This document shows, in pieces, positions 1 through 64,000 of a stretch of 64,000 nt of DNA. The number at the start of each line of letters is the position of its first letter. The stretch's first letter is position 1. Source of the DNA: Ornithinicoccus hortensis (GTDB lineage Bacteria > Actinomycetota > Actinomycetes > Actinomycetales > Dermatophilaceae). The position numbers and the translations under genes are program-made. Where the stretch lies: NCBI RefSeq assembly GCF_006716185.1, contig NZ_VFOP01000001.1:1-64000 (forward strand), written 5' to 3'. Under the pieces are notes generated by a model. The model searched no databases. It was not told the DNA's origin and worked only from the letters and a program-made list of their open reading frames with translations.

Positions 1-1131
1 GAACTTGCGGCGAAGGCCCACCTGACCGTCAAGGTGCTGCCGACCCTCAACAAGTTGCTGGACGCCAACCCGCACGTCTCCGACCTGCGGGACATCAACC
101 TCGAGGACCTTCTCGGCCGTCGGGTGACCCAACTCGACCAGGGGGCGATCAGTGACCAACTCACCGGGAAGGTCGTGGTGGTCACCGGGGCGGGCGGCTC
201 GATCGGGTCGGAGCTCTGTCGCCAGATCCAGCGGTTCAACCCCGAGCGGCTGTTCCTGCTGGACCGCGACGAGTCCGCGCTGAACGCCACCCAGCTCTCG
301 CTGAAGGGGCGCGGATTCGTCGACGGGGACGACCTCCTCCTGACCGATATTCGGGATGCCGAGGCGGTCGACCGTGTCTTCACCCGGATCCGCCCCGACG
401 TCGTCTTCCACGCCGCAGCCCTCAAGCACCTCCCGATCCTCGAGCGGTTCCCCCGGGAGGCATGGACGGTCAACGTCCTCGGGACCCTCAACGTCCTCTC
501 GGCCTCGGCGGCCAACGGGGTCGGCACCTTCGTCAACGTCTCCACCGACAAGGCCGCCAACCCCACCTCGGTGCTCGGCTACACCAAGCGGGTCACCGAA
601 AGGATGACGGCGCACTACGCCGACTCCCACGCCGGCCGCTACGTCTCCGTCCGGTTCGGCAACGTCCTCGGATCTCGCGGCTCCGTCGTGCCGATCTTCA
701 CCGAGCAGATCCAGCGGGGTGGCCCTGTGACGATCACCCACCCCGAGGTCGAGCGCTACTTCATGCTCATCCCCGAGGCCTGCGAGTTGGTCATGCAGGC
801 GGCCTCGATGGAGACCGACGGTGACGTCCTCGTGCTCGACATGGGGACGCCGGTGAAGATCACCGAGGTCGCCCAGACGCTCATCAGCATGTCGGGCCGG
901 AGAGACATCGACATCGTCTACACGGGGCTGCGCCCTGCGGAGAAGATGTCGGAGGACCTCTATGGTGCGGCTGACCGCCGGGTCACGAGCCACCCGCTCG
1001 TCCTGTCGGTCGCCGTCCCCAGCCTCGACCCCCTCAACCTGCAACTGGTGGACCCCGCCAGCGTCGATGACCTCGTGGGGTGGCTGCGGGCCCGCTCGAT
1101 CCCCGTGGAGAACGTGATCCGCCAGGCATGA
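1..1131 (+). CDS. FlaA1/CapD-type nucleoside-diphosphate-sugar epimerase/dehydratase (5' end outside window)
   Basis: The frame is open from the first base, so the gene starts upstream of the window; a GTG at 34 is internal. The visible 376 residues contain the Rossmann glycine motif TGAGGSIGSELCRQ near visible residue 62, the STDKA motif and LGYTKR. This is the NAD(P)-dependent catalytic domain of the membrane-linked FlaA1/WbpM/CapD family, which modifies UDP-GlcNAc-type sugars before polymer assembly. Leu occupies the position of the Tyr in the YxxxK motif of soluble short forms, which resembles the WbpM-like long group where this residue is also replaced. The stop overlaps the next start (ATGA at 1128-1131), so the two genes are translationally coupled. 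The substrate cannot be read from sequence. Confidence 0.9.
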   Translation, partial: ELAAKAHLTVKVLPTLNKLLDANPHVSDLRDINLEDLLGRRVTQLDQGAISDQLTGKVVVVTGAGGSIGSELCRQIQRFNPERLFLLDRDESALNATQLSLKGRGFVDGDDLLLTDIRDAEAVDRVFTRIRPDVVFHAAALKHLPILERFPREAWTVNVLGTLNVLSASAANGVGTFVNVSTDKAANPTSVLGYTKRVTERMTAHYADSHAGRYVSVRFGNVLGSRGSVVPIFTEQIQRGGPVTITHPEVERYFMLIPEACELVMQAASMETDGDVLVLDMGTPVKITEVAQTLISMSGRRDIDIVYTGLRPAEKMSEDLYGAADRRVTSHPLVLSVAVPSLDPLNLQLVDPASVDDLVGWLRARSIPVENVIRQA

Positions 1132-1994
1132 CCAGGTGGGTCCTCCTGGCGCTGAGCACCGCCCTCGCGACGTCCGCGCTCGCGCCCGCCGTGCTGTCGG
1201 TCCTGCACCGGCACGGCGCTATGGACGTGCCCAACCACCGCTCGTCGCACACCGTCCCCACGATCCGGGGTGGGGGCATCGCCTGCCTGATCGCGATCGT
1301 GGTGTGTGCGGCCGGGGCTCACTGGCTGGGCATGGGAGTGCCGTGGTGGGCTCTGACGGCTGCCGTGGCCATGGCGCTCCTCGGCCTGGTGACCGACCTG
1401 TGGGACCTCCCCCCTCTACCCCGGCTGCTCCTCCAGGTCCTGACCGGTGCCGCGCTCGGTGCCGTCCTCGACGGCCCGGGAAGCCTGCTGCTCGGGGCGA
1501 TCGCCTTCCCCGTCCTGATCAACGCGGTGAACTTCATGGACGGCATCAACGGCATCACCGGGCTCACCGTCACCGCGTGGGCCACCATCACAGTGTGCTT
1601 CGGGCCCTCGCACGGCACCGCGGTGCTGCTCGTGCTCGCCGGGTCTGCCGCGGCGGGCTTCCTGCCGTGGAACGTACCCCACGCCCGGATGTTCCTCGGT
1701 GACTGCGGGAGCTACCTATTCGGCGCACTGATCGCGGCCAGTGTGGTCAACGACCGCGTCACTGGCGGGTCCGGGTGGCTGCTGCTCGCCCCGCTGCTGC
1801 CCTACCTGGCCGACACCGGAGTCACGTTGCTCCGTCGTGCGCTGCGGGGCGAGGACGTGACCCAGCCGCACCGGGAGCACCTGTACCAGCGGTTGGTCCA
1901 CAATCGCGGGTGGAGTCACACCCGCGTGGCACTGCTGTATGCCGGGCTGGCACTCGCCTGCGGGGCCGGGGCACACCTGCTTGCGAGCGTCTGA
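1128..1994 (+). CDS. WecA/TagO/MraY-like undecaprenyl-phosphate sugar-1-phosphate transferase
   Basis: This 288-residue polytopic membrane protein shows the family landmarks in order: a D-x-PNHRSSH segment with TIRGGG near residues 37-55, the NAVNFMDGINGITG loop near 130, and FLGDCGSYLFG near 190. In this family the aspartates bind Mg2+ and the enzyme moves a sugar-1-phosphate from a UDP-sugar to undecaprenyl phosphate, the first membrane step of teichoic acid or O-unit synthesis. The ATG at 1128 overlaps the stop of the upstream epimerase, which fits a shared sugar substrate. It converges on the LCP gene, with five bases between the stops. Confidence 0.9.
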   Translation: MTRWVLLALSTALATSALAPAVLSVLHRHGAMDVPNHRSSHTVPTIRGGGIACLIAIVVCAAGAHWLGMGVPWWALTAAVAMALLGLVTDLWDLPPLPRLLLQVLTGAALGAVLDGPGSLLLGAIAFPVLINAVNFMDGINGITGLTVTAWATITVCFGPSHGTAVLLVLAGSAAAGFLPWNVPHARMFLGDCGSYLFGALIAASVVNDRVTGGSGWLLLAPLLPYLADTGVTLLRRALRGEDVTQPHREHLYQRLVHNRGWSHTRVALLYAGLALACGAGAHLLASV

Positions 1995-1999
1995 GCCGT

Positions 2000-3148
2000 T
2001 CAGCCACCGGTGAGTGCGTAGGACGTCCCGTACTTGTCGACATAACTGGACAGGTCACCACGGCGCAGCGCGTCACCCAGTTCCTTCGTGCGACCGGAGT
2101 CGAGCACGTTGATGGATGCTCCGCCGTCGGTCATCCCGAAGTGGGACACCGGCACCATCAACGAGGTGATGTTCTCCGGATCGATGTCGGACGCCAGGTC
2201 CACCATCGTCATCAACTGCTCCAGCGTGAGGTCGCCGTCGATCTTGACGTTCTGGTAGAGCATCGGCAGGAGCTCCTGCAGTTTCTCGGGCTCCTCCTCC
2301 CGGATCTCGACCAGACGGTCCATCATGCCCACGAGCGCCGCCCGGTGCCGCTCGGTCCGGTCGAGGTCCCCCAGCGGCATCGTCTTGCGTTCCCGCACGT
2401 AGATCAGGCCGTCGGTGTTCTCCAGGAAGATCCTGCCCTCCTCGAACACGATCTGCCGCCCGGTGGACTCGACGGTGACTCTGGTCTCGTGGGTGTTGTC
2501 CACCCAGAAGCCCTCCATCCAACGGGTGAGCGCGATGAACATGTCGAAGTTGGTCTGGGCGACGAAGTCGATCTCCAGCCCACCCATCAGGTCCGACACG
2601 GTGTCCCTGGCCAACGGGATGCCACCCATGGCGTATGCCTCGTTGACCTTGTTCTTGCCGTGTCCAGGGATGTCGACATACGAGTCACGTGCGATCGAGA
2701 CGAGGTTGAGGTGCTCGCGGTCCGCCGAGAGCTGCACCAGCACCATGACGTCCGACCTGCCGCTGAAGTCGTTCTCCCGCGAGTCCGAGCCCAGGACGAG
2801 CGCAGTGACGACACCCTCGGGCAACTCCTCCGCCGAGCCAGGGGTCTCCTCGTCCGTGTCGTCTTCATCGGTCGTCGTAGGGTCGGCCGGCCGCTCGTCC
2901 TCTGTTGTCTCCACCGGTTGCGACTGGCTGGTCTCGCTGCCGTCGTCGGTCGCTGTCGCTGACCCACGCGTGGTCGGCGCACTATCCGAGGTTGTGGTCC
3001 CGACCGTAGGCGCCCGACGGGCCGTTGTGGGGGCGGCCAGGCCCTCGGTCCCTGTCGGGGTCGAGTTGTCGTCGTTGTCACCGCAGGCGGTCACCAGCCC
3101 GAGGCACAGGACGAGCACGAGGATGCCGAGTCGACGGGCAATGGTCAT
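2000..3148 (-). CDS. LytR-CpsA-Psr (LCP) family protein with lipoprotein signal
   Basis: This 382-residue protein starts at ATG 3148 behind a GGAG ribosome site. The N-terminus is a hydrophobic stretch ending in LVTAC, a lipobox with Cys22. A Thr/Ser/Glu-rich linker of roughly 80 residues follows, then the LCP domain: LGSDSR, RSDVM, SIARDSYVDIPG, KVNEAYAMGG and YVRERKTMPLGDLDR. The Arg and Asp residues of these motifs bind the polyprenyl pyrophosphate. LCP enzymes transfer finished glycopolymer from its lipid carrier to peptidoglycan outside the cell. Most LCP proteins have an N-terminal transmembrane helix, so lipid anchoring here is uncommon. It is the likely last step for a polymer made by the neighbouring genes. 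Confidence 0.92.
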   Translation of the reverse strand: MTIARRLGILVLVLCLGLVTACGDNDDNSTPTGTEGLAAPTTARRAPTVGTTTSDSAPTTRGSATATDDGSETSQSQPVETTEDERPADPTTTDEDDTDEETPGSAEELPEGVVTALVLGSDSRENDFSGRSDVMVLVQLSADREHLNLVSIARDSYVDIPGHGKNKVNEAYAMGGIPLARDTVSDLMGGLEIDFVAQTNFDMFIALTRWMEGFWVDNTHETRVTVESTGRQIVFEEGRIFLENTDGLIYVRERKTMPLGDLDRTERHRAALVGMMDRLVEIREEEPEKLQELLPMLYQNVKIDGDLTLEQLMTMVDLASDIDPENITSLMVPVSHFGMTDGGASINVLDSGRTKELGDALRRGDLSSYVDKYGTSYALTGG

Positions 3149-3250
3149 CGGATCTCCTTCACGCCGAGAGGGCAAGCCAGCTTTTGCGGCTAACAGTGAA
3201 CCACGCCAACCGTTCCACGACGTGGGCCCGGAACCATTTCGACTGGCACA

Positions 3251-4159
3251 ATGGCCCGCATGACGACGCGCCGGGTGTTGGGGGCAGCCCTGGGATTCGG
3301 CTTCATCATCCTCAACATCGCAATCATTGCCCTGGTCGTGATCTCGACCTCGCAGCGAGGCTGGTCCGGGCTGCTGGGCCGCGAAACGACCGAGACCGCG
3401 GCGACAGCGGCACCAACCACGCCGCCATCCAGCCCCACCACTCCCTCGCCGACCGACGCCACGCCCTCGAGCACTCGTAGCGGGGACACCACACCGACGA
3501 CCGCCAGCCCCACCACGACACCCGAGCCGGAACCCGAGCCAACTCTGGCAGAGCGGTATGCCGACGGCGAGGCCCTCACCGTGGTCGTGCTGGGGGACCA
3601 GACCGGCGTGGACCCCGCGGACTGGGTGCTGGCCTGGGCGCGACAGTTGTCGGGCGCGCACGCCGTGGAGGTCTACGCCACCTCGACGGGCGACCCCACG
3701 CTCTATCTCGGACCCGAGACTCTCGGCCTGGGTGAGCCCCGGATCACCCTCTACAACGCCAGCCACATCGGCAATACACCGGGCTACGCGGCCAACCGAC
3801 TAGGGGCACTCCTGCCCGAGGACCCGGATGTAGTGCTCCTCAACTTCGGTCGCTCCAACGACCAGGAGGACATCACCGACGAGCTCCAGACGCTGTGGGA
3901 ATCCCTGACGCAGGACCGCGACCTGGACACTCGCGTCGTGATCCAGCCGCCCCGACAGGACGGCCAGCCTCCCTTGGACGAGCTGACACGGCAGTGGACA
4001 GAGGACAGCGACGCGGAGACGATCGACGTGGCAGCCGTGTTCGAGGAAGAGGGCATCGTATGGTCCACCGTCTCGGTCCGCGACCCGTTGTCGGTCAACA
4101 TCTATGGCGCGGGCCGGTGGGCGGAGATCGTGCAGTCCGAGCTGCTGGGCGGCGAGTAG
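3251..4159 (+). CDS. Membrane-anchored extracellular protein, possible SGNH-hydrolase-like domain
   Basis: This 302-residue protein has one N-terminal transmembrane segment (about residues 10-32), a Thr/Pro/Ser-rich linker of about 60 residues, and a globular domain starting near 105 with VVVLGDQTG and later NFGRSND. The pattern 'strand-G-D-x' followed by an N-containing block is reminiscent of SGNH/GDSL folds, but the nucleophile Ser is not in the usual place, so catalysis is doubtful. A second in-frame ATG at 3260 is an alternative start. It is divergent from the LCP gene and sits 13 bases before a transferase, so a role at the cell surface in the same pathway is inferred. Confidence 0.7.
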   Translation: MARMTTRRVLGAALGFGFIILNIAIIALVVISTSQRGWSGLLGRETTETAATAAPTTPPSSPTTPSPTDATPSSTRSGDTTPTTASPTTTPEPEPEPTLAERYADGEALTVVVLGDQTGVDPADWVLAWARQLSGAHAVEVYATSTGDPTLYLGPETLGLGEPRITLYNASHIGNTPGYAANRLGALLPEDPDVVLLNFGRSNDQEDITDELQTLWESLTQDRDLDTRVVIQPPRQDGQPPLDELTRQWTEDSDAETIDVAAVFEEEGIVWSTVSVRDPLSVNIYGAGRWAEIVQSELLGGE

Positions 4160-4172
4160 ACAGGATGGCGTC

Positions 4173-6050
4173 ATGGGTCACACCCTGAGTTCAGTCCGCA
4201 CCCAGCTCTGGCACCTCCGCAAGGGCGGCATCCGCCAGTGGCGGACGAACCGGGCGCGGGTGCGCGCGGTCGGCGGGCCCATCCCGACCCCCGCACGGGA
4301 GGAAGCCGTCAGCCTCAGCCGCGACCGGCAGGTGACGGAGTGGCCCCTCCCAGAGCGGCCCCCACGGCGCACGCTGCGCGTCGGCGTGATTCTGGACGAC
4401 TTCAGCGAGCTGGCCTTCGGCTACGAGTGGGACCAGACCGCGCTGACGCCCAGCGGATGGCGCGAGGAGATGTCCTCACCACCCGACCTGCTCTTCGTCG
4501 AGTCGGCCTGGGCCGGCAGCGGTGGCGCGTGGCGCTACGCCCTCACGGGTCCCAACGCACCGAGCCAGGCACTGCGTGACCTCGTGGCATGGTGCCGCGA
4601 CCAGGATGTGCCCACGGTCTTTTGGAACAAGGAAGACCCGGTGCACTTCGAGGACTTCATCGACACGGCATCCCTGTTTGACCACGTGCTCACCACCGAC
4701 GACGCAGTGGTGGCCGACTACCAGGCACGGCTCGGGCATGAGCGGGTCTCGGTCATGCCCTTCGGGGCGGCCTCCTGGGTGCACAACCCCATGCGACCCG
4801 CCGGGCACGCCCGGCGCGACGTGGCCTTCGCGGGCACCTACTTCGCGCACAAGTACCCGGAGCGCCGCGAGCAGATGGAGTTGCTCATCGGCGCCGCCGC
4901 TGCCGTGTCGCGCCGACTACCGACCGGGCTCGAGATCTTCTCGCGTTTCCGGGGTGGGGACGAGCGATACCAGTTCCCCTCCCCCATGGACGAGTACGTC
5001 GTCGGCTCGCTGTCCTACCGGCAGATGCTGACCGCCTACCGGGAGTTCAAGGCCTTCCTCAACGTCAACTCGGTCACCTCAAGCAAGACCATGTGCCCCC
5101 GGCGCGTGCTGGAACTCGCCGCCTGCGCGACCCCTGTGGTCTCCACCCCCGCGCCTGCCATCGCCGAGATCTTCCCGCCGGACGAAGTTCTCACTGTCAC
5201 CGAACGGGACCAGGCCGAGTGGACCATCCGCGCACTGGCCGGCAACGTCGAGTGGGGAGACCGGCTCGGTCACCTCGCTGCCCGCCGGGTGCTCGCCTCC
5301 CACACCTACCGCCACCGCGTCGACGGCCTGCTCGAGGCGGTGGGGCTGGCCCAGCACCGGGTCGAGGACCCGAGCATCTCGGTCATCTGCTCCACGAGGC
5401 GGCCCGAGCACCTCCGAGCCCTCGTGCAGACCGTCGCGAAGCAGCGGGAGGTCAGCCCCCAACTCGTGCTGCTCACCCACGGCTTCGAGCCCGACTTCGA
5501 CGTGCGTACTGAGGCCGTGGCTCTCGGCCTCACGGACGTGGTCCTCATCACCGCCCGGGCGGAGGTATCCCTCGGGCAGTGCCTGAACCAGTGCATCGAC
5601 GCAGCCGATGGCCAGGTGGTCGCCAAGATGGACGATGACGACCTCTACTCCGAGCACTACCTCGCCGACCAGCTCCGCGCGCTCGACTTCTCCGGGGCCG
5701 ACGTGGTGGGCAAGCACGCCCATCACATGCTGATCACCGACATGGACGCCCTGGTACTGCGCTTCGGCACGATGGAGAGCCGGTTTACCCACCTCGTCAT
5801 GGGCCCCACCCTGGTGATGCCCCGAGACGTCGCGTCGGAGTTCCGGTTCGCCGACCGGACGAGGGGCGAGGACACTGACCTTCTGGGCAGGATTGTCGCC
5901 GCCGGGGGCAAGGTCTACGCCTCGGACCGCTACGGGTTCGTGCAGGTGCGCCGACCCGACGGGCACACCTGGGACGCCAGCCACATGGAACTGCTAGCCA
6001 ACGGCCGGGTCGTGGCCTACGGATCCTCCGTCGAGCACGTCCTGATCTGA
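4173..6050 (+). CDS. Two-domain glycosyltransferase (CgeB-like GT plus GT2)
   Basis: The 625-residue product is placed at ATG 4173, with AGGA eight bases upstream; earlier in-frame codons would run into the preceding gene. Residues from about 70 to 395 resemble the CgeB-type glycosyltransferase fold: DDF near the start, FWNKEDP, a conserved FAGTYF and a C-terminal PRRVLELAACATPVV donor-binding block. From about residue 405 a GT2 domain begins (ISVICSTRR), with KMDDDDLYSEHY as the DxD-type metal site. Two catalytic domains in one chain suggest addition of two sugars, or a processive step. The next gene follows after 13 bases, so they probably share a transcript. Confidence 0.88.
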   Translation: MGHTLSSVRTQLWHLRKGGIRQWRTNRARVRAVGGPIPTPAREEAVSLSRDRQVTEWPLPERPPRRTLRVGVILDDFSELAFGYEWDQTALTPSGWREEMSSPPDLLFVESAWAGSGGAWRYALTGPNAPSQALRDLVAWCRDQDVPTVFWNKEDPVHFEDFIDTASLFDHVLTTDDAVVADYQARLGHERVSVMPFGAASWVHNPMRPAGHARRDVAFAGTYFAHKYPERREQMELLIGAAAAVSRRLPTGLEIFSRFRGGDERYQFPSPMDEYVVGSLSYRQMLTAYREFKAFLNVNSVTSSKTMCPRRVLELAACATPVVSTPAPAIAEIFPPDEVLTVTERDQAEWTIRALAGNVEWGDRLGHLAARRVLASHTYRHRVDGLLEAVGLAQHRVEDPSISVICSTRRPEHLRALVQTVAKQREVSPQLVLLTHGFEPDFDVRTEAVALGLTDVVLITARAEVSLGQCLNQCIDAADGQVVAKMDDDDLYSEHYLADQLRALDFSGADVVGKHAHHMLITDMDALVLRFGTMESRFTHLVMGPTLVMPRDVASEFRFADRTRGEDTDLLGRIVAAGGKVYASDRYGFVQVRRPDGHTWDASHMELLANGRVVAYGSSVEHVLI

Positions 6051-6063
6051 GCGCAGCAGGCTC

Positions 6064-9000
6064 ATGGATCCGGCACACGCAGCGCGCAAACTGGCTGGCG
6101 CGACCGTCCGCCGCTTCCGCAAGCCGACGGTGTCCGTGGTGATGCCCTGCCGGGACGGGGGCACACTCCTCGAGCCGGCCATCCGTAGTGTCCTCAACCA
6201 GGACCTGCGCGACCTGGAACTGATCGTCGTGGACGACGGTTCCACCGACGACTCGGTAGCGACCGTCAAGCGTCTCGCTGCCCGAGACCGTCGTGTCCGA
6301 TATCTCAGCACGGGCGGTGACGGGCGGGGCCCGGGCAGGGCCCGCAATCTCGGAGTCGCAGCGGCCAAAGGGCGCTTCCTGGCCTTCGCAGACGCAGACG
6401 ATCAGGTCCTCCCGGGCGCCTACAGCGCCATGTCAGCGGCACTGCGCCGCCGCGGCGTCGACATGGTCGTGGGCGGCTACCAGCGGCATGGGGCCGACGG
6501 CAAGCACCGGCCGCGCCTGGTGGAACGCATCCACGAGAAGGATCTCCCTGCGGTCGATGTCGAGGCCTGCCCACAGGTGCTCGACGAGGTCGTGATCTGG
6601 AACCGACTGTTCCGCATGTCCTTCTGGAAGCGCCACGTCGGTCCGTTCTCAGAGGAGGGCAACTACGAGGACCGTGAGCCTGCCCTGCGAGCCGCGCTGA
6701 ATGCCCGGCAATTCAGCCTGCTCGCGCGCGACGTGTACTCGTGGCGGCTTCCCGATGGTCGGCAGACCCGGTCCCAGCAGAAGGAGAACCTGTCTGACCT
6801 GCGCGAGCGGTTCGCCGTGGCCCGACGTGAGGTCGCGCTGCTCGAGAAGTCGCAACCGGTGGCACAGGCCCAGGTGTGGGCCAGGCTGCTGGGCAGCGAC
6901 CTCGGGCTGTATGCCGTCCACGTCCCGTCCGCTGACGATGCCTACTGGGAACAGTTCAGCGCCATGGCGGGGTGGCTGGCGAAGCGGGCACCCAAGGAAG
7001 TGTGGGCCTCTGTCCCTGTGTGGGAGCGCCTCCTGGCGAACTGTGCGGCGGCGGGCGTGCGGGGCGACGTCGAAGAGATCCTCGGCACCCGAGCCGAGGA
7101 CACTTCGGCGGTCCCACTCACCGTCGTGGACGGCACGACCCTCCAAGCCGATCTCGAGGTCGTGGAACGGTTGCGAACTCCGCTGGCTCCATCGCTGATG
7201 GTGGTTCCTCCCGAGATGGTTCACGCGGTCGGCGGCATCCAACGAACGGAGTGGGTCTCCTCCGACGAGGTGCAGATCGACGGTTACGCCTACGTGCCGG
7301 GGCTGGCAGGCGACACCGAAGGACTCACAATCCGGGTCCTTCAAAAGGACGCCCTGCAGGCGCACGAACTGCCGCTTGAGGCCAGGACCGACGACACCAT
7401 TGACATCGAGTCTGGAGACCCGTGGCGCTCGTACCGCACCGGCGGCTTCACTGTGCGAGCACCCGCATCATCATGGCAACCCGTTCCCGGCCCGCCCAGG
7501 GACCTGACGCTCGAGGTCCACCTGACGTGGAAAGGGGCGCGTTGGAGGGTGCCACTCTCGCTCACCCTCCCCCCAGCGGATCCTGCCGACCTCGGGGGCG
7601 ACGCGGCGTCGACGGCCAGCGATTCTGCCCACGTCCTGATCGACGACGTACAAGTTGACGGCGCCGGCATCGTGCTCTCGGGCACGACGGGCCCGGGGAC
7701 TCCAGAGCTGCGAGTCGGGTTGGTCACCTCCTCGCGAGAGTTCGCCTCCGCGGCCACCCCTGAGGAGGACGGTACCTTCCAGGCGACGCTGAGGGTGACG
7801 GACGGCGCGGCACTCCCCAGCGACGGCTACTTCGTCAGGTGGGCCGCCAACGGTGGCCCACTGTCCGGGTGGGCACGGCCGGGAGTCGCGCTCCGCGAGG
7901 GGCCGATCGAGTCCAACAGCCCGATCCAGCGCATCACAGCCCGGTGGCATCCCGGCACCACGGCCGTCTCGGTCACCGTGAGCCCCCCGCTGTCACTCAG
8001 CGAGCGATCGCGTCTGGGCCAACGTCGTCTGCGGGAGGTCTACCGGACTGCGCCACTAGAGCGGGCCGTGCTCTTGGAGGCATTCAATGGCAAGACGTGT
8101 GGAGACAACCCTGGGGCGATCGCCGGGGGGTTGCGGGAGGCGGGCGTCGACGTGCCCCTCTATTGGTCGGTGCGCGACCTGTCAGTGCCCGTTCCTGAGG
8201 GCGGGACGCCACTGGTGATCGGCTCGGAGGACTGGCACCGGGTGCTGTCGACCGCCACCGTGCTGATAAACAACAACAACTTCCCGCACTGGTTCACCAA
8301 GCGCCCTGGGCAGTTCTACCTGCAGACATGGCACGGCACACCGATCAAACGGCTTCTCTGGGACCTCCCACCTGGTCGCGTCCCCCTGACCTACCGCCGG
8401 CTCATGCGTCGGCAGGTGCCAATGTGGGATCTTCTCCTCGCGCAAACGAATGCAGCCGAGCGGGACCTACGGTCCGGGCTCGGGTACACCGGCCCGGTCC
8501 TGGTCACCGAGCAGCCCCGAAACGCCGTCCTGGCCGAGGGCGAAGCAGCACGCCAACGGGCGCGGGCCCACTACGGCATCCCGGCCGACGCGCGCGTGAT
8601 CCTCTATGCACCCACTTGGCGGGAGCCTGACCGCACGGCCGCTCGGGCGGGCACGTGGACAGATGCGCTCGATGTCGAGCAACTCGCTGTCACCACCGAC
8701 GCCTGGGTGTTGGTCCGCAGCCACCACCTCAGCCGTCGCGCACCCGTAGGCGAGGCACGCGTGATCGACGTGAGTTCGCACCCGCAGGTGGAGGAGTTGA
8801 TGCTGGCCGCCGACGTGCTCGTGAGCGACTACTCTTCGATCCTCCACGACTGGTCCCTGCTGGGGCGACCGGCCATGCTGTTCACCCCCGACTTGGCTCA
8901 CTACCGCGACGCTGAGCGCGGGTTCTACGGCGGTTGGCCAGGCTCGGCCTCCTGGCCCCTGTCCACCGATGAGGCCGAGCTCGGGGAGCTGGTGCTCACC

Positions 9001-9120
9001 GCCCTCGAAGTACCTCCGACACTGCGCGAGTCATGGGCCGACTCACGGGTCACTGAAGGGTGTCGCGAGGTAGTCGCTCGTGTCATTTGCTGTATAGGCG
9101 ACGCAGAATCTGAGATTTAG
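6064..9120 (+). CDS. GT2 glycosyltransferase fused to CDP-glycerol glycerophosphotransferase
   Basis: The product has 1018 residues. Residues 20-250 are a GT2 domain (VSVVMPCRDGG, IVVDDGSTDDS, ADADDQ). A middle region of beta-rich character follows. The last ~400 residues are a TagB/TagF-type domain with FLQ/YLQTWHGTPIKR, ILYAPTWR, SHH and DVLVSDYSSILHDW. Such domains transfer glycerol-phosphate (or related polyol phosphate) from CDP-alcohols to a growing chain at the inner membrane face. A paralogue of the C-terminal half is broken at 22515-23940 and a longer relative lies at 18392-22042. The last dozen residues (VICCIGDAESEI) end just 12 bases before an IS end and may not be native. Confidence 0.9.
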   Translation: MDPAHAARKLAGATVRRFRKPTVSVVMPCRDGGTLLEPAIRSVLNQDLRDLELIVVDDGSTDDSVATVKRLAARDRRVRYLSTGGDGRGPGRARNLGVAAAKGRFLAFADADDQVLPGAYSAMSAALRRRGVDMVVGGYQRHGADGKHRPRLVERIHEKDLPAVDVEACPQVLDEVVIWNRLFRMSFWKRHVGPFSEEGNYEDREPALRAALNARQFSLLARDVYSWRLPDGRQTRSQQKENLSDLRERFAVARREVALLEKSQPVAQAQVWARLLGSDLGLYAVHVPSADDAYWEQFSAMAGWLAKRAPKEVWASVPVWERLLANCAAAGVRGDVEEILGTRAEDTSAVPLTVVDGTTLQADLEVVERLRTPLAPSLMVVPPEMVHAVGGIQRTEWVSSDEVQIDGYAYVPGLAGDTEGLTIRVLQKDALQAHELPLEARTDDTIDIESGDPWRSYRTGGFTVRAPASSWQPVPGPPRDLTLEVHLTWKGARWRVPLSLTLPPADPADLGGDAASTASDSAHVLIDDVQVDGAGIVLSGTTGPGTPELRVGLVTSSREFASAATPEEDGTFQATLRVTDGAALPSDGYFVRWAANGGPLSGWARPGVALREGPIESNSPIQRITARWHPGTTAVSVTVSPPLSLSERSRLGQRRLREVYRTAPLERAVLLEAFNGKTCGDNPGAIAGGLREAGVDVPLYWSVRDLSVPVPEGGTPLVIGSEDWHRVLSTATVLINNNNFPHWFTKRPGQFYLQTWHGTPIKRLLWDLPPGRVPLTYRRLMRRQVPMWDLLLAQTNAAERDLRSGLGYTGPVLVTEQPRNAVLAEGEAARQRARAHYGIPADARVILYAPTWREPDRTAARAGTWTDALDVEQLAVTTDAWVLVRSHHLSRRAPVGEARVIDVSSHPQVEELMLAADVLVSDYSSILHDWSLLGRPAMLFTPDLAHYRDAERGFYGGWPGSASWPLSTDEAELGELVLTALEVPPTLRESWADSRVTEGCREVVARVICCIGDAESEI

Positions 9121-9132
9121 GCGAACTTTCGG

Positions 9133-10010
9133 GGCTCTTCGCAGTTGAGGGTGTAACGGTCGTCCGCGCGTCGCTCGCTGGATGAGGGTCGAGGTCTTCC
9201 GATGATGGGAGTTCTCACACCGCCCATCCGAAAGACCTCGACGTGCCTGACGCTACTACCTTCGCCTGCCCCGACCTGACCACCTTCACCCGCCTGGACG
9301 ACCTCGGGCTGGAGGCGACCGGCCAGCTGCTCAAGCCCGACCGCGCCGTCTTGAAGTGTCGGGTCGTGGACCCCGACGACTGGTGCCGCCGGTGCGGCTG
9401 CCAGGGCGTGGCCAGGGACACCGTCGTCCGTCGGCTCGCGCACGAGCCGTTCGGGTGGCGTCCCACCACCCTGCTGGTCACGGTGCGCCGGTACCGGTGC
9501 TCCGAGTGCGGCCACGTGTGGCGCCAGGACACCACCGCCGCGGCCGAGCCACGGGCCAAGATCTCCCGGGGCGGGCTGGCCTGGGCCCTGGTCGGCATCG
9601 TGGTCCAGCACCTGTCCATGGCTCGCGTCGCCGAGGGGCTGGGCGTGGCGTGGCACACCGCCAACGATGCTGTCCTGGCCGAAGGACACCGGCTGCTGAT
9701 CGACGATCCGGCCCGTCTGGACGGGGTCGAGGTCCTCGGGGTCGATGAGCATTGTTGGCGTCACACCCGTCGCGGGGACAAGTTCATCACGGTGATCATC
9801 GACCTGACCCCGGTCCGTGACGGGACTGGGCCGGCGCGGCTGCTGGACATGGTCGAGGGCCGCTCGAAGAAAGCGTTCAAGACCTGGCTGGACGAGCGGG
9901 AACAGACCTGGCGCGACGGGGTGCAGGTGGTGGCCATGGATGGTTTCAGTGGCTTCAAGACCGCCACCACCGAAGAGCTGCCCGAGGCGGTCAGCGTGAT
10001 GGATCCGTTT
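9133..10010 (+). mobile_element. Truncated ISL3-family element, 5' half (left copy)
   Basis: Starts with the GGCTCTTCGCA terminal sequence shared by the intact copies and runs to GGATCCGTTT at 10010, where the RIT element begins. Compared with the other copies it carries scattered substitutions, some changing the protein (LDD for LDE, LLK for LLE, HEP for HAP). The 3' half of this copy is not in the window. The 8 bases before it (ACTTTCGG) do not match those after the right half copy (GGAAAACC), so no target duplication brackets the pair. Confidence 0.88.
9243..10010 (+). pseudogene. ISL3-family transposase, N-terminal 256 residues only
   Basis: GTG-initiated transposase identical in layout to the 434-residue intact copies: an N-terminal zinc-binding region with WCRRCGCQG and YRCSECGHVW, then the start of the DDE catalytic domain (VLGVDEH, VVAMDGFSGF). 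It is interrupted after SVMDPF by the RIT terminal repeat. The frame continues 27 codons into that repeat and stops at 10091, giving a 282-residue fusion that lacks the last catalytic acidic residue region. It should be inactive as a transposase. Confidence 0.9.
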
Positions 10011-10091
10011 TATGCCGATGTCCCGGTTATGCCGATGTCGTGGGTGTCGGTGCTGGTGGGGGACGTGCGGCGGATGGTGAGGTCGGCATAA
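10011..10091 (+). repeat. RIT left terminal inverted repeat
   Basis: The 81-bp repeat matches 13291-13371 in inverted orientation with one difference. It has internal structure: TATGCCGATGTC at 10011-10022 and again at 10028-10039 (17-bp period), and the inverted form TCGGCATA at 10083-10090. These repeated and opposed half-sites are what one expects for tyrosine recombinase binding. Confidence 0.9.
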
Positions 10092-10148
10092 CCGGACGGC
10101 GTGGGCGGACGCTGTTGCCTTCGGATTTCTCACGAAGGGAGCACGACC

Positions 10149-11372
10149 ATGCACAGCATCGCGAATCCGAGAGGTGTCCGGTTCACGGGCCCGCTGACGC
10201 CGGTAGCGGCCGGTCTGCGGGAGGAGCTGGCCGCACGGGGTTATGCCTCGTCGTCGGCGACCATCCAGCTGCAGCTGGCAGCGCACCTGTCTCGCTGGCT
10301 GGAAGAGCACGGAATGGATATGGCTGATCTCAATGGGAGCGTCCTGGAACAGTTCCTCGCCGACCGTCGTGTCGATCACACCAACCTGTCCTCGTTGCAG
10401 GCGCTGGCGCCGACGCTGGAGTATCTGCGCAGGACCGGGCAGGCGCCTCCTCCGGAGCCGCCGGTACCGGTAGGCCCGGTCGAGGAGGCACTGGCCAGGT
10501 TCGAGGAGTACCTGCTGGTGCAGCGCTCGATCTCCGCCGCGGTGGCACAGGCCTACCTGCGATGGGTGCGTCCGTTCGTGGCGCAGCTGCCCGTGGTCCA
10601 GGATGAGTTGGCCCTCGTGAGGCTGGACGCCGCGCAGGTCAGCCGGTTCGTCACCGGCCACCTGCCAGGGCTGAGCCGCAAGAACGCCCAGATGACGGCG
10701 ACCTCGCTGCGCTCGTTCCTGCGGTTCGCCCACGTCGAGGGCCTAGTGGGGGTCGACCTGGCCCCGGCCGTGCCGCCCTTCGCGTTTCGTCGCCAGTCCG
10801 GGTTGCCCGAGCCGCTGACGGCGCAGCAGGTACATGCCCTGACCGACGCGTGCGACCCCTGCACGGCGGTGGGCCGGCGCGACCTGGCCGTCATCACCTG
10901 CCTGGTACGGCTCGGGCTGCGCTGCGGGGAGGTCGCCGACATGGTCCTGGAGGACCTGGACTGGACCGGCGGGACCATCACGGTGCACGGCAAGGGAGGC
11001 CGGATCGACGTGATGCCGCTGCCTGTCGACGTCGGCCAGGTGCTCGTGGCCTACCTGCGGCAGGGCCGACCCTCCACGACCGAGCGAGTCGTGTTCCTCA
11101 CCGCCGTGGCACCCATCAGGGCGCTGTCCCGCTCCGGTCTGAGCTGCATCGTCGCCCGGGCCGCGCGACGCGCCGGGCTGGGGACGATCCATGCCCACCG
11201 GCTGCGGCACACCGCGGCCTCGGCCACCCTCAACGCCGGGGCCACCCTGGAGCAGGTCTCCCACCTGCTGCGTCATGTCAGCCCGGCGACGACCGCGGTG
11301 TACGCCAAGACCGACCTTGCCCGGCTGTCCACCCTGACCCGGCCCTGGCCGACCTCCGGGAGCCGGTCATGA
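10149..11372 (+). CDS. RIT tyrosine recombinase, first of trio
   Basis: The 407-residue protein starts at ATG 10149, with GAAGGGAG about seven bases upstream. An N-terminal SAM-like core-binding region is followed by the catalytic domain. The tyrosine recombinase residues are visible: Arg258 (LRCGEV), Lys282 (HGKGG), His350/Arg353 (HRLRH), His376 and nucleophile Tyr385 (VYAK). It is the largest of the three. Strand cleavage and rejoining at the terminal repeats is the expected role. The stop overlaps the next start. Confidence 0.93.
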   Translation: MHSIANPRGVRFTGPLTPVAAGLREELAARGYASSSATIQLQLAAHLSRWLEEHGMDMADLNGSVLEQFLADRRVDHTNLSSLQALAPTLEYLRRTGQAPPPEPPVPVGPVEEALARFEEYLLVQRSISAAVAQAYLRWVRPFVAQLPVVQDELALVRLDAAQVSRFVTGHLPGLSRKNAQMTATSLRSFLRFAHVEGLVGVDLAPAVPPFAFRRQSGLPEPLTAQQVHALTDACDPCTAVGRRDLAVITCLVRLGLRCGEVADMVLEDLDWTGGTITVHGKGGRIDVMPLPVDVGQVLVAYLRQGRPSTTERVVFLTAVAPIRALSRSGLSCIVARAARRAGLGTIHAHRLRHTAASATLNAGATLEQVSHLLRHVSPATTAVYAKTDLARLSTLTRPWPTSGSRS

Positions 11373-12298
11373 ACGCCGGGCTGCCCGGGCTGCTCGAGGA
11401 CTACCTGCGGGTGCGGCGGGCGCTGGGGTACAAGCTGGAGGGCACCGAGGCCCTCCTCACCCAGTTCCTGGGCTACCTGGACCAGCAGGGCGCCGAGACG
11501 ATCACCATCGAGCACGCCCTGGCGTTCGCGACCGCGCCGGTCGGAGTCTCGCCACGGTGGCACGCGCTACGGCTCTCGGCGATCCGCTGCTTCGCACGGT
11601 GGGCGTGGGCCAGCGACCCCCGGGTGCAGGTCCCGCCGGCCCGGCTGCTGCCGGCCCGACCCACCCGAAGCGCGCCCTACATCTACAGCGAGACCGAGGT
11701 CCTGGCCATGCTGGCCGCCGCCGACCATCTGCGCCCGACGATCCGCGCGACCACGTTCCACACGCTGATCGCGTTGATGGCCGCCACCGGCCTGCGCACC
11801 GGGGAAGCCATCGGGCTGGACGTGGACAACCTGGACGTTGCCGCCGCGACGCTGCGGGTGCGGGGCAAGTACGGCAAGACCCGGCTGCTTCCGTTGCACC
11901 CCAGCGTGCTGGCCGGCCTCACCGGATACCTGCAGCAGCGCGCCCGCCTGCTGCCCGCCGAGGACTGCCCGGCCCTGCTCATCTCCAGCACGGGACGACG
12001 CCTGGCCCGCTCGACGCTCTACCCCACGTTCAGCACGATCCTCACCGAGGCGGGGATCGAGCCGGTCAGCACGACCTGCCGGCCCCGACTGTTCGACCTG
12101 CGTCATACCTTCGCGGTCAGCACGATGCTGGACGCCTACCGGTCCGGGGCCGACCCCGCCGCCGTCCTGCCGGTCCTGTCGGCCTGGATGGGGCACACCG
12201 AGCCCAGCGACACCTACTGGTACCTCACCGGCACCAGCGAGCTGCTCGCAGCAGCGGCCGACCGGCTTGCCTCGTCCCGGGCAAAGGTGCCGCGATGA
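11369..12298 (+). CDS. RIT tyrosine recombinase, second of trio
   Basis: The 309-residue protein is coupled to the first by ATGA. Catalytic residues: Arg143 (GLRTGEA), Lys167/Lys170 (GKYGKTR), Arg245 (FDLRH), His276 (MGH) and Tyr285. The first His of the usual HxxR box is replaced by Phe242. This can be tolerated in some tyrosine recombinases, but it makes this subunit the least canonical. Within RIT elements each position in the trio forms its own subfamily, so it probably has a distinct site preference or accessory role. Confidence 0.92.
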   Translation: MNAGLPGLLEDYLRVRRALGYKLEGTEALLTQFLGYLDQQGAETITIEHALAFATAPVGVSPRWHALRLSAIRCFARWAWASDPRVQVPPARLLPARPTRSAPYIYSETEVLAMLAAADHLRPTIRATTFHTLIALMAATGLRTGEAIGLDVDNLDVAAATLRVRGKYGKTRLLPLHPSVLAGLTGYLQQRARLLPAEDCPALLISSTGRRLARSTLYPTFSTILTEAGIEPVSTTCRPRLFDLRHTFAVSTMLDAYRSGADPAAVLPVLSAWMGHTEPSDTYWYLTGTSELLAAAADRLASSRAKVPR

Positions 12299-13290
12299 CG
12301 CTGCTGGCACCCACCCTGGAGGCGTTCTTCACCACCCGGCTGACAGGTCAGCTCGGCGCGAGCACGCACACCATCGCCGCCTACCGCGACACCTGGCGAC
12401 TTCTGCTGCGCTTCGCTGCCGAGGACACCGGCACACCGCCGCACGCCCTCGACCTGGCCCAGCTCGACGCCGACCTGATCACCCGGTTCCTGAACCACCT
12501 TGAGGGCGAGCGGGGCAACAGCACCACCACCCGCAACGCGCGCTTGGCCGCGGTGCACTCCGTGTTCGCCTACGCCGCCGTCGAGCACCCCGAGCACGCC
12601 GGTTCGATCAACCGGGTGCTGGCCATCCCCGCCAAGCGACGTCAGCGCCGCACCGACATCACCTACCTGACCGAGCCGGAGGTCACCGCGTTGCTGGGCG
12701 CCCCTGACCAGGACACCAAGGCCGGCCGGCGCGACCACGCGCTGATCCAGGTCGGCATCACCACCGGCCTGCGGGTCAGCGAGCTGACCGGCCTGCGGTG
12801 GCGCGACGTCCACCTCGGTACCGGCGCCCACGTCCTGGCCCACGGCAAGGGCCGCAAGGACCGCAGCACCCCGCTGGACCAGGACACCGTCAAGGTTCTG
12901 CAGGCATTGGCCGAGGCCACCGGCTGCGACGCTGACGCATTCGTCCTGACCACCCGCACCGGGACCAGGATGAGCCGCGACGCTGTCGCGGCACGTCTCA
13001 CGCTGCACGCCCAGACCGCAGCGACGGCCTGCCCGTCCCTGACCAACAAGACAATCACCCCGCACGTGCTTCGCCACACCGCGGCCATGCGACTGCTCGC
13101 CTCCGGCATCGACAGCACCGTCATCGCCCTGTGGCTGGGCCACGAAAGTATCGACACCACCCAGGTGTACCTGCACGCCGACCTGGCCACGAAAGAGGAC
13201 GCCCTGGCCAGAACCGCACCGACCGGCACCCCCACCGGCCGCTACCACCCGCCAGAGGACGCACTCCTCACGTTCCTGCAGAACCTGTGA
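12295..13290 (+). CDS. RIT tyrosine recombinase, third of trio
   Basis: The 331-residue protein is coupled to the second by ATGA (12295-12298). It has a classical phage-integrase/XerC-like layout: core-binding domain (residues 5-105), then Arg160 (TGLRVSEL), Lys185 (GKGRKDR), His257/Arg260 (HVLRH), His283 (LGH) and Tyr292 (VYLH). All catalytic residues are present. Its TGA is followed directly by the right terminal repeat, with no intergenic space. Confidence 0.93.
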   Translation: MTLLAPTLEAFFTTRLTGQLGASTHTIAAYRDTWRLLLRFAAEDTGTPPHALDLAQLDADLITRFLNHLEGERGNSTTTRNARLAAVHSVFAYAAVEHPEHAGSINRVLAIPAKRRQRRTDITYLTEPEVTALLGAPDQDTKAGRRDHALIQVGITTGLRVSELTGLRWRDVHLGTGAHVLAHGKGRKDRSTPLDQDTVKVLQALAEATGCDADAFVLTTRTGTRMSRDAVAARLTLHAQTAATACPSLTNKTITPHVLRHTAAMRLLASGIDSTVIALWLGHESIDTTQVYLHADLATKEDALARTAPTGTPTGRYHPPEDALLTFLQNL

Positions 13291-13371
13291 TTATGCCGAC
13301 CTCACCACCCGCCGCACGTCCCCCACCAGCACCGACACCCACGACATCGGCATAACCGGGACATCGGCATA
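13291..13371 (-). repeat. RIT right terminal inverted repeat
   Basis: Inverted partner of 10011-10091; the single difference is GTGGTGA against ATGGTGA near the inner end. It begins TTATGCCGACC directly after the third recombinase stop. Together with the IS halves outside, the perfect-to-near-perfect inverted repeat grows to 959 bp per arm (9133-10091 and 13291-14249). Confidence 0.9.
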
Positions 13372-14139
13372 AAACGGATCCATCACGCTGACCGCCTCGG
13401 GCAGCTCTTCGGTGGTGGCGGTCTTGAAGCCACTGAAACCATCCATGGCCACCACCTGCACCCCGTCGCGCCAGGTCTGTTCCCGCTCGTCCAGCCAGGT
13501 CTTGAACGCTTTCTTCGAGCGGCCCTCGACCATGTCCAGCAGCCGCGCCGGCCCAGTCCCGTCACGGACCGGGGTCAGGTCGATGATCACCGTGATGAAC
13601 TTGTCCCCGCGACGGGTGTGACGCCAACAATGCTCATCGACCCCGAGGACCTCGACCCCGTCCAGACGGGCCGGATCGTCGATCAGCAGCCGGTGTCCTT
13701 CGGCCAGGACAGCATCGTTGGCGGTGTGCCACGCCACGCCCAGCCCCTCGGCGACGCGAGCCATGGACAGGTGCTGGACCACGATGCCGACCAGGGCCCA
13801 GGCCAGCCCGCCCCGGGAGATCTTCGCCCGTGGCTCGGCCGCGGCGGTGGTGTCCTGACGCCACACGTGACCGCACTCGGAGCACCGGTACCGGCGCACC
13901 GTGACCAGCAGGGTGGTGGGACGCCACCCGAACGGCGCGTGCGCGAGCCGACGGACGACGGTGTCCCTGGCCACGCCCTGGCAGCCGCACCGGCGGCACC
14001 AGTCGTCGGGGTCCACGACCCGACACTTCAAGACGGCGCGGTCGGGCTCGAGCAGCTGGCCGGTCGCCTCCAGGCCGAGCTCGTCCAGGCGGGTGAAGGT
14101 GGTCAGGTCGGGGCAGGCGAAGGTAGTAGCGTCAGGCAC
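13372..14139 (-). pseudogene. ISL3-family transposase, N-terminal 256 residues only (right copy)
   Basis: Starts at GTG 14139 and runs to SVMDPF, then enters the RIT repeat and stops at 13291. The translated part equals the first 256 residues of the intact 434-residue transposase, including LDELG, LLEPD and HAPFGW, which differ in the left copy. The C-terminal catalytic part is missing. Confidence 0.9.
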
Positions 14140-14249
14140 GTCGAGGTCTTTCGGATGGGCGGTGTGAGAACTCCCATCATCGGAAGACCTCGACCCTCAT
14201 CCAGCGAGCGACGCGCGGACGACCGTTACACCCTCAACTGCGAAGAGCC
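13372..14249 (-). mobile_element. Truncated ISL3-family element, 5' half (right copy, inverted)
   Basis: The same 5' half as the left copy, in opposite orientation, broken at exactly the same base (AAACGGATC next to the RIT end) and ending at 14249 with CGAAGAGCC. Its sequence matches the intact copies rather than the slightly diverged left half. It is separated from the next intact IS by 33 bp (14250-14282). Confidence 0.88.
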
Positions 14250-14274
14250 GGAAAACCCTGCGCTCTGAAGAGCC

Positions 14275-14282
14275 GCTTTACA
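14275..14282. repeat. 8-bp target-site duplication, left
   Basis: GCTTTACA directly before the IS end at 14283 is repeated at 15710-15717 after the other end. Eight bases is the usual duplication length of ISL3-family elements. It is preceded by CTCTGAAGAGCC, which itself resembles an ISL3 end. Confidence 0.9.
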
Positions 14283-15709
14283 GGCTCTTCGCATTCAAGG
14301 GTGTAGTTGGGGTCTGAATCCGCCGGCCTCGAGGAGTGCGCGTGCGATGTAGTTGGTGAGGTTGCGGAACCCGAGGGCGGAGCCCCTCAGGTGCTCGAGG
14401 CGGCCATTGATCGCTTCTGTAGGCCCATTCGATGTGCGGGGACGGTCGAAGTAGGCCAGGACGTCCTCGGCGCGGCGGGTCAGGGTGCGTCCGAGCCTGC
14501 GCAGCTCGCTCAGACCGGCCGGGACGCCCTGGCGGACGGCATCGATCACCGACTGCATCTGCTCGCGGCCCTGGCTGCGGTCGGGTTCGCGGTAGGCGGC
14601 GACCATTCGCTGGTAGATGCCCCAGGTCGCCTCGACCGCGACGTGCTGCTCGACCGCGAAGAGCGCCTCAAGGCGGGCTTGCTGCTTGTCGGTGAGCAGG
14701 TCAGCGCCGGTGTGCAGGGTCCGCCGGGCCGAGTACAGCGGGTCGCCCTTGCGGCCTCGGTGCCCGCAGGTCTCCTGCTGGACTCGGCGACGACAGTCGT
14801 CCATCGCCTCCCCGGCCAGCTGGACTACGTGAAACGGATCCATCACGCTGACCGCCTCGGGCAGCTCTTCGGTGGTGGCGGTCTTGAAGCCACTGAAACC
14901 ATCCATGGCCACCACCTGCACCCCGTCGCGCCAGGTCTGTTCCCGCTCGTCCAGCCAGGTCTTGAACGCTTTCTTCGAGCGGCCCTCGACCATGTCCAGC
15001 AGCCGCGCCGGCCCAGTCCCGTCACGGACCGGGGTCAGGTCGATGATCACCGTGATGAACTTGTCCCCGCGACGGGTGTGACGCCAACAATGCTCATCGA
15101 CCCCGAGGACCTCGACCCCGTCCAGACGGGCCGGATCGTCGATCAGCAGCCGGTGTCCTTCGGCCAGGACAGCATCGTTGGCGGTGTGCCACGCCACGCC
15201 CAGCCCCTCGGCGACGCGAGCCATGGACAGGTGCTGGACCACGATGCCGACCAGGGCCCAGGCCAGCCCGCCCCGGGAGATCTTCGCCCGTGGCTCGGCC
15301 GCGGCGGTGGTGTCCTGACGCCACACGTGACCGCACTCGGAGCACCGGTACCGGCGCACCGTGACCAGCAGGGTGGTGGGACGCCACCCGAACGGCGCGT
15401 GCGCGAGCCGACGGACGACGGTGTCCCTGGCCACGCCCTGGCAGCCGCACCGGCGGCACCAGTCGTCGGGGTCCACGACCCGACACTTCAAGACGGCGCG
15501 GTCGGGCTCGAGCAGCTGGCCGGTCGCCTCCAGGCCGAGCTCGTCCAGGCGGGTGAAGGTGGTCAGGTCGGGGCAGGCGAAGGTAGTAGCGTCAGGCACG
15601 TCGAGGTCTTTCGGATGGGCGGTGTGAGAACTCCCATCATCGGAAGACCTCGACCCTCATCCAGCGAGCGACGCGCGGACGACCGTTACACCCTCAACTG
15701 CGAAGAGCC
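14283..15709 (-). mobile_element. Intact ISL3-family insertion sequence, copy with target duplication
   Basis: A 1427-bp element with imperfect ~23-bp terminal inverted repeats (GGCTCTTCGCATTCAAGGG at the 3' end of the transposase, GGCTCTTCGCAGTTGAGGG at its 5' end), one transposase gene and GCTTTACA duplicated on both sides. It is an independent, relatively recent insertion, because the duplication is still perfect. Confidence 0.95.
14295..15599 (-). CDS. ISL3-family transposase
   Basis: The 434-residue protein has a GTG start at 15599. The N-terminal zinc-binding region contains two CxxC pairs (WCRRCGCQ and YRCSECGH). The DDE catalytic domain follows, with VLGVDEHCWR (first Asp), MDGFSGF and MDPFHVVQ, and the family's C-terminal SNGPTEAINGRLEHLRG, which carries the conserved Glu. 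The product cuts and rejoins the element ends. The gene fills nearly the whole IS and is intact, with no premature stop. Confidence 0.95.
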   Translation of the reverse strand: MPDATTFACPDLTTFTRLDELGLEATGQLLEPDRAVLKCRVVDPDDWCRRCGCQGVARDTVVRRLAHAPFGWRPTTLLVTVRRYRCSECGHVWRQDTTAAAEPRAKISRGGLAWALVGIVVQHLSMARVAEGLGVAWHTANDAVLAEGHRLLIDDPARLDGVEVLGVDEHCWRHTRRGDKFITVIIDLTPVRDGTGPARLLDMVEGRSKKAFKTWLDEREQTWRDGVQVVAMDGFSGFKTATTEELPEAVSVMDPFHVVQLAGEAMDDCRRRVQQETCGHRGRKGDPLYSARRTLHTGADLLTDKQQARLEALFAVEQHVAVEATWGIYQRMVAAYREPDRSQGREQMQSVIDAVRQGVPAGLSELRRLGRTLTRRAEDVLAYFDRPRTSNGPTEAINGRLEHLRGSALGFRNLTNYIARALLEAGGFRPQLHP

Positions 15710-15717
15710 GCTTTACA
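15710..15717. repeat. 8-bp target-site duplication, right
   Basis: GCTTTACA directly after the IS end at 15709, the same as 14275-14282. Confidence 0.9.
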
Positions 15718-15801
15718 CACAATAGCCAAGGCGCCGAGGCCTTCATCGATCCGGCCCGCCTCATGAACAGTCCCGGATAGATTCACAGCCCAACAAAGAG
15801 A

Positions 15802-17145
15802 CTACGAAAGCTTCGCGTCCGCCGACGACTGCAACCACTGCTCGAACACTGTCATTGCGCCCTTCGCTTCCACACTCCACGCGCCAGCCATCGGAATCTG
15901 GTCCGCCAAGGGGAAGCCGGAAGGCGCAATAAATGTCCCACCTAAGGCAAGGTCGGCCACACCATCCCACAAACGACACTGATACGCCGAAGCGGCCTTT
16001 CTAATCAACAGGAGGTGCGAAGCAAACTCTGAGCTCCGGTCCCACGCTTCGCCCAGTGCAGGAAGGAGTAGATTCCAGGCAACCGTCGGCAACGCGAGCG
16101 CGGACATACCAGCATTCTCTAACGCTCCCTGCAGCTTCACAAGCGAGTACCGCGAAGTTGGAACACCAACAACCGGAGAAGCTGACGGCAAAGCGAATAC
16201 AGCCGGGTGATACCGAGAAGAGATCGACACGCGCGACATCTCCATTAACGCAACCAGTGTTTTTGCCCGAACGCCGGGGAGCGCACGGACCAGACCACTT
16301 TGACTCGCGCCAACGATTGCTGCGTGGGAAATCTGATCCGCCTTATCGTACCCCGCCGGCAACGAAGCCATATGGGGCACCAAAAGGACATCACACCCAT
16401 GAGACAGCGCAAACTTGTCCAACAATGAAGAAACGCGCGCAACATGCTCTTCCTTCGACCAGGGCAGGCTGCCATTGCGACCAGGAAAAGACCCGATAAC
16501 AAACGGCCTACCGCTTGGGGCATACATCGCAGCCTCATCCCGATCTGCACCATCGGCGTTCAATAAGATGGCGTCATCGAAACTTCGGACAATCTTACGA
16601 CTATCCAAATCAAGACCCAATGCGAGGCCATGAGAAATCGACTCTCGACAGCCAACAACCTTAGCCATATGAAGCACGGACTGAACTAGCTCACCCACAC
16701 GACCCTCAATAGTAGGGCCAATAGTTTGACTAAGGACTACGAGGGGCTTGCCAAACTTCGTGGCCGCAAGCGCAAACGCGTATCGCTCAAAGACATGGCT
16801 TGGGAACTGAGAAGCCAAATTTCCACCGCCCGCAATGATAGCGATATCGCACTTCCGCAAAGCTTCAAGGAGAGGAGACTCGGAGACTTCGCCGCGGTCA
16901 AGATCGCGTTCGACCTTGCTCAGCAACTCCTCGTGCTCGGCCATCCTCCACTTCGAGCGAAAACCAAATCTTGCAACCGATGAAACTCCATACATCTCCC
17001 GAGCCACGGCGGGACTGCCAGCCACGAGAACAGGCTCCACATCCCGTCTCCGAAGCTCCGCAACAGCCGCCTCCGTCATCGCTTCATCGCCAAGATGATA
17101 AAGATATCGCCATCCCACATCCCCGAGCACAACAGCAGTAGCCAC
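15802..17145 (-). CDS. Polysaccharide pyruvyl transferase family protein
   Basis: The 447-residue protein is placed at GTG 17145, with AGAAAGG about eight bases upstream; a TTG further out (17187) is less likely. The N-terminus MATAVVLGDVGWRYLYHLGDEA has the G-D motif of the family, with IIAGGGNLASQF in the middle and SSRYHPAVFA near residue 330. Family members add pyruvate ketals to sugars or act as related phosphate/sugar transferases. Third codon positions are less GC-biased than in the left part of the window. A second family member lies 61 bases upstream on the same strand. Confidence 0.85.
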   Translation of the reverse strand: MATAVVLGDVGWRYLYHLGDEAMTEAAVAELRRRDVEPVLVAGSPAVAREMYGVSSVARFGFRSKWRMAEHEELLSKVERDLDRGEVSESPLLEALRKCDIAIIAGGGNLASQFPSHVFERYAFALAATKFGKPLVVLSQTIGPTIEGRVGELVQSVLHMAKVVGCRESISHGLALGLDLDSRKIVRSFDDAILLNADGADRDEAAMYAPSGRPFVIGSFPGRNGSLPWSKEEHVARVSSLLDKFALSHGCDVLLVPHMASLPAGYDKADQISHAAIVGASQSGLVRALPGVRAKTLVALMEMSRVSISSRYHPAVFALPSASPVVGVPTSRYSLVKLQGALENAGMSALALPTVAWNLLLPALGEAWDRSSEFASHLLLIRKAASAYQCRLWDGVADLALGGTFIAPSGFPLADQIPMAGAWSVEAKGAMTVFEQWLQSSADAKLS

Positions 17146-17206
17146 AATACGCCTTTCTACGAAGTCCGGTAACGGCAAGCCAATCAAAAACTTTAATGGA
17201 GACTAC

Positions 17207-18340
17207 TTACAAGCTCGAGAAGAGGAACTTACCGAAACGCTCGCGCTTACCTGTCACACGGCTGGTGTCCAGAGCACGTGATTCCGAACTCGGGCCGCTC
17301 CCTTCGAGCCCACGCGATTCAAGGCTACCGAGACGACCAACATTACCTTCTCTCACGAGTTTTGAACCCAGCGCAAATACGGAGCTATGCTTAATGTCGT
17401 AATATGCGGAGCGAACCTTAACGATACCTTGCATCCCAAGGCGGGCGCCAATAATGTGTGGATGGAATCTCTGCGTAAGCATAAAGTTCGTCTCGCCCAC
17501 AGGGATACCCTCGACAAGCCCACGCACCCAAACAGGTTCAACATTGCGGAACCGGTCTGCGAGAATGCTGAATGAGGCCGCGTCTTGTGGAGTACACAGC
17601 CAGAAGTACACCTTGTCAAACTCGCCTACGAAGGTCCCGGGCAACCTCTCAAGCACAGGCGCAGAAGCAGCATCTCCAATCAAAGAAATATGCAGCGCAG
17701 CACCGGCGATCGGAACCTCTGAAACGGGCTGGACGAAACAGTCATCCAGTCCAAGATGTACTTCAGCATCTGCGGCGATCCGCTTAACCCATTCATATGA
17801 CCAGTCGTCCCTAACCTCCAGCAAAGCATACGCCCGGAATGCGTCAGCGAGAACTCCCTCTTCTGCAGGTCTAAGCGCCGCGAAAGGCCCGAGGCCGATC
17901 CCGGTAGCTATAGAGGTCGTACCCGCACGTTTCGCAAGTGCGGCACCGAGGCCGAGAGTGAAACCATGGGAAGGCCACTTGTCATTCAAGTATCCTCCGC
18001 CGTGCAGGTGGAAACTGCTGACATCTTCGAGCTCGGAAGCCAGGGCGACAAACGGCTCCCCAGAAGGGCGCTTGTCAAAGAAGTTGAGCCCTATTTTGAC
18101 AGCCTCCACGAACGAAATCTTCCCTAGCTTGTACCTAGCCCTGGCTACTGAGTCGCTAAGCTTCAGCCGCGGGAAATCGTCCTCCAGCAGTGACTTGAGT
18201 ACGGGCTGACTCGCCCCTGCAACGATGAGCTCACCGCTCGAAGCATGCCCCAACGCGCTCTGATACCAGTCGACCCATGATCGAATGATCAACTCATCGC
18301 CATAATTAGGGACTCCCGCCCCGCCAATAAGATAGTGCAT
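17207..18340 (-). CDS. Polysaccharide pyruvyl transferase family protein
   Basis: The 377-residue protein starts at ATG 18340 behind GGAGAG. Motifs: GGAGVPNYGDELII at the N-terminus, FHLHGGGYLNDKW around residue 113, a GIGLGPFA strand and a C-terminal RFHPHIIGARLGMQG. This matches the CsaB/pyruvyltransferase fold, with the conserved His in a loop binding the donor. It lies in a minus-strand group with a second pyruvyltransferase-type gene and the large GT2-glycerophosphotransferase, and its codon use is also less GC-rich than elsewhere. The acceptor is unknown. Confidence 0.85.
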   Translation of the reverse strand: MHYLIGGAGVPNYGDELIIRSWVDWYQSALGHASSGELIVAGASQPVLKSLLEDDFPRLKLSDSVARARYKLGKISFVEAVKIGLNFFDKRPSGEPFVALASELEDVSSFHLHGGGYLNDKWPSHGFTLGLGAALAKRAGTTSIATGIGLGPFAALRPAEEGVLADAFRAYALLEVRDDWSYEWVKRIAADAEVHLGLDDCFVQPVSEVPIAGAALHISLIGDAASAPVLERLPGTFVGEFDKVYFWLCTPQDAASFSILADRFRNVEPVWVRGLVEGIPVGETNFMLTQRFHPHIIGARLGMQGIVKVRSAYYDIKHSSVFALGSKLVREGNVGRLGSLESRGLEGSGPSSESRALDTSRVTGKRERFGKFLFSSL

Positions 18341-18391
18341 ATAGCTCTCCGTTCGTCAAGTACACTGGTTTCGGGACAACCAAATATGATT

Positions 18392-21300
18392 CTACTTGGA
18401 CCTATTGGGATCCGAGATTGTATTCAGAATAGCGTCAACTGCGCGTGAGCTCGCGCTACCGTCGTCCCATGAGACAAATTCTTTTGCCAACGCGTCGTAC
18501 TGTGAACCATACTTTGCCTTGAAGGTATCAAGGCGTGCGAGTTCCGAAACCAGATCGGGCACGTTTTGCACGAGCGGACCAGCAAGAACATCTTGAAATT
18601 CCATGTACATGCCACGATTCGCGAGATACTCGTCCAGGTCGGGAGCGAAGTAGACAATAGGATTACCGGTGCACAGGTAGTCGAACATGATCGACGAATA
18701 GTCTGTGACCAATACATCCGAAGCAATCATCAGTTCGTTCACGTCTGGATACGACGTCACGTCGATGACACGCGACCCGCCCTCCCTCCGCGCGACCCCA
18801 GCACGAAGGTTGAACGAGTGTCCGCGAACGAGGACCGTGGTGTTCTCACCTATCTGTTCAGCGAGGTCCTCTGGATCAAAGAATTCAACCATAGGGCTCG
18901 AATAACCATTCGCCCCAACATCACGCCAAGTAGGTGCGTACAGCACCGCGCGACTTCCCTCAGTTATCCCGACATTCGCTCGAAGTCGAGCCTTTTCCTC
19001 CGGGGTTGAATTCACGAGCCGGTCGTTACGGGGATACCCGATCTCCAGGATCTTCCCATCGTAATAGAATTCACGGCTCGCGATAGACGTGAAGAACTTG
19101 TTAGGCGAGATCAGTGCGTCCCACTCGCTCGCCTCCCTACGCGCGCGGGCAGCTTTACCAGCAGCCCAACGGGACTCTTGCTCTATTTCCGAGCGACCGA
19201 TGAACTTCAACGGAGTCCCGTGCCAGGTCTGCAAATAGTACTGGAAGGCGCGGTCACCGTAGGAGTCGATGCCACCGTAGTTGTTCACGACAACTCGTGC
19301 CGTAGATAGCAGTTCAAACCACTCAGATGTACCTCTGACCAGCTTCCGTGCGCCCAGCGGCACATCAATCGAGGTGTCAGTAACGGCCCAAAAATACTCG
19401 AACGGGAGATTGCGGCTCCTCATCTCCTGAAGAATTGCAAGGCCCGAATCTCCCGCGGGCCCTCCCATATTCACAGAGAACACGGCCGCCTCACGCGGAG
19501 TGACGTCATCGTCCCCCAACTCGCGCCATGCGTTGCGCATGCGGTCATGGTTATACCGTCCACGCTCATGAACGGTGAGTGGGGCTTTGATCCCTAGTGA
19601 GAACTCCAGCGTATCTGAGAGGACGTGCAGGCGCCCGTGACAAAGAGACCCTGTCCATTCAAGCGGCAGAGCGGACTGGAGGAGCGCAGTGGAGGAGCGT
19701 ACTCGCTGCTTGCAGTGAGTTCCGTCTGCATGCCACAGTCGAATTCTATACTCCCCAGGCTTCCATGCGGCCGTATTGCCGAAGCGATCCTTCACCTCTA
19801 GATTCGCCCGAATTTCAAATCTGCCGTTTTCCAGGTTTATAAATTCGCAATGACGGACCTTGTTGCCATCGGCGTCCCAGAATTCTCCCTTATGTTCCAT
19901 TGTGTCGTCGCCGAAGTTGATTCCCGCCAGGATGAGTCTATTTGCTTCGAAACGCGCTTCGCCTACTTCAAATAGACAGCACTTGTCAATAAGCAACAAC
20001 TCTTGGGCAGAATTATTGCGTACCTCCCACCCGGCTGATTCGGTTGGTAGGCTGCTTGAGTCGGTGGCGCAAGAGGGGTATAAAGTGCTGCCATCATCCA
20101 GAGTTACCGAAGGCCGCCAAGCGTTTAGATTTCCGCCCGCTTCGCCACGATGCGCCATGTCGTGGGTATCAAATTGAACGCGAAGCCCACCATGCTTGCC
20201 CGTTCCGAGCAATTTACCGCGGACCTCGGACGAATCCCACAAGCGCGTCATCGCGGCACCCGTAATTCTTTCTTCCGTGGGTGAGAGTTCGATGTCGATG
20301 AGGTCATCATGCACTCTAACCTCGAGCACTTCTGCGCGAGGCGGGAGGGTAACGAAAGCAAGAGGTTTACCCCACGGCTGCCACGAAAACATTCCGTGAT
20401 GCGCTGGGCCGACGCAGGTACTGACTCCGGCACGGATGGCCCCGCCACGCCAGTAGCCAGAGGCAACAGATTCCCAGGAGCGCCCGCGATATTGCACTTT
20501 CACCCACACATCCCAACGTTGAGTGGATGCTAGGAGGACGTCTCCGAATATGGAATCTAGGGACTGGTCGATCCGGAATCCACACTCCGTGCGATCGGCT
20601 AATCCGGACCCCCAGTAGCCATTGGCTTCAGGGGATGGGAAGGGTTGCGGCTCCAGCGAAACAGTCGCTCTCTCATCATTACGCAAATACACTTCGATTG
20701 TCGCTTCCTGAGGGTCTGGCACGTACTCGAGGAACGCGAAGCCGGTCATTTGCATCCTTCCCCCGGCGACCCTTGCGTCAGTAATGCATTGCCGGAGATA
20801 GACGTAGCGTTCCATCGACGCATCGTCGCCCGGTGCGAGGACTCCCAGCAACCTGGGATCCCAATCAATGTCGGCAACGAGGCCTGCATCGCCTGCGATA
20901 ATCGGAATCTCGTGGAATCGGTTTCTGACTTCTCCCGCGTTGGTCTCTGCCTCGCTTGGATCACCGAAAAGCTGGGTAAGGTACAGCACTCTTCTGTCGA
21001 GGGCGAGTCGATCCTTCGTCTCTCGGGACGCGAGTCCCCAATACTTTTTTAGGCTACGCATGTAGATCGCATCAAAGTCTTTCGCCCTCCCTAGGTAAGG
21101 AGAGTATACCGGCAGATCTCCCTCTAGGGCCTTGAATACAATCGTTTGCACTTCTTTGCCGGGTGCGCCGAGGCCGAGCCGTAGATCTAGAATCCTGTCA
21201 ACCATTTCCATCTTGTCGCGGAGATTGTTAACCTCGCCGCGCTTTTGGGTGATAGAAGTCTTATCTTCTCGTTCGCGATAAAGATATGTAGTGTCGAGCA

Positions 21301-22042
21301 CGACATCGATCGATCGGGCCGCAGAGAACGCCTGCGCCATGGGTAGCATATCTTCGTAAAGCTTACCCTCGGGAAAGGTTATCTTTGATCGCCGGAAAAA
21401 GTTCCTCCGGAATACTTTATTCCAAGCAGTGGTGTCGAATAGCAACTCCGGATGGCTCTCAAGGGTAACTGCCCTTGCGACCTTATGATCCTGACCCAGG
21501 GTGCCAAAATTATCTCGTCGGTGGCTGTAGGTCTGATTCCAGGCCTGCCACCGTCGTCCTCCCTGGAAGCGCTGTACGTTTCCGGTAGAAATATCTGATC
21601 CTGTTATTTCCAGGGACTCGACCAGGAGGCGGAATGCGTCTTTGGGGACGATGTCGTCCGAGTCTACAAAGGAGAGGTATTTTCCGGTCGCAAGCTTTGC
21701 GCCATTATTCCGCGCATTGGAGAGCCCGCCATTGACCTGATGTAAGACCTTTATACGATCGTCTTCTCGCTTCCAGGCATCGCACATCGCGCCGCAAGAG
21801 TCAGGCGAACCATCGTCTACCAGAATGATCTCGAGGTTCCGGTAAGACTGCTCGACGATTGATTCAATGCATGGATTGAGGTACTCCTCTACCTTGTAGA
21901 CCGGAACTACAACCGATAGCAGAATCTGATCTTTTTCAGTTCGCCGTGCATAAAGTTCACGACGGACACCCTCCGGAACTACCTGCCTCCACACCTTCTT
22001 GAGTGGCTTCAGGAGCGAGGGGGGCAAATTCTCGAGCATCAT
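18392..22042 (-). CDS. Large GT2 glycosyltransferase fused to CDP-glycerol glycerophosphotransferase
   Basis: The 1216-residue protein begins with tandem ATGs (22042, 22039). Residues 40-290 are a GT2 domain (LLSVVVPVYKVEEYL, LVDDGSPDSC, SFVDSDDIV). The middle 500 residues are beta-rich without a family I can name. The C-terminal ~400 residues are a TagB/TagF-like domain: YYLQTWHGTPLKF, IGYPRNDRL, VLYAPTWRDV, RGHSF and DVLVTDYSSIMFDYL. It probably builds a glycosylated polyol-phosphate polymer at the cytoplasmic membrane face. Its codon use is visibly less GC-rich than that of tagD just upstream (four bases away), so the join between them may be a recombination seam. Confidence 0.9.
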   Translation of the reverse strand: MMLENLPPSLLKPLKKVWRQVVPEGVRRELYARRTEKDQILLSVVVPVYKVEEYLNPCIESIVEQSYRNLEIILVDDGSPDSCGAMCDAWKREDDRIKVLHQVNGGLSNARNNGAKLATGKYLSFVDSDDIVPKDAFRLLVESLEITGSDISTGNVQRFQGGRRWQAWNQTYSHRRDNFGTLGQDHKVARAVTLESHPELLFDTTAWNKVFRRNFFRRSKITFPEGKLYEDMLPMAQAFSAARSIDVVLDTTYLYREREDKTSITQKRGEVNNLRDKMEMVDRILDLRLGLGAPGKEVQTIVFKALEGDLPVYSPYLGRAKDFDAIYMRSLKKYWGLASRETKDRLALDRRVLYLTQLFGDPSEAETNAGEVRNRFHEIPIIAGDAGLVADIDWDPRLLGVLAPGDDASMERYVYLRQCITDARVAGGRMQMTGFAFLEYVPDPQEATIEVYLRNDERATVSLEPQPFPSPEANGYWGSGLADRTECGFRIDQSLDSIFGDVLLASTQRWDVWVKVQYRGRSWESVASGYWRGGAIRAGVSTCVGPAHHGMFSWQPWGKPLAFVTLPPRAEVLEVRVHDDLIDIELSPTEERITGAAMTRLWDSSEVRGKLLGTGKHGGLRVQFDTHDMAHRGEAGGNLNAWRPSVTLDDGSTLYPSCATDSSSLPTESAGWEVRNNSAQELLLIDKCCLFEVGEARFEANRLILAGINFGDDTMEHKGEFWDADGNKVRHCEFINLENGRFEIRANLEVKDRFGNTAAWKPGEYRIRLWHADGTHCKQRVRSSTALLQSALPLEWTGSLCHGRLHVLSDTLEFSLGIKAPLTVHERGRYNHDRMRNAWRELGDDDVTPREAAVFSVNMGGPAGDSGLAILQEMRSRNLPFEYFWAVTDTSIDVPLGARKLVRGTSEWFELLSTARVVVNNYGGIDSYGDRAFQYYLQTWHGTPLKFIGRSEIEQESRWAAGKAARARREASEWDALISPNKFFTSIASREFYYDGKILEIGYPRNDRLVNSTPEEKARLRANVGITEGSRAVLYAPTWRDVGANGYSSPMVEFFDPEDLAEQIGENTTVLVRGHSFNLRAGVARREGGSRVIDVTSYPDVNELMIASDVLVTDYSSIMFDYLCTGNPIVYFAPDLDEYLANRGMYMEFQDVLAGPLVQNVPDLVSELARLDTFKAKYGSQYDALAKEFVSWDDGSASSRAVDAILNTISDPNRSK

Positions 22043-22046
22043 GCTC

Positions 22047-22451
22047 TCAGTTATCTCCTCTGTTGTTCTTGTGCAGATCTACTTTGATCCGGGTCGAGGA
22101 AATGTCGGGGGTTCTTGGTAGGTAAACCACCTCGCAATGCTCTTCCAAGAAGTCGAACTTGCCTTCCCAGTCGTCACCGATCACAAAGGTGTCGATGTTG
22201 TAACGCGCAACGTCATGCGTCTTCTGCTCCCATGTGCGCTCCGGGATGACGAGGTCCACGAACCGCACCGCCTCGAGCATCCGCCGGCGTTGCTCCCAGG
22301 AGTAGTAGCAGCGCTTGCCCTTGCCCTCGTTGAACTCGTCGGTGGAGAGTGCCACCACCAGGTAGTCGCCGAGCGCTCGCGCACGTCGGAGCAGTTCGAT
22401 GTGCCCGTAGTGGAGCAGGTCGTACGTGCCGTAGGTGATTACTCGCTGCAT
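22047..22451 (-). CDS. tagD: Glycerol-3-phosphate cytidylyltransferase
   Basis: The 134-residue protein is placed at ATG 22451, with AAAGG upstream; a further-out start would add a non-homologous tail. It has the nucleotidyltransferase signature HYGH (His14, His17) after RVITYGTYDLL, WEQRRRMLEAV, IGDDWEGKFDFL and the C-terminal RTPDISSTRIK, equivalent to the RTxxISTT motif. It makes CDP-glycerol from CTP and glycerol-3-phosphate, the donor for the TagF-type domains encoded here. Its length matches the family (about 130). It is followed after four bases by the large glycerophosphotransferase, which is its natural partner. Confidence 0.94.
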   Translation of the reverse strand: MQRVITYGTYDLLHYGHIELLRRARALGDYLVVALSTDEFNEGKGKRCYYSWEQRRRMLEAVRFVDLVIPERTWEQKTHDVARYNIDTFVIGDDWEGKFDFLEEHCEVVYLPRTPDISSTRIKVDLHKNNRGDN

Positions 22452-22514
22452 TCTGTGCCTTTCGTGGTCGTCGGGACTCCCCGTCGCTGTGCGTTCATCC
22501 AATGTTCAGGGTAC

Positions 22515-23940
22515 CTAGAGGTTCTTGTCATCCTGCTGCGCGGTACGTGACCCGACTGTGCCGCGCATCGCATCGACGATCATTCCTCTGAGGTGGGCGA
22601 TGCTCTCCCGAGCGCTGTTCACCTCATGGACAGGGCCCTGATCCGCATCGAGTGCGGTGCGAACGAGATCGATGATTTGGTCCTGGTTCCTGGACATCAG
22701 CAGACCGAGGTCCTCCGGCCATCGGCCGTAGAAGCCTCGCTCGACATCGCGGTACCACTCGAGATCGGGAGCGTGGACGAGCATCGGCTTCCCCGTCAGC
22801 CGGTAGTCGAAGAAGATGCTCGAGTAGTCAGTGACGAGCACGTCGCTGGCGAGCATGAGGTCCTCGACGTGCGGGTACGCGCTCACATCGATCACTCCCG
22901 GCCCCTCTGCCCGGAGTCCGTTCATGTGGTGGCTCCGCACGAGCACCCGGGCACCCGTCTCCGCCGCCAGCCTCTCCGGATCCATCAGGGCGCGCAGCGA
23001 CTCCTCCCCCGAGGCCCGGCGCATCCTCTCGCGCCACGTCGGTGCGTACAACACCACCCTGTCGTCTGCGGGTATCCCCAGCTCGTTCCTCACGCGGGCA
23101 CGGCCGCGGTCCCCCTGCGCCAGGCGGACGTTGCATGGCTGCTCGCCGAGATGGACCGGACCGTCGTACTGCAGAGCTGACCGCAGCCGGCGCTCCGCCT
23201 CCCCGTCCTGCGCCAGTAGCAGGTCCCACTCCCCCGCCTGCCGCCGGATGAGGCGTCGATATACCAGAGGCGTGAAGCTGGGTGGGGCGTCGTGGATGAG
23301 CCTCTTGATCGGCGTCCCGTGCCAGGTCTGCACGACCATCTGCCCGGGCAGCTTCGAGAACCAATGCGGGAAGTTGTTGTTCGTGATCAGGACCTGGGAG
23401 GTGCGCAGTGCCGAGAACCATGCCTCGGTGCCCGCGACCACCGGCGTCGCGCCGGGAGGCACCGGAACGGTCCCGTCCACCACGGACCACCATAGGGGAG
23501 CTCCTGTGTCCCCTTGGAGAGCGTCGAGGATCGCTCGAGGGTTTCCACCGGAGGACTTCCCGTTGAACGATTCGAAGAAGACGCCTGGCCGCAGCGGTCC
23601 GAAGTCCTTCCCGATCAGCCGGCTCCTGCCGGCACGGGTGCGCTCTCTCCTCGACAGCGGCGGGCCCAGGGTGATCCCGAGCGCACCGCCTTTCTGCGGG
23701 GTGAGGCGCACGCTGCGGCACGCCCCCTCGACGTAGTGCTCGCCCTTTCGCAGCTCTCGTCCCGCACGCGCCCATCCCCCGGGCCCGTCGTCGTCTCCGA
23801 GTGACCACCGCACGAAATACCCGTCGGAGAGGAATGATCCGTCGGAGAGATCGAGGTCAGCGCTCCAGCGCCCTCCCTCGCTCTCCCGCGCCGACAGGCA
23901 CGCCGCGCTCTCCGCGACGCCGCAACGACGTATTCGGGGT
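22515..23940 (-). pseudogene. 5'-truncated CDP-glycerol glycerophosphotransferase
   Basis: Homology to the C-terminal half of the 1018-residue protein at 6064-9120 begins near the codons for RRCGVAES (about 23930). It includes LSDGYFVRW, FFESFNGKSSGGNP, VQTWHGTPIKRL, VLYAPTWRERM and LVTDYSSIFFDYR. No GT2 domain or proper start precedes it; upstream the sequence belongs to a different gene on the other strand. The catalytic domain itself is complete, so a shortened product could be made from an internal start, but the gene looks broken. Codon use is strongly GC-rich, unlike the 18392-22042 relative. Confidence 0.75.
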
Positions 23941-23946
23941 GAATTC

Positions 23947-24237
23947 GTGCCCGACACGGTCGATGCGCGATGGGAGGCGGGTCCGAGGAACACCATCGCG
24001 ATCATCCAGAACCGTCATGACCGCATCTTCTACGAGAATCAGTTCCTGCCCTTCGCCGAGCGCCATGCCGCGAGCGATGCGGTCTTCCATCTGCTGCGCG
24101 ACGACGGCGAGGGCCACCGGCATGTTCCGCGTCCCGAGCTCGAGCGGGTGATCACCGCCGTCGCGGCCGCGCCCCCGCTCCGGGAGGCGCTGCGCGATCT
24201 CGGGTTCCGCACCGGGGTGCCGGCCGACGATAGCTGA
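23947..24237 (+). pseudogene. C-terminal fragment of an unassigned protein
   Basis: About 97 codons of convincing coding sequence with strong GC3 bias (TIAIIQNRHDRIFYENQF, then RHAASDAVFHLLRDDGEG) ending in a stop at 24237. No credible start or ribosome site precedes it, and the upstream bases belong to the inverted glycerophosphotransferase remnant. I do not recognise the family. It is most simply the tail of a gene whose front was lost at the same junction that truncated its neighbour. Confidence 0.55.
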
Positions 24238-24241
24238 CAGA

Positions 24242-24273
24242 CCCGGCGCCCACGCGCGGCCCCCGGTGCCGGG
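24242..24273. terminator. Possible bidirectional hairpin terminator
   Basis: CCCGGCGCC (24242-24250) can pair with GGTGCCGGG (24265-24273) over nine positions with one G-U, loop 14. It lies between two converging gene ends (24237 and 24285). There is no T-run, so it is only a candidate. Confidence 0.35.
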
Positions 24274-24284
24274 CGTTCAGCCCT

Positions 24285-25365
24285 TCAGGCGCGGAAGTCC
24301 GTAGGCCGCGTCTCGGCACCGAGGAACTTCCACCGGATCGCCTCCACCGTGCGCTCCGCGGCCCTGCCGTCGCCGTAGGGGTTCACGGCGTTCGCCATCC
24401 CGGAGTAGGCCTCCTCTGAGTCCAGGAGCAGGGAGACCTCGTCGACGAGGCGCTGCGGATGGGTGCCGATGAGCTTCACCGTGCCGGCGATGACGGCTTC
24501 CGGGCGCTCGGTGTTCTCACGCATTACCAGGACCGGCTTGCCGAGGCTGGGCGCCTCCTCCTGCACCCCGCCCGAGTCGGTGAGCACGACGTGGGCGAGG
24601 CTGAGCGCCCGCGTGAACTCGGCATAGGCGAGCGGCTCGATGAGCAGGACGGTCTCCACGCCGTCGACGGCCGGACGGATCGCCGCACGGACCTTGGGGT
24701 TGCGGTGGATCGGGAAGACCACGGTGAGATCGGGGTACTTCCTCGCGATCTCCGCGATGGCGCGGCCGATGCCCTCCATCGCGGATCCCAGGTTCTCGCG
24801 GCGATGCGCCGTCACGAGCAGGAGCCTCCCCGCGGTGCCCGCCAGGTGGGCCTGCTGCAGCGCCTCGAGCCGCTCGTCCTCGAAGCGGACCGCGAGGTGC
24901 TCCGTGGCGTACATGAGCGTGTCGACGACGGAGTTGCCGGTGACCACGATGTCGTTCTCGCTGACGTCCTCGCGCGTCAGGTTCGACTTCGAGGTCTCGG
25001 TGGGCGCCAGGTGCAGCGCCGCGATCTGGCTGGTGAGCTTGCGGTTGGCCTCCTCCGGGAACGGGGAGTCGATATGTCCCGAGCGGAGGCCCGCCTCCAG
25101 GTGGACCACCGGGACGCGGCGGTTGAAGGCAGCGATCGCCGCTCCCATCACCGTCGAGGTGTCGCCCTGGACGAGGACGACGTCGGGCTGCTCCTGCTCC
25201 AGGATCCCGTCGACGCCGGTGATTACCTTGCCCACGATCGAGTTGAGCGTCTGGTCCCCTGCCATGATGTCGAGGTCGTGGTCAGGCGTGATCTCGAACA
25301 GAGAATTCACCTGATCGAGCATCTCCCGATGCTGTCCCGTCACCACGATGACGTTCTCCATATCC
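24285..25365 (-). pseudogene. wecB: UDP-N-acetylglucosamine 2-epimerase, 5' end removed at an IS
   Basis: The remaining 358 residues align with non-hydrolysing UDP-GlcNAc 2-epimerase (UDP-GlcNAc to UDP-ManNAc): VTGQHREMLDQV, VQGDTSTVMG, HLEAGLRSG, PFPEEANR, TAHRREN, LTDSGGVQEEAPSLGKPVLVMR and NPYGDG. The first ~30 residues, including the FGTRPEAIKMAP nucleotide-binding strand, are missing; the ISL3 element begins four bases before the internal ATG at 25361. The enzyme would normally feed ManNAc to a TagA-type transferase. Without the first strand the product is expected to be inactive. Confidence 0.85.
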
Positions 25366-26792
25366 GGCTCTTCGCATTCAAGGGTGTAGTTGGGGTCTGA
25401 ATCCGCCGGCCTCGAGGAGTGCGCGTGCGATGTAGTTGGTGAGGTTGCGGAACCCGAGGGCGGAGCCCCTCAGGTGCTCGAGGCGGCCATTGATCGCTTC
25501 TGTAGGCCCATTCGATGTGCGGGGACGGTCGAAGTAGGCCAGGACGTCCTCGGCGCGGCGGGTCAGGGTGCGTCCGAGCCTGCGCAGCTCGCTCAGACCG
25601 GCCGGGACGCCCTGGCGGACGGCATCGATCACCGACTGCATCTGCTCGCGGCCCTGGCTGCGGTCGGGTTCGCGGTAGGCGGCGACCATTCGCTGGTAGA
25701 TGCCCCAGGTCGCCTCGACCGCGACGTGCTGCTCGACCGCGAAGAGCGCCTCAAGGCGGGCTTGCTGCTTGTCGGTGAGCAGGTCAGCGCCGGTGTGCAG
25801 GGTCCGCCGGGCCGAGTACAGCGGGTCGCCCTTGCGGCCTCGGTGCCCGCAGGTCTCCTGCTGGACTCGGCGACGACAGTCGTCCATCGCCTCCCCGGCC
25901 AGCTGGACTACGTGAAACGGATCCATCACGCTGACCGCCTCGGGCAGCTCTTCGGTGGTGGCGGTCTTGAAGCCACTGAAACCATCCATGGCCACCACCT
26001 GCACCCCGTCGCGCCAGGTCTGTTCCCGCTCGTCCAGCCAGGTCTTGAACGCTTTCTTCGAGCGGCCCTCGACCATGTCCAGCAGCCGCGCCGGCCCAGT
26101 CCCGTCACGGACCGGGGTCAGGTCGATGATCACCGTGATGAACTTGTCCCCGCGACGGGTGTGACGCCAACAATGCTCATCGACCCCGAGGACCTCGACC
26201 CCGTCCAGACGGGCCGGATCGTCGATCAGCAGCCGGTGTCCTTCGGCCAGGACAGCATCGTTGGCGGTGTGCCACGCCACGCCCAGCCCCTCGGCGACGC
26301 GAGCCATGGACAGGTGCTGGACCACGATGCCGACCAGGGCCCAGGCCAGCCCGCCCCGGGAGATCTTCGCCCGTGGCTCGGCCGCGGCGGTGGTGTCCTG
26401 ACGCCACACGTGACCGCACTCGGAGCACCGGTACCGGCGCACCGTGACCAGCAGGGTGGTGGGACGCCACCCGAACGGCGCGTGCGCGAGCCGACGGACG
26501 ACGGTGTCCCTGGCCACGCCCTGGCAGCCGCACCGGCGGCACCAGTCGTCGGGGTCCACGACCCGACACTTCAAGACGGCGCGGTCGGGCTCGAGCAGCT
26601 GGCCGGTCGCCTCCAGGCCGAGCTCGTCCAGGCGGGTGAAGGTGGTCAGGTCGGGGCAGGCGAAGGTAGTAGCGTCAGGCACGTCGAGGTCTTTCGGATG
26701 GGCGGTGTGAGAACTCCCATCATCGGAAGACCTCGACCCTCATCCAGCGAGCGACGCGCGGACGACCGTTACACCCTCAACTGCGAAGAGCC
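25366..26792 (-). mobile_element. Intact ISL3-family insertion sequence, copy without target duplication
   Basis: 1427 bp, same ends and length as the copy at 14283-15709 and, as far as can be read, the same sequence. Flanking octamers differ (CCATATCC on the left, ACCAATCT on the right), so one side has been rearranged or deleted since insertion. It directly abuts the broken wecB. Confidence 0.93.
25378..26682 (-). CDS. ISL3-family transposase
   Basis: The 434-residue protein (GTG start at 26682) is identical in translation to the transposase at 14295-15599, with the same zinc-binding cysteines, VLGVDEH, MDPFHVVQ and C-terminal TEAINGR block. It is intact. Two identical direct copies 9.7 kb apart provide homology for deletion or amplification of the segment between them. 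Confidence 0.95.
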   Translation of the reverse strand: MPDATTFACPDLTTFTRLDELGLEATGQLLEPDRAVLKCRVVDPDDWCRRCGCQGVARDTVVRRLAHAPFGWRPTTLLVTVRRYRCSECGHVWRQDTTAAAEPRAKISRGGLAWALVGIVVQHLSMARVAEGLGVAWHTANDAVLAEGHRLLIDDPARLDGVEVLGVDEHCWRHTRRGDKFITVIIDLTPVRDGTGPARLLDMVEGRSKKAFKTWLDEREQTWRDGVQVVAMDGFSGFKTATTEELPEAVSVMDPFHVVQLAGEAMDDCRRRVQQETCGHRGRKGDPLYSARRTLHTGADLLTDKQQARLEALFAVEQHVAVEATWGIYQRMVAAYREPDRSQGREQMQSVIDAVRQGVPAGLSELRRLGRTLTRRAEDVLAYFDRPRTSNGPTEAINGRLEHLRGSALGFRNLTNYIARALLEAGGFRPQLHP

Positions 26793-26848
26793 ACCAATCT
26801 CTTTAGACTCGTGCGCGGTCCCTCGATTTCGATTAGATAGGAAACCTC

Positions 26849-27628
26849 GTGATTCACCACTCCAACCCAATAAAGCTCCACTGGTGGGACCATGTCCCCA
26901 ATTTCGGCGACGTTCTTTCACCCTGGCTCGCCAAGAAGATGAGTGGCCGCGAGGTCGAGTTCGCTCCCCGCGGGGAACCTGCCGTGGTGTCGATCGGATC
27001 CATCCTGAGCCACGTCTCGGACGGGTGTGTCGTGTGGGGGACGGGATCCTTCGGGACGGAGACCCCGAAGGAGATCGCCAAGGACGCTGAATATCGCGCT
27101 GTCAGAGGTCCGCTGACGCGAAACCGACTGGAGATCGCGAAGGTCGATTGCCCACGCGTCTTTGGCGACCCTGCCCTGCTCGTTGCCGACTATTACCACC
27201 CTGACATCGAGCCACTTCATGAGGTCGGAGTCGTCCTTCGCTGGTCCGAGTCCAACCGATTCAACAAGCTCGGAGGTGGCGAAGCAGAGGGCATCAAGAA
27301 GATCATTCTGCGGAATGACGACATCAAGAAGACTCTCGATGAAATGCTTTCTTGCCGACGTATTGTATCTTCTTCCCTGCATGGCCTGGTTATAGCCGAC
27401 GCGTACGGCATTCCCAACGCTTGGCTCCACTCCAAGACGCCGAAAGGTGGAGAATTCAAGTACTGGGACTACCTCCTCAGCGTCGAGAAGCCACGCCACC
27501 CCACGGTGGTGCGCTTAACCCGTCCGGGGATCACTGCTCAGTCACTCATCGACGAGTTGCCGTTCGACGACCGTCCTATCAAGATCGATCTTGAGGCGCT
27601 GAGGGCTGCCTGCCCCTTCACGGAGTGA
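26849..27628 (+). CDS. Polysaccharide pyruvyl transferase family protein (short form)
   Basis: The 259-residue protein starts at GTG 26849 with AGGAAA seven bases upstream. It shows the family pattern: LHWWDHVPNFGDVLSPWL at the N-terminus, a central VVWGTGSFG strand, VRGPLTRN, VFGDPALL and the C-terminal SSLHGLVIADAYGIPN, which holds the conserved His. It resembles the GumL/ExoV-like ketal pyruvyltransferases of exopolysaccharide loci. It stands alone on the plus strand between an IS (56 bases upstream) and a long intergenic region. Confidence 0.85.
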   Translation: MIHHSNPIKLHWWDHVPNFGDVLSPWLAKKMSGREVEFAPRGEPAVVSIGSILSHVSDGCVVWGTGSFGTETPKEIAKDAEYRAVRGPLTRNRLEIAKVDCPRVFGDPALLVADYYHPDIEPLHEVGVVLRWSESNRFNKLGGGEAEGIKKIILRNDDIKKTLDEMLSCRRIVSSSLHGLVIADAYGIPNAWLHSKTPKGGEFKYWDYLLSVEKPRHPTVVRLTRPGITAQSLIDELPFDDRPIKIDLEALRAACPFTE

Positions 27629-28000
27629 ACCCAGCCGCACCTTTCGTTCTGCTCCGGTGTTCAGCCTGGATCCGCCGAGCGGGGTTCGGGAAATCGTTGA
27701 GAGTTGTTGAGAGGGATTGAACCGTCCCGGGTTCTCTGCCGCTACTTTGTGGGTGCAGGCTCTCGGGTGAGGGCCTTGTGGTGAAGCTGATCTGAGGGGC
27801 TCTGCGCGGACGGAGAGCCCCCTCAGATCACCCCATTGACACCGGCGATTGACGCCCATCGAATACGAGGCCGTCATGACCACACCAGCCACTCAGGCTG
27901 CGTGACTAACCACTGTCACCTGACCGTGCAGCAGTCCCATGATCTCGCTCGGGTCGCTAGCGATGAAGGACACGGGCGCCACCTCCGGTCGACCCACAGG
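27629..28000. other. 372-bp intergenic region without supported gene
   Basis: No reading frame with convincing codon bias. It contains a GTTGAGAGTTGTTGAGAGGG direct-repeat stretch (27699-27718) and a strong hairpin at 27788-27830. It separates converging genes, so terminators are expected here. Confidence 0.5.
27788..27830. terminator. Long hairpin, candidate terminator
   Basis: TGATCTGAGGGGCTCT (27788-27803) pairs with AGAGCCCCCTCAGATCA (27814-27830) over 16 bp with a single bulged C; the loop is 10 bases. It lies between converging genes. There is no T-run after it, so it may act as a barrier or be the scar of a mobile element end rather than a classical terminator. Confidence 0.5.
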
Positions 28001-28822
28001 TCAGCGGGCGCACCCAGGTTCATGGCCTCGGCCCACGCCGCCCCTGCGGATCTGTGCTCTGCAGTTGGGGGGACCCCACGCCGCCCGGCCACTGGCGGCC
28101 CCCGTGAGTTGCTTCACTATGCGCAGGTACACGTCCTCGGTGTAATGGAACGGCGCTACGCCCCAGGGGTGGGTCGGCCCAGACGACACCTGTGATGCCG
28201 GGATCCGGATTGCCCGGGCGCCGAGCGCCTTCTCGGCAAACTTGGCATAGCGACGGAACAGCCTGTTCCCCTTCCGTGCGTTGATCCCGAAGCTCGCGGG
28301 TGTGGGTTCGCCGGACGAGGACGATGCAGCCCACGGAATGTCGAGCAGGACCACCTCCGCATCGGGGAGAAGTCGCTGGATCAGGTCGCTGGTCCATGTG
28401 ATGGATCGCTGCCACCGTTGGTAGTGCTCCAACTCCCCGAAGGCGACGTGGCGGCTGCCCACGGGAAGCATTTCCTCGCCCCCCGCCCGGATGAGCTCCA
28501 CCGATCGGGTCACCACCGAGTCGTCGGGCAGGACATAGAAACCGAGTCGCTCGTCGACGAGATCGATCATGATCAAGTCGATCCTGTCGGCATGCCGCGT
28601 CAACTCCCGCTCCAGGTTGGACGCGAAGTCACCGGTCACCATGCGCTGCTGGAACTTCGATTCGAGGGCTGGGTGCTTGATGAGTTGGACGGCCGGTGTC
28701 GCAGCACTCACCGCCGACTGGCGAGCGACGTAATGCACCAGTTGATGGGTCGCGGGGTCGATGTGCTCAAAGGTGTCGCGGGAGACGCAGGACCCCCAGA
28801 TGAACACTCCGGTCTTGCTCAC
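28001..28822 (-). CDS. DUF6270-type protein, last gene of ABC-export operon
   Basis: The 273-residue protein starts at GTG 28822, overlapping the ATPase stop as GTGA. The N-terminus VFIWGSCVSRDTFE is the conserved start of the DUF6270 family. That family has an SGNH-like pattern and is often found near surface-polysaccharide genes; its activity is unknown. Further conserved-looking blocks are IMIDLVDERLGFY and VVLLDIPWA. The last ~25 residues (Gly/Arg-rich) look unlike the rest and run into the intergenic region, so the native end may have been altered. Confidence 0.75.
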   Translation of the reverse strand: MSKTGVFIWGSCVSRDTFEHIDPATHQLVHYVARQSAVSAATPAVQLIKHPALESKFQQRMVTGDFASNLERELTRHADRIDLIMIDLVDERLGFYVLPDDSVVTRSVELIRAGGEEMLPVGSRHVAFGELEHYQRWQRSITWTSDLIQRLLPDAEVVLLDIPWAASSSSGEPTPASFGINARKGNRLFRRYAKFAEKALGARAIRIPASQVSSGPTHPWGVAPFHYTEDVYLRIVKQLTGAASGRAAWGPPNCRAQIRRGGVGRGHEPGCAR

Positions 28823-29688
28823 CCCTGCTCCTTGACTGCCGTGCGGCGTCGTGAGCGTCTGTCGGTCACCGGCGAGCCCCGCAGCGCCTCGGCCAGCAGC
28901 CGGTCGGCCACCTCGGTCTCCCCCTGGGCGATGTTCCACGCCCACCAACGATAGGCGCGGGCCGTCTCGACCGCAGGTCCGTCATGCACGATGATGCCGT
29001 CGTTCACCCAGATCGCCCGGCTGCACGTCTCTTCGACCGTCTTTCCCGAGTGTGTCACTAAGAGGACGGTGCCGGCCCGCTCACGGATCTCCTCCATCCG
29101 TCGCTCGGCCCGCTCTCGGGACGCGTCGTCGCCGGTGGCCAGCGCCTCATCGATGAGCAGGATCTCCGGCTCGGCCGCGGTGGCGATCGCGAAACGTAGG
29201 CGGGCACCCATGCCGGAGGAGTACGTCTTCATCGGTCGGTGGATCGCCCGCCCCAGGTCGGCCTGCTCGGTGATCTTGACGATCGTCCGCTGCAACTGCT
29301 CGGGGGTGAATCCCATCGCCAGCAGCCCAAGCCGCGCGTTGTCCAAGCCCGAGAGCTCGGGCTGGAGCGCGGCGTTGACCCCGAGCAGGACCGGGGTGGA
29401 CGTGGTGGTGACTGAGCCCGAGGTGGGCACGTCCAGCCCGGCGATGAGGCGCAGCAGGGTGCTCTTGCCCGACCCATTGCGCCCGATCACCCCGATGGCC
29501 TCGCCGGAGTGGGTGGTGAACGAGACACCCTTGAGTGCCTCCAGCGGGACCTTGGGCCGCCAGCCGACGCGCGTCATGGCCCCCTTGACGGGCCCGAGGT
29601 CCTGCTCGGCCTCGAGGCTGGGCACCTGGAAGGTCCGGGTCACCGCCTCCACCACGACGGTGGGGTAGGCCTCACCGCTCCTGCCCAT
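28819..29688 (-). CDS. Polysaccharide/teichoic acid ABC exporter ATP-binding protein (TagH/Wzt type)
   Basis: This 289-residue ATPase has Walker A GRNGSGKST (about residue 72), the family-typical LELSGLDN-like segment QPELSGLDNARLG, signature YSSGMGARLRF, Walker B ILLIDEAL and switch His in THS. The SSGM signature with 'MKTYSSGM' is characteristic of the polysaccharide exporter subfamily. It lacks the C-terminal carbohydrate-binding domain of long Wzt proteins. It pairs with the permease encoded immediately upstream (17-bp overlap) and powers export of a lipid-linked polymer. Confidence 0.93.
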   Translation of the reverse strand: MGRSGEAYPTVVVEAVTRTFQVPSLEAEQDLGPVKGAMTRVGWRPKVPLEALKGVSFTTHSGEAIGVIGRNGSGKSTLLRLIAGLDVPTSGSVTTTSTPVLLGVNAALQPELSGLDNARLGLLAMGFTPEQLQRTIVKITEQADLGRAIHRPMKTYSSGMGARLRFAIATAAEPEILLIDEALATGDDASRERAERRMEEIRERAGTVLLVTHSGKTVEETCSRAIWVNDGIIVHDGPAVETARAYRWWAWNIAQGETEVADRLLAEALRGSPVTDRRSRRRTAVKEQG

Positions 29689-30520
29689 AGCTCGCCTCCT
29701 GCCGCCAGAAGTAGTAGTAGGCCATCAGCGGCGACAGGGCCGCCCACAACAACATGATCAGCCAGTGGCGCAGCGGGGGCACCGTGTCATAGATCAGCAG
29801 GTCGCGCGACATGTCCAGGACGAGGTACATCGGGTTGGCCTGCAGGGCCCACAGCCAGAATCCCTCGTTGACGAAGCGGGTGATGGAGTACATAACACCC
29901 GAGGCGTAGAACCAGAGTCGGGCGATGAAGGCGACGAAGAACCTCAGGTCGGGGAGCTCGAAACCCAGCCGTGCGGCATACAGCGCCACACTGGTGTTGA
30001 AGAGGACCTGGAGGGCGAAGACTCCGGGGAAGAGCAACCAGGTGGCCGAGATCGGGTTCTCTTCCGAGACCAGCACGATAAGGACCAGCATCGTCGCCAG
30101 CACCGGCGCCATCGAGATCGTCTCGCGGGTGATCACCGACAGGGGGATTGAGGCGCGGGGGAAGGAGAAGCTTTGCAGCATGTTCCTGCTGGTCAGCATG
30201 CTGGTCACCCCGGTGTTGGTGACCCGCAGCGTGAACGAGAACAGGAAGACCCCGATGAGCAGGTAGGCCGGGAAGTTGTCGATGCCCCGGTCAGTCCGCA
30301 GGATCAACGCGAAGACGACGTAGTAGATCATCCCGTCGAGGATCGGGCGGCCCACGAGCCAGAGGTTCCCGAGCAGGTAGTCCCGGTTCCCGGAGAACGC
30401 CCTGGCTCGGGACTCGGCGTAGATGAAGTGCCGCCGCTGCCACAACTGCCGGGTGTAGTCCTGCAGCGAGGGACGGCCACCGACGGGGCGCAGGGGCGGG
30501 TGCTCGACGGTTTGGGTCAC
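29672..30520 (-). CDS. Polysaccharide/teichoic acid ABC exporter permease (TagG/Wzm type)
   Basis: The 282-residue ABC2-type membrane protein starts at GTG 30520, overlapping the preceding stop (GTGA). About six hydrophobic segments are visible, starting with LLGNLWLVGRPILDGMIYYV, typical for the Wzm/TagG/RfbA group, and the amphipathic N-terminal helix before them. Together with the downstream ATPase it forms the exporter that flips a finished undecaprenyl-linked polymer across the membrane. Confidence 0.92.
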   Translation of the reverse strand: MTQTVEHPPLRPVGGRPSLQDYTRQLWQRRHFIYAESRARAFSGNRDYLLGNLWLVGRPILDGMIYYVVFALILRTDRGIDNFPAYLLIGVFLFSFTLRVTNTGVTSMLTSRNMLQSFSFPRASIPLSVITRETISMAPVLATMLVLIVLVSEENPISATWLLFPGVFALQVLFNTSVALYAARLGFELPDLRFFVAFIARLWFYASGVMYSITRFVNEGFWLWALQANPMYLVLDMSRDLLIYDTVPPLRHWLIMLLWAALSPLMAYYYFWRQEASYGQER

Positions 30521-32211
30521 GGGCGGGCGACCTCGCGATACGCGTGCCGGTAGGTCTCGACCAACCGGGGCCACGTGCGGGAGGTGGCCGTATGCCGTGC
30601 CGCCCCGCCGAGGGTGTCGCGCAGGGCGGGTTGGTCGGCCAGCCGCACCAGGGCAGCCGCCAGGTCGGTGCTCGAGTCGGGCCTCATCACCAGGCCATTC
30701 TGCCCGTCTCGGACCAGTTCGGTGAGCGCCGGCAGGTCGGTGACGACCACGGGCTTGCCTGCGCCCATCGCCTCGACCAGCTTGAGGGGCGGCACCAGAC
30801 GGGTCACGTCGTGGTCCATCCGCGGCAGCGCCACGGCGTCGAACCGGCTCAACCACTGCCTCGCCCCGTCGCGGGACACCCGCCCTGGCATCTCGACGGC
30901 CCCCTCCAGGCCGAGCCGCTGCGCCTGCGCGGCTAGGGCAGGCCAGGCCAGCCCGTCACCGACGATGGCCAGCCGGACGTCGCTGCCCGACGCCCGGGCC
31001 TCTGCCACAGCGCTGACCAGAGTCGACAGGCCCTCGTAGTGCACCACGGCGCCGACGTAGCCGACCCACATCCCCTCCGTAGGAAGGCCCGCCAGCCTGC
31101 GCTGGGCCGCGGCGTCGGACGGCAGATCCAGGACGCTCTCGTCGATGCCGTTGGGGACCAGGGAGATCCTGTCGCGGCTGACCCCCCGCTCGACGAGGTC
31201 CTCGAGCATCGGGCTGGAAATGGTGATGACGTGGTCGGCGGCCGCCGCGACCTCAGCCTCTTTGGCGCGCCACTGCAGGAATCGGGAGCTCCCATACGGG
31301 TCCGGATCACCGGCGTGTCGGCGGGTCGAGGCCCAGGTGCGCTCGAGTTGACCCCGAACCTCATGCACCCACGGGAGGCTGAGCGCCGCCGCGGCGGCCT
31401 GGGCTGCGAGCGCGTTCGGGTAGTGCGTCGTCGAGTGCAGGTGCGTGGCGCGGTGGGCGGCGGCCACCGCGATCAAGTCCCGCGCCCACTGGTCGACCCG
31501 CTCTGCCTCGCCGGCGGCGAGGGGCCACGGCATACTGCGCCGGTAGTCGATGCCGTCGAGGCTGTCCACCGGGCCTGACTGCACCTTCCCGATCGTCGCC
31601 GGGTATCCTGGCCGGGTCAGCGCCGTCGCCGCGATCCCGGCCCGCTGCTGGGCCTGCAGGATGTCGTGGGTGCGCAGGGTGTAGCCCGACCGGGTGTGTG
31701 GCAACGAGTTTGTCAGCACGTGCAGCACCCGCGGTGGGCCGTCGGCCTGCCATGTCCGCTCCGCCCGGGGGACGGGACGTCCGCCCGGTGCGAGCGCTTC
31801 CAGGTCGCCCTTCACGCCCCGCAACTGTCGGCTGCCGTCGTGCTGCGTCAGAGCAGCCGCGGCGGCCTCCAGGTCGCCCGTGAGCCAGGCCCAGCGGGCT
31901 CGGTTGCGTACTTGGTCCGGGTCCGGCGGTAGCCCCGCATGCAGCGCCAAGGCACCCGTCAGGCGACCTTGGCGGGCCCCGGTGAGGGCTTCCCTTGCGC
32001 GTTCAGGGTCGTCCAACATCAGGTGACCCAGGGCTGCGAGGGTCCGCGATCGTCGAAGCCGCACGGCGGCTCCTCCGACAGCAGTCCTCGCGGAGGAGGG
32101 CAACTTGCGCCCCGCCTGGACGACGAACCACGCTGGGTCGCTGCGGGCCAACGTCCAGGTCGCGGTGGCGACGGCTCCAGTGTGTCGGAGACGACCCGCG
32201 AGCGGCCTCAC
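30517..32211 (-). CDS. GT4 glycosyltransferase with N-terminal extension
   Basis: The GTG at 32211 overlaps the stop of the upstream gene (GTGA), giving 564 residues; longer frames would overlap that gene deeply. The first ~150 residues form an Ala/Arg/Leu-rich helical extension with TPR-like character (LDDPERAREALTGARQGR). The GT4 domain begins at about residue 165 (RVLHVLTNSLPHTRSGYTLR), with LVPNGID, VGYVGAVVHYEGL and LVPPLKLVEAMGAGKPVVV, which holds the E-x7-E donor site. It probably adds a sugar to the polymer exported by the adjacent ABC transporter. Confidence 0.88.
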   Translation of the reverse strand: MRPLAGRLRHTGAVATATWTLARSDPAWFVVQAGRKLPSSARTAVGGAAVRLRRSRTLAALGHLMLDDPERAREALTGARQGRLTGALALHAGLPPDPDQVRNRARWAWLTGDLEAAAAALTQHDGSRQLRGVKGDLEALAPGGRPVPRAERTWQADGPPRVLHVLTNSLPHTRSGYTLRTHDILQAQQRAGIAATALTRPGYPATIGKVQSGPVDSLDGIDYRRSMPWPLAAGEAERVDQWARDLIAVAAAHRATHLHSTTHYPNALAAQAAAAALSLPWVHEVRGQLERTWASTRRHAGDPDPYGSSRFLQWRAKEAEVAAAADHVITISSPMLEDLVERGVSRDRISLVPNGIDESVLDLPSDAAAQRRLAGLPTEGMWVGYVGAVVHYEGLSTLVSAVAEARASGSDVRLAIVGDGLAWPALAAQAQRLGLEGAVEMPGRVSRDGARQWLSRFDAVALPRMDHDVTRLVPPLKLVEAMGAGKPVVVTDLPALTELVRDGQNGLVMRPDSSTDLAAALVRLADQPALRDTLGGAARHTATSRTWPRLVETYRHAYREVARP

Positions 32212-33452
32212 CGCCTCGCTCCCGCGAGAGCATGGAGCACTTCCAGATAGATCTGGGCGCTGCGCTCCTCGTCGGCGTTCTCCTGCACCCACCGCGCCAT
32301 GCGCTCGCGGTCGGGACGGGCTGGCAGGTTGTGGGCCAGATCGATCCACTCCTTCGCCAACGCCTCGTCGTCGCCCGGCGCCGTTGCGAACCCGGCACCG
32401 GTCGCATTGATGATGTCGGCGGCTTCCCCGCCCACCGAGCCCGAGACGTGCATGCCCATCGCGAGCGCCTCGTGCAACTTCGAGGGCACCGTCCAGGTCA
32501 GCGCCCGCCACTCTTTCAGCATGATGAGGAAGGTATCTGCCCATCGGTAATGCTCGTGGATCGTGGTGCGGGGTTGAGAGCCGTGGACGCTGACCGGGAC
32601 CCCGAGCTCCTCGGCTCGCTGGTGCACGGCTGCCTTGCCCGCACCCGTGCCGATGACCCGCATCGAGACCTGCACCCTGGCGTCCTGCACCCTGCGCAGC
32701 GCGCGCACGGCCGTCTCCAGGCCCTGAGCGCGGCCGACGGTGCCGACATAGGTGATCCGCAGCTCGCCGTCGGCGTCCCTGGGCTCGTGGTGTTCGTAGT
32801 TTGGCACCGGGTGGGCGGCGTTGCGGATCACCTCCACATGCCGCACGCCCCTGCCCTGCAGCACCTCGGCGAAGCTGGCCGTCGTCGTCACCACGCAGTC
32901 GGCCGACAACTGCAGACGGGTCAGGAAGCGGGATGCCCCGCGGGCGATCAGGTGCTTGACCCTGGCGCGTCTCCGCTCCTCCTGCCCGTCCCAGCGGTTG
33001 ACCGCAGCGAGCAGGTCAGGCCAGGCATCCCGCAACTCCATGACGACGGGCTTGCGCAGTGTCGTCGCCACCACTCTCGCCGCCAGGAGGGTGGGCAGTC
33101 CCGGGGCGGTAGCGACGACAACATCGGGATCGAGGGCCCTGCGCTCCCGGAGCACCCTGACGACCGTGTCCACCGCCGTGATGAGTTGGTCGGTCAGGTT
33201 GGAGCCCACCGTGCCCTTCGTGGGGCGGAATCGGACCCGGTGGATGATCTCCCCATGCTGGCCCGTCTCGGCACTGCCCGGCACGATGTGCTCGTGGCCC
33301 TCCAACATCCGGCCCCGGGGGTAGTGCGGCGGTGGTGCGACGACGTCGACATGGTGCCCTGCCTTGGTGAACTCACGGACCAGCGCCGACCATCGCAGCT
33401 GGGGTGGGCCAGTCTCCGGGTCGTAGTAGTGGGTGAGGAGCAGAATGCGCAT
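32208..33452 (-). CDS. GT4 glycosyltransferase (WbuB-like)
   Basis: The 414-residue protein starts at ATG 33452 with GGAAG upstream; MRILLLTHYYDPETGPPQLR is the typical WbuB/WcaI-type N-terminus. The C-terminal half has ITYVGTVGRAQGLE and the VPSKLHEALAMGMHV nucleotide-sugar site. It is the first gene of the five-gene minus-strand export operon, in which every junction overlaps by a few bases. The acceptor is probably the lipid-linked polymer intermediate. Confidence 0.9.
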   Translation of the reverse strand: MRILLLTHYYDPETGPPQLRWSALVREFTKAGHHVDVVAPPPHYPRGRMLEGHEHIVPGSAETGQHGEIIHRVRFRPTKGTVGSNLTDQLITAVDTVVRVLRERRALDPDVVVATAPGLPTLLAARVVATTLRKPVVMELRDAWPDLLAAVNRWDGQEERRRARVKHLIARGASRFLTRLQLSADCVVTTTASFAEVLQGRGVRHVEVIRNAAHPVPNYEHHEPRDADGELRITYVGTVGRAQGLETAVRALRRVQDARVQVSMRVIGTGAGKAAVHQRAEELGVPVSVHGSQPRTTIHEHYRWADTFLIMLKEWRALTWTVPSKLHEALAMGMHVSGSVGGEAADIINATGAGFATAPGDDEALAKEWIDLAHNLPARPDRERMARWVQENADEERSAQIYLEVLHALAGARR

Positions 33453-33663
33453 GTCGACGCTTCCTTTCCCCGACCGAGACCAACTGGCAGCGCCAGGCAG
33501 GTGGACTACCACTCACGCGCCAGGCAGTCTAGCCACCGGTTGCCCCACAGGGCGATCACCTGAGGCTGAGGTGTCGACCAACGAGTAGGTTGCGCACGAG
33601 CGTTCCCCCTTCGATCCCGCTGTTCACCTCTACGGCGGACCACCTCGCTTCCCCCGAGGGCTG

Positions 33664-33860
33664 CTAGGCAATGCTCGTCTGCACCTCAACCACCGCCAGC
33701 GTGAGGAAGTCACGACGACCAAGGCCGTCGGCGCCCCACACCTTGAATCGGAGCCGACACCGGGCTCTTCCCTGGTTGGACGGCGACAACTGGACCCGAC
33801 CCGCGGCAAGGCTCTGCCACGCTCCAATGGGGTCATGGAAGGTTGCGATCTTCGTAAAGA
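33664..33860 (-). pseudogene. Possible C-terminal remnant of an unknown gene
   Basis: About 60 codons with mostly G/C third positions encode a smooth C-terminal-like sequence (segments GAWQSLAAGRVQLSP and RFKVWGADGLGRRDFL) ending in TAG at 33664. No start with a ribosome site exists; upstream the frame runs into the promoter of the TagD-like gene. It could be a decayed gene that once preceded the GT4 gene in the operon, or chance. The family is not recognised. Confidence 0.3.
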
Positions 33861-33870
33861 TTCTGTAAAG
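33854..33870. promoter_or_regulatory. GTAAAG direct repeats, 11-bp period
   Basis: GTAAAG at 33854-33859 and 33865-33870, exactly one helical turn apart, 42 bases before the GTG of the TagD-like gene. Direct hexamer repeats with 11-bp spacing are typical of OmpR/PhoB-family binding sites, and a regulator of this family is encoded at 46359-47141. The regulatory link is inference. Confidence 0.4.
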
Positions 33871-33911
33871 TGTGCGACTGACGACGTACACATTCACGCG
33901 AGGGAGGGCCA

Positions 33912-34385
33912 GTGACTGGCGTCCAGGAGCAGTTCCCCACAACCGGACTCGTCCGCGGCTATGCCCCCGGCGTCTTCGACATGTTCCACGTAGGACACCT
34001 CAACGTGATCAACCGGGCCCGACCTCACTGCGATGAGTTGATCGTGGGCGTCGTCTCTGACGAGGTTGTGGAGGCCATCAAGGGCCGCCCTCCCGTGATC
34101 CCCCTGTCCGAGCGCATGGAGGTCGTAGCTGCGATACGAGGCGTCGACCGGGTGGTGGTGGACGTGCATAGCGACAAGTTCGACTCGTGGCGGGAGTTGC
34201 GATTCGACGTCATCTTCAAGGGTGATGACTGGCGCGGAACCACCAAGGGATCCAAACTCGAAGGCGACCTCGCAACGGTCGGCGCTTGGGTACACTACTT
34301 CCCTTACACTGTCCACACATCCAGCACTCTCCTGAGACGCACACTCCACTCCAGCCTTGATACGCCTGCCGCAGAAGCGATCTAG
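33912..34385 (+). CDS. TagD-like cytidylyltransferase-family protein
   Basis: The 157-residue protein starts at GTG 33912 directly behind GAGGGAGGG. It has GVFDMFHVGHLNVINRA with the HxGH nucleotide-binding pair (His26, His29), IPLSERMEVVAAI and FKGDDWRGTTKGSKLE, and a C-terminal HTSSTLLRRT in place of the ISTT block. It belongs to the glycerol-3-phosphate/choline-phosphate cytidylyltransferase family but differs clearly from tagD at 22047, so it may activate another alcohol phosphate. It stands alone on the plus strand between the ABC-export operon and the GH16 gene. Confidence 0.85.
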   Translation: MTGVQEQFPTTGLVRGYAPGVFDMFHVGHLNVINRARPHCDELIVGVVSDEVVEAIKGRPPVIPLSERMEVVAAIRGVDRVVVDVHSDKFDSWRELRFDVIFKGDDWRGTTKGSKLEGDLATVGAWVHYFPYTVHTSSTLLRRTLHSSLDTPAAEAI

Positions 34386-34518
34386 TAGTCAACTTTTTCG
34401 TCCGCAGATATCCACGGAGACTTCTGTAAACTTCTCTGAGAGCAAGTTCAAGACTTTCTGACCAAGCACTCATTTCTTCTCCTAATCGAAAGCCGACCCG
34501 CCCGGTCGAATGCATACT

Positions 34519-34532
34519 GGGGCCTTCGCCCC
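34519..34532 (+). terminator. Short GC hairpin before the GH16 gene
   Basis: GGGGC-CTTC-GCCCC forms a five-base-pair stem with a CTTC tetraloop followed by CGTTT. It ends five bases before the ribosome site (AGGAG) of the next gene. It may end the upstream transcript or shape the 5' leader of the GH16 mRNA. Confidence 0.35.
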
Positions 34533-34550
34533 CGTTTAGGAGATCCCACC

Positions 34551-36443
34551 GTGCGACGTTCTTCTTGCGCGGTCGTCGGCGCTGCCGCGCTTCTGTGCAC
34601 ACCGATGACTGCTTTGTCCGGATCAGCTAGCCCCCAGGTGCCGGCCGGGTACGTAAGCACTCCACCCTCGCTCGGACCGAACAGCATTGAGGCAGTGCGT
34701 GTATCTGGTGATGACCGCTATGATACGGCGGCCCGGATTGCCGAGAACTGGGGTGGCGCTGCGCCGACGGTCTTCCTGGCCAGCGGTGCGGACTACCCGG
34801 ATGCAATGGCCGCCGCCGCTAGCGCAGGGCTCTCGTCGGCGCCAGTGCTTCTGACCAAGCCCAACGAACTTCCCGACGCGACACACATGGCCCTATCGAA
34901 CATCCAGCCGCAAGTCATCATCCTCGTTGGAGGCACTTCCTCGGTCTCGGAGGAGGTCGAGCACGAACTCGATGGGCTGGCAGGCAAGGTCCAGCGAGTT
35001 TCAGGCAAAAACCGGTATGGGACTGCTGCCGAATTGGCTATCCGTCAATCTTCCGGCTCGAACAAGATCTTCCTCGCCAGCGGTCAAGACTACGCTGACG
35101 CCCTCGCTGCCGCCGCTCTGGCCGCACACGAGGGGGCTCCATTGTTGCTGACGAAACAGACACACTTGCCGGCTGCAACAAAGGCAGCACTTGATGAACT
35201 AGAAGGTCATCAGTTAGTCGTTGTTGGAGGCACCAGCGCAGTCACCAACGCGGTCGCTAAGCAGGCCGCGGCACACACCAAGTCCGGGACACACACACGC
35301 CTGGCAGGTTCAGATAGGTACGGTACCGCTGCGGCTGTCGCCCAAGAGTTTAAAGACGCCGGCACTGAGTCCTTCGTGGCATCTGGTGTCGCATTCCCGG
35401 ATGCTCTGGTCGGGGCAGCTTGGTCCAGTAAGCAGGGCTCTCCCGTCGTTCTCACACCCCCCGACCGAGTAGCAGATGGCACCGAGGAAGCTCTCCTGCA
35501 GCAAGATCCATCCAAAATCTACGTGCTGGGCGGACCTGCCAGCGTGACCGACCTGACAGTACAAGAGCTCGTCGAGATCGTCGACGCTCCTCCAGCGGCT
35601 ACTCCGCCTGGAGAGCTCCCGGGTTGGGGAGCCCCAGCCTGGCAGGACGAATTTGAGGGCACGCAAGTGGACACAGCCAAGTGGTACGTGCGGGATCAGA
35701 CCTACCTGTCCTACGACTATGGCTACATCGTGGATGACGCAGTCTCCGTTGCTGACGGCAAGCTGCGAATCCGAGTGGACGAACTGGACACACCGATTGT
35801 GAAGGGCGACCGGACGCGGCACTGGTCCACCGGCTACCTGGACAGCATTGGTCTCCATGAGGCTGATTATGGGCGCTGGGAGATCCGCGCCAAGATCCCC
35901 ACGACGGAAGGGAACAGCCGTGGCGTTTGGCCTGCATTCTGGTTACGCAACGTGGGTAACGTTGGGGAAATCGATGTCCTGGAGGCCTGGGGAGACCCAC
36001 CGATCCAGCATGACAACCCGAACCTGACGGAGACGTCGCGGTTCACTCTGCATGAGTCGACCAACGGTGGCATGCGAACCAAGGGGTGGTATTACGAGCA
36101 CCAGCTGTGGCCAGGTCAAGCTCCGTATGACACCGCGTCCACGGGCTACCACACCTGGGCCGTCGAGTACACGCCCGATTACCTCAAGGCCTACCTTGAT
36201 GGACAGCTGGCGGCCCACGTGGTTCCAGATGGCGAGCTCATCAGCGGGACCAGCGCCGACTATTCGTGGGTGTGGGGTCCGACGTTTGTCAACGAGCCAT
36301 GGGCCATGCGGCTGAATGTTCAAATGGGCGACGATTACAGTACGCCCGGCCTCCAGCCCAACCCCTACTCCGAAGTTCCGGCAGACTTTCTCGTTGACTA
36401 TGTCCGATTCTGGGACTACACCTCAGGCGTTGACGGGAACTAA
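34551..36443 (+). CDS. Secreted GH16-family glycoside hydrolase with three cell-wall-binding type 2 repeats
   Basis: The 630-residue protein starts at GTG 34551 behind AGGAG. A signal peptide (about residues 1-27) precedes three CW-binding type 2 repeats (about 48-345), each with R-x-SGxxRYxTA, FLASGxxYxDALAA and VGGTSSVS-type blocks. The C-terminal ~270 residues are a GH16 domain with WQDEFEG and the catalytic signature EIDVLE (Glu473, Asp475, Glu478; nucleophile and acid/base Glu). GH16 enzymes cleave beta-1,3/1,4-glucans and galactans. Wall-anchored and set in a polysaccharide locus, it may trim or release the polymer made here; the substrate is not known. Confidence 0.9.
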   Translation: MRRSSCAVVGAAALLCTPMTALSGSASPQVPAGYVSTPPSLGPNSIEAVRVSGDDRYDTAARIAENWGGAAPTVFLASGADYPDAMAAAASAGLSSAPVLLTKPNELPDATHMALSNIQPQVIILVGGTSSVSEEVEHELDGLAGKVQRVSGKNRYGTAAELAIRQSSGSNKIFLASGQDYADALAAAALAAHEGAPLLLTKQTHLPAATKAALDELEGHQLVVVGGTSAVTNAVAKQAAAHTKSGTHTRLAGSDRYGTAAAVAQEFKDAGTESFVASGVAFPDALVGAAWSSKQGSPVVLTPPDRVADGTEEALLQQDPSKIYVLGGPASVTDLTVQELVEIVDAPPAATPPGELPGWGAPAWQDEFEGTQVDTAKWYVRDQTYLSYDYGYIVDDAVSVADGKLRIRVDELDTPIVKGDRTRHWSTGYLDSIGLHEADYGRWEIRAKIPTTEGNSRGVWPAFWLRNVGNVGEIDVLEAWGDPPIQHDNPNLTETSRFTLHESTNGGMRTKGWYYEHQLWPGQAPYDTASTGYHTWAVEYTPDYLKAYLDGQLAAHVVPDGELISGTSADYSWVWGPTFVNEPWAMRLNVQMGDDYSTPGLQPNPYSEVPADFLVDYVRFWDYTSGVDGN

Positions 36444-36506
36444 CCACGTGGAGGTGTTCGGCCCTCCGGTTGGGGAGGGCCGAACACTGTCGGTCCATTT
36501 TCGAAG

Positions 36507-39500
36507 TTAGACTTCACGTGCTTCCGTTAGCGTCAGGTCGAAGCTGAGGTTCGGTGTGGACCGGTAGTTCAGGTGCGTCTCCACCGCGATCGTATTCGTA
36601 CCGTCCTGCAACAACCCGAGCGGAACCTCCACCACGAGCCGATCGTTCAAGGCCGCCGACGTCGAGATCGCCTGATTTGCATACGTGTCGTGGCCAACCG
36701 GACCCGGATCAAGCCGAAGCCGCCCGACCTCAGTGCCATTCACGTACACCACAGCCCCATCATCAGCCACCGCCGACAACTCCAGCGCGTGCACCGACAA
36801 CGCATCCTCAAGCTCAAACTCAGACCGGAAGTACGCCGCCCGAGCACGCTCGCTCGGCACACCAGGATCAATATTCGTCACGATCCCAGCCGAACCCCAA
36901 CCCAACGGAGCCGCACCACTCTCCCAGCCCGAGTCATCAAACTCCGCACCAGCCCAACCCTCACCCGGAGCCGCCGACTCATACCAAACCGACCACTCCG
37001 AACCCGCCGACACCAACTCACCCGGCTCTTCCGGATCCGCAGGGTCCTCCGGCTCTTCCGGATCCGCAGGGTCCTCCGGCTCTTCCGGATCCGCAGGTGG
37101 ATCCACCGGATCACGAGGATCGCCCAACTCCGCCACTGCACTCAGGTCGAAGCTGAGGTTCGGTGTGGACCGGTAGTTCAGGTGCGTCTCCACCGCGATC
37201 GTATTCGTACCGTCCTGCAACAACCCGAGCGGAACCTCCACCACGAGCCGATCGTTCAAGGCCGCCGACGTCGAGATCGCCTGATTTGCATACGTGTCGT
37301 GGCCAACCGGACCCGGATCAAGCCGAAGCCGCCCGACCTCAGTGCCATTCACGTACACCACAGCCCCATCATCAGCCACCGCCGACAACTCCAGCGCGTG
37401 CACCGACAACGCATCCTCAAGCTCAAACTCAGACCGGAAGTACGCCGCCCGAGCACGCTCGCTCGGCACACCAGGATCGATATTCGTCACGATCCCAGCC
37501 GAACCCCAACCCAACGGAGCCGCACCACTCTCCCAGCCCGAGTCATCAAACTCCGCACCAGCCCAACCCTCACCCGGAGCCGCCGACTCATACCAAACCG
37601 ACCACTCCGAACCCGCCGACACCAACTCACCCGGCTCTTCCGGATCCGCAGGGTCCTCCGGCTCTTCCGGATCCGCAGGTGGATCCACCGGATCACGAGG
37701 ATCGCCCAACTCCGCCACTGCACTCAGGTCGAAGCTGAGGTTCGGTGTGGACCGGTAGTTCAGGTGCGTCTCCACCGCGATCGTATTCGTACCGTCCTGC
37801 AACAACCCGAGCGGAACCTCCACCACGAGCCGATCGTTCAAGGCCGCCGACGTCGAGATCGCCTGATTTGCATACGTGTCGTGGCCAACCGGACCCGGAT
37901 CAAGCCGAAGCCGCCCGACCTCAGTGCCATTCACGTACACCACAGCCCCATCATCAGCCACCGCCGACAACTCCAGCGCGTGCACCGACAACGCATCCTC
38001 AAGCTCAAACTCAGACCGGAAGTACGCCGCCCGAGCACGCTCGCTCGGCACACCAGGATCAATATTCGTCACGATCCCAGCCGAACCCCAACCCAACGGA
38101 GCCGCACCACTCTCCCAGCCCGAGTCATCAAACTCCGCACCAGCCCAACCCTCACCCGGAGCCGCCGACTCATACCAAACCGACCACTCCGAACCCGCCG
38201 ACACCAACTCCTCGGGAACCGCCGGGATGTCATCAAGGGCGTATACGGCCGAACTGGCCGAGCGGTTTCCCGCGTCGTCGACCGCACGGACAAAGAATCT
38301 GTCGTCGCCTCCGCGTGACACCGTCGCACTGGGGGTGTTACTGAGCCCAACCACTCGGTCGTCACGCAAAATCTCATAGCGGACCGACCCGCTGGCATCG
38401 CTCGAACCGGACCAAGCTAACGACACCGAAGCGTCGTCCATGGAGGTGGCTGACACATTTGTCACCGTGGACGGGGCCTCATGGTCCCTCATCGGAAAGC
38501 GAGTAAACCCTCCAGCCCACTGGCTCTGGGTTGGGCCGTACCGAACGCCGGTGAAGTCCCCACCGTTCCAAAGTGTCCCGTCATCGGCCACGAAGAGCGC
38601 CCAACTGCCCGCGTTGTTGCTCTGCAGGAACGGCGGATTGAACTCTGGAATAAAGTCCCCTGTATTCGCATCCCAAGCACCCACCCATTGGATCTTGTCG
38701 ATCTGAGTCCAGGAACTGTCAGGCGAAGGCCACTTGTAAGCGTCCTGGTAGGACCAACTTGAGCAGTGGCAGCCTCCGTACACGACCTCGCCATCAGTAT
38801 CGATAGCTTGGAAGTCTCCCCCAATGCCAAGCGTAATGCTCCCAGAGAGACGCTCGAAGGTGTCTGTCGAGTACGAGAAGAGTGAGTGCTCCGATCCTCC
38901 GACGAACACCCGATCGCCAACGGCATGGATCGCCTGCTGGTATCCGGACCGGTCCGAGTTACTCCACACCGTCGTCCATTGGGGCGTTGCGAGAGGAGCG
39001 CCCGCGCTCATCTGAACAGCGGCCGCCTTGTTGGCATAATCTCCCTGGGAGGTGGTGAAGTATCCAGCCGCGTACATACGGCTATCGCTTGGTGCCGCGT
39101 CCACGGCCACCAATGTCCCGTCGAACTCTGGGTTCCAGTTCCCATCTGGTGCCCCCGTCCGCCAATTCACCCGCGCCGCGTGACGGGCGTACACCTGTGT
39201 CCCCCCATTGTTTAGGTGGGTGAAACTACCCCCGAGGTACACATAATCCCCGGCGACAGACAGACTGCGGACCGAAAGGACACCCGTGCTCAGGTTGTTC
39301 TGGATCTCGAGGTTCCACGAACTCACCGTGTTGCCTGTTGCTGGGTCCAAGAGGACCGTGCCAAGCGCTGGCTGACCATTGACGACGGTGAAGTCACCAG
39401 CCGCGAGGACGTTGCCATTCGGAAGAACCTCTACTGCTTTGACCTGGTTGTTGAACGTCGGGGTGAACGCGCGGACGAAGTCTCCCGAACTTTCGTCAAA

Positions 39501-40556
39501 TGCCGCCAGCGCTGGCTGCAAGACCTTGTCATTGCCGGTGGCATTAGCACCGCGTTGCACATACTCGAAGTTGCCCGCCGCGTAGACGACACCATCGCCC
39601 TGCGCGAAGTCCTGCACTTCAGCGTTGCCTTCAGCAACACGCCCATTGAAGTGACTCGTCACGCCCCAGTACTGACGGGCAGCGAATGAACTGGCAACGG
39701 CTCGCACCTCATCTGCCTGCGTACCCGTGTCACCGATGGCCTCGTACCCGAGGTCATCCGTGAGCAACTTGGGCCGGACGTACACCTCAGCGTAGGGTCG
39801 CGGGGCCGACCCGTTGGAGAGCGCCGACCAGAGGAACGTCTGACTCGTGTTGCTACCGGTCTGCACATTGGACCCGTATGAGAAGCCTGAAGTCCAGGAC
39901 TGCCCCGAAGCGAATTCCGACGTGACGCGCTGCATGCCGCTGTCGCGGCCGAAACTCGCGGTGGTCCCACCGTTGAACCACGAACCGCCATCAAAGCGAT
40001 AGGAGGCTAGAGGATGAGAAGCCGACCGTGACCAAACCCATCGGTCGCGCTTGGCCGTGTAGCGGAACTGGACGTTCTGCCAGGAGGTCCCCTGTGCATT
40101 GGCCGCACGGAGTACACGGACTCCATCTTCCAGATCGCTGATCTTCGTGTTGTTCACGAGCTCATCGACGGTCTGCGCGGGCAACTGCACCGTGCTGAAG
40201 TAGGAAGGGGTCAACTCGCGCTCCAGCAGTTCGCTCGCACTACCTTGACCCTCGTAGAACTCCTGCCAGCCTTCACGTCCCTTGCCGACCAACACCCAGC
40301 CCCCGCCGTCCCACTCCTGGTCGCAGTAGAACTGCTGGGGGGCCTGGAGTGCCGGTGTCATGAGCCAGTAGGCACCGCTCGGTGCGGACGGATCTTCCTG
40401 CTTTACTTCCCAACACGAAGCGGCAGCTGTCGCTGGGCTGGCCCCGTCTCGTTCCGGAGCGGGCGTTGGCGCGGCTTGCGCCGCGGGCATCGGTTGGATG
40501 CCGGCAACAGCAACCATGAAGGCAACGACGAGCCCGAGTGCCTGGCGTAGGGCCAC
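36507..40556 (-). CDS. Secreted fibrinogen-domain/propeller surface protein with three repeated C-terminal modules
   Basis: The protein has 1349 residues from GTG 40556, with GGAGA upstream, giving a clean signal peptide ending PAAQA. Domains in order: fibrinogen-like domain (about 45-270; FYCDQEWDGGGWVLV), a beta-propeller-like region (about 300-700) with repeated 'L-x-AGDF-V-N-G' strands, one fibronectin type III domain (about 705-800), then three ~160-residue beta-sandwich modules (WSVWYESAAPGEGW to NLSFDL) joined by Pro/Glu/Asp-rich linkers. No LPxTG or membrane tail is visible, so it is probably released or held by binding. A matrix or adhesin role is inferred from the domains and the exopolysaccharide genes next to it. 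Confidence 0.88.
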   Translation of the reverse strand: MALRQALGLVVAFMVAVAGIQPMPAAQAAPTPAPERDGASPATAAASCWEVKQEDPSAPSGAYWLMTPALQAPQQFYCDQEWDGGGWVLVGKGREGWQEFYEGQGSASELLERELTPSYFSTVQLPAQTVDELVNNTKISDLEDGVRVLRAANAQGTSWQNVQFRYTAKRDRWVWSRSASHPLASYRFDGGSWFNGGTTASFGRDSGMQRVTSEFASGQSWTSGFSYGSNVQTGSNTSQTFLWSALSNGSAPRPYAEVYVRPKLLTDDLGYEAIGDTGTQADEVRAVASSFAARQYWGVTSHFNGRVAEGNAEVQDFAQGDGVVYAAGNFEYVQRGANATGNDKVLQPALAAFDESSGDFVRAFTPTFNNQVKAVEVLPNGNVLAAGDFTVVNGQPALGTVLLDPATGNTVSSWNLEIQNNLSTGVLSVRSLSVAGDYVYLGGSFTHLNNGGTQVYARHAARVNWRTGAPDGNWNPEFDGTLVAVDAAPSDSRMYAAGYFTTSQGDYANKAAAVQMSAGAPLATPQWTTVWSNSDRSGYQQAIHAVGDRVFVGGSEHSLFSYSTDTFERLSGSITLGIGGDFQAIDTDGEVVYGGCHCSSWSYQDAYKWPSPDSSWTQIDKIQWVGAWDANTGDFIPEFNPPFLQSNNAGSWALFVADDGTLWNGGDFTGVRYGPTQSQWAGGFTRFPMRDHEAPSTVTNVSATSMDDASVSLAWSGSSDASGSVRYEILRDDRVVGLSNTPSATVSRGGDDRFFVRAVDDAGNRSASSAVYALDDIPAVPEELVSAGSEWSVWYESAAPGEGWAGAEFDDSGWESGAAPLGWGSAGIVTNIDPGVPSERARAAYFRSEFELEDALSVHALELSAVADDGAVVYVNGTEVGRLRLDPGPVGHDTYANQAISTSAALNDRLVVEVPLGLLQDGTNTIAVETHLNYRSTPNLSFDLSAVAELGDPRDPVDPPADPEEPEDPADPEEPGELVSAGSEWSVWYESAAPGEGWAGAEFDDSGWESGAAPLGWGSAGIVTNIDPGVPSERARAAYFRSEFELEDALSVHALELSAVADDGAVVYVNGTEVGRLRLDPGPVGHDTYANQAISTSAALNDRLVVEVPLGLLQDGTNTIAVETHLNYRSTPNLSFDLSAVAELGDPRDPVDPPADPEEPEDPADPEEPEDPADPEEPGELVSAGSEWSVWYESAAPGEGWAGAEFDDSGWESGAAPLGWGSAGIVTNIDPGVPSERARAAYFRSEFELEDALSVHALELSAVADDGAVVYVNGTEVGRLRLDPGPVGHDTYANQAISTSAALNDRLVVEVPLGLLQDGTNTIAVETHLNYRSTPNLSFDLTLTEAREV
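36534..38210. repeat. Three near-identical coding tandem repeats with 27-bp linker minisatellite
   Basis: Units begin at 36534, 37143 and 37725, so periods are 609 and 582 bp; the 27-bp difference is one copy of a linker repeat (GGCTCTTCCGGATCCGCAGG plus GGTCCTCC) that encodes EPEDPADPE. The units differ by very few bases (for example CAATATT against CGATATT at 37477-37483). Such identity implies recent duplication or ongoing homogenisation, and copy number may vary between strains. Confidence 0.93.
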
Positions 40557-40583
40557 GACATCTCCAATCGGTCCAGGGGCAGC

Positions 40584-40599
40584 CTCGTGCCCGCACGAG
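40584..40599. promoter_or_regulatory. Perfect palindrome in the leader of the fibrinogen-domain gene
   Basis: CTCGTGC-CC-GCACGAG, 7-bp arms and 2-bp spacer, 28 bases upstream of the GTG start. It could be an operator or a leader hairpin close to the ribosome site. No regulator is assigned. Confidence 0.35.
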
Positions 40600-40644
40600 A
40601 GCGGGATTAGATTGGTATTGACCCCGCCCATACTAATACTTGAA

Positions 40645-42036
40645 CTAACGCTGACTGTACCAAGACGTTGCCGTCGTCGCTACCCCTCGGTGCCCCGCAT
40701 TTCCCCCACCTTGATCCGCGGGTCCAACCGATACGCCGGCGGAGCCGCGGGCCAGCCGGACGAGGGGGTGCGCCCCCCCACCGCCGCCCTGGTTCGACGC
40801 TCGGGACGGTGGTCCGACCTCACGTCGCGGGAGGAGGACGGCCGCGAGCAGACTGATGTTGAGGCCAGTCATCATCCCGTAGAACAACGTCTCGACGAGG
40901 GTGGCCGCCACGATGCCCGTCAGGACGCTTCCAGCGAGGTCCAGGCGGCGCCATCCTCGGACCATGCAAAGAGTGAACCAACCCAAGAACAGGGCAGCCC
41001 CAACGAAGCCGTGCGAGAACAGCAGGGTCCAAAGCTGTCCCTGAGTGCCGAGAGCGGGCAACCACTCTTCTGCGGCTGGCCGTGGACCACCGTAGCCGAG
41101 CAGAGGTGAACTCGCTGTTCGTAGCACCGTCTCTACATAGAGGCTCGTTCGGTCCTCAGTCGAACTTCCGGTGTCCAATCGCTCATCAAGACGCTCGAAC
41201 GCCCCCGAAACCCAGAAGCTCATGGCCAGCACGAGGATCGCGCCGCAGCCCAGCAGCACGCTTCCCATCCGCCCAGCGCGAAAGGCCTGGTAGAGCAAGT
41301 AGCCGCCCACTACAGCGAGCCCCACCATCATTCCCCTATTCAGGGTGAGCGTAGCTGGAATCACCGAGGCAGCGATCAGCAGTACCGTCGCAACACAACG
41401 CGGCCCACCCCTAGTGATCCATGCGTACAAACAGACGAAAGGGAAAACGACGGAGTAGACGTTACCCCAGGTGTTGGTGTAGAGGAATGGCGCGCTCGGA
41501 CGAGGGTCGGTCTGTTCCCATGATGTGGGATTCCACTGAGTGGCGCGACGGAACACCATCTCCCTGACCATCTCGTTTGACTTGAGGCCTTCAGGAAGAA
41601 TCCAACTAAGCGGCGTCTCGAAACTGAACAGGGGATGAAGCACACCGATCAACCCTCCGACTGTCATGACCAGCAAGAAGATAGTCATGACACCCGAGAT
41701 GTATCGCAGCGTGAGGGAGCGTACTGCATTGAATGCATAAACCGCTATTACGGTGGCTGAAACGTAGAGGGCAAATCTGTACCCGAATGCGACGACCCTC
41801 CCGGTCGAGTCCAGTTGGCTCCCAGATGCTAGCACCCAAGCCAGAAATGCAATCCACAGCCCGAACCACCTCGGGAGCCTCACATCAGAGGTCCGCAGAA
41901 GAAGGGCCATCATGATTGATGCCGCGACAACCCAAATGAGGTCGCCGATCCCCAAGGCCCAAGCTACTGGGTAGCCGACGAATGGTAGCGCAAAGGGCCA
42001 GCTCGGAAGCTCACTGGCCCGGAACCTACGACCCAT
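40645..42036 (-). CDS. Wzy/O-antigen-ligase-like polysaccharide polymerase
   Basis: The 463-residue protein has about ten hydrophobic segments and a large extracytoplasmic loop around residues 165-205. The C-terminal half has TLNRGMMVGL and TSSPLLGYGG, typical for the Wzy_C region. It polymerises or ligates lipid-linked repeat units outside the membrane. The start codon region (GTGATG at 42039-42034) directly follows the stop of the upstream GT2 gene, so it is the last gene of the six-gene operon. The Gly/Ala-rich cytoplasmic tail (last ~60 residues) is unusual but not informative. Confidence 0.83.
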   Translation of the reverse strand: MGRRFRASELPSWPFALPFVGYPVAWALGIGDLIWVVAASIMMALLLRTSDVRLPRWFGLWIAFLAWVLASGSQLDSTGRVVAFGYRFALYVSATVIAVYAFNAVRSLTLRYISGVMTIFLLVMTVGGLIGVLHPLFSFETPLSWILPEGLKSNEMVREMVFRRATQWNPTSWEQTDPRPSAPFLYTNTWGNVYSVVFPFVCLYAWITRGGPRCVATVLLIAASVIPATLTLNRGMMVGLAVVGGYLLYQAFRAGRMGSVLLGCGAILVLAMSFWVSGAFERLDERLDTGSSTEDRTSLYVETVLRTASSPLLGYGGPRPAAEEWLPALGTQGQLWTLLFSHGFVGAALFLGWFTLCMVRGWRRLDLAGSVLTGIVAATLVETLFYGMMTGLNISLLAAVLLPRREVGPPSRASNQGGGGGAHPLVRLARGSAGVSVGPADQGGGNAGHRGVATTATSWYSQR

Positions 42037-42039
42037 CAC

Positions 42040-43344
42040 TCAGACTCGACTGTCCCGAATACGACGTGCGTGCAGGCGACTGCGGAGGAAGGCCAGCGGC
42101 GACGATGCCAGCCCCATCAGCTCTTCCGTCAGAAGATACCGCGGGGTGACCAGCGTGGTCTCATCACTCGGTCGCGCCCCCCGGTCCTGCAGGGCGGCTA
42201 AAGCCAACTTCGGTATTTGCAACAGGAACTTCGGAACGAAGACAGGATTCCGTGCAACGTGCTTAACCAAGAGTGCACCCATCCCGACGCCATTTCCCCT
42301 GATTTGCCGTCGCAGTTGATCGACCGTCTCTCGATGGTAATGCCACACTAGACTGGCTGGATTATAAACAATCACTGCTTTGCTAAGAAGCAGCGACGTG
42401 AAGACATCGAGGTCCTCACCCCCGAGGGTGGGTGTCCCTGCGCCCAACGAAACATCAAACCCACCAATCTTGCGTAGCGCGGCCGTCCGGAAGGCCATGC
42501 TATTCCCGGACCCCACCTTTCCAGTCGTCAGCGGGAAGAGGGGGCCGCCAGTGCCTCGTTTCCCCAGCGCATGCGGCCCCTGGGACGCGAGACGATCTGA
42601 CGAACCCCACCACTGCCGAGTCAGGCCCTTGCCAAAACCGCCATAAGCCTCAAAGAGGTGTTGAGCCTCGGTGCGGAGTTCGGCCGGTAGCACGAGGCCG
42701 GTGACGGCATCGACGATCTCGCTGTCAGCCTCAATCATCGGCAGGATGAGTTGCTGTAGCCAGTCGATATCTGCAATTGCATCGTCGTCGGTGAAAGCGA
42801 CAAAGTCTTCGTTCACCTCTGCTAGCCCGCGGTTACGCGCCCACGATAGCCCCCGTCTTGGCTCTTCGACAACAACGATCCGATCATCCGTGAATGAGGC
42901 GATGGCTTTTCGCGTTCTCCCGGACTTAGGGTCGTTGTCGACGATGATGAGCCTGAGAGCGCTGTGGGACTGGGCAAGAACCGCAGCCACCGACTCTGCC
43001 AAGTGGGGTTGAGACCCGAGCGTGCAGATCACTACGGCGATGTTCCGGGGCGCCAGCCGTTTCGGAGTCCTAGCGGCGCCCTCTGGGTCCTCCGTTGACA
43101 TCGGCGCATCGGCACGCGCACCGCTGCCCAGGCGCCTCTTGATCGCTTCTTCCGGCCGGGAGCGTTGTCCCTCCTGTGCTAGGTCTATGCGCATGAGCTC
43201 CTCAGGAACCCCGTCGTCCCCACGAACGAGGACGAACGCACGCTCGGCAGAGGCTACGTCACCCGATCGGACGTGCAGTTCATGACGCACCCGCGAGTAC
43301 TCTCCAACCGCCGTCGGCTTGCCCAATGCCGACCACGTGGTCAT
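42040..43344 (-). CDS. GT2 glycosyltransferase with N-terminal extension
   Basis: The 434-residue protein starts at ATG 43344, overlapping the Wzz-like stop (ATGA). The first ~95 residues are a polar extension without recognised domain. The GT2 domain begins at about 98 (NIAVVICTLGSQPHL) and has IIVDNDPKSGRT, LSWARNRGL and FTDDDAIAD (DxD). The later GSGNSMAFRTAALRKIGGFD and WHYHRETVD blocks are typical of the galactofuranosyl- or rhamnosyltransferase-like GT2 group. It is the fifth gene of the exopolysaccharide operon. Confidence 0.87.
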   Translation of the reverse strand: MTTWSALGKPTAVGEYSRVRHELHVRSGDVASAERAFVLVRGDDGVPEELMRIDLAQEGQRSRPEEAIKRRLGSGARADAPMSTEDPEGAARTPKRLAPRNIAVVICTLGSQPHLAESVAAVLAQSHSALRLIIVDNDPKSGRTRKAIASFTDDRIVVVEEPRRGLSWARNRGLAEVNEDFVAFTDDDAIADIDWLQQLILPMIEADSEIVDAVTGLVLPAELRTEAQHLFEAYGGFGKGLTRQWWGSSDRLASQGPHALGKRGTGGPLFPLTTGKVGSGNSMAFRTAALRKIGGFDVSLGAGTPTLGGEDLDVFTSLLLSKAVIVYNPASLVWHYHRETVDQLRRQIRGNGVGMGALLVKHVARNPVFVPKFLLQIPKLALAALQDRGARPSDETTLVTPRYLLTEELMGLASSPLAFLRSRLHARRIRDSRV

Positions 43345-44696
43345 TGCGCCATCAGCTTCGAACTTCGATGTGCCCGGCCCCTGCGACCGGAGTCGAATGC
43401 GAGCACCGCAGTCGGGGGTCTGCCCACGGCCCGAAGATGGCTCGCGAGCGAGGTGAGTTCGTCTCGCCTGGTGCTCGAAAGGTCGACCGCGATCAGGACG
43501 AGGTCCGCCTGCCTCGCCGTCGCCAGCTGATCCGAACGACGCGTCGGTGGCACCACCGTTCGGATCGTCAGCGGCGGTGGGCTGTCGGTTGTCTGCCTGC
43601 TTGGTGCGAGTTCCTCTACACCGCTGGCATTCTGCGTGACGACTTGCCTACCTGCAGATGTCATGGACTCCACCAGACTCTCCAAGAGCGGGTCCACGGC
43701 AGCCTCCGACACTGCACTAATGAGAGCGACTGAACGGATCTCGTCCGGCACAACGGCAACGAAGAGTTCCCCTGCCGTGTCCCATTCGTGGCCCGCGCTC
43801 GCCGAGAGATCTGGTGTCCAGACAGCGGCGCCGGAAGCCTCTGACACATGCGCCGCAACAGCCAACTTCTTCGTCAATCGGTCCCGAAGGAAAGCGACGA
43901 CCACCCCGCAGAACGCGCCAGCCATGGCCCCCGCTACCAGTATGCGCAGCCGAGATGGGCTGATCACCGCAGCAGAATCGGCGGCAGGGGTCAAGAGGGT
44001 TCCTGCTTCGGCAGGCACATTACTCAGGGCCGTCCGCTCCGTCACGAGCCTGTCCATCTCGAGGCGGGCAACTTCCCTGTCGGACTCGGCGGAGGCGGCC
44101 GCAGCCGATCCGGGCGACGCCTCTGCTTGACGCTCCAAAGCGTCTGCATGCGCTTCCACGAGATCACTCAAGCGGTTATCGATCGTTTCCAGGACATCAT
44201 TCCTGCGCTGTTGAGCCTGCTCACTTCGAATCTCCAAGAAGCTGGTGGCAACGGCATCTGCGCCGGACCTCGCTTCGTTCAGATCGTGACTCGTATAGCT
44301 GATACGCAAGATGGTGCCGTCCTGGTCCAGGGAGGCCGTCGTGGCACTACGCATCTCCACCACCGTGAGGACACCACCCAGTTGCTCAATGGCACGACTG
44401 GCTGTCACGGAAGACCGCGCGAGTTGCACTTCGGTTCCTGGATCGAGGAACGAGGACGGTGCACGGTCCATACTGAAGGAGTCGCTGGTCAGGACGGTCA
44501 GTTGCACGATAGTTGTGGCTGTCCATGTCTTGCCCTGCGCGAAGATGAGGGCTCCTGCTCCCAGGAGACCGACGACTGTGCCGGCCACAACCCAGAGGAG
44601 GCTTGTGCGCAGGATTCGCCAGTAGTAGCCCCAAGCAACGGCACCGGGGGCCGAAGACCCTGGCCGGGACGGCGTCTCCAGGGCTGACACGCTCAT
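43341..44696 (-). CDS. Wzz/CapA-type polysaccharide chain-length co-polymerase
   Basis: The 451-residue protein starts at ATG 44696 (ATGA overlap with the upstream GT2). It has a first transmembrane segment at about residues 32-54 and a periplasm-like coiled region of about 200 residues containing RSEQAQQRRNDVLETIDNRL. The second transmembrane segment is near 250 (ILVAGAMAGAFCGVVVAFLRDR), and a cytoplasmic tail of about 180 residues resembles a tyrosine-kinase-like domain without a visible Walker A. Such proteins set chain length together with Wzy. The kinase-like tail appears catalytically dead. Confidence 0.83.
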   Translation of the reverse strand: MSVSALETPSRPGSSAPGAVAWGYYWRILRTSLLWVVAGTVVGLLGAGALIFAQGKTWTATTIVQLTVLTSDSFSMDRAPSSFLDPGTEVQLARSSVTASRAIEQLGGVLTVVEMRSATTASLDQDGTILRISYTSHDLNEARSGADAVATSFLEIRSEQAQQRRNDVLETIDNRLSDLVEAHADALERQAEASPGSAAAASAESDREVARLEMDRLVTERTALSNVPAEAGTLLTPAADSAAVISPSRLRILVAGAMAGAFCGVVVAFLRDRLTKKLAVAAHVSEASGAAVWTPDLSASAGHEWDTAGELFVAVVPDEIRSVALISAVSEAAVDPLLESLVESMTSAGRQVVTQNASGVEELAPSRQTTDSPPPLTIRTVVPPTRRSDQLATARQADLVLIAVDLSSTRRDELTSLASHLRAVGRPPTAVLAFDSGRRGRAHRSSKLMAQ

Positions 44697-45571
44697 GATG
44701 AGACCTCTTGAACTACCAAGCGCAGTCGCCGCTGCATTTTCACCCCTAATTGGAATCGCTCGACGCTAGTCAGTCTTGAAATGGCGGCAGAAAAAGCGGA
44801 GGCGAAATCCTCGACCGTCTGCTTTCGAGTCTGCTCATCGACGTAGGCAAGTTCGACCAGTCTCGGGAACGGACGACCCAGGCGTTGCGCGCTCAGCCTT
44901 CGGAACGCCTCGCCGACGAGCGGGTTTTGACGGGAAGCCAAATAGTATTCGGGCGAGGCTGTGACCTGGCCCCCGTGCTCCCGCTTCGCCACGACATACG
45001 GAGCCAAACGCCGCATGCCGAATTCCGCTTCGGCGGCCCGCAGCCACAAGTCATAGTCCTCTGCCTCCACCTGCCGGTAGCCCCCCAGTCGGTCGAGCGC
45101 CACACGTCGCGCAAACATGCTCGGGTGACACACGGGGTTTCCCAGAAGAAGGTGGAAGGGGAAGGCCGCAGGACGGATAGGAGACGGAACTCCTGGCCGG
45201 ATGGTCCGCCTCTCGAAGTCAACGACGGGGCAAAAGACGAAGTCGTAGGGCGAGTCTTTGCTCAAGGAAGCAATATGGAACCGCCAGGGCATGCTCACGT
45301 CATCCGCATCCATCCGAGCAACGAACTGGCTGTCCGTGTTCTTCAAGAGATAGTTGAGCGCATTCCCGAGGCCTCCAGATCCAGCAGAGTGCAGGACGCG
45401 CACTCGAGGATCTCGAAACTGGGTGGCAACCTCCCCTGTTCGGTCCTCACTACCATCGTTGAGGATGACGATCTCTGCATCCTTCGGCAGACTCCGGAGC
45501 GTGGATAGAACCGCCCGCCTCAGGGTGCCTTCGGCGTTTCGCGCAGGTAAGATGACGCTGAGTCGCGGCAT
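44693..45571 (-). CDS. GT2 glycosyltransferase
   Basis: The 292-residue protein starts at ATG 45571, sharing one base with the upstream stop (TGATG). MPRLSVILPARNAEGTL is a classical GT2 start; VILNDGSEDRT and ARMDADDVSMPWR supply the nucleotide and metal sites. The C-terminal part has NPVCHPSMFARR and EDYDLWLRAAE, which are common acceptor-side blocks. It is the third gene of the coupled exopolysaccharide operon. Confidence 0.9.
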   Translation of the reverse strand: MPRLSVILPARNAEGTLRRAVLSTLRSLPKDAEIVILNDGSEDRTGEVATQFRDPRVRVLHSAGSGGLGNALNYLLKNTDSQFVARMDADDVSMPWRFHIASLSKDSPYDFVFCPVVDFERRTIRPGVPSPIRPAAFPFHLLLGNPVCHPSMFARRVALDRLGGYRQVEAEDYDLWLRAAEAEFGMRRLAPYVVAKREHGGQVTASPEYYLASRQNPLVGEAFRRLSAQRLGRPFPRLVELAYVDEQTRKQTVEDFASAFSAAISRLTSVERFQLGVKMQRRLRLVVQEVSS

Positions 45572-46362
45572 CAGGCTCCTCCCCCTTGGGCCCTGTGCTG
45601 AAGGTCGAGGTCAGCACTCCTCAGGTCGACGTACCGGCGGCGCATAGACCAGATGATGTGAATGAGATTGATCGTTGTAAGCAACAGGTATCCCCACATG
45701 AAGATGGTCGGCCACTGCCACGTCACGAAGATCCAGGCCCAAGCGCCAGGATCAGTGGGCAGCAGGATCCAAGACCTCAATACGCCACCCCGACGTTGTT
45801 CTCGCCCAGCGCGCCGTAGCAATTGTTCCGCGAGGATCTGGCTCATGAATTGTCCGGCGAGAAGGACACTCATCAGCAGTGCAGCGAACGAGAGGACTCC
45901 CCACCCTCCGAATGAAGTCACCCAGGCCACGGCGACCACCACATGCGTTGCGGGGGTCCGCACCGCGTCCACAACGTGGTCTAGCCACTCCCCGGCCTTA
46001 CTGGCACGGCCGCTCAGGCGGGCAACCTGCCCATCTGCGGAGTCGAGGAGATATGCCAAGGCAAAGGCCGCGGCAACGAACCATGCGGTGGGCCCCGAGA
46101 TCGGGGCAGCGGCCAAGAGCGCCATCCCGAGCAGGGAGGCGACGAGGCTCGCGACAGTGACGCCATTCGGCGTCACCCTCAGCGCGAAGGCAACAGCGGC
46201 AGCCAGTCTGGCTGCGCGACGGTTTACCCACCGTGTGTAAGCGGGCACCCCATCCCCTGGCTTCTGCGCAAGTGCCAGATGCTCCCTGGCGAACTGAAAT
46301 CGGGCACGGACACCGTGGTTGCCCGCCGCCTGAGCTGTCGCTGCGACATCCGTGACTCTCAT
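45571..46362 (-). CDS. CDP-alcohol phosphotransferase family membrane protein
   Basis: The 263-residue protein starts at ATG 46362, overlapping the regulator's stop (ATGA). It carries the complete family signature D-x2-D-G-x2-A-R-x8-G-x3-D-x3-D, beginning at DSADGQVAR near residue 106, inside about six transmembrane segments. The enzymes transfer a phospho-alcohol from a CDP-alcohol or CDP-diacylglycerol to an alcohol acceptor. In an exopolysaccharide operon it may make a phosphodiester-linked lipid or polyol carrier, or modify the polymer. It is not closely recognisable as PgsA or PIS. Confidence 0.87.
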   Translation of the reverse strand: MRVTDVAATAQAAGNHGVRARFQFAREHLALAQKPGDGVPAYTRWVNRRAARLAAAVAFALRVTPNGVTVASLVASLLGMALLAAAPISGPTAWFVAAAFALAYLLDSADGQVARLSGRASKAGEWLDHVVDAVRTPATHVVVAVAWVTSFGGWGVLSFAALLMSVLLAGQFMSQILAEQLLRRAGREQRRGGVLRSWILLPTDPGAWAWIFVTWQWPTIFMWGYLLLTTINLIHIIWSMRRRYVDLRSADLDLQHRAQGGGA

Positions 46363-47141
46363 TCGGCGCCTGCTCCCGCTGCCCTTCGGCGTAGGCCGGG
46401 GGATTCCTGGTCAAATGTGTCTCGAGCGAGGCCCAATCGGTAGCCCACGCCTCGCACCGGCTCTACCAGACGGGGGCCCCCCGCTGCTTGCACCTTGGTG
46501 CGCAGACGGCTAAGAGGAGACTCCAGCGACTTGGGGCTCATATGGCGAGCGCCAACCTGGTCGAGGAGGTCGTCTCTGGTGAAGACCCTGTCCGGTTCAC
46601 GGGCCAGGGCGAGCAGCAGTTCGAACTCTGTCTTCGTCAAGTCGACCACTCGCCCAGACAGGGTCACCTGCCGCCTGCTTGGATAGATCAAAAGGCGACC
46701 GACGGGGACCAACTCCTCCTCCCGCAGGTCGATCGATGCGAGGTATCGGAACAAGGTTTCTATGCGGGTACGGAGCCTGCGCTGCGAGGCAGGGAGCACG
46801 AGGACATCCCACGCCCCCGCCTGAAGGAGTATCAGTTCCTCATCCTCCGTGAGGTGTGGCGCGACCGCCAGACTCGGCAGTGCATGCTGGTTGAGTAGGC
46901 TGAGGACGTCCAAGACATCGACGGTCACACTGCCTGCATGCACGATTGTCAATGCCGGTCGGATACCTCCTACTCCAGGCGTCTCCAGCTCGCGCGGCCC
47001 GACGCTGGCGTGCGGGATGGACTGCGCACGAAGCACACCGGCTGTCGCCCGGACAGCCTCTTCGCTCGCTTCCAAGGAGACTAGGAGGACGCCGCCACGA
47101 GTGGCGCCACCCCCCAGACCATCCAACCTTGACACTTGCAT
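46359..47141 (-). CDS. OmpR/PhoB-type transcriptional regulator with degenerate receiver
   Basis: The 260-residue protein is placed at ATG 47141, with GAAGAGG just upstream; longer frames extend into the divergent promoter. Residues 17-130 resemble a receiver fold, but the phosphate-accepting Asp is absent (ALTIVHAGS where the Asp should be, residues 64-71) and the N-terminal acidic pair and C-terminal Lys are also missing. Residues 148-238 form a clear winged helix: VDLTKTEFELLLALA, VFTRDDLLDQV, SPLSRLRTKV and VRGVGYRLG. It is the first gene of the operon running down to 40645 and so probably controls polymer production without standard phosphorylation. Confidence 0.87.
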   Translation of the reverse strand: MQVSRLDGLGGGATRGGVLLVSLEASEEAVRATAGVLRAQSIPHASVGPRELETPGVGGIRPALTIVHAGSVTVDVLDVLSLLNQHALPSLAVAPHLTEDEELILLQAGAWDVLVLPASQRRLRTRIETLFRYLASIDLREEELVPVGRLLIYPSRRQVTLSGRVVDLTKTEFELLLALAREPDRVFTRDDLLDQVGARHMSPKSLESPLSRLRTKVQAAGGPRLVEPVRGVGYRLGLARDTFDQESPGLRRRAAGAGAE

Positions 47142-47267
47142 CCTCTTCGCTGAACTTTTCTTTACTATTTCAAGATGTATGATGACTGAAATGCCACCAA
47201 GGCGCAAGCCAACGACAGGATCGGGCCAGAGGGCGTCAGGGGCTACCGAGGAGAAGTGGGGAACACG
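47142..47267. promoter_or_regulatory. Divergent promoter region, regulator operon and TagA-like gene
   Basis: A 126-bp spacer between divergent starts. The stretch 47150-47200 is much more AT-rich than its surroundings (CTTTTCTTTACTATTTC, GTATGATGAC) and contains CTTTAC at 47160-47165. I could not place a convincing -35/-10 pair. Confidence 0.4.
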
Positions 47268-48023
47268 ATGCGAACCGTGGACGTGGTAGGAGTGAACGTT
47301 GCTGACGTTCCGACCGAGAGCGTGGTCCGGGCCGCAGCTCGCCCTGCGGAGAAGGCTCCACGACTGGTCTATGCCCTTCACGTCGGGGGTCTCGAATCGC
47401 TGAGCAACCCTGACTACAGGGCAGCACTGGACAACGCTGACCTCGTGTATGCCGACGGCGCAGCCATCGTGGCATTGGCCCGCGCGGGTGGCGCAGTTGC
47501 GATCACACGATCAGCGACAACCGACATCGGCGTGCCAGTCCTCCAGGCGTTGGCGGATTCACTTGGTCGTCCCGTCCGAGTGGCCCTGGTGGGCGGACCG
47601 GAGGGCCTGGCCAAACGTGCCGGCGAGGCTTTGACAAAGATGGTCGGCTGTACGGTTGTCCTCTGCCGAACCGGCTACTTTGCCGATTCTCGTCGGGTGC
47701 TGAGTGACATCCGCTGGAGCCGACCAGACGCTGTGATCGTTGGACTTGGCATGCCGAAGGAAGCCATCTGGACGCACCGGCACCGAGAGAGCCTTCCTCC
47801 AGCCGTCATCCTCACGTGCGGCGGCTGGTTTGGGTTCTTGACAGGCGATGAACCCCGGGCTCCCGAAGCAATGCAGCGCCTTGGGCTGGAATGGGTCTAT
47901 CGGCTCAAGAACGACTTCTCCAGGCTTCGTCGTCGTTACGCCGTTGGCGCGCTCCTGACTCTCCGCAATATCCCACGACAGGTTCGGTCCCGCCGACAAG
48001 CGGAATCGCCGGACGCACCATAG
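47268..48023 (+). CDS. Divergent TagA/WecG/CpsF-family (GT26) protein
   Basis: The 251-residue protein is placed at ATG 47268, with GTGGGGA upstream; GTG 47256 is an alternative. The fold is clear: VYADGAAI with the conserved Asp63, VALVGGPEGLAKRA, VIVGLGMPKEAIW and LTCGGWFGFLTG, plus a basic C-terminal helix (RLKNDFSRLRRRY). Family enzymes add ManNAc or a related sugar to lipid-linked GlcNAc. Here the TPNxDH motif is replaced by ALHVGG (36-41) and the TGADL block by TRSATTDIG, so the active site is altered. It may use another sugar or have a non-catalytic role. Confidence 0.82.
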   Translation: MRTVDVVGVNVADVPTESVVRAAARPAEKAPRLVYALHVGGLESLSNPDYRAALDNADLVYADGAAIVALARAGGAVAITRSATTDIGVPVLQALADSLGRPVRVALVGGPEGLAKRAGEALTKMVGCTVVLCRTGYFADSRRVLSDIRWSRPDAVIVGLGMPKEAIWTHRHRESLPPAVILTCGGWFGFLTGDEPRAPEAMQRLGLEWVYRLKNDFSRLRRRYAVGALLTLRNIPRQVRSRRQAESPDAP

Positions 48024-48061
48024 CCGACTGGAGCTCCCGTCGAGTCAGCCCCGGCGGGAGC

Positions 48062-49543
48062 CTACGCACGGAGTCCGGCGAGGTCGAGACGGTCGCGGTA
48101 CAGGAAGCACACGGCGACGAACACCGCTCCGGCGCACGCTGCGGCGCCGAGCATTGCGATGACGCCCTCCCCCGCAGTCAGGCGAACAATCACTGCCGGA
48201 ACGCCAGTCGCGACCGCTGCGACGAGGAGCCGACTCCCTGTGATCCGCAACTCGGGCTGGACACCCACTAGCTTCTTGACCTGCCACACAGCTAAACCCG
48301 CGTCGACGAGCATGGCCGATGCCCAGGCGATGGCGGCGCCGATGATCCCCAGCGCCGGAACTAGCGCGAGATTGCCCACGACCATGATGAACAGGGCCAC
48401 TGCCTTGTTCACGGCGGCCCAACCCGAGTGCCCGCTCATAAGCAGCAGCGAGTGGATGTTTCCCGCCATGAAGGTGAGGGAGACACCGAGGCACAGCACC
48501 ATCAGCGCAGTTGCGCCCTCCGTGAAGCCCGACCCCAAGAGGGACAGCGCAGCCGGGGCAAACACGGCAAGGATCACGAAGCCCGGGGTAGCAAACAGCA
48601 CCAGCCAACCAGCCGCCGTCCGATACAGGCCCTGAAGCTCGGCGAGTCGCCCCTCGTGCATGAGGGCGCTGAACCGTGGCGACACGATCACTCGGATCGC
48701 GACGTCGATCATGAGTCCGGCCGCAATGAACCGACTCGCCGCACCATAGATGCCAGCCGCGGACGCCGTGGACAGCAAACCCACCACGAGAACGTCCAGC
48801 CAGACTAAGCCCTGCTCCAAGGCAGCCGAGACCGTCCGTGGCAAGGAGAAACCGATGACGCGGCGGATTTGCCCTCGAGTGGGCAGCCAGCCTGATAATC
48901 CCCCAACAGCCCCCTCGACCTTCTGAAGTTGCGCGCGGATAAGCAACAGCAAGATGGCCAGGGCCAAGACGAGCGGAAGCGCCCATGCCACGGTCGCGGC
49001 AACTGCTCCTCCGCCAGCCAAGACGACAGCGACGACCAGGAGTGGTCGAGCGCCTGGCAAGAAGATACTCCCGACGGCTACGAAGGGGACCACCTGTCCG
49101 AATGCCCTGACGACGGCCAAGGCCACCAGAACAAGGGCGCCGAGGGGGACAGCCCATGCGATTGACTGGATCGACTCACCGACAGGTCCTTCGTCACTCG
49201 CGCGCCACACGAGCGGCGCGGCCCACCAAATGCCCAGCCCAAGCAAGACGCCGACGACGGCGGTCAGACTCAACGCAAAGGTGAGAACGCCGCGGATGCC
49301 GGCGGGGTGATCGATGAGTAGTCTGGGTAGGAGCCAGAGCGCCGCCGAATCCAGACCCAACTTGCCGATGACCGTGACAATGGTGAACACCCCCATTGCC
49401 TGCATCACGACCCCAGCTCCAGCCTCGCCAAGGAGTCGCGCCAGAGCGAAGGTGAGCACGAAACCTAGGGCGGCGCTGACAACGGATCCTACAAAGGTGA
49501 CCGAGACGCCCTTGGCCAGTTGTGTCCGCTCAGATGCCGCCAC
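48062..49543 (-). CDS. Wzx-like polysaccharide flippase
   Basis: The 493-residue protein starts at GTG 49543; an upstream start would add a basic non-homologous tail. About 12-14 hydrophobic segments are present. The N-terminus LAKGVSVTFVGSVVSAALGF and AALWLLPRLL, with VWLDVLVVGLLSTASAAGIYGAASRF around residue 255, are typical of the oligosaccharide flippase/MATE-like superfamily. It would move lipid-linked repeat units outward for the Wzy/Wzz pair, complementing the operon at 40645-47141. It is followed downstream by the convergent TagA-like gene. Confidence 0.87.
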   Translation of the reverse strand: MAASERTQLAKGVSVTFVGSVVSAALGFVLTFALARLLGEAGAGVVMQAMGVFTIVTVIGKLGLDSAALWLLPRLLIDHPAGIRGVLTFALSLTAVVGVLLGLGIWWAAPLVWRASDEGPVGESIQSIAWAVPLGALVLVALAVVRAFGQVVPFVAVGSIFLPGARPLLVVAVVLAGGGAVAATVAWALPLVLALAILLLLIRAQLQKVEGAVGGLSGWLPTRGQIRRVIGFSLPRTVSAALEQGLVWLDVLVVGLLSTASAAGIYGAASRFIAAGLMIDVAIRVIVSPRFSALMHEGRLAELQGLYRTAAGWLVLFATPGFVILAVFAPAALSLLGSGFTEGATALMVLCLGVSLTFMAGNIHSLLLMSGHSGWAAVNKAVALFIMVVGNLALVPALGIIGAAIAWASAMLVDAGLAVWQVKKLVGVQPELRITGSRLLVAAVATGVPAVIVRLTAGEGVIAMLGAAACAGAVFVAVCFLYRDRLDLAGLRA

Positions 49544-49623
49544 TTCACCGCCGCAGTGACGAGGCACTGGTTTCGCGGCAACCTCCCCACGCGTGCCCCT
49601 GTGAAACTTGGAGTCGGGCCTTC

Positions 49624-50385
49624 TTAGCACTTCGGATCTGTGTCGAACGTCTCGCCCGCAACGAGCCAAGCCTCATCGACCCACTCAAGCGTGAAGATGT
49701 GCCACGAGCGCTCCGGAGTCCCTTCGTTGCGGAGGTCCTTGCCGTTCACATCCAAGACTTTGACGCCGGAAGAATCGACGCAGGCCCGCACCACCATCCT
49801 CGGGGGCGAACTGTCCACGTCACTCTCGAGGACTTCCGTGTCCACGACCCTCGCTGCACCGACCTGCCGCCACCCTTCCGCCGCAAATTCCTCTTCTTGA
49901 GCCATCAGTGACTGGAGATAGGCACCCGTCACCGACGAGTCACCTTCCGCTGCTGGCGCCTGTCCGCCGGTGGACGGGCTGCTCAGCGCCATTTCCTGAG
50001 CCGTCAGCCCTGCCTCAACGGCGTCAGTCACGACCGGCTCTTCTAACGTCTCAGGAGCGGGCTGGCTGCCATCTTCGCCCGGACGGGCCTCGGGGGGTCC
50101 CTCTGATGTTTGGGTGGACGCACGTTCGTCTGCGCCTGCTGGGACGTCCGCCCCAGAGGAGATCGTCGGGCCTGCGTCATCGTTCGCGGGGGTGTGACCC
50201 TGACCTACGGCGGACCCTGCAACCAAGCCGGGGGAAGCCGAACTACCTTGGTCGCGGTCTCCCGCCTGCTGCGCGCCAACCGGCCAGGCGTACCACCCGA
50301 AGGCCACCACCAAGCCCAGGACAAGCAAGAACCCCAGGCCAGTACGTCCCGTCACGCGCTCGGCTCCGGAGCGTTGAACTCTCAT
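49624..50385 (-). CDS. Single-span exported protein of unknown function
   Basis: The 253-residue protein starts at ATG 50385. A transmembrane or signal-anchor segment (about 16-36, LGFLLVLGLVVAFGWYAWPV) is followed by about 130 residues of low-complexity Ala/Gly/Ser/Glu/Pro sequence. A small globular domain of ~95 residues (from AYLQSLMAQ to the C-terminal DTDPKC) contains RMVVRACVDSSGVKVLDVNGKDL, resembling the NTF2-like folds of actinobacterial secreted proteins. I cannot name the family. It lies between the flippase gene and the large Tat-exported protein on the same strand. Confidence 0.75.
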   Translation of the reverse strand: MRVQRSGAERVTGRTGLGFLLVLGLVVAFGWYAWPVGAQQAGDRDQGSSASPGLVAGSAVGQGHTPANDDAGPTISSGADVPAGADERASTQTSEGPPEARPGEDGSQPAPETLEEPVVTDAVEAGLTAQEMALSSPSTGGQAPAAEGDSSVTGAYLQSLMAQEEEFAAEGWRQVGAARVVDTEVLESDVDSSPPRMVVRACVDSSGVKVLDVNGKDLRNEGTPERSWHIFTLEWVDEAWLVAGETFDTDPKC

Positions 50386-50547
50386 GTCGTCTCGACTCCC
50401 CAGTCGTTCGATCCTGGTCTCCGTGCCATGCGCAGAGACCCCAAGGGCACCAGTATGCCGCGCAAACCCGGCAATTACCAGACCGCTCCTTGAAGTTTAC
50501 TTGTCTTCTCTTTACATTTCCGTCGACACCCGCCCTGGGAACCCTGC

Positions 50548-53500
50548 CTACGCCTCGCTCTCCGGCAGGAACAGGACATCCACCCAGTAGTTGGCCCCGT
50601 TGTAGCTGCTGGTAGGAAAGGCGACATCACTGCTGTAGACGTAAACGCCGTTGCCTCCCTCTGCCCCGTTCTGGAGAGCCTCGAGTGGCCCGTTGGTGAA
50701 GCCACCTCCGCTGAAGAACCCACCGTCCGCGGCGTAGTACCCGTTCGGAGCGAGGTACGAAACGACATACATCGTCCCCGCGGTCACCGCGACGGGCACC
50801 GCGAACATCCCGAGTTGCCAGCCACGAGCCGTCTCGCCGCCCAGGGTCACCGATGCCAACTGGTTGCCGTCTGCCTCCCACAGGACGCCCGTGTGTGGGC
50901 CCGAATTGCTCGGCCCCCCCTTGAAGAAGCGCACCCCGTGCACAGCACCGTCGACCATTGCTCGGAACTTCATGCCCACGTTGACCGATCCCGGGTCGTT
51001 GACCAAGGTCGTACCTGGCACGGTGGAAGCGGTCCACAACGAGACGAAAGTGGCGGCAACGACGGAGAAGCTCCACGCCACAGGCGCCTGCAGACTGTTG
51101 CCATCCAGATCCTCAGCAGCCTCGACCGTGACTGTGTAGGTGCCGCCAGCCACCAGAGGGCTGCCCGGTGTCAGGGTCGCCACCATCTCTGTCGCGTCGT
51201 AGTCGATCCCGCCCACAACGGCGCTGCCCGTGCTATCTCGGAGGGAGATGGCGATGGTGTCGGGCTCGATCGCCTCGTCAAACGTCACCCGGACGACGGC
51301 ATCCGGTGCAACGGTCGCACCCGAACTGGGCGAACGTCCGACGATCGTGGGCGCTGCCGAATCAGCGAAGATCACATCTACCCAGTAGTTGGCGTTTCCC
51401 CACGTGTTGCTGGGGAAACCGCCAGGACCATAGGAGAAGAGCCCGTTCCCTGCCTGCCCAGTACTGGCCGGTGCTGTCAGCGGGCCGTTGGAGTGGGGCG
51501 ACGACAGCCCGCCCCCCGTTGCGGCGTAATGCCCTGCGGGTGCGTGATAGGACGCGACGTATGTGGAACCCGCCTCAACCGAGATCGGGTCGCTGAAGAA
51601 GGCCTGCTGCCAACCCGACCGAGTCTCGTTGAGGAACGTCACGGAACCGAGAAGGTCCCCGGTCGCAGTCCAGAAGTGGCCCACATGTGGGCCGTCGTTG
51701 CCAGGGCCCTTATAGAATCGAAGCCCACGGATCTCCCCAGGCCTGGAGACTCGAACCCGGACGCCAAGCTCAACTGCCGCTCCATCACTCTCCGCCTCCA
51801 CCGCCGGACGCGCCCCGCTATCCCACAACGTGACGGGCGAGCCACCATCGGTCGTGACGGTCCGGAACGTCCAAGCATAGGGCTCAGCCATGGCATTGCC
51901 CCCGAGGTCACTGGCCTTGACGGAGACGGAGTACTCCGTGGCGGAGTCCAACGGAGCACTCGGTATCAGTGTCGCCGTGGCCGTCTCGCCGTCGTAGGAC
52001 AGGGAACCAGGGACCACAGTCTCGCCGCTGTCACGGAGGACCATCTCGACAGACCCCGGGCTCACCGGCTCATTAAAGGCGACCGTGACCTTGGAGTCTA
52101 GCGCGACGGAGATGAGTTCAGGCGCTGGCTCGACATTGACCACAGACGGGGGACCGATGTCGGGCGCAGTCTCGAAGACCACGTCGACCCAGTAGTTCGC
52201 GTTGCCCCAGGAATTGACTGGGAATCCGCCACTGCCGAAGGCATAGACCCCATTCCCGCCGCTGGAACCTCCATCGGGGGCACGAAGCGGCCCCCGCGAG
52301 ACGTCCGTACCGTTGAACATCGCGCTGGTCACGCCGTAGGTGCCGTATGGAGCATGGTATGAGACGACATAAGCCTGTCCAGGGGACACCTCCACCGGAG
52401 TCTCCAGCCGTGTTTGTTGCCAGCCTGATGCTGTCTCGTGCGTATAGGTGCTGGTAGCCAAGAGATCACCGGCCTCCGACCAGAGGTGGCCGACGTGGAG
52501 TCCGCTACTTCCCGCGGCCTTGTGGAAGCGCAGAGCTGTCACCGATCCGACCGTCGAAACACGGAATTTCATCCCGAGTTCGACCGGGCTGGGATCGGCG
52601 TCCACGCTGGCAGGAGTGGCCGACGTGTCCCACAGACTGGTGGGGCTTGTACCAGGCGGTCCTATTGTCGTGAAAACCCACACGAACGGCTCCATCACGT
52701 TGCCGTGGCTGTCAGCGGCACCCTCAACTGTGGCGGAATACTCGGTGAGTGGCGTAAGTGCGGAGGACGTTGAGAAGGTGGCCGTCCGCGTGTTCGAGTC
52801 GTAGTCAGTTGTTGCCGTGATCTGCGAATCGTCTGCGCCGAGGAGGGTGATCACGATCGAGTCGGCTTCCACCTGCTCGCTGAAGGTAACCGTCAGGTCC
52901 GTCGTTGTTGCGACAGACTGCAGGCCAGACGCGGGAGAGTGGTCAATCACTACGGGAAGGGCATGGTTATCTGTGTCGAAGACGACGTCGATCCAATAGT
53001 TGCTCGCTCCGAACGAGCTCGTCGGGAACCCGGGCGCGCCGTATCGGTAGACCCCGTTGCCGCCAACTTCGCCGTTAGCCAGAGCCCGCAAGGGGGGCAG
53101 TTCGTAAGCGCTCTGGAAGTAGCCAGCGTCTCCCGCATAGCGACCGACGGGCATGAACACGGATGCCACGTAGGTCGTGCCAGCCGAGACAGCAACCCCG
53201 GGGATCGACACTTGCTGCCATCCGGACTCAGTCTCCTCACCGAACGTGGCACTGGCCAACTGACTGCCGTCGGCGCTCCACAGCGTTCCAACGTGCAGAC
53301 CGGTGTTTCCCTGCCCCTTGAAGAAGCGCAACCCGGTGACGAAGCCATCGATCTCCGCTTGGAAGCGCACACCTACTTCGATGGGCTCTGCCTCATTTAC
53401 GGACTGTGTCTCCGGGACCGCACCTTCTGCCCAGATTGCGCACGGGTAACCGCGAGGCGCCCCCTCTAGAACGACCGTTGCCACCTGGCCGATGTTGCAA

Positions 53501-55374
53501 CTGTCGTCCACCGCTCGGGCCTGCACGGTAAGCCCGCCGATGACCATCGGCGTGAAGACGTAGCTCCAGGCCTCCCGTCCGGTGGCCAGGTGCCAAGATT
53601 CACCACCATCGACAGACACCTCGACCGACGCAACGATCCCTCCACCTGAGTCCACGGCTGTCCCGGTGACGGTCACGGGCGATCCGATGGGCATGTGAGT
53701 GCCGGCGATGGGCGCCGTGATGGTCGTGTTAGGTGCGATCGTGTCGGTGGATGCGCTCGCAGCAACTAGGTCACTCTGGCGAGTGACCGGCTGAACACCC
53801 ATGTCCGCCAAGACATTCAAAGTCGCCTGTTGCATGACCACGTCCGTAGGCGTGCCCGGGTCACAGATGTGGTATTCATCTAGCCCGTAGGACCACTGCA
53901 CGGTGCCGAGCCCCCACACGAGCGCTCCGCTGGCGGCTCGGTACATCGTCAAGTGGTGGGTGCAGGTCCCCTGGATGTAGGTAGCCCCATAGTCCACAAG
54001 CAGTTGCGGCACCTCTGCCTCCGTAGTGGAGAGCCGAATCAGCCCCGGCGGGCGAAACCCGTTATCGGCATCCACGTCGAACTCGTACCCCAGCGTGTTT
54101 GGCGCGAGATCGTAAGACTCCCCCTGTTGCAATGTTGTCACGGTCGTGTTCCGCCAGATTCGATGCTGGGAAAACTCAGCAGGTACGGTTATGCGGAAAT
54201 CTGGCGCGGAGATAGGCAGGATTGCTCGGAACAGTTGACCAGTCAGTTCGTTTTCCGGACGCCCGCCATTCGAGGGCGGGCTGAACCGCGGGTCACGCCA
54301 GGTTCCGGTCCACTCCGGTAGGGGGTCTGTCTTCGCACTGTCGAGGGTTTCCTTGTAGCAGACCATCGTCCGGTCTTGCGTGGACGCGCCGTCCATGGAC
54401 GGCTCCATCCGCACGCGCCAGAAGTACTCATTCCCTGTCATGAAGATGAGATGGACACCAGCGTCCCGTGCCGCGGTTACATGGTCGCGCTGTGGTCCCG
54501 TGACATACTCGTCGTGCCCCGACGAGATGAAGACCTTCCGCCCCTGAAGTAGGCTGCCGGACTGGTGAATGTCGATGCCACCACAGTAGGCCACATCGTA
54601 TCCGTTGCGCTCCAACCACCTGACGAGGGCAATCTCGGCGTTGAAGAAGTTGCTTTCGGCCTCGCCATTGTTGAACGGGCGATTGTAGCTCACCTTGTAG
54701 GCCCGTCCAGCCGGCTCCCCGAAGTACAGGCTATTGCCACCGTATCGATTGTAGGCATGCATCGTCATCTCCGACGTCTGCACCAGGATGTCGGAGGCTG
54801 CTTGACGCCTCACAACGAACACTGTGTGACTGGATCTTCCGCCGTCCAGTCGATCAAAAAGCGCGTAGTACACACCCGAGATCGCGTCGGTCGGGATCGT
54901 CCAGGACGCTGACTCCGCCCAGTTGCCGCAGTCAATCAGGCCAGTCGGTCCATCGACGATCGGGTCGGGCTGGGCCTGTGGCAGTGATACCGATGGCGTG
55001 ACATCTGCAAGGTGCCGGGCCCCGTGGCCCTGATACCAGCCGAGCCGGTAGATCCGGATGCGGTGCTGCGGCGCATCGGTCTTGATCTTGAAGCGCACCG
55101 TCTGCCCAGGGTCGAAGCTGTAGGCGGTGGTGAAACCGGCGATGGCTTCGTCGTCACCCCATGATTCCCACTCGCTCACCGGGGCCCCTGGCAGGGCGTT
55201 CTCCTGTGCGACCGTCTGGCCAAAGGCCGCAGACCGGGCGGGAGCTGCCCCAGCTGCTCCCGCTGACGCAGTTGCAGAAACAGCGGCCGCGGCACCACTC
55301 ACCCCCGTGTAGCCCAGGAACCTCCGCCTGCTGAGCCCACCACTCTCCCGGCTTCCGACGCTGCTCTGACCCAT
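50548..55374 (-). CDS. Tat-exported 1608-residue protein: N,N-dimethylformamidase-like domain, four DUF4082 and three SbsA-type Ig-like domains
   Basis: Starts at ATG 55374 behind GAGGAGTCAAG. The N-terminus has a twin-arginine signal (LSRRRFLGYTG) with cleavage after AGAAPA. Residues ~60-530 match the C-terminal domain of N,N-dimethylformamidase large subunits (SPGxxVxFKI-like start, IYRLGWYQGHGAR, SSGHDEYVT, GNEYFWRVR). An Ig-like segment follows (about 550-645). Then come alternating DUF4082 units (LGLRFFKGxGNxGLHVGxLW and NxWGNANYWVDVVF-type blocks) and SbsA-type Ig-like domains with a 'VTFSE' strand, ending on the fourth DUF4082. It is an extracellular modular protein, probably polysaccharide-binding or -modifying; the enzymatic substrate is unknown. 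Confidence 0.88.
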   Translation of the reverse strand: MGQSSVGSRESGGLSRRRFLGYTGVSGAAAAVSATASAGAAGAAPARSAAFGQTVAQENALPGAPVSEWESWGDDEAIAGFTTAYSFDPGQTVRFKIKTDAPQHRIRIYRLGWYQGHGARHLADVTPSVSLPQAQPDPIVDGPTGLIDCGNWAESASWTIPTDAISGVYYALFDRLDGGRSSHTVFVVRRQAASDILVQTSEMTMHAYNRYGGNSLYFGEPAGRAYKVSYNRPFNNGEAESNFFNAEIALVRWLERNGYDVAYCGGIDIHQSGSLLQGRKVFISSGHDEYVTGPQRDHVTAARDAGVHLIFMTGNEYFWRVRMEPSMDGASTQDRTMVCYKETLDSAKTDPLPEWTGTWRDPRFSPPSNGGRPENELTGQLFRAILPISAPDFRITVPAEFSQHRIWRNTTVTTLQQGESYDLAPNTLGYEFDVDADNGFRPPGLIRLSTTEAEVPQLLVDYGATYIQGTCTHHLTMYRAASGALVWGLGTVQWSYGLDEYHICDPGTPTDVVMQQATLNVLADMGVQPVTRQSDLVAASASTDTIAPNTTITAPIAGTHMPIGSPVTVTGTAVDSGGGIVASVEVSVDGGESWHLATGREAWSYVFTPMVIGGLTVQARAVDDSCNIGQVATVVLEGAPRGYPCAIWAEGAVPETQSVNEAEPIEVGVRFQAEIDGFVTGLRFFKGQGNTGLHVGTLWSADGSQLASATFGEETESGWQQVSIPGVAVSAGTTYVASVFMPVGRYAGDAGYFQSAYELPPLRALANGEVGGNGVYRYGAPGFPTSSFGASNYWIDVVFDTDNHALPVVIDHSPASGLQSVATTTDLTVTFSEQVEADSIVITLLGADDSQITATTDYDSNTRTATFSTSSALTPLTEYSATVEGAADSHGNVMEPFVWVFTTIGPPGTSPTSLWDTSATPASVDADPSPVELGMKFRVSTVGSVTALRFHKAAGSSGLHVGHLWSEAGDLLATSTYTHETASGWQQTRLETPVEVSPGQAYVVSYHAPYGTYGVTSAMFNGTDVSRGPLRAPDGGSSGGNGVYAFGSGGFPVNSWGNANYWVDVVFETAPDIGPPSVVNVEPAPELISVALDSKVTVAFNEPVSPGSVEMVLRDSGETVVPGSLSYDGETATATLIPSAPLDSATEYSVSVKASDLGGNAMAEPYAWTFRTVTTDGGSPVTLWDSGARPAVEAESDGAAVELGVRVRVSRPGEIRGLRFYKGPGNDGPHVGHFWTATGDLLGSVTFLNETRSGWQQAFFSDPISVEAGSTYVASYHAPAGHYAATGGGLSSPHSNGPLTAPASTGQAGNGLFSYGPGGFPSNTWGNANYWVDVIFADSAAPTIVGRSPSSGATVAPDAVVRVTFDEAIEPDTIAISLRDSTGSAVVGGIDYDATEMVATLTPGSPLVAGGTYTVTVEAAEDLDGNSLQAPVAWSFSVVAATFVSLWTASTVPGTTLVNDPGSVNVGMKFRAMVDGAVHGVRFFKGGPSNSGPHTGVLWEADGNQLASVTLGGETARGWQLGMFAVPVAVTAGTMYVVSYLAPNGYYAADGGFFSGGGFTNGPLEALQNGAEGGNGVYVYSSDVAFPTSSYNGANYWVDVLFLPESEA

Positions 55375-55784
55375 CTTGACTCCTCGGGTATCCGAAAACT
55401 ACTGCCGCCCACTCAGATCCACCGAGAACACCATGCGGCGAAGGCAAATACTTGGCAATGATTCCACCAGTATTGCGTCAACCTACGTCCCCTTCAACCC
55501 CTCGATCGGTCAGAAATCGCACCGCCAGACTGCCCTTCCGCATTCGGAGGCACTCAGCTAGCATTTGCCAAGTCATTACTTGGCGCTTGCTCAAGGATGT
55601 GATCTCTTGCCCTCGTTGCTCTCTCCCCTGACCCACTTGCCGTTCAGGGCCTCCCCGCCTGGCCGAGGACCTTGAGGACCGGCGCTGCGCCCACGGTCAC
55701 GTCTGCCCACCCTCCCGTCGCCCTCGTTTCGCCTGGCGCTCCCTCACCCTGCCTCTCCCTGCCCCAGAAAGGCAGCGCTAACCA
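55375..55784. other. 410-bp divergent intergenic region
   Basis: It lies between the Tat-exported protein (minus) and the TagA-type gene (plus), with no supported gene. It contains two copies of TTGCCAAGT, one inside a perfect palindrome (55567-55584). The last 150 bases before 55785 are CT-rich on the plus strand, suggesting a long untranslated leader. Confidence 0.5.
55567..55584. promoter_or_regulatory. Operator-like palindrome GCCAAG-N6-CTTGGC
   Basis: Perfect inverted repeat, 6-bp arms and 6-bp spacer (TCATTA). A second half-site, ACTTGGCAA, lies at 55450-55458 in the same divergent spacer and shares nine bases (TTGCCAAGT) with it. The dimension fits a dimeric helix-turn-helix repressor. 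The regulator is not identified. Confidence 0.45.
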
Positions 55785-56762
55785 ATGCCCTCTTCCTCAA
55801 CAGCACCCGAATCGGAACACAGTCCCCGCACCCTCGACCCAAAGCGGGCACCTGAAATGGATCGACGGAAACGACTCTTCGGACTGGACATCCAATCCCT
55901 GACCTTGTCCGAAGCTTCTGACCTCCTGAGCGAGGTGGCCGCCTCCCCAGGGCCCAAGGCAAGAGTCGTCGTCACACCCAACGTGGACCACCTTGTACGT
56001 CTCAACACGTCCGCCTTCAACTCCGAATACGCGCAAGCAGAGTTCATCTTCGCCGACGGCATGCCAGTCGTGTGGGCCAGCCACCTCCTGGGAACGCCCT
56101 TACCTGAGCGTGTAACTGGAGCCGACTTGTTCGTGATTATGTGCGAGCGGGCCGCTCAGAATGGCTGGCGAGTCGTCCTCATAGGCGGCCAACCTGGCAG
56201 CGAGGCAGACCTACAGTCGCGCTTCGCGCATCGATTCCCGGGCCTGCGCCTCGAAATCTACTGTCCTTCCATGGACTTCGGCCCCTTGGGAACCGAGGGG
56301 TCCACCGCCGCCGAACTCGTGCGCCGCGTCAAGCCGAACTTGGTCTTCGTCTGCTTGGGTATGCCCAAGCAGGAAGTCTGGGCATTGCACTACAAGGCCG
56401 AACTCCCAACCGGGCTCATCCTATGCGTCGGGGCAGCGATGGAGTTCGCCCTGGGCATCACCAAACGCGCGCCCCGCTGGATCCAACGGAGTGGCTTCGA
56501 GTGGGCGTGGAGGCTGGGCGGGGATCCACGCCGCTTGTGGCGCCGCTACCTCGTGCAGGACAGCAAATTCCTACTAATCCTTCTCCGCGAGTACAGACTG
56601 AGCCACGCTTCGACAAGTGGCGATGCGAGTGACTTCGTACTGTCATACCCACGCCAGCCCAGCACCGGACAGAGGTCCGACCATGGCGGAACCCAGCCAC
56701 GTGCGGATACGGCAAGCATGGACAACACCAGTTCACCCCGCTCTCCAGGAGATCGCACTTGA
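55785..56762 (+). CDS. TagA/WecG/CpsF-family N-acetylmannosaminyltransferase-type enzyme
   Basis: The 325-residue protein has canonical GT26 motifs: TPNVDH (64-69), FADGMPV with Asp91, TGADLF (111-116), VLIGGQPGSE, CLGMPKQEVW, and a C-terminal basic appendage (WIQRSGFEWAWRLGGDPRRLWRRY), which in this family closes the active site at the membrane. The usual reaction is transfer of ManNAc to undecaprenyl-PP-GlcNAc. About 25 extra N-terminal and 55 C-terminal low-complexity residues exceed the family norm; the internal ATG at 55857 is a possible start. The stop overlaps the next start (TTGA). Confidence 0.9.
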   Translation: MPSSSTAPESEHSPRTLDPKRAPEMDRRKRLFGLDIQSLTLSEASDLLSEVAASPGPKARVVVTPNVDHLVRLNTSAFNSEYAQAEFIFADGMPVVWASHLLGTPLPERVTGADLFVIMCERAAQNGWRVVLIGGQPGSEADLQSRFAHRFPGLRLEIYCPSMDFGPLGTEGSTAAELVRRVKPNLVFVCLGMPKQEVWALHYKAELPTGLILCVGAAMEFALGITKRAPRWIQRSGFEWAWRLGGDPRRLWRRYLVQDSKFLLILLREYRLSHASTSGDASDFVLSYPRQPSTGQRSDHGGTQPRADTASMDNTSSPRSPGDRT

Positions 56763-57682
56763 TCGATTGTGTGCTCGTTGTGGTGGCTTACAACAGTGCC
56801 ACCGACCTCCCCTCACTTCTGAACTCTGTCGACGCCGCAGCACGAGACCTGACCTGGCAAGCCATTGTCGTGAACAACTCACCAGCGGAAGATCTCACGG
56901 ACCTGCTCGCCGCATTCCCCAACGTGTCACTATTAGAACCGGGGGAGAACCTGGGCTACTCAGGTGGGCTCAACCTCGGCGTCCGGGCTGCGCCCGACTG
57001 CCGCTACTTCACCTTCCTCAATCCTGACCTGAAACTAGGTCCCGGCGCGCTCACCACCCTCCTCCACGAACTTGAAAGGTCACCCTCAGCAACTGCGGCC
57101 GTGCCAGCGATCCAGACCATGGACAACCACACTCGCACATCGATCCGACGCGAACCGAGCATCCTCGGATCATTGGGGGAAGCACTCTTCGGAAACGGGT
57201 GGCCGAGCCGTCCAGCAGTCTTGACAGAGGTCGTCCGCGACCCAGCGGACTACGGATACATCCACGCAATCGACTGGGCGACTGGCGCCGCCCTCGTCGT
57301 GCGCTCGGAGGCAGTCGCCACGATTGGGGACTGGGATGCACTGACGTTCTTTCTATACTCCGAGGAAGTCGACTACAGCAGAAGGATCCGAGAAGCTGGG
57401 GGGCAAGTCATGTTCGTTCCGGAGTCGGTGGTTCACCACGTCGAAGGCGGCTCAGGCAGCGCGCCGGCACTGTTGGCCCTCATGGAGGTGAATCGGGTGC
57501 GCTACTACCGGAAATGGCACGGCCCACGAAAAACCCCACTCTATGCCTTAGTCGTGTTGGCTCACAACACGCTGCGGCTACACAGACCCGGCCGCACCCT
57601 AGCAATCAAGGCACTATGCTCCCCGAAAGTTCGAGCCACCCTTCCGCATGCCTCCCGGAACAGGCAGGCCCGCCAGTGGTAA
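56759..57682 (+). CDS. GT2 glycosyltransferase, rhamnosyltransferase-like
   Basis: The 307-residue protein has a TTG start at 56759 overlapping the previous stop. VLVVVAYNSATDLP, VVNNSPAED, NLGYSGGLNLGV and FLNPDL form the donor site of the WbbL/RfbF-like GT2 subgroup, followed by DWATGAALVVRSEA and FFLYSEEVDYSRRIREAGG, which are typical of rhamnosyl- or galactofuranosyltransferases. It lies between the TagA-type gene and another GT2 and probably adds the sugar after the TagA step. Confidence 0.9.
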   Translation: MIDCVLVVVAYNSATDLPSLLNSVDAAARDLTWQAIVVNNSPAEDLTDLLAAFPNVSLLEPGENLGYSGGLNLGVRAAPDCRYFTFLNPDLKLGPGALTTLLHELERSPSATAAVPAIQTMDNHTRTSIRREPSILGSLGEALFGNGWPSRPAVLTEVVRDPADYGYIHAIDWATGAALVVRSEAVATIGDWDALTFFLYSEEVDYSRRIREAGGQVMFVPESVVHHVEGGSGSAPALLALMEVNRVRYYRKWHGPRKTPLYALVVLAHNTLRLHRPGRTLAIKALCSPKVRATLPHASRNRQARQW

Positions 57683-58560
57683 TCTCTCCAGCGGTAGTCA
57701 TCATCGCCGCCCATAATGAGGAGCGTGTCATCGGGCGATGCCTCTCTGCACTAGCTGATGCCATCGTGGCGGGTGTTAGGGTCGTAGTCGTCTGCAACGG
57801 ATGCAACGATGCTACATATACACTTGCATCCAGACACGCGGGCGTGGAGGTCGTCGACATCCCCATCCCTTCGAAGACCCTTGCCTTAAGAGAAGGGGAC
57901 CGTTACGCCGACGAACTCCAATCTGCCGGCCTCCTAGAGCCAGACGCCAGTCGGATCTACCTGGATGCCGACGTAGTCATGACCTCACGTGCAATCACGG
58001 ACATCGTGTGTGCTCTTGACCGTGGCCCCGAACTCGCCACCCGACCACCAGTTAGGCACGATACCACTAGGGCGACCTTCATAGTTCGACGCTGGTATAG
58101 GGTGCGAGCACAGATATCCTCATTTGATCATGTTCTTTGGGGCGCCGGATGTTATGCACTTTCCGCACACGGACGAAGGCGCTTTGATGAATTCCCAGAA
58201 GTCGTCTCGGATGACCTCTTCATAGACATGCTCTTCGGTCCTGCGGAAAAGCGCACAACGCCGACTGACCAGGTCACGGTCACAACCCCCCGCAACCTAA
58301 AGTACCTCCTCCTCATTCTTCAGAGGACTTACCGAACCGAAGATGAACTGGCGGAACACGTCGGTTCAGCATCACATACTGCAGAGGCCAGCAAGACAAA
58401 GAGGAATCATCTCAGGGATCTCTTCATTATCGCCACAAGACATCCATTTCAGCTAGTTGACCTAGTTCTTTACGTCTGCGTGATTGGCACCGCGAGGATA
58501 AGGGCCGCGCGCGACGATAAGCGCAGGGTCTGGGAACGAGACGATAGCTCGCGAAACTGA
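57676..58560 (+). CDS. GT2 glycosyltransferase
   Basis: The 294-residue protein is placed at GTG 57676, which overlaps the preceding stop by seven bases; an earlier start would bury the gene in its neighbour. VVIIAAHNEERVIGRCL, VVVCNGCNDAT and IYLDADVVMT give the GT2 nucleotide and metal sites, and VVSDDLFIDML supplies the later acidic block. The distal half has lower GC and more A/T-ending codons than the upstream gene. It ends the three-gene plus-strand group and faces the Wzy-like gene. Confidence 0.87.
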   Translation: MVISPAVVIIAAHNEERVIGRCLSALADAIVAGVRVVVVCNGCNDATYTLASRHAGVEVVDIPIPSKTLALREGDRYADELQSAGLLEPDASRIYLDADVVMTSRAITDIVCALDRGPELATRPPVRHDTTRATFIVRRWYRVRAQISSFDHVLWGAGCYALSAHGRRRFDEFPEVVSDDLFIDMLFGPAEKRTTPTDQVTVTTPRNLKYLLLILQRTYRTEDELAEHVGSASHTAEASKTKRNHLRDLFIIATRHPFQLVDLVLYVCVIGTARIRAARDDKRRVWERDDSSRN

Positions 58561-58674
58561 ACCAGTTTGATTTCAATCGGCCCTTGTCGGCCATCCTTCC
58601 TGGTTCTTCGCGCACTTCCCCTTAAGCGTGACGGGTCCATGCTTCGCGGCCAACCTAGCACCAAGTTACAAACT

Positions 58675-60108
58675 TTAACCAATATCCCCGGCGTTATCAC
58701 GAAGTACCAGTGCAGTGTTGGCTTCGACGGAAACCGAATCATCTTCCTTCGTGAGCCGATAGTAGAGCGCCGACAGTCCAAGCACCAGGAACAAGACATT
58801 TCCCACCATCGGAAAGGAGAGTCCATCGAAAAATGCTAGCAGCACGACGGTGGACGTGATAGCAGCCGTGAACGCCTGTCCAAAATCCCGACTCAGACCT
58901 GAGCCCGCATTCCTCCGGCCCACTCTGGCGCAATAGAGCGCAGAACAGAATAGCAGAGCGAGCGCCAGGGTGCCCATCACCCCTACCTCGACGAGAGAGA
59001 GTAGGTGCTGATTGTCGAATATTACGTACTCTGGAAGAAATGTTCCGAACCCGCGACCGAAATATGGCGCATGAGCTATTACCTGTTGAGCCTCCGCGGC
59101 CGCGTCAGTTCTAGACGTCGTCGATGAATCCCTCCCCACGTCGCTAAATGTTCGGAGGACTGTTCCGCCCAATCCCGGCACCATGAGGTAGATGACGACT
59201 GCCGTCGCCCCAACGCCCACCAACGAGACGATCCGATACCGTCGTGGCCATCCGAGAATCATAATGACGACAACGAAACCCAAGCCGATTAATGCGGACC
59301 TCGACACGGAGAGCGCGGTTGCCAAGAAGATACTTGCGACACACAACCAGCGCACGGCAGGGCGCCATTGACGATCATAGAAGGCCAAGCTGAGGGCCAC
59401 GGGCAGAATCAAACACTGTGCTACGCCATACTCGAGTGGGTGTATCGCGGTTCCGGCCGCTCTGACGAACCCGCCTCGTTCCTGAATTCCAGTGGGTATG
59501 TCACCAGGGCTCAGTCCAGGCACCGATATCCATCCGATTAGAGACTGACCCGTTACAAATTGGGCGACACCTAACATACCCAATATAGCCCCCAGAATGA
59601 CCATTCGCCTCATTAGCACGAGGAACCGATCCCACGAATCTATACCATCGTGCGCAAGGAGTACTATGCCCGCCCAGGCGACGACGCGGAGCAAACCAGT
59701 ATCGGCGGTGCTCCCCTCCAAGTCGGGGACGCCCCTTAACATCGAATGAATGTAAGAGACAGTAACCGCACCGACGAAAATTCCCATTGCGGTAGGCACG
59801 ATTCCCAAATTCCATATCAGTGGTACCTTGTGACTGAGTCGGCTGCTAACCCAACTGAGTAAACCGACGAGGGCCCAAAGCATCGCTGGCGACCCCGCAG
59901 CGCCGAGGGCGCCAACGCGAAGGCTGGAGGGGACCAGGAGGGCAAGAATCAGGTAGACCGTCAGGAAGGCAACCCCGTCGTCTGTGCTTCTCGTGGGTTT
60001 GAGTCTGCCCAGGCCAGATCGGGTCGGGGACGTACGCACGCTTGGTGGAATGCCGTGCCCCGTTCGGTGCCTCCCGTGACGACTTGGTGGCATGGCTTTA
60101 GGGATCAT
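58675..60108 (-). CDS. Wzy/O-antigen-ligase-like polymerase (second copy type)
   Basis: The 477-residue protein is placed at ATG 60108 (ATG 60093 is possible); both lie at the end of the upstream Wzz-like gene, giving a short overlap. About eleven hydrophobic segments are present, with ALSVSRSALIGLGFVVV and APYFGRGFGTFLPEY, which match the conserved loop of the Wzy_C family. It is unrelated in detail to the polymerase at 40645-42036, suggesting a second polymer or ligase activity. Confidence 0.83.
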   Translation of the reverse strand: MIPKAMPPSRHGRHRTGHGIPPSVRTSPTRSGLGRLKPTRSTDDGVAFLTVYLILALLVPSSLRVGALGAAGSPAMLWALVGLLSWVSSRLSHKVPLIWNLGIVPTAMGIFVGAVTVSYIHSMLRGVPDLEGSTADTGLLRVVAWAGIVLLAHDGIDSWDRFLVLMRRMVILGAILGMLGVAQFVTGQSLIGWISVPGLSPGDIPTGIQERGGFVRAAGTAIHPLEYGVAQCLILPVALSLAFYDRQWRPAVRWLCVASIFLATALSVSRSALIGLGFVVVIMILGWPRRYRIVSLVGVGATAVVIYLMVPGLGGTVLRTFSDVGRDSSTTSRTDAAAEAQQVIAHAPYFGRGFGTFLPEYVIFDNQHLLSLVEVGVMGTLALALLFCSALYCARVGRRNAGSGLSRDFGQAFTAAITSTVVLLAFFDGLSFPMVGNVLFLVLGLSALYYRLTKEDDSVSVEANTALVLRDNAGDIG

Positions 60109-60733
60109 TCGTCGGCGTGGCACCGTCGGGCGTGCGGCGGTTCTGCCGCAACTGCGAGTCTACCCATATGGCCAGGAGCACGGTACTTATCAAGCCAACA
60201 CCGACCAAGAGGATCAGAATACGAGTCGTTGCAGATCGGAGTTCAGTCGCGGTTTCCGGGATTGACACGGTCATCGCGCTAATGCGTGCAATTTCCGGCA
60301 CGTCGGTTTGTTCCTGGAGTCGATCCAACGCTTGGGGGAGTTCAGCCAAGACTCGTTCCGACCACTCCAGCGCCTCTGGCTCGCTTCTCGCGGTGACTGT
60401 CACTTCGATCATCGGGCCAGCGGTCGAGGCGTCGGGGTATACGTCGTACTCGACGTCCGCCCTGTCCCCAAGCAGCCGAGTCCGGGTGGCATCTGCCATC
60501 ATGTTCCGAGACAACACCTCGGTGACTGGAACTGTCCCACTCATGTACAGGAAGGGGTTTCCCGCATCCGGGATCGACCCAGGTCCAGGGAGCAGAACGA
60601 TGCTGGCGCGAGCTTCAAACGAAGGTGGCGTGAGCCTGGCCCCCAGGACACCGATGCTCACGCTGACGAGCACACCAAGCACCACAAGCCAACGGCGCCG
60701 AGCCAGACTCGCCAACGTCTCCCTCAATGACAA
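60098..60733 (-). CDS. Wzz-like chain-length co-polymerase (short form)
   Basis: The 211-residue protein is placed at TTG 60733, with GGGAGGA seven bases upstream; ATG 60802 lacks a ribosome site. It has the typical two-helix layout: transmembrane segment at about 16-36 (RRWLVVLGVLVSVSIGVLG), an extracytoplasmic domain with ASIVLLPGPGS, and a second segment near 180 (ILILLVGVGLISTVLLAIWVD). No kinase domain. It shares a transcript with the Wzy-like gene downstream and is divergent from a related protein at 60856. Confidence 0.8.
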   Translation of the reverse strand: MSLRETLASLARRRWLVVLGVLVSVSIGVLGARLTPPSFEARASIVLLPGPGSIPDAGNPFLYMSGTVPVTEVLSRNMMADATRTRLLGDRADVEYDVYPDASTAGPMIEVTVTARSEPEALEWSERVLAELPQALDRLQEQTDVPEIARISAMTVSIPETATELRSATTRILILLVGVGLISTVLLAIWVDSQLRQNRRTPDGATPTNDP

Positions 60734-60855
60734 CTTCTCGTCCTCCCAGCGTACCCTTGCGCGTACAAGAGTTAGGTGCTTCCCTACTATACAGATTGCC
60801 ATGCATGACCGTGGAGACATGGCGAATAGGCCGACGATTGAGGAGGCATGTACCC

Positions 60856-61515
60856 GTGGCCACAGATCGCCTGAGCACGGTGCTCATCCGACGTTGGTAT
60901 ATCGTCGCACTCGGCCTCGCTCTGACCGTCACGGCGCTTGCCCTCACGAGCACCCCCCACCACGCTACCTACATACGAGCGCAGGCCACCTTTGGTCTGC
61001 CAGACTCACGCCTAGGCATGGAGCCCTCGCTTCCGGAGGGTGCCTCACTCCTGCCTTTCGCCGCTGCAGTCGGCAGAGCAGTTTCAGGCATCGATACCCC
61101 AGCCTTCGTGTCCACCGAATCACCATATCCCGCTGTCGGCGCCAGAGCCGGTTCTTCCGTTCGACTTTTGAACACTGGCAATCAATGGAGTCGAAATTTC
61201 ATCGCGCCCACTTTACTCATCGAAACCATTGATCCGATCCCCGAAATAGCCGAGCACAATCTCTACGCCACCATCGATCAAGTAGAACAAAAGACCGAAC
61301 AGTTCCAGACTGAGACAAACTTTTCGGCTTGGCAAAAGATCATCGTGCGAATCGATGATCCAGAAATAATGACACTGGGACCCACGAGACGGGAAGTAGC
61401 CAAGGCGCTCATCGTTACCTCCGTGCTCGGCGCAGTGAGTACCATACTCAGCGTAAGATTCGTGGACCGGCTCTTAGAACGGAAACGCAAGAATGCATGT
61501 AAACACGGAGCATAA
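60856..61515 (+). CDS. Wzz-like two-span membrane protein
   Basis: The 219-residue protein is placed at GTG 60856, with AGGAGG at 60841-60846. Two transmembrane segments, near residues 14-32 (IVALGLALTVTALALTS) and 190-210 (ALIVTSVLGAVSTILSV), flank an extracytoplasmic domain. The arrangement copies that of the divergent protein at 60098-60733 but the sequence is not close. It may be a second subunit that tunes chain length. The A/T-ending codons in the second half stand out from the GC-rich surroundings. Confidence 0.7.
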   Translation: MATDRLSTVLIRRWYIVALGLALTVTALALTSTPHHATYIRAQATFGLPDSRLGMEPSLPEGASLLPFAAAVGRAVSGIDTPAFVSTESPYPAVGARAGSSVRLLNTGNQWSRNFIAPTLLIETIDPIPEIAEHNLYATIDQVEQKTEQFQTETNFSAWQKIIVRIDDPEIMTLGPTRREVAKALIVTSVLGAVSTILSVRFVDRLLERKRKNACKHGA

Positions 61516-61718
61516 CTATTGCACAATCCTCATGACACACGCGGCGCAAGGCTCTGTCCGCGCCGGCTTAATCAGCCACGAACTTCACACACACGCGCAC
61601 GTACCCGACGCCGTGCCTCCCATGGCGCCACCAACTCCGGCGAAATTTCCAGGCGGGTCCATGAGCCTAATCCATAGGTCGTTTGCGCCAGACAAGGGAT
61701 AACCCGGGAGAGGCACTC

Positions 61719-62903
61719 ATGTTTAGTTCTAGCCCATCGCGCTACTCATCAGACCCAGATGGAATAGTGTACCTCGCGGGCACCCCGTGGGATGGGGTTG
61801 CTGCCACGGACCACCATCTCACCAGAGCGTTAGCGAACGCCGTCGGGCAAAGCCTCTATGTTGACCCCATGGTCACCATTCCGAACCTGCTGCGAAATCA
61901 CGGCGCTCACCCCGTACCCATTGCGCTCGGTCTCGACCACGTCACGCCCAACGTGACGCGTCTAGGAACTCTGGGACCACCTTTGGCGACACGTCCGGAG
62001 GTATACAGGGCAGCTACATCGTGGCATCACTCACGCATTAAAAAGGCTATCCGCGAATCCCATCTTTTGCCCCGGGCCGTCATCCTTGCTAACCCGCTTG
62101 GAGCCTTCCCACGATTAGCTCGAGCCACACGCATGCTGTACCTCACGGATGACTGGGTAAGCGGAGCCAGGCTTCTGGGCCTATCGACAGTCACGATTCA
62201 ACGCAGGCTTCGCCAAAATGTAGGGTCCGCCGATATAGTTGGTGCTGTCACGCCCGGTCTGTTAACGAAGCTGAGGACGATTGACCCGAACAAGCCTTCG
62301 ATTACGCTGCCGAACGCGTGCGAAATCCCAGTCCTGAGACCACTCCCCCAATGGCCGAGCGATTTGCCCTACGGTCCGTCTGTCGGGCTCGTCGGTCAGC
62401 TAAATGAGCGCATTGACGTTCAGCTCCTTGAATCAATCTCCGATGCAGGCATGCCCCTGGTAGTTATCGGCCCAATGACAGCCAAGGACCCCAGTGTAAT
62501 CCATGACTTTGAGACACTCTTCGAACGAGACAATGTGCGATGGCTGGGCCTCAAGACGTCTCAAGACCTCCCCGCCTACATTAGTCGTTTTAAGGTGGGC
62601 ATCACGCCGTACCGCATCAACGCGTTCAATAATCACAGCTTTCCACTCAAAACTCTGGAATATCTCTCCTATGGGTTACCCGCTGTTGCGACGGATCTTC
62701 CAGCGTCACGATTCCTCAGCACCGGTCTGATTGACATAGCACAGACGGGCCCAGAATTCGTTTCCTTCGTACGCAAACACTGGGGGGCGGCTCGAGACAC
62801 CACGGCCTGCCAAGCGCGTCGCGATTTCGCCCGGACGCATTCCTGGGGAGCGCGAGCCGACCAACTGATTGCGGCACTGAACGCGCATACGGATTTCAAG
62901 TAG
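61719..62903 (+). CDS. Glycosyltransferase, GT4/TuaH-like
   Basis: The 394-residue protein starts at ATG 61719 behind GGGAGAGG. The early part has IVYLAGTPWDGVAATDHHL and the middle has MLYLTDDWVSGARLLG, a pattern seen in TuaH-like enzymes of teichuronic-acid loci. The C-terminal half has VGLVGQLNERID and FPLKTLEYLSYGLPAVATDLPAS, the donor-sugar binding block of GT-B enzymes. It is a cytoplasmic glycosyltransferase; donor and acceptor are unknown. It follows the Wzz-like gene after a 203-bp gap in which I see no gene. Confidence 0.87.
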   Translation: MFSSSPSRYSSDPDGIVYLAGTPWDGVAATDHHLTRALANAVGQSLYVDPMVTIPNLLRNHGAHPVPIALGLDHVTPNVTRLGTLGPPLATRPEVYRAATSWHHSRIKKAIRESHLLPRAVILANPLGAFPRLARATRMLYLTDDWVSGARLLGLSTVTIQRRLRQNVGSADIVGAVTPGLLTKLRTIDPNKPSITLPNACEIPVLRPLPQWPSDLPYGPSVGLVGQLNERIDVQLLESISDAGMPLVVIGPMTAKDPSVIHDFETLFERDNVRWLGLKTSQDLPAYISRFKVGITPYRINAFNNHSFPLKTLEYLSYGLPAVATDLPASRFLSTGLIDIAQTGPEFVSFVRKHWGAARDTTACQARRDFARTHSWGARADQLIAALNAHTDFK

Positions 62904-63458
62904 CCGTTTCCGGAAGATCGCTTTGGTCCCCGCCCATTCCCGCCCTTCAGGGTTGCGCGGGCACCTTTGGCGCCATCGCCGCAGCCCGCCGGTGTTGCCG
63001 GCTCTAGGAAGTTGAGTGAGGCCCCTGGCGACCCGGTTCCCAAAGACTCGCCTGCTGACGGACGCCGCGACGTCCGAGATCCTCGCCTTCGCTGCGTTCC
63101 CGCGTGGCACTGGCGCAAAATCGAGTCCAAGGCGAGCATTAGTCAAGACCTGTGGATCGGCGTGTCATGCGGCGTGAGCGTCACCTCCTGATTCGTCGGG
63201 TCGTTCGACGAGTTTGCCGTTCTTGAACTCGGCGCCGGCACGGATCAGCGCGACGAGGTGAGAAGCACAAGTCCATTTGGCCCCACTGTGCTGGTTTGAT
63301 TTGGCCCCACCCTCGGGCGCGTCTGGTTAGGGGGTACGGTGCCGGGCCCGTGAAGGGCCCCATTACCTCTCCGCAGACTCCATGGTCAAACTCTAGCCGA
63401 GCAGCAACACTGCGACCGTCACCTCGAACAGAGCGACCAGTAGGGAAAGAGCATGACC
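62904..63458. other. 555-bp region with no intact gene; mobile-element debris
   Basis: No frame shows coherent coding bias over its length. It contains a short transposase-like tail on the minus strand (63165-63265) and two copies of ATTTGGCCCCAC (63275-63286 and 63299-63310, 24-bp period), which resemble the repeated terminal motifs of some insertion sequences. Confidence 0.45.
63165..63265 (-). pseudogene. Possible C-terminal remnant of a transposase
   Basis: About 32 codons (HLVALIRAGAEFKNGKL, then VERPDES) ending in TGA at 63165 look like the conserved C-terminal tail of an actinobacterial transposase. The remainder is absent; upstream sequence switches to unrelated repeats at about 63266. 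The IS family cannot be assigned from this piece. Confidence 0.35.
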
Positions 63459-64000
63459 TCAAAGCCCACCGTCCAGCGGGGCCCTGTCCTCCCCCGCGAG
63501 CGAATTTCCAACAACGGTCCTAGCATTGAAGTCGTCTGCAGCGGCTGTTCCCATCATCTTCTGTAGTCTTCGCACAGCTTTGTACCTCGCGAAACGAACG
63601 GAGTTCAGAGTAATGTCACGTCCCCGCCGCGATCCACCGTGCGCACCTGCTGCGTACTCGTAGAATTCGACCTGCCGCTTGGCCGCGGCCCGGAGTGAGA
63701 ACTTCGATTCCACGATAGAATGAGAGAAGCGTCCTAAGTCCTCTCGCAATTGAGGGTTCTTAATTAGTCGTTCGAGCTGTTCAGTTAGAGTTTCTTCTCC
63801 TTTCTCCACGCCTTCCCCGACTCCGTACCATCCTGTCCACAGGAAAGTTTCGACCGATTCACGACTGAGAGTCCGCCAGAATCCTTGCTCCCCCTGAACG
63901 ATGACTGGCTTTGCGAAGGCCATGGCACGTAGGGCTGATCCTCCCATACCCAAGACTACGTCCGCCGCAGCATAGGCCACGCGCGGATCGCTCAATTCGC
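63459..64000 (-). CDS. GT4-type glycosyltransferase, C-terminal part (gene continues past window)
   Basis: The frame is open to the right edge, so the start lies outside; only about 180 C-terminal residues are visible. DPRVAYAAADVVLGMGGSALRAMAFAKPVIVQG is the donor-binding segment of GT-B glycosyltransferases (the usual E of EAMA is replaced by R in RAMA), followed by a helical tail with LTEQLERLIKNPQLREDLG. Codon use is less GC-rich than in the left part of the window. It is probably part of the same surface polymer region. Confidence 0.8.
   Translation of the reverse strand, partial: ELSDPRVAYAAADVVLGMGGSALRAMAFAKPVIVQGEQGFWRTLSRESVETFLWTGWYGVGEGVEKGEETLTEQLERLIKNPQLREDLGRFSHSIVESKFSLRAAAKRQVEFYEYAAGAHGGSRRGRDITLNSVRFARYKAVRRLQKMMGTAAADDFNARTVVGNSLAGEDRAPLDGGL

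Follow-up and report, generated by a model that had tools for sequence, protein, structure and literature searches.

In the window, that is, the whole 64,000-nt stretch of Ornithinicoccus hortensis DNA analyzed here, a RIT element was found between two inverted 5' halves of the same ISL3 insertion sequence (IS), and comparison with other genomes suggests a recurrent by-product of RIT attachment to a fixed site, by which two target copies are fused and, in this case, the DNA between them was apparently deleted. The order was an ISL3 5' half (+), the RIT element and an inverted ISL3 5' half (-) (Table 1). Both halves were 878 bp long and were cut at the same base, each ending in ...GATCCGTTT. 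The inverted arms (9133-10091 and 13291-14249) were 959 nt each and 99.2% identical; seven of their 8 differences were located within the IS part and one within the terminal inverted repeat (TIR). The outer octamers, ACTTTCGG vs GGAAAACC, did not match. Transposition of 9133-14249 as a unit, in the manner of a composite transposon, was rejected on account of these unmatched octamers. The initial annotation had described the same-base cut, the inverted halves and the unmatched octamers, and all of this was borne out.

Table 1. Features of the RIT locus and its right-hand neighbor (positions in the window)
Feature	Position	Strand
Left arm, ISL3 5' half (IS positions 1-878), 7 private differences	9133..10010	+
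Left spacer (TCCGTT, 6 bp): core at the junction of IS half and RIT end, within left arm	10004..10009	+
RIT element, 3363 bp	10010..13372	+
Left TIR, 82 bp	10010..10091	+
ritA, tyrosine recombinase, PF00589	10149..11372	+
ritB, tyrosine recombinase, PF00589, ATGA overlap with ritA	11369..12298	+
ritC, tyrosine recombinase, PF00589, ATGA overlap with ritB	12295..13290	+
Right TIR, 82 bp, one difference from left TIR	13291..13372	-
Right spacer (6 bp; TCCGTT on the - strand), not followed by a P palindrome	13373..13378	-
Right arm, ISL3 5' half (IS positions 1-878), identical to intact copies	13372..14249	-
Intact neighboring ISL3, 1427 bp; context, outside the RIT product	14283..15709	-
8-bp repeat GCTTTACA bounding the intact neighboring ISL3	14275-14282 and 15710-15717	

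The central element, 3363 bp long, carried three tyrosine recombinase genes side by side, each slightly overlapping the next (PF00589 in each, ATGA at both overlaps), between 82-bp TIRs; this gene set, the TIRs and a total size of about 3.5 kb are those of RITs. Homologous recombinase trios elsewhere had the same gene order as ritA-ritB-ritC. These genes filled the space between the TIRs, and the other listed ORFs overlapped them; among the listed ORFs, there was thus no separate fourth gene comparable to the conserved one of SEs and GInts. The Rfam scan of 8900-16000 gave no match. In a normal insertion, a palindrome of about 20 bp (P, typically TTATGCCGACGTCGGCATAA) stands on one side of the RIT; at the window RIT, P scored 0 on both sides by the automated rule. 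The window element is read as a rearranged RIT and not as a non-member, since its other features were present and P was likewise lost at 7 other loci.

The source genome was a single contig of 3.94 Mb, in which the window RIT was the only one found by DNA search and by RitC protein search, and in which the exact P pattern was not found. Window positions 1-8610 recurred as an exact repeat at the contig end (G000:C1:3926633-3935242), most likely an untrimmed circular overlap. Besides two intact copies and the two halves, the listed ISL3 DNA matches comprised a 53-bp piece and an 83% copy at 802126. The genome-wide list (E <= 0.001; 40 of 320 first-look candidates scored) contained no ISL3 3' half standing alone; the initial annotation had noted that no 3' half was present at the locus. 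One intact copy, which that annotation did not mention, adjoined the right arm at a distance of 33 bp; the other was located at 25366-26792 (-). The ISL3 transposase domain PF01610 was detected in the intact copy and in the left arm.

The intact copies were 100% identical to each other and, across its 878 bp, to the right arm. The 7 private differences of the left arm were confined to IS positions 170-425, and at each of them the G010 copy agreed with the right arm. These differences, together with the unmatched octamers, uphold the earlier claim that two separate IS copies were involved. It was also observed that the inner 453 bp next to the RIT were identical between the arms (the chance of such a gap with 7 random differences was 0.049), and gene conversion between the arms is a possible explanation of the identical inner part. 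Matching 8-bp repeats bounded the first intact copy (GCTTTACA), the 83% copy at 802126 (CGTTATAA) and the RIT-carrying ISL3 of the genome G308 (GGTTTTGT); none was found at the second intact copy, at the G010 copy or, as expected, at the two arms. The unmatched flanks of the second intact copy (CCATATCC / ACCAATCT) suggest a further rearrangement.

The normal form of a RIT insertion was established from relatives, where the recurring arrangement was t-half–N6–RIT–N6–P–N6–p-half. G308, which belongs to the same order as the window's genome, contained two RITs, whose RitC proteins shared 72% identity with that of the window. One of them (L133) was a normal insertion at the same ISL3 base, with a 5' half, the RIT, P and a 3' half, and its IS was still bounded by the matching 8-bp repeats on both sides. 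The 3' half of this RIT-carrying ISL3 was interrupted at 8833-10257 by a later insertion of about 1.4 kb. The other (L132) was the mirror of the window locus, in that its RIT was flanked by a pair of inverted ISL3 3' halves and a P stood on each side. A one-P normal insertion at the same ISL3 site was also found in a Pseudonocardiaceae contig (L071), with a t-side flank of only 107 bp. Thus the strict target site proposed in the initial annotation was recovered in two other sources, and L133, with one half of each kind, was what that annotation had expected of a single insertion. A search of 24 genomes of the G308 family for the ISL3-specific P junction pattern returned only G308 itself, and in a plasmid DNA search for close RITs, no match reached 80% coverage of the query.

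Visual comparison of four pairs with a shared target (L071/L133, L100/L101, L148/L197 and L083/L084) showed that P kept its target side while the genes faced either way. The orientation of the RIT body is therefore free relative to the target. A fixed P side with a flipping body would be expected of a circle junction RIT–N6–P–N6–RIT, in which two inverted attachment sites share P. The 6-bp spacer recurred on the t side, on the p side and inside, and the three copies could be compared in 24 of the 30 one-P loci of the curated reading; the mean mismatches per 6 bp were 0.75 (t/p), 0.96 (t/inner) and 1.17 (p/inner), and 4.2 for shuffled t/p. Some inner spacers differed from the target only at a would-be wobble base (ATCCGTT/ATCCCTT at L133), and such a difference, judging from the sequences, may record an earlier site. 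At L150, L076 and L077, the RIT ends adjoined a His-Glu-x-x-His-like coding motif, recognized by eye, near ArdC-like genes; hence, RIT targets are not only transposases. At L149 (Aromatoleum EbN1 plasmid 2) and L087, RITs were located within tyrosine recombinase genes, in the H-x-x-R-H region, and the targets of these insertions included relatives of the RITs' own ritC.

P counts and inverted halves were compared at 39 of 61 distinct trio loci (64 entries with three double readings), namely those at which both junctions could be placed, a non-random sample in which some loci are related. The other 22 were dropped because of unplaceable junctions or contig ends (L070, L072, L073, L076-L079, L081, L082, L103, L104, L107, L109, L136, L143, L182, L188, L190, L191, L193, L194, which is a near copy of L192, and L196). 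An initial reading of P by eye was followed by an automated rule with a background rate of 0.7% per flank, under which 26 loci had a single P, 11 had no P and 2 had two. The curated reading gave 30, 8 and 1, respectively: L106, L084 and L198 were moved by eye from zero to one P (degenerate palindromes, weak at L198), and L138 from two to one P (second palindrome out of register).

All nine of the 39 loci with an abnormal curated P count (zero or two) had inverted same-family halves. In-register inverted arms were detected by blastn at 7 of the 39 loci (the window, L132, L139, L145, L149, L089 and L090) and by tblastx at L075. At L087, the arms were recognized by Pfam only, both Phage_integrase proteins ending at profile position 139 of 172, and sequence comparison found none. 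None of the 30 curated one-P loci had blastn arms; weak tblastx matches at three of them (L102, L137 and L189) had 28-36% identity and were mostly out of register. With the automated P call and the eight arm loci, Fisher's test gave 2.1e-5, or 0.002 if the three weak tblastx matches were counted; 4 of the 11 automated zero-P loci (L087, L106, L198 and L084) had no sequence arms. At other loci, the arms were only about 65-90% alike, which indicates different genes. Zero-P and two-P forms stood at 8:1 (binomial 0.039) among nine loci, some of them related. Flanks were short at L139 (96 bp) and L134 (148 and 131 bp). At L177 (G732), inverted similarity started 108 bp off a P, and this locus was left uncounted.

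Palindromes standing alone were also found. The exact P pattern occurred in 7 of 396 genomes in the order scan and in 13 of 394 in the class scan; the two sets overlapped, and together they gave 23 distinct places, of which 16 were read individually and 7 lay within RIT loci already described. In the genome G739, L183 and L184 each consisted of a lone P between inverted p-halves starting at P, with only 169 bp beyond P at L184. All four arms matched the p-side flanks of the RITs L195 and L219, and one arm contained a Resolvase domain. This is the structure that recombination between an integrated RIT–N6–P site and an empty target should leave as its reciprocal product. G739 had five RitC matches, including a one-P RIT (L218) and a complex RIT (L219); a matching zero-P RIT was not seen in this draft of 280 contigs. 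The P pattern gave no new site in 35 genomes of the G739 family. Exact P-like palindromes with a shared context occurred in three genomes without nearby trio genes (L179, L180 and L185) and are probably unrelated to RITs.

With moderate confidence, we propose that the window structure arose from a single RIT. It would have integrated once, by tyrosine-recombinase exchange at the 6-bp spacer, into the GATCCGTTT motif of the ISL3 transposase gene, a conserved motif coding for D-P-F. The product would be 5'half-N6-RIT-N6-P-N6-3'half, in which P comprises two recombinase-like half-sites. The integrated form would keep a spare attachment site like the one already used, RIT end-N6-P, and this would then have recombined with the same motif of a nearby second ISL3 in inverted orientation. 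The RIT would thereby gain a second 5' half, while P, both 3' halves and any intervening DNA would leave as a lost product. We infer this order of events, the enzyme responsible and that the loss here was a deletion. A deletion, which the initial annotation had also postulated, is the simplest reading since neither a 3' half nor P was found elsewhere in the genome; without a P, the reciprocal product seems to be lost. An undeleted relative, which that annotation had suggested looking for, was not found: when the other 30 genomes of the genus were searched, the gene to the right of the locus had no match, and all matches to the gene on its left were partial.

The initial annotation had instead assumed that two RITs entered two inverted ISL3 copies at the same base and that recombination between them removed everything between, including both 3' halves. 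Such recombination could be homologous or site-specific, and both Ps would have been removed as well. This would yield exactly the window product with no P. Its reciprocal exists in G308, where L132 has a RIT with two Ps between inverted 3' halves and a second RIT occupies the same ISL3 site; L132 is more simply explained in this way, which counts against the origin from one RIT. However, two RITs are needed and the genome has one, and zero-P and two-P forms should then be about equally frequent, which disagrees with the 8:1 observed. The lone Ps of G739 would require an extra excision step. Integration of one RIT followed by use of its spare site predicts lone Ps and few two-P forms, and two lone Ps and the 8:1 ratio were seen; it is further supported by the one-P form with matching IS repeats at the same ISL3 base in G308, by the fixed side of P, by the agreement among the spacer copies, by the association of abnormal P counts with inverted halves and by the lack of P in the window's genome. 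The lone Ps could, on the other hand, also come from RIT excision at a two-P locus. Both routes yield the window structure, and the one requiring a single RIT is favored; recombination between two RITs is possible but less probable. A second RIT is thus unneeded, and the opposite relative orientation that had been ascribed to the two RITs is unnecessary, as the body orientation is free.

It is improbable that a single RIT-bearing 5' half was duplicated locally in inverted orientation or copied by fold-back replication. The 82-bp TIRs could prime fold-back, and the high identity of the arms and their identical inner 453 bp would fit; however, the private differences are all in the left arm, whereas the right arm matches two other IS copies exactly; the identity breaks off precisely where the IS ends and unlike flanks begin; and at other loci the arms are far less alike. 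Still less credence can be given to an assembly artefact. Long identical IS copies do lie close together, and the untrimmed 8610-bp overlap of the contig ends stops 523 bp left of the locus, but the arms differ by 8 bases, the outer flanks differ, and the same class of structure occurs in independent assemblies, some of them complete plasmids.

On the basis of these sequence comparisons, RITs may tentatively be regarded as double-headed integrative elements, which would keep a second live attachment site after integration and repeatedly weld members of the target family head to head (t-RIT-t), the other halves being joined by a bare 20-bp palindrome (p-P-p). If so, deletions and inversions between transposase and recombinase gene copies would be a programmed outcome of their activity. 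The one-P, zero-P, two-P and lone-P forms all exist; they provide a concrete, testable att-site scheme and explain sequence variation at RIT ends. Where inverted IS halves flank a RIT, they may be the trace of an earlier deletion or inversion and not of a simple insertion.

In the available text of PMC2864759 and PMC3414803, RITs of Cupriavidus metallidurans CH34 and others are described as having three tyrosine recombinase genes with ATGA overlaps, a size of about 3.5 kb and a terminal inverted repeat (28-9 bp, with an overlapping palindromic sequence), and as inserted into transposase genes (IS66 tnpA, Tn6049-like transposase); an experimental demonstration of RIT mobility is given as lacking (PMC3414803). 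The window RIT resembles these elements in its recombinase trio, overlaps, size, TIR and transposase-gene target. Beyond that text are the position of P on a fixed target side, its loss or doubling together with inverted same-family halves, and its occurrence alone. A literature search, in which the main RIT paper (Ricker et al. 2013) was outside the scope, gave no paper that treats RITs flanked by inverted target halves, and the pattern may already be in print. ISL3-family insertion sequences share the DDE_Tnp_ISL3 transposase with the copies described here, several of which had 8-bp flanking repeats; unlike the usual ISL3, the element here is a target, two copies being cut at the D-P-F codons and neither being whole. 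SEs and GInts, as far as described in the available text of the further literature (PMC10214605, PMC8138268, PMC5385486), share with RITs several tyrosine recombinases, a 6-bp spacer at the joints and spacers recording earlier sites, whereas SEs are larger, have a fourth conserved gene and are described there without a P palindrome or inverted-half products.
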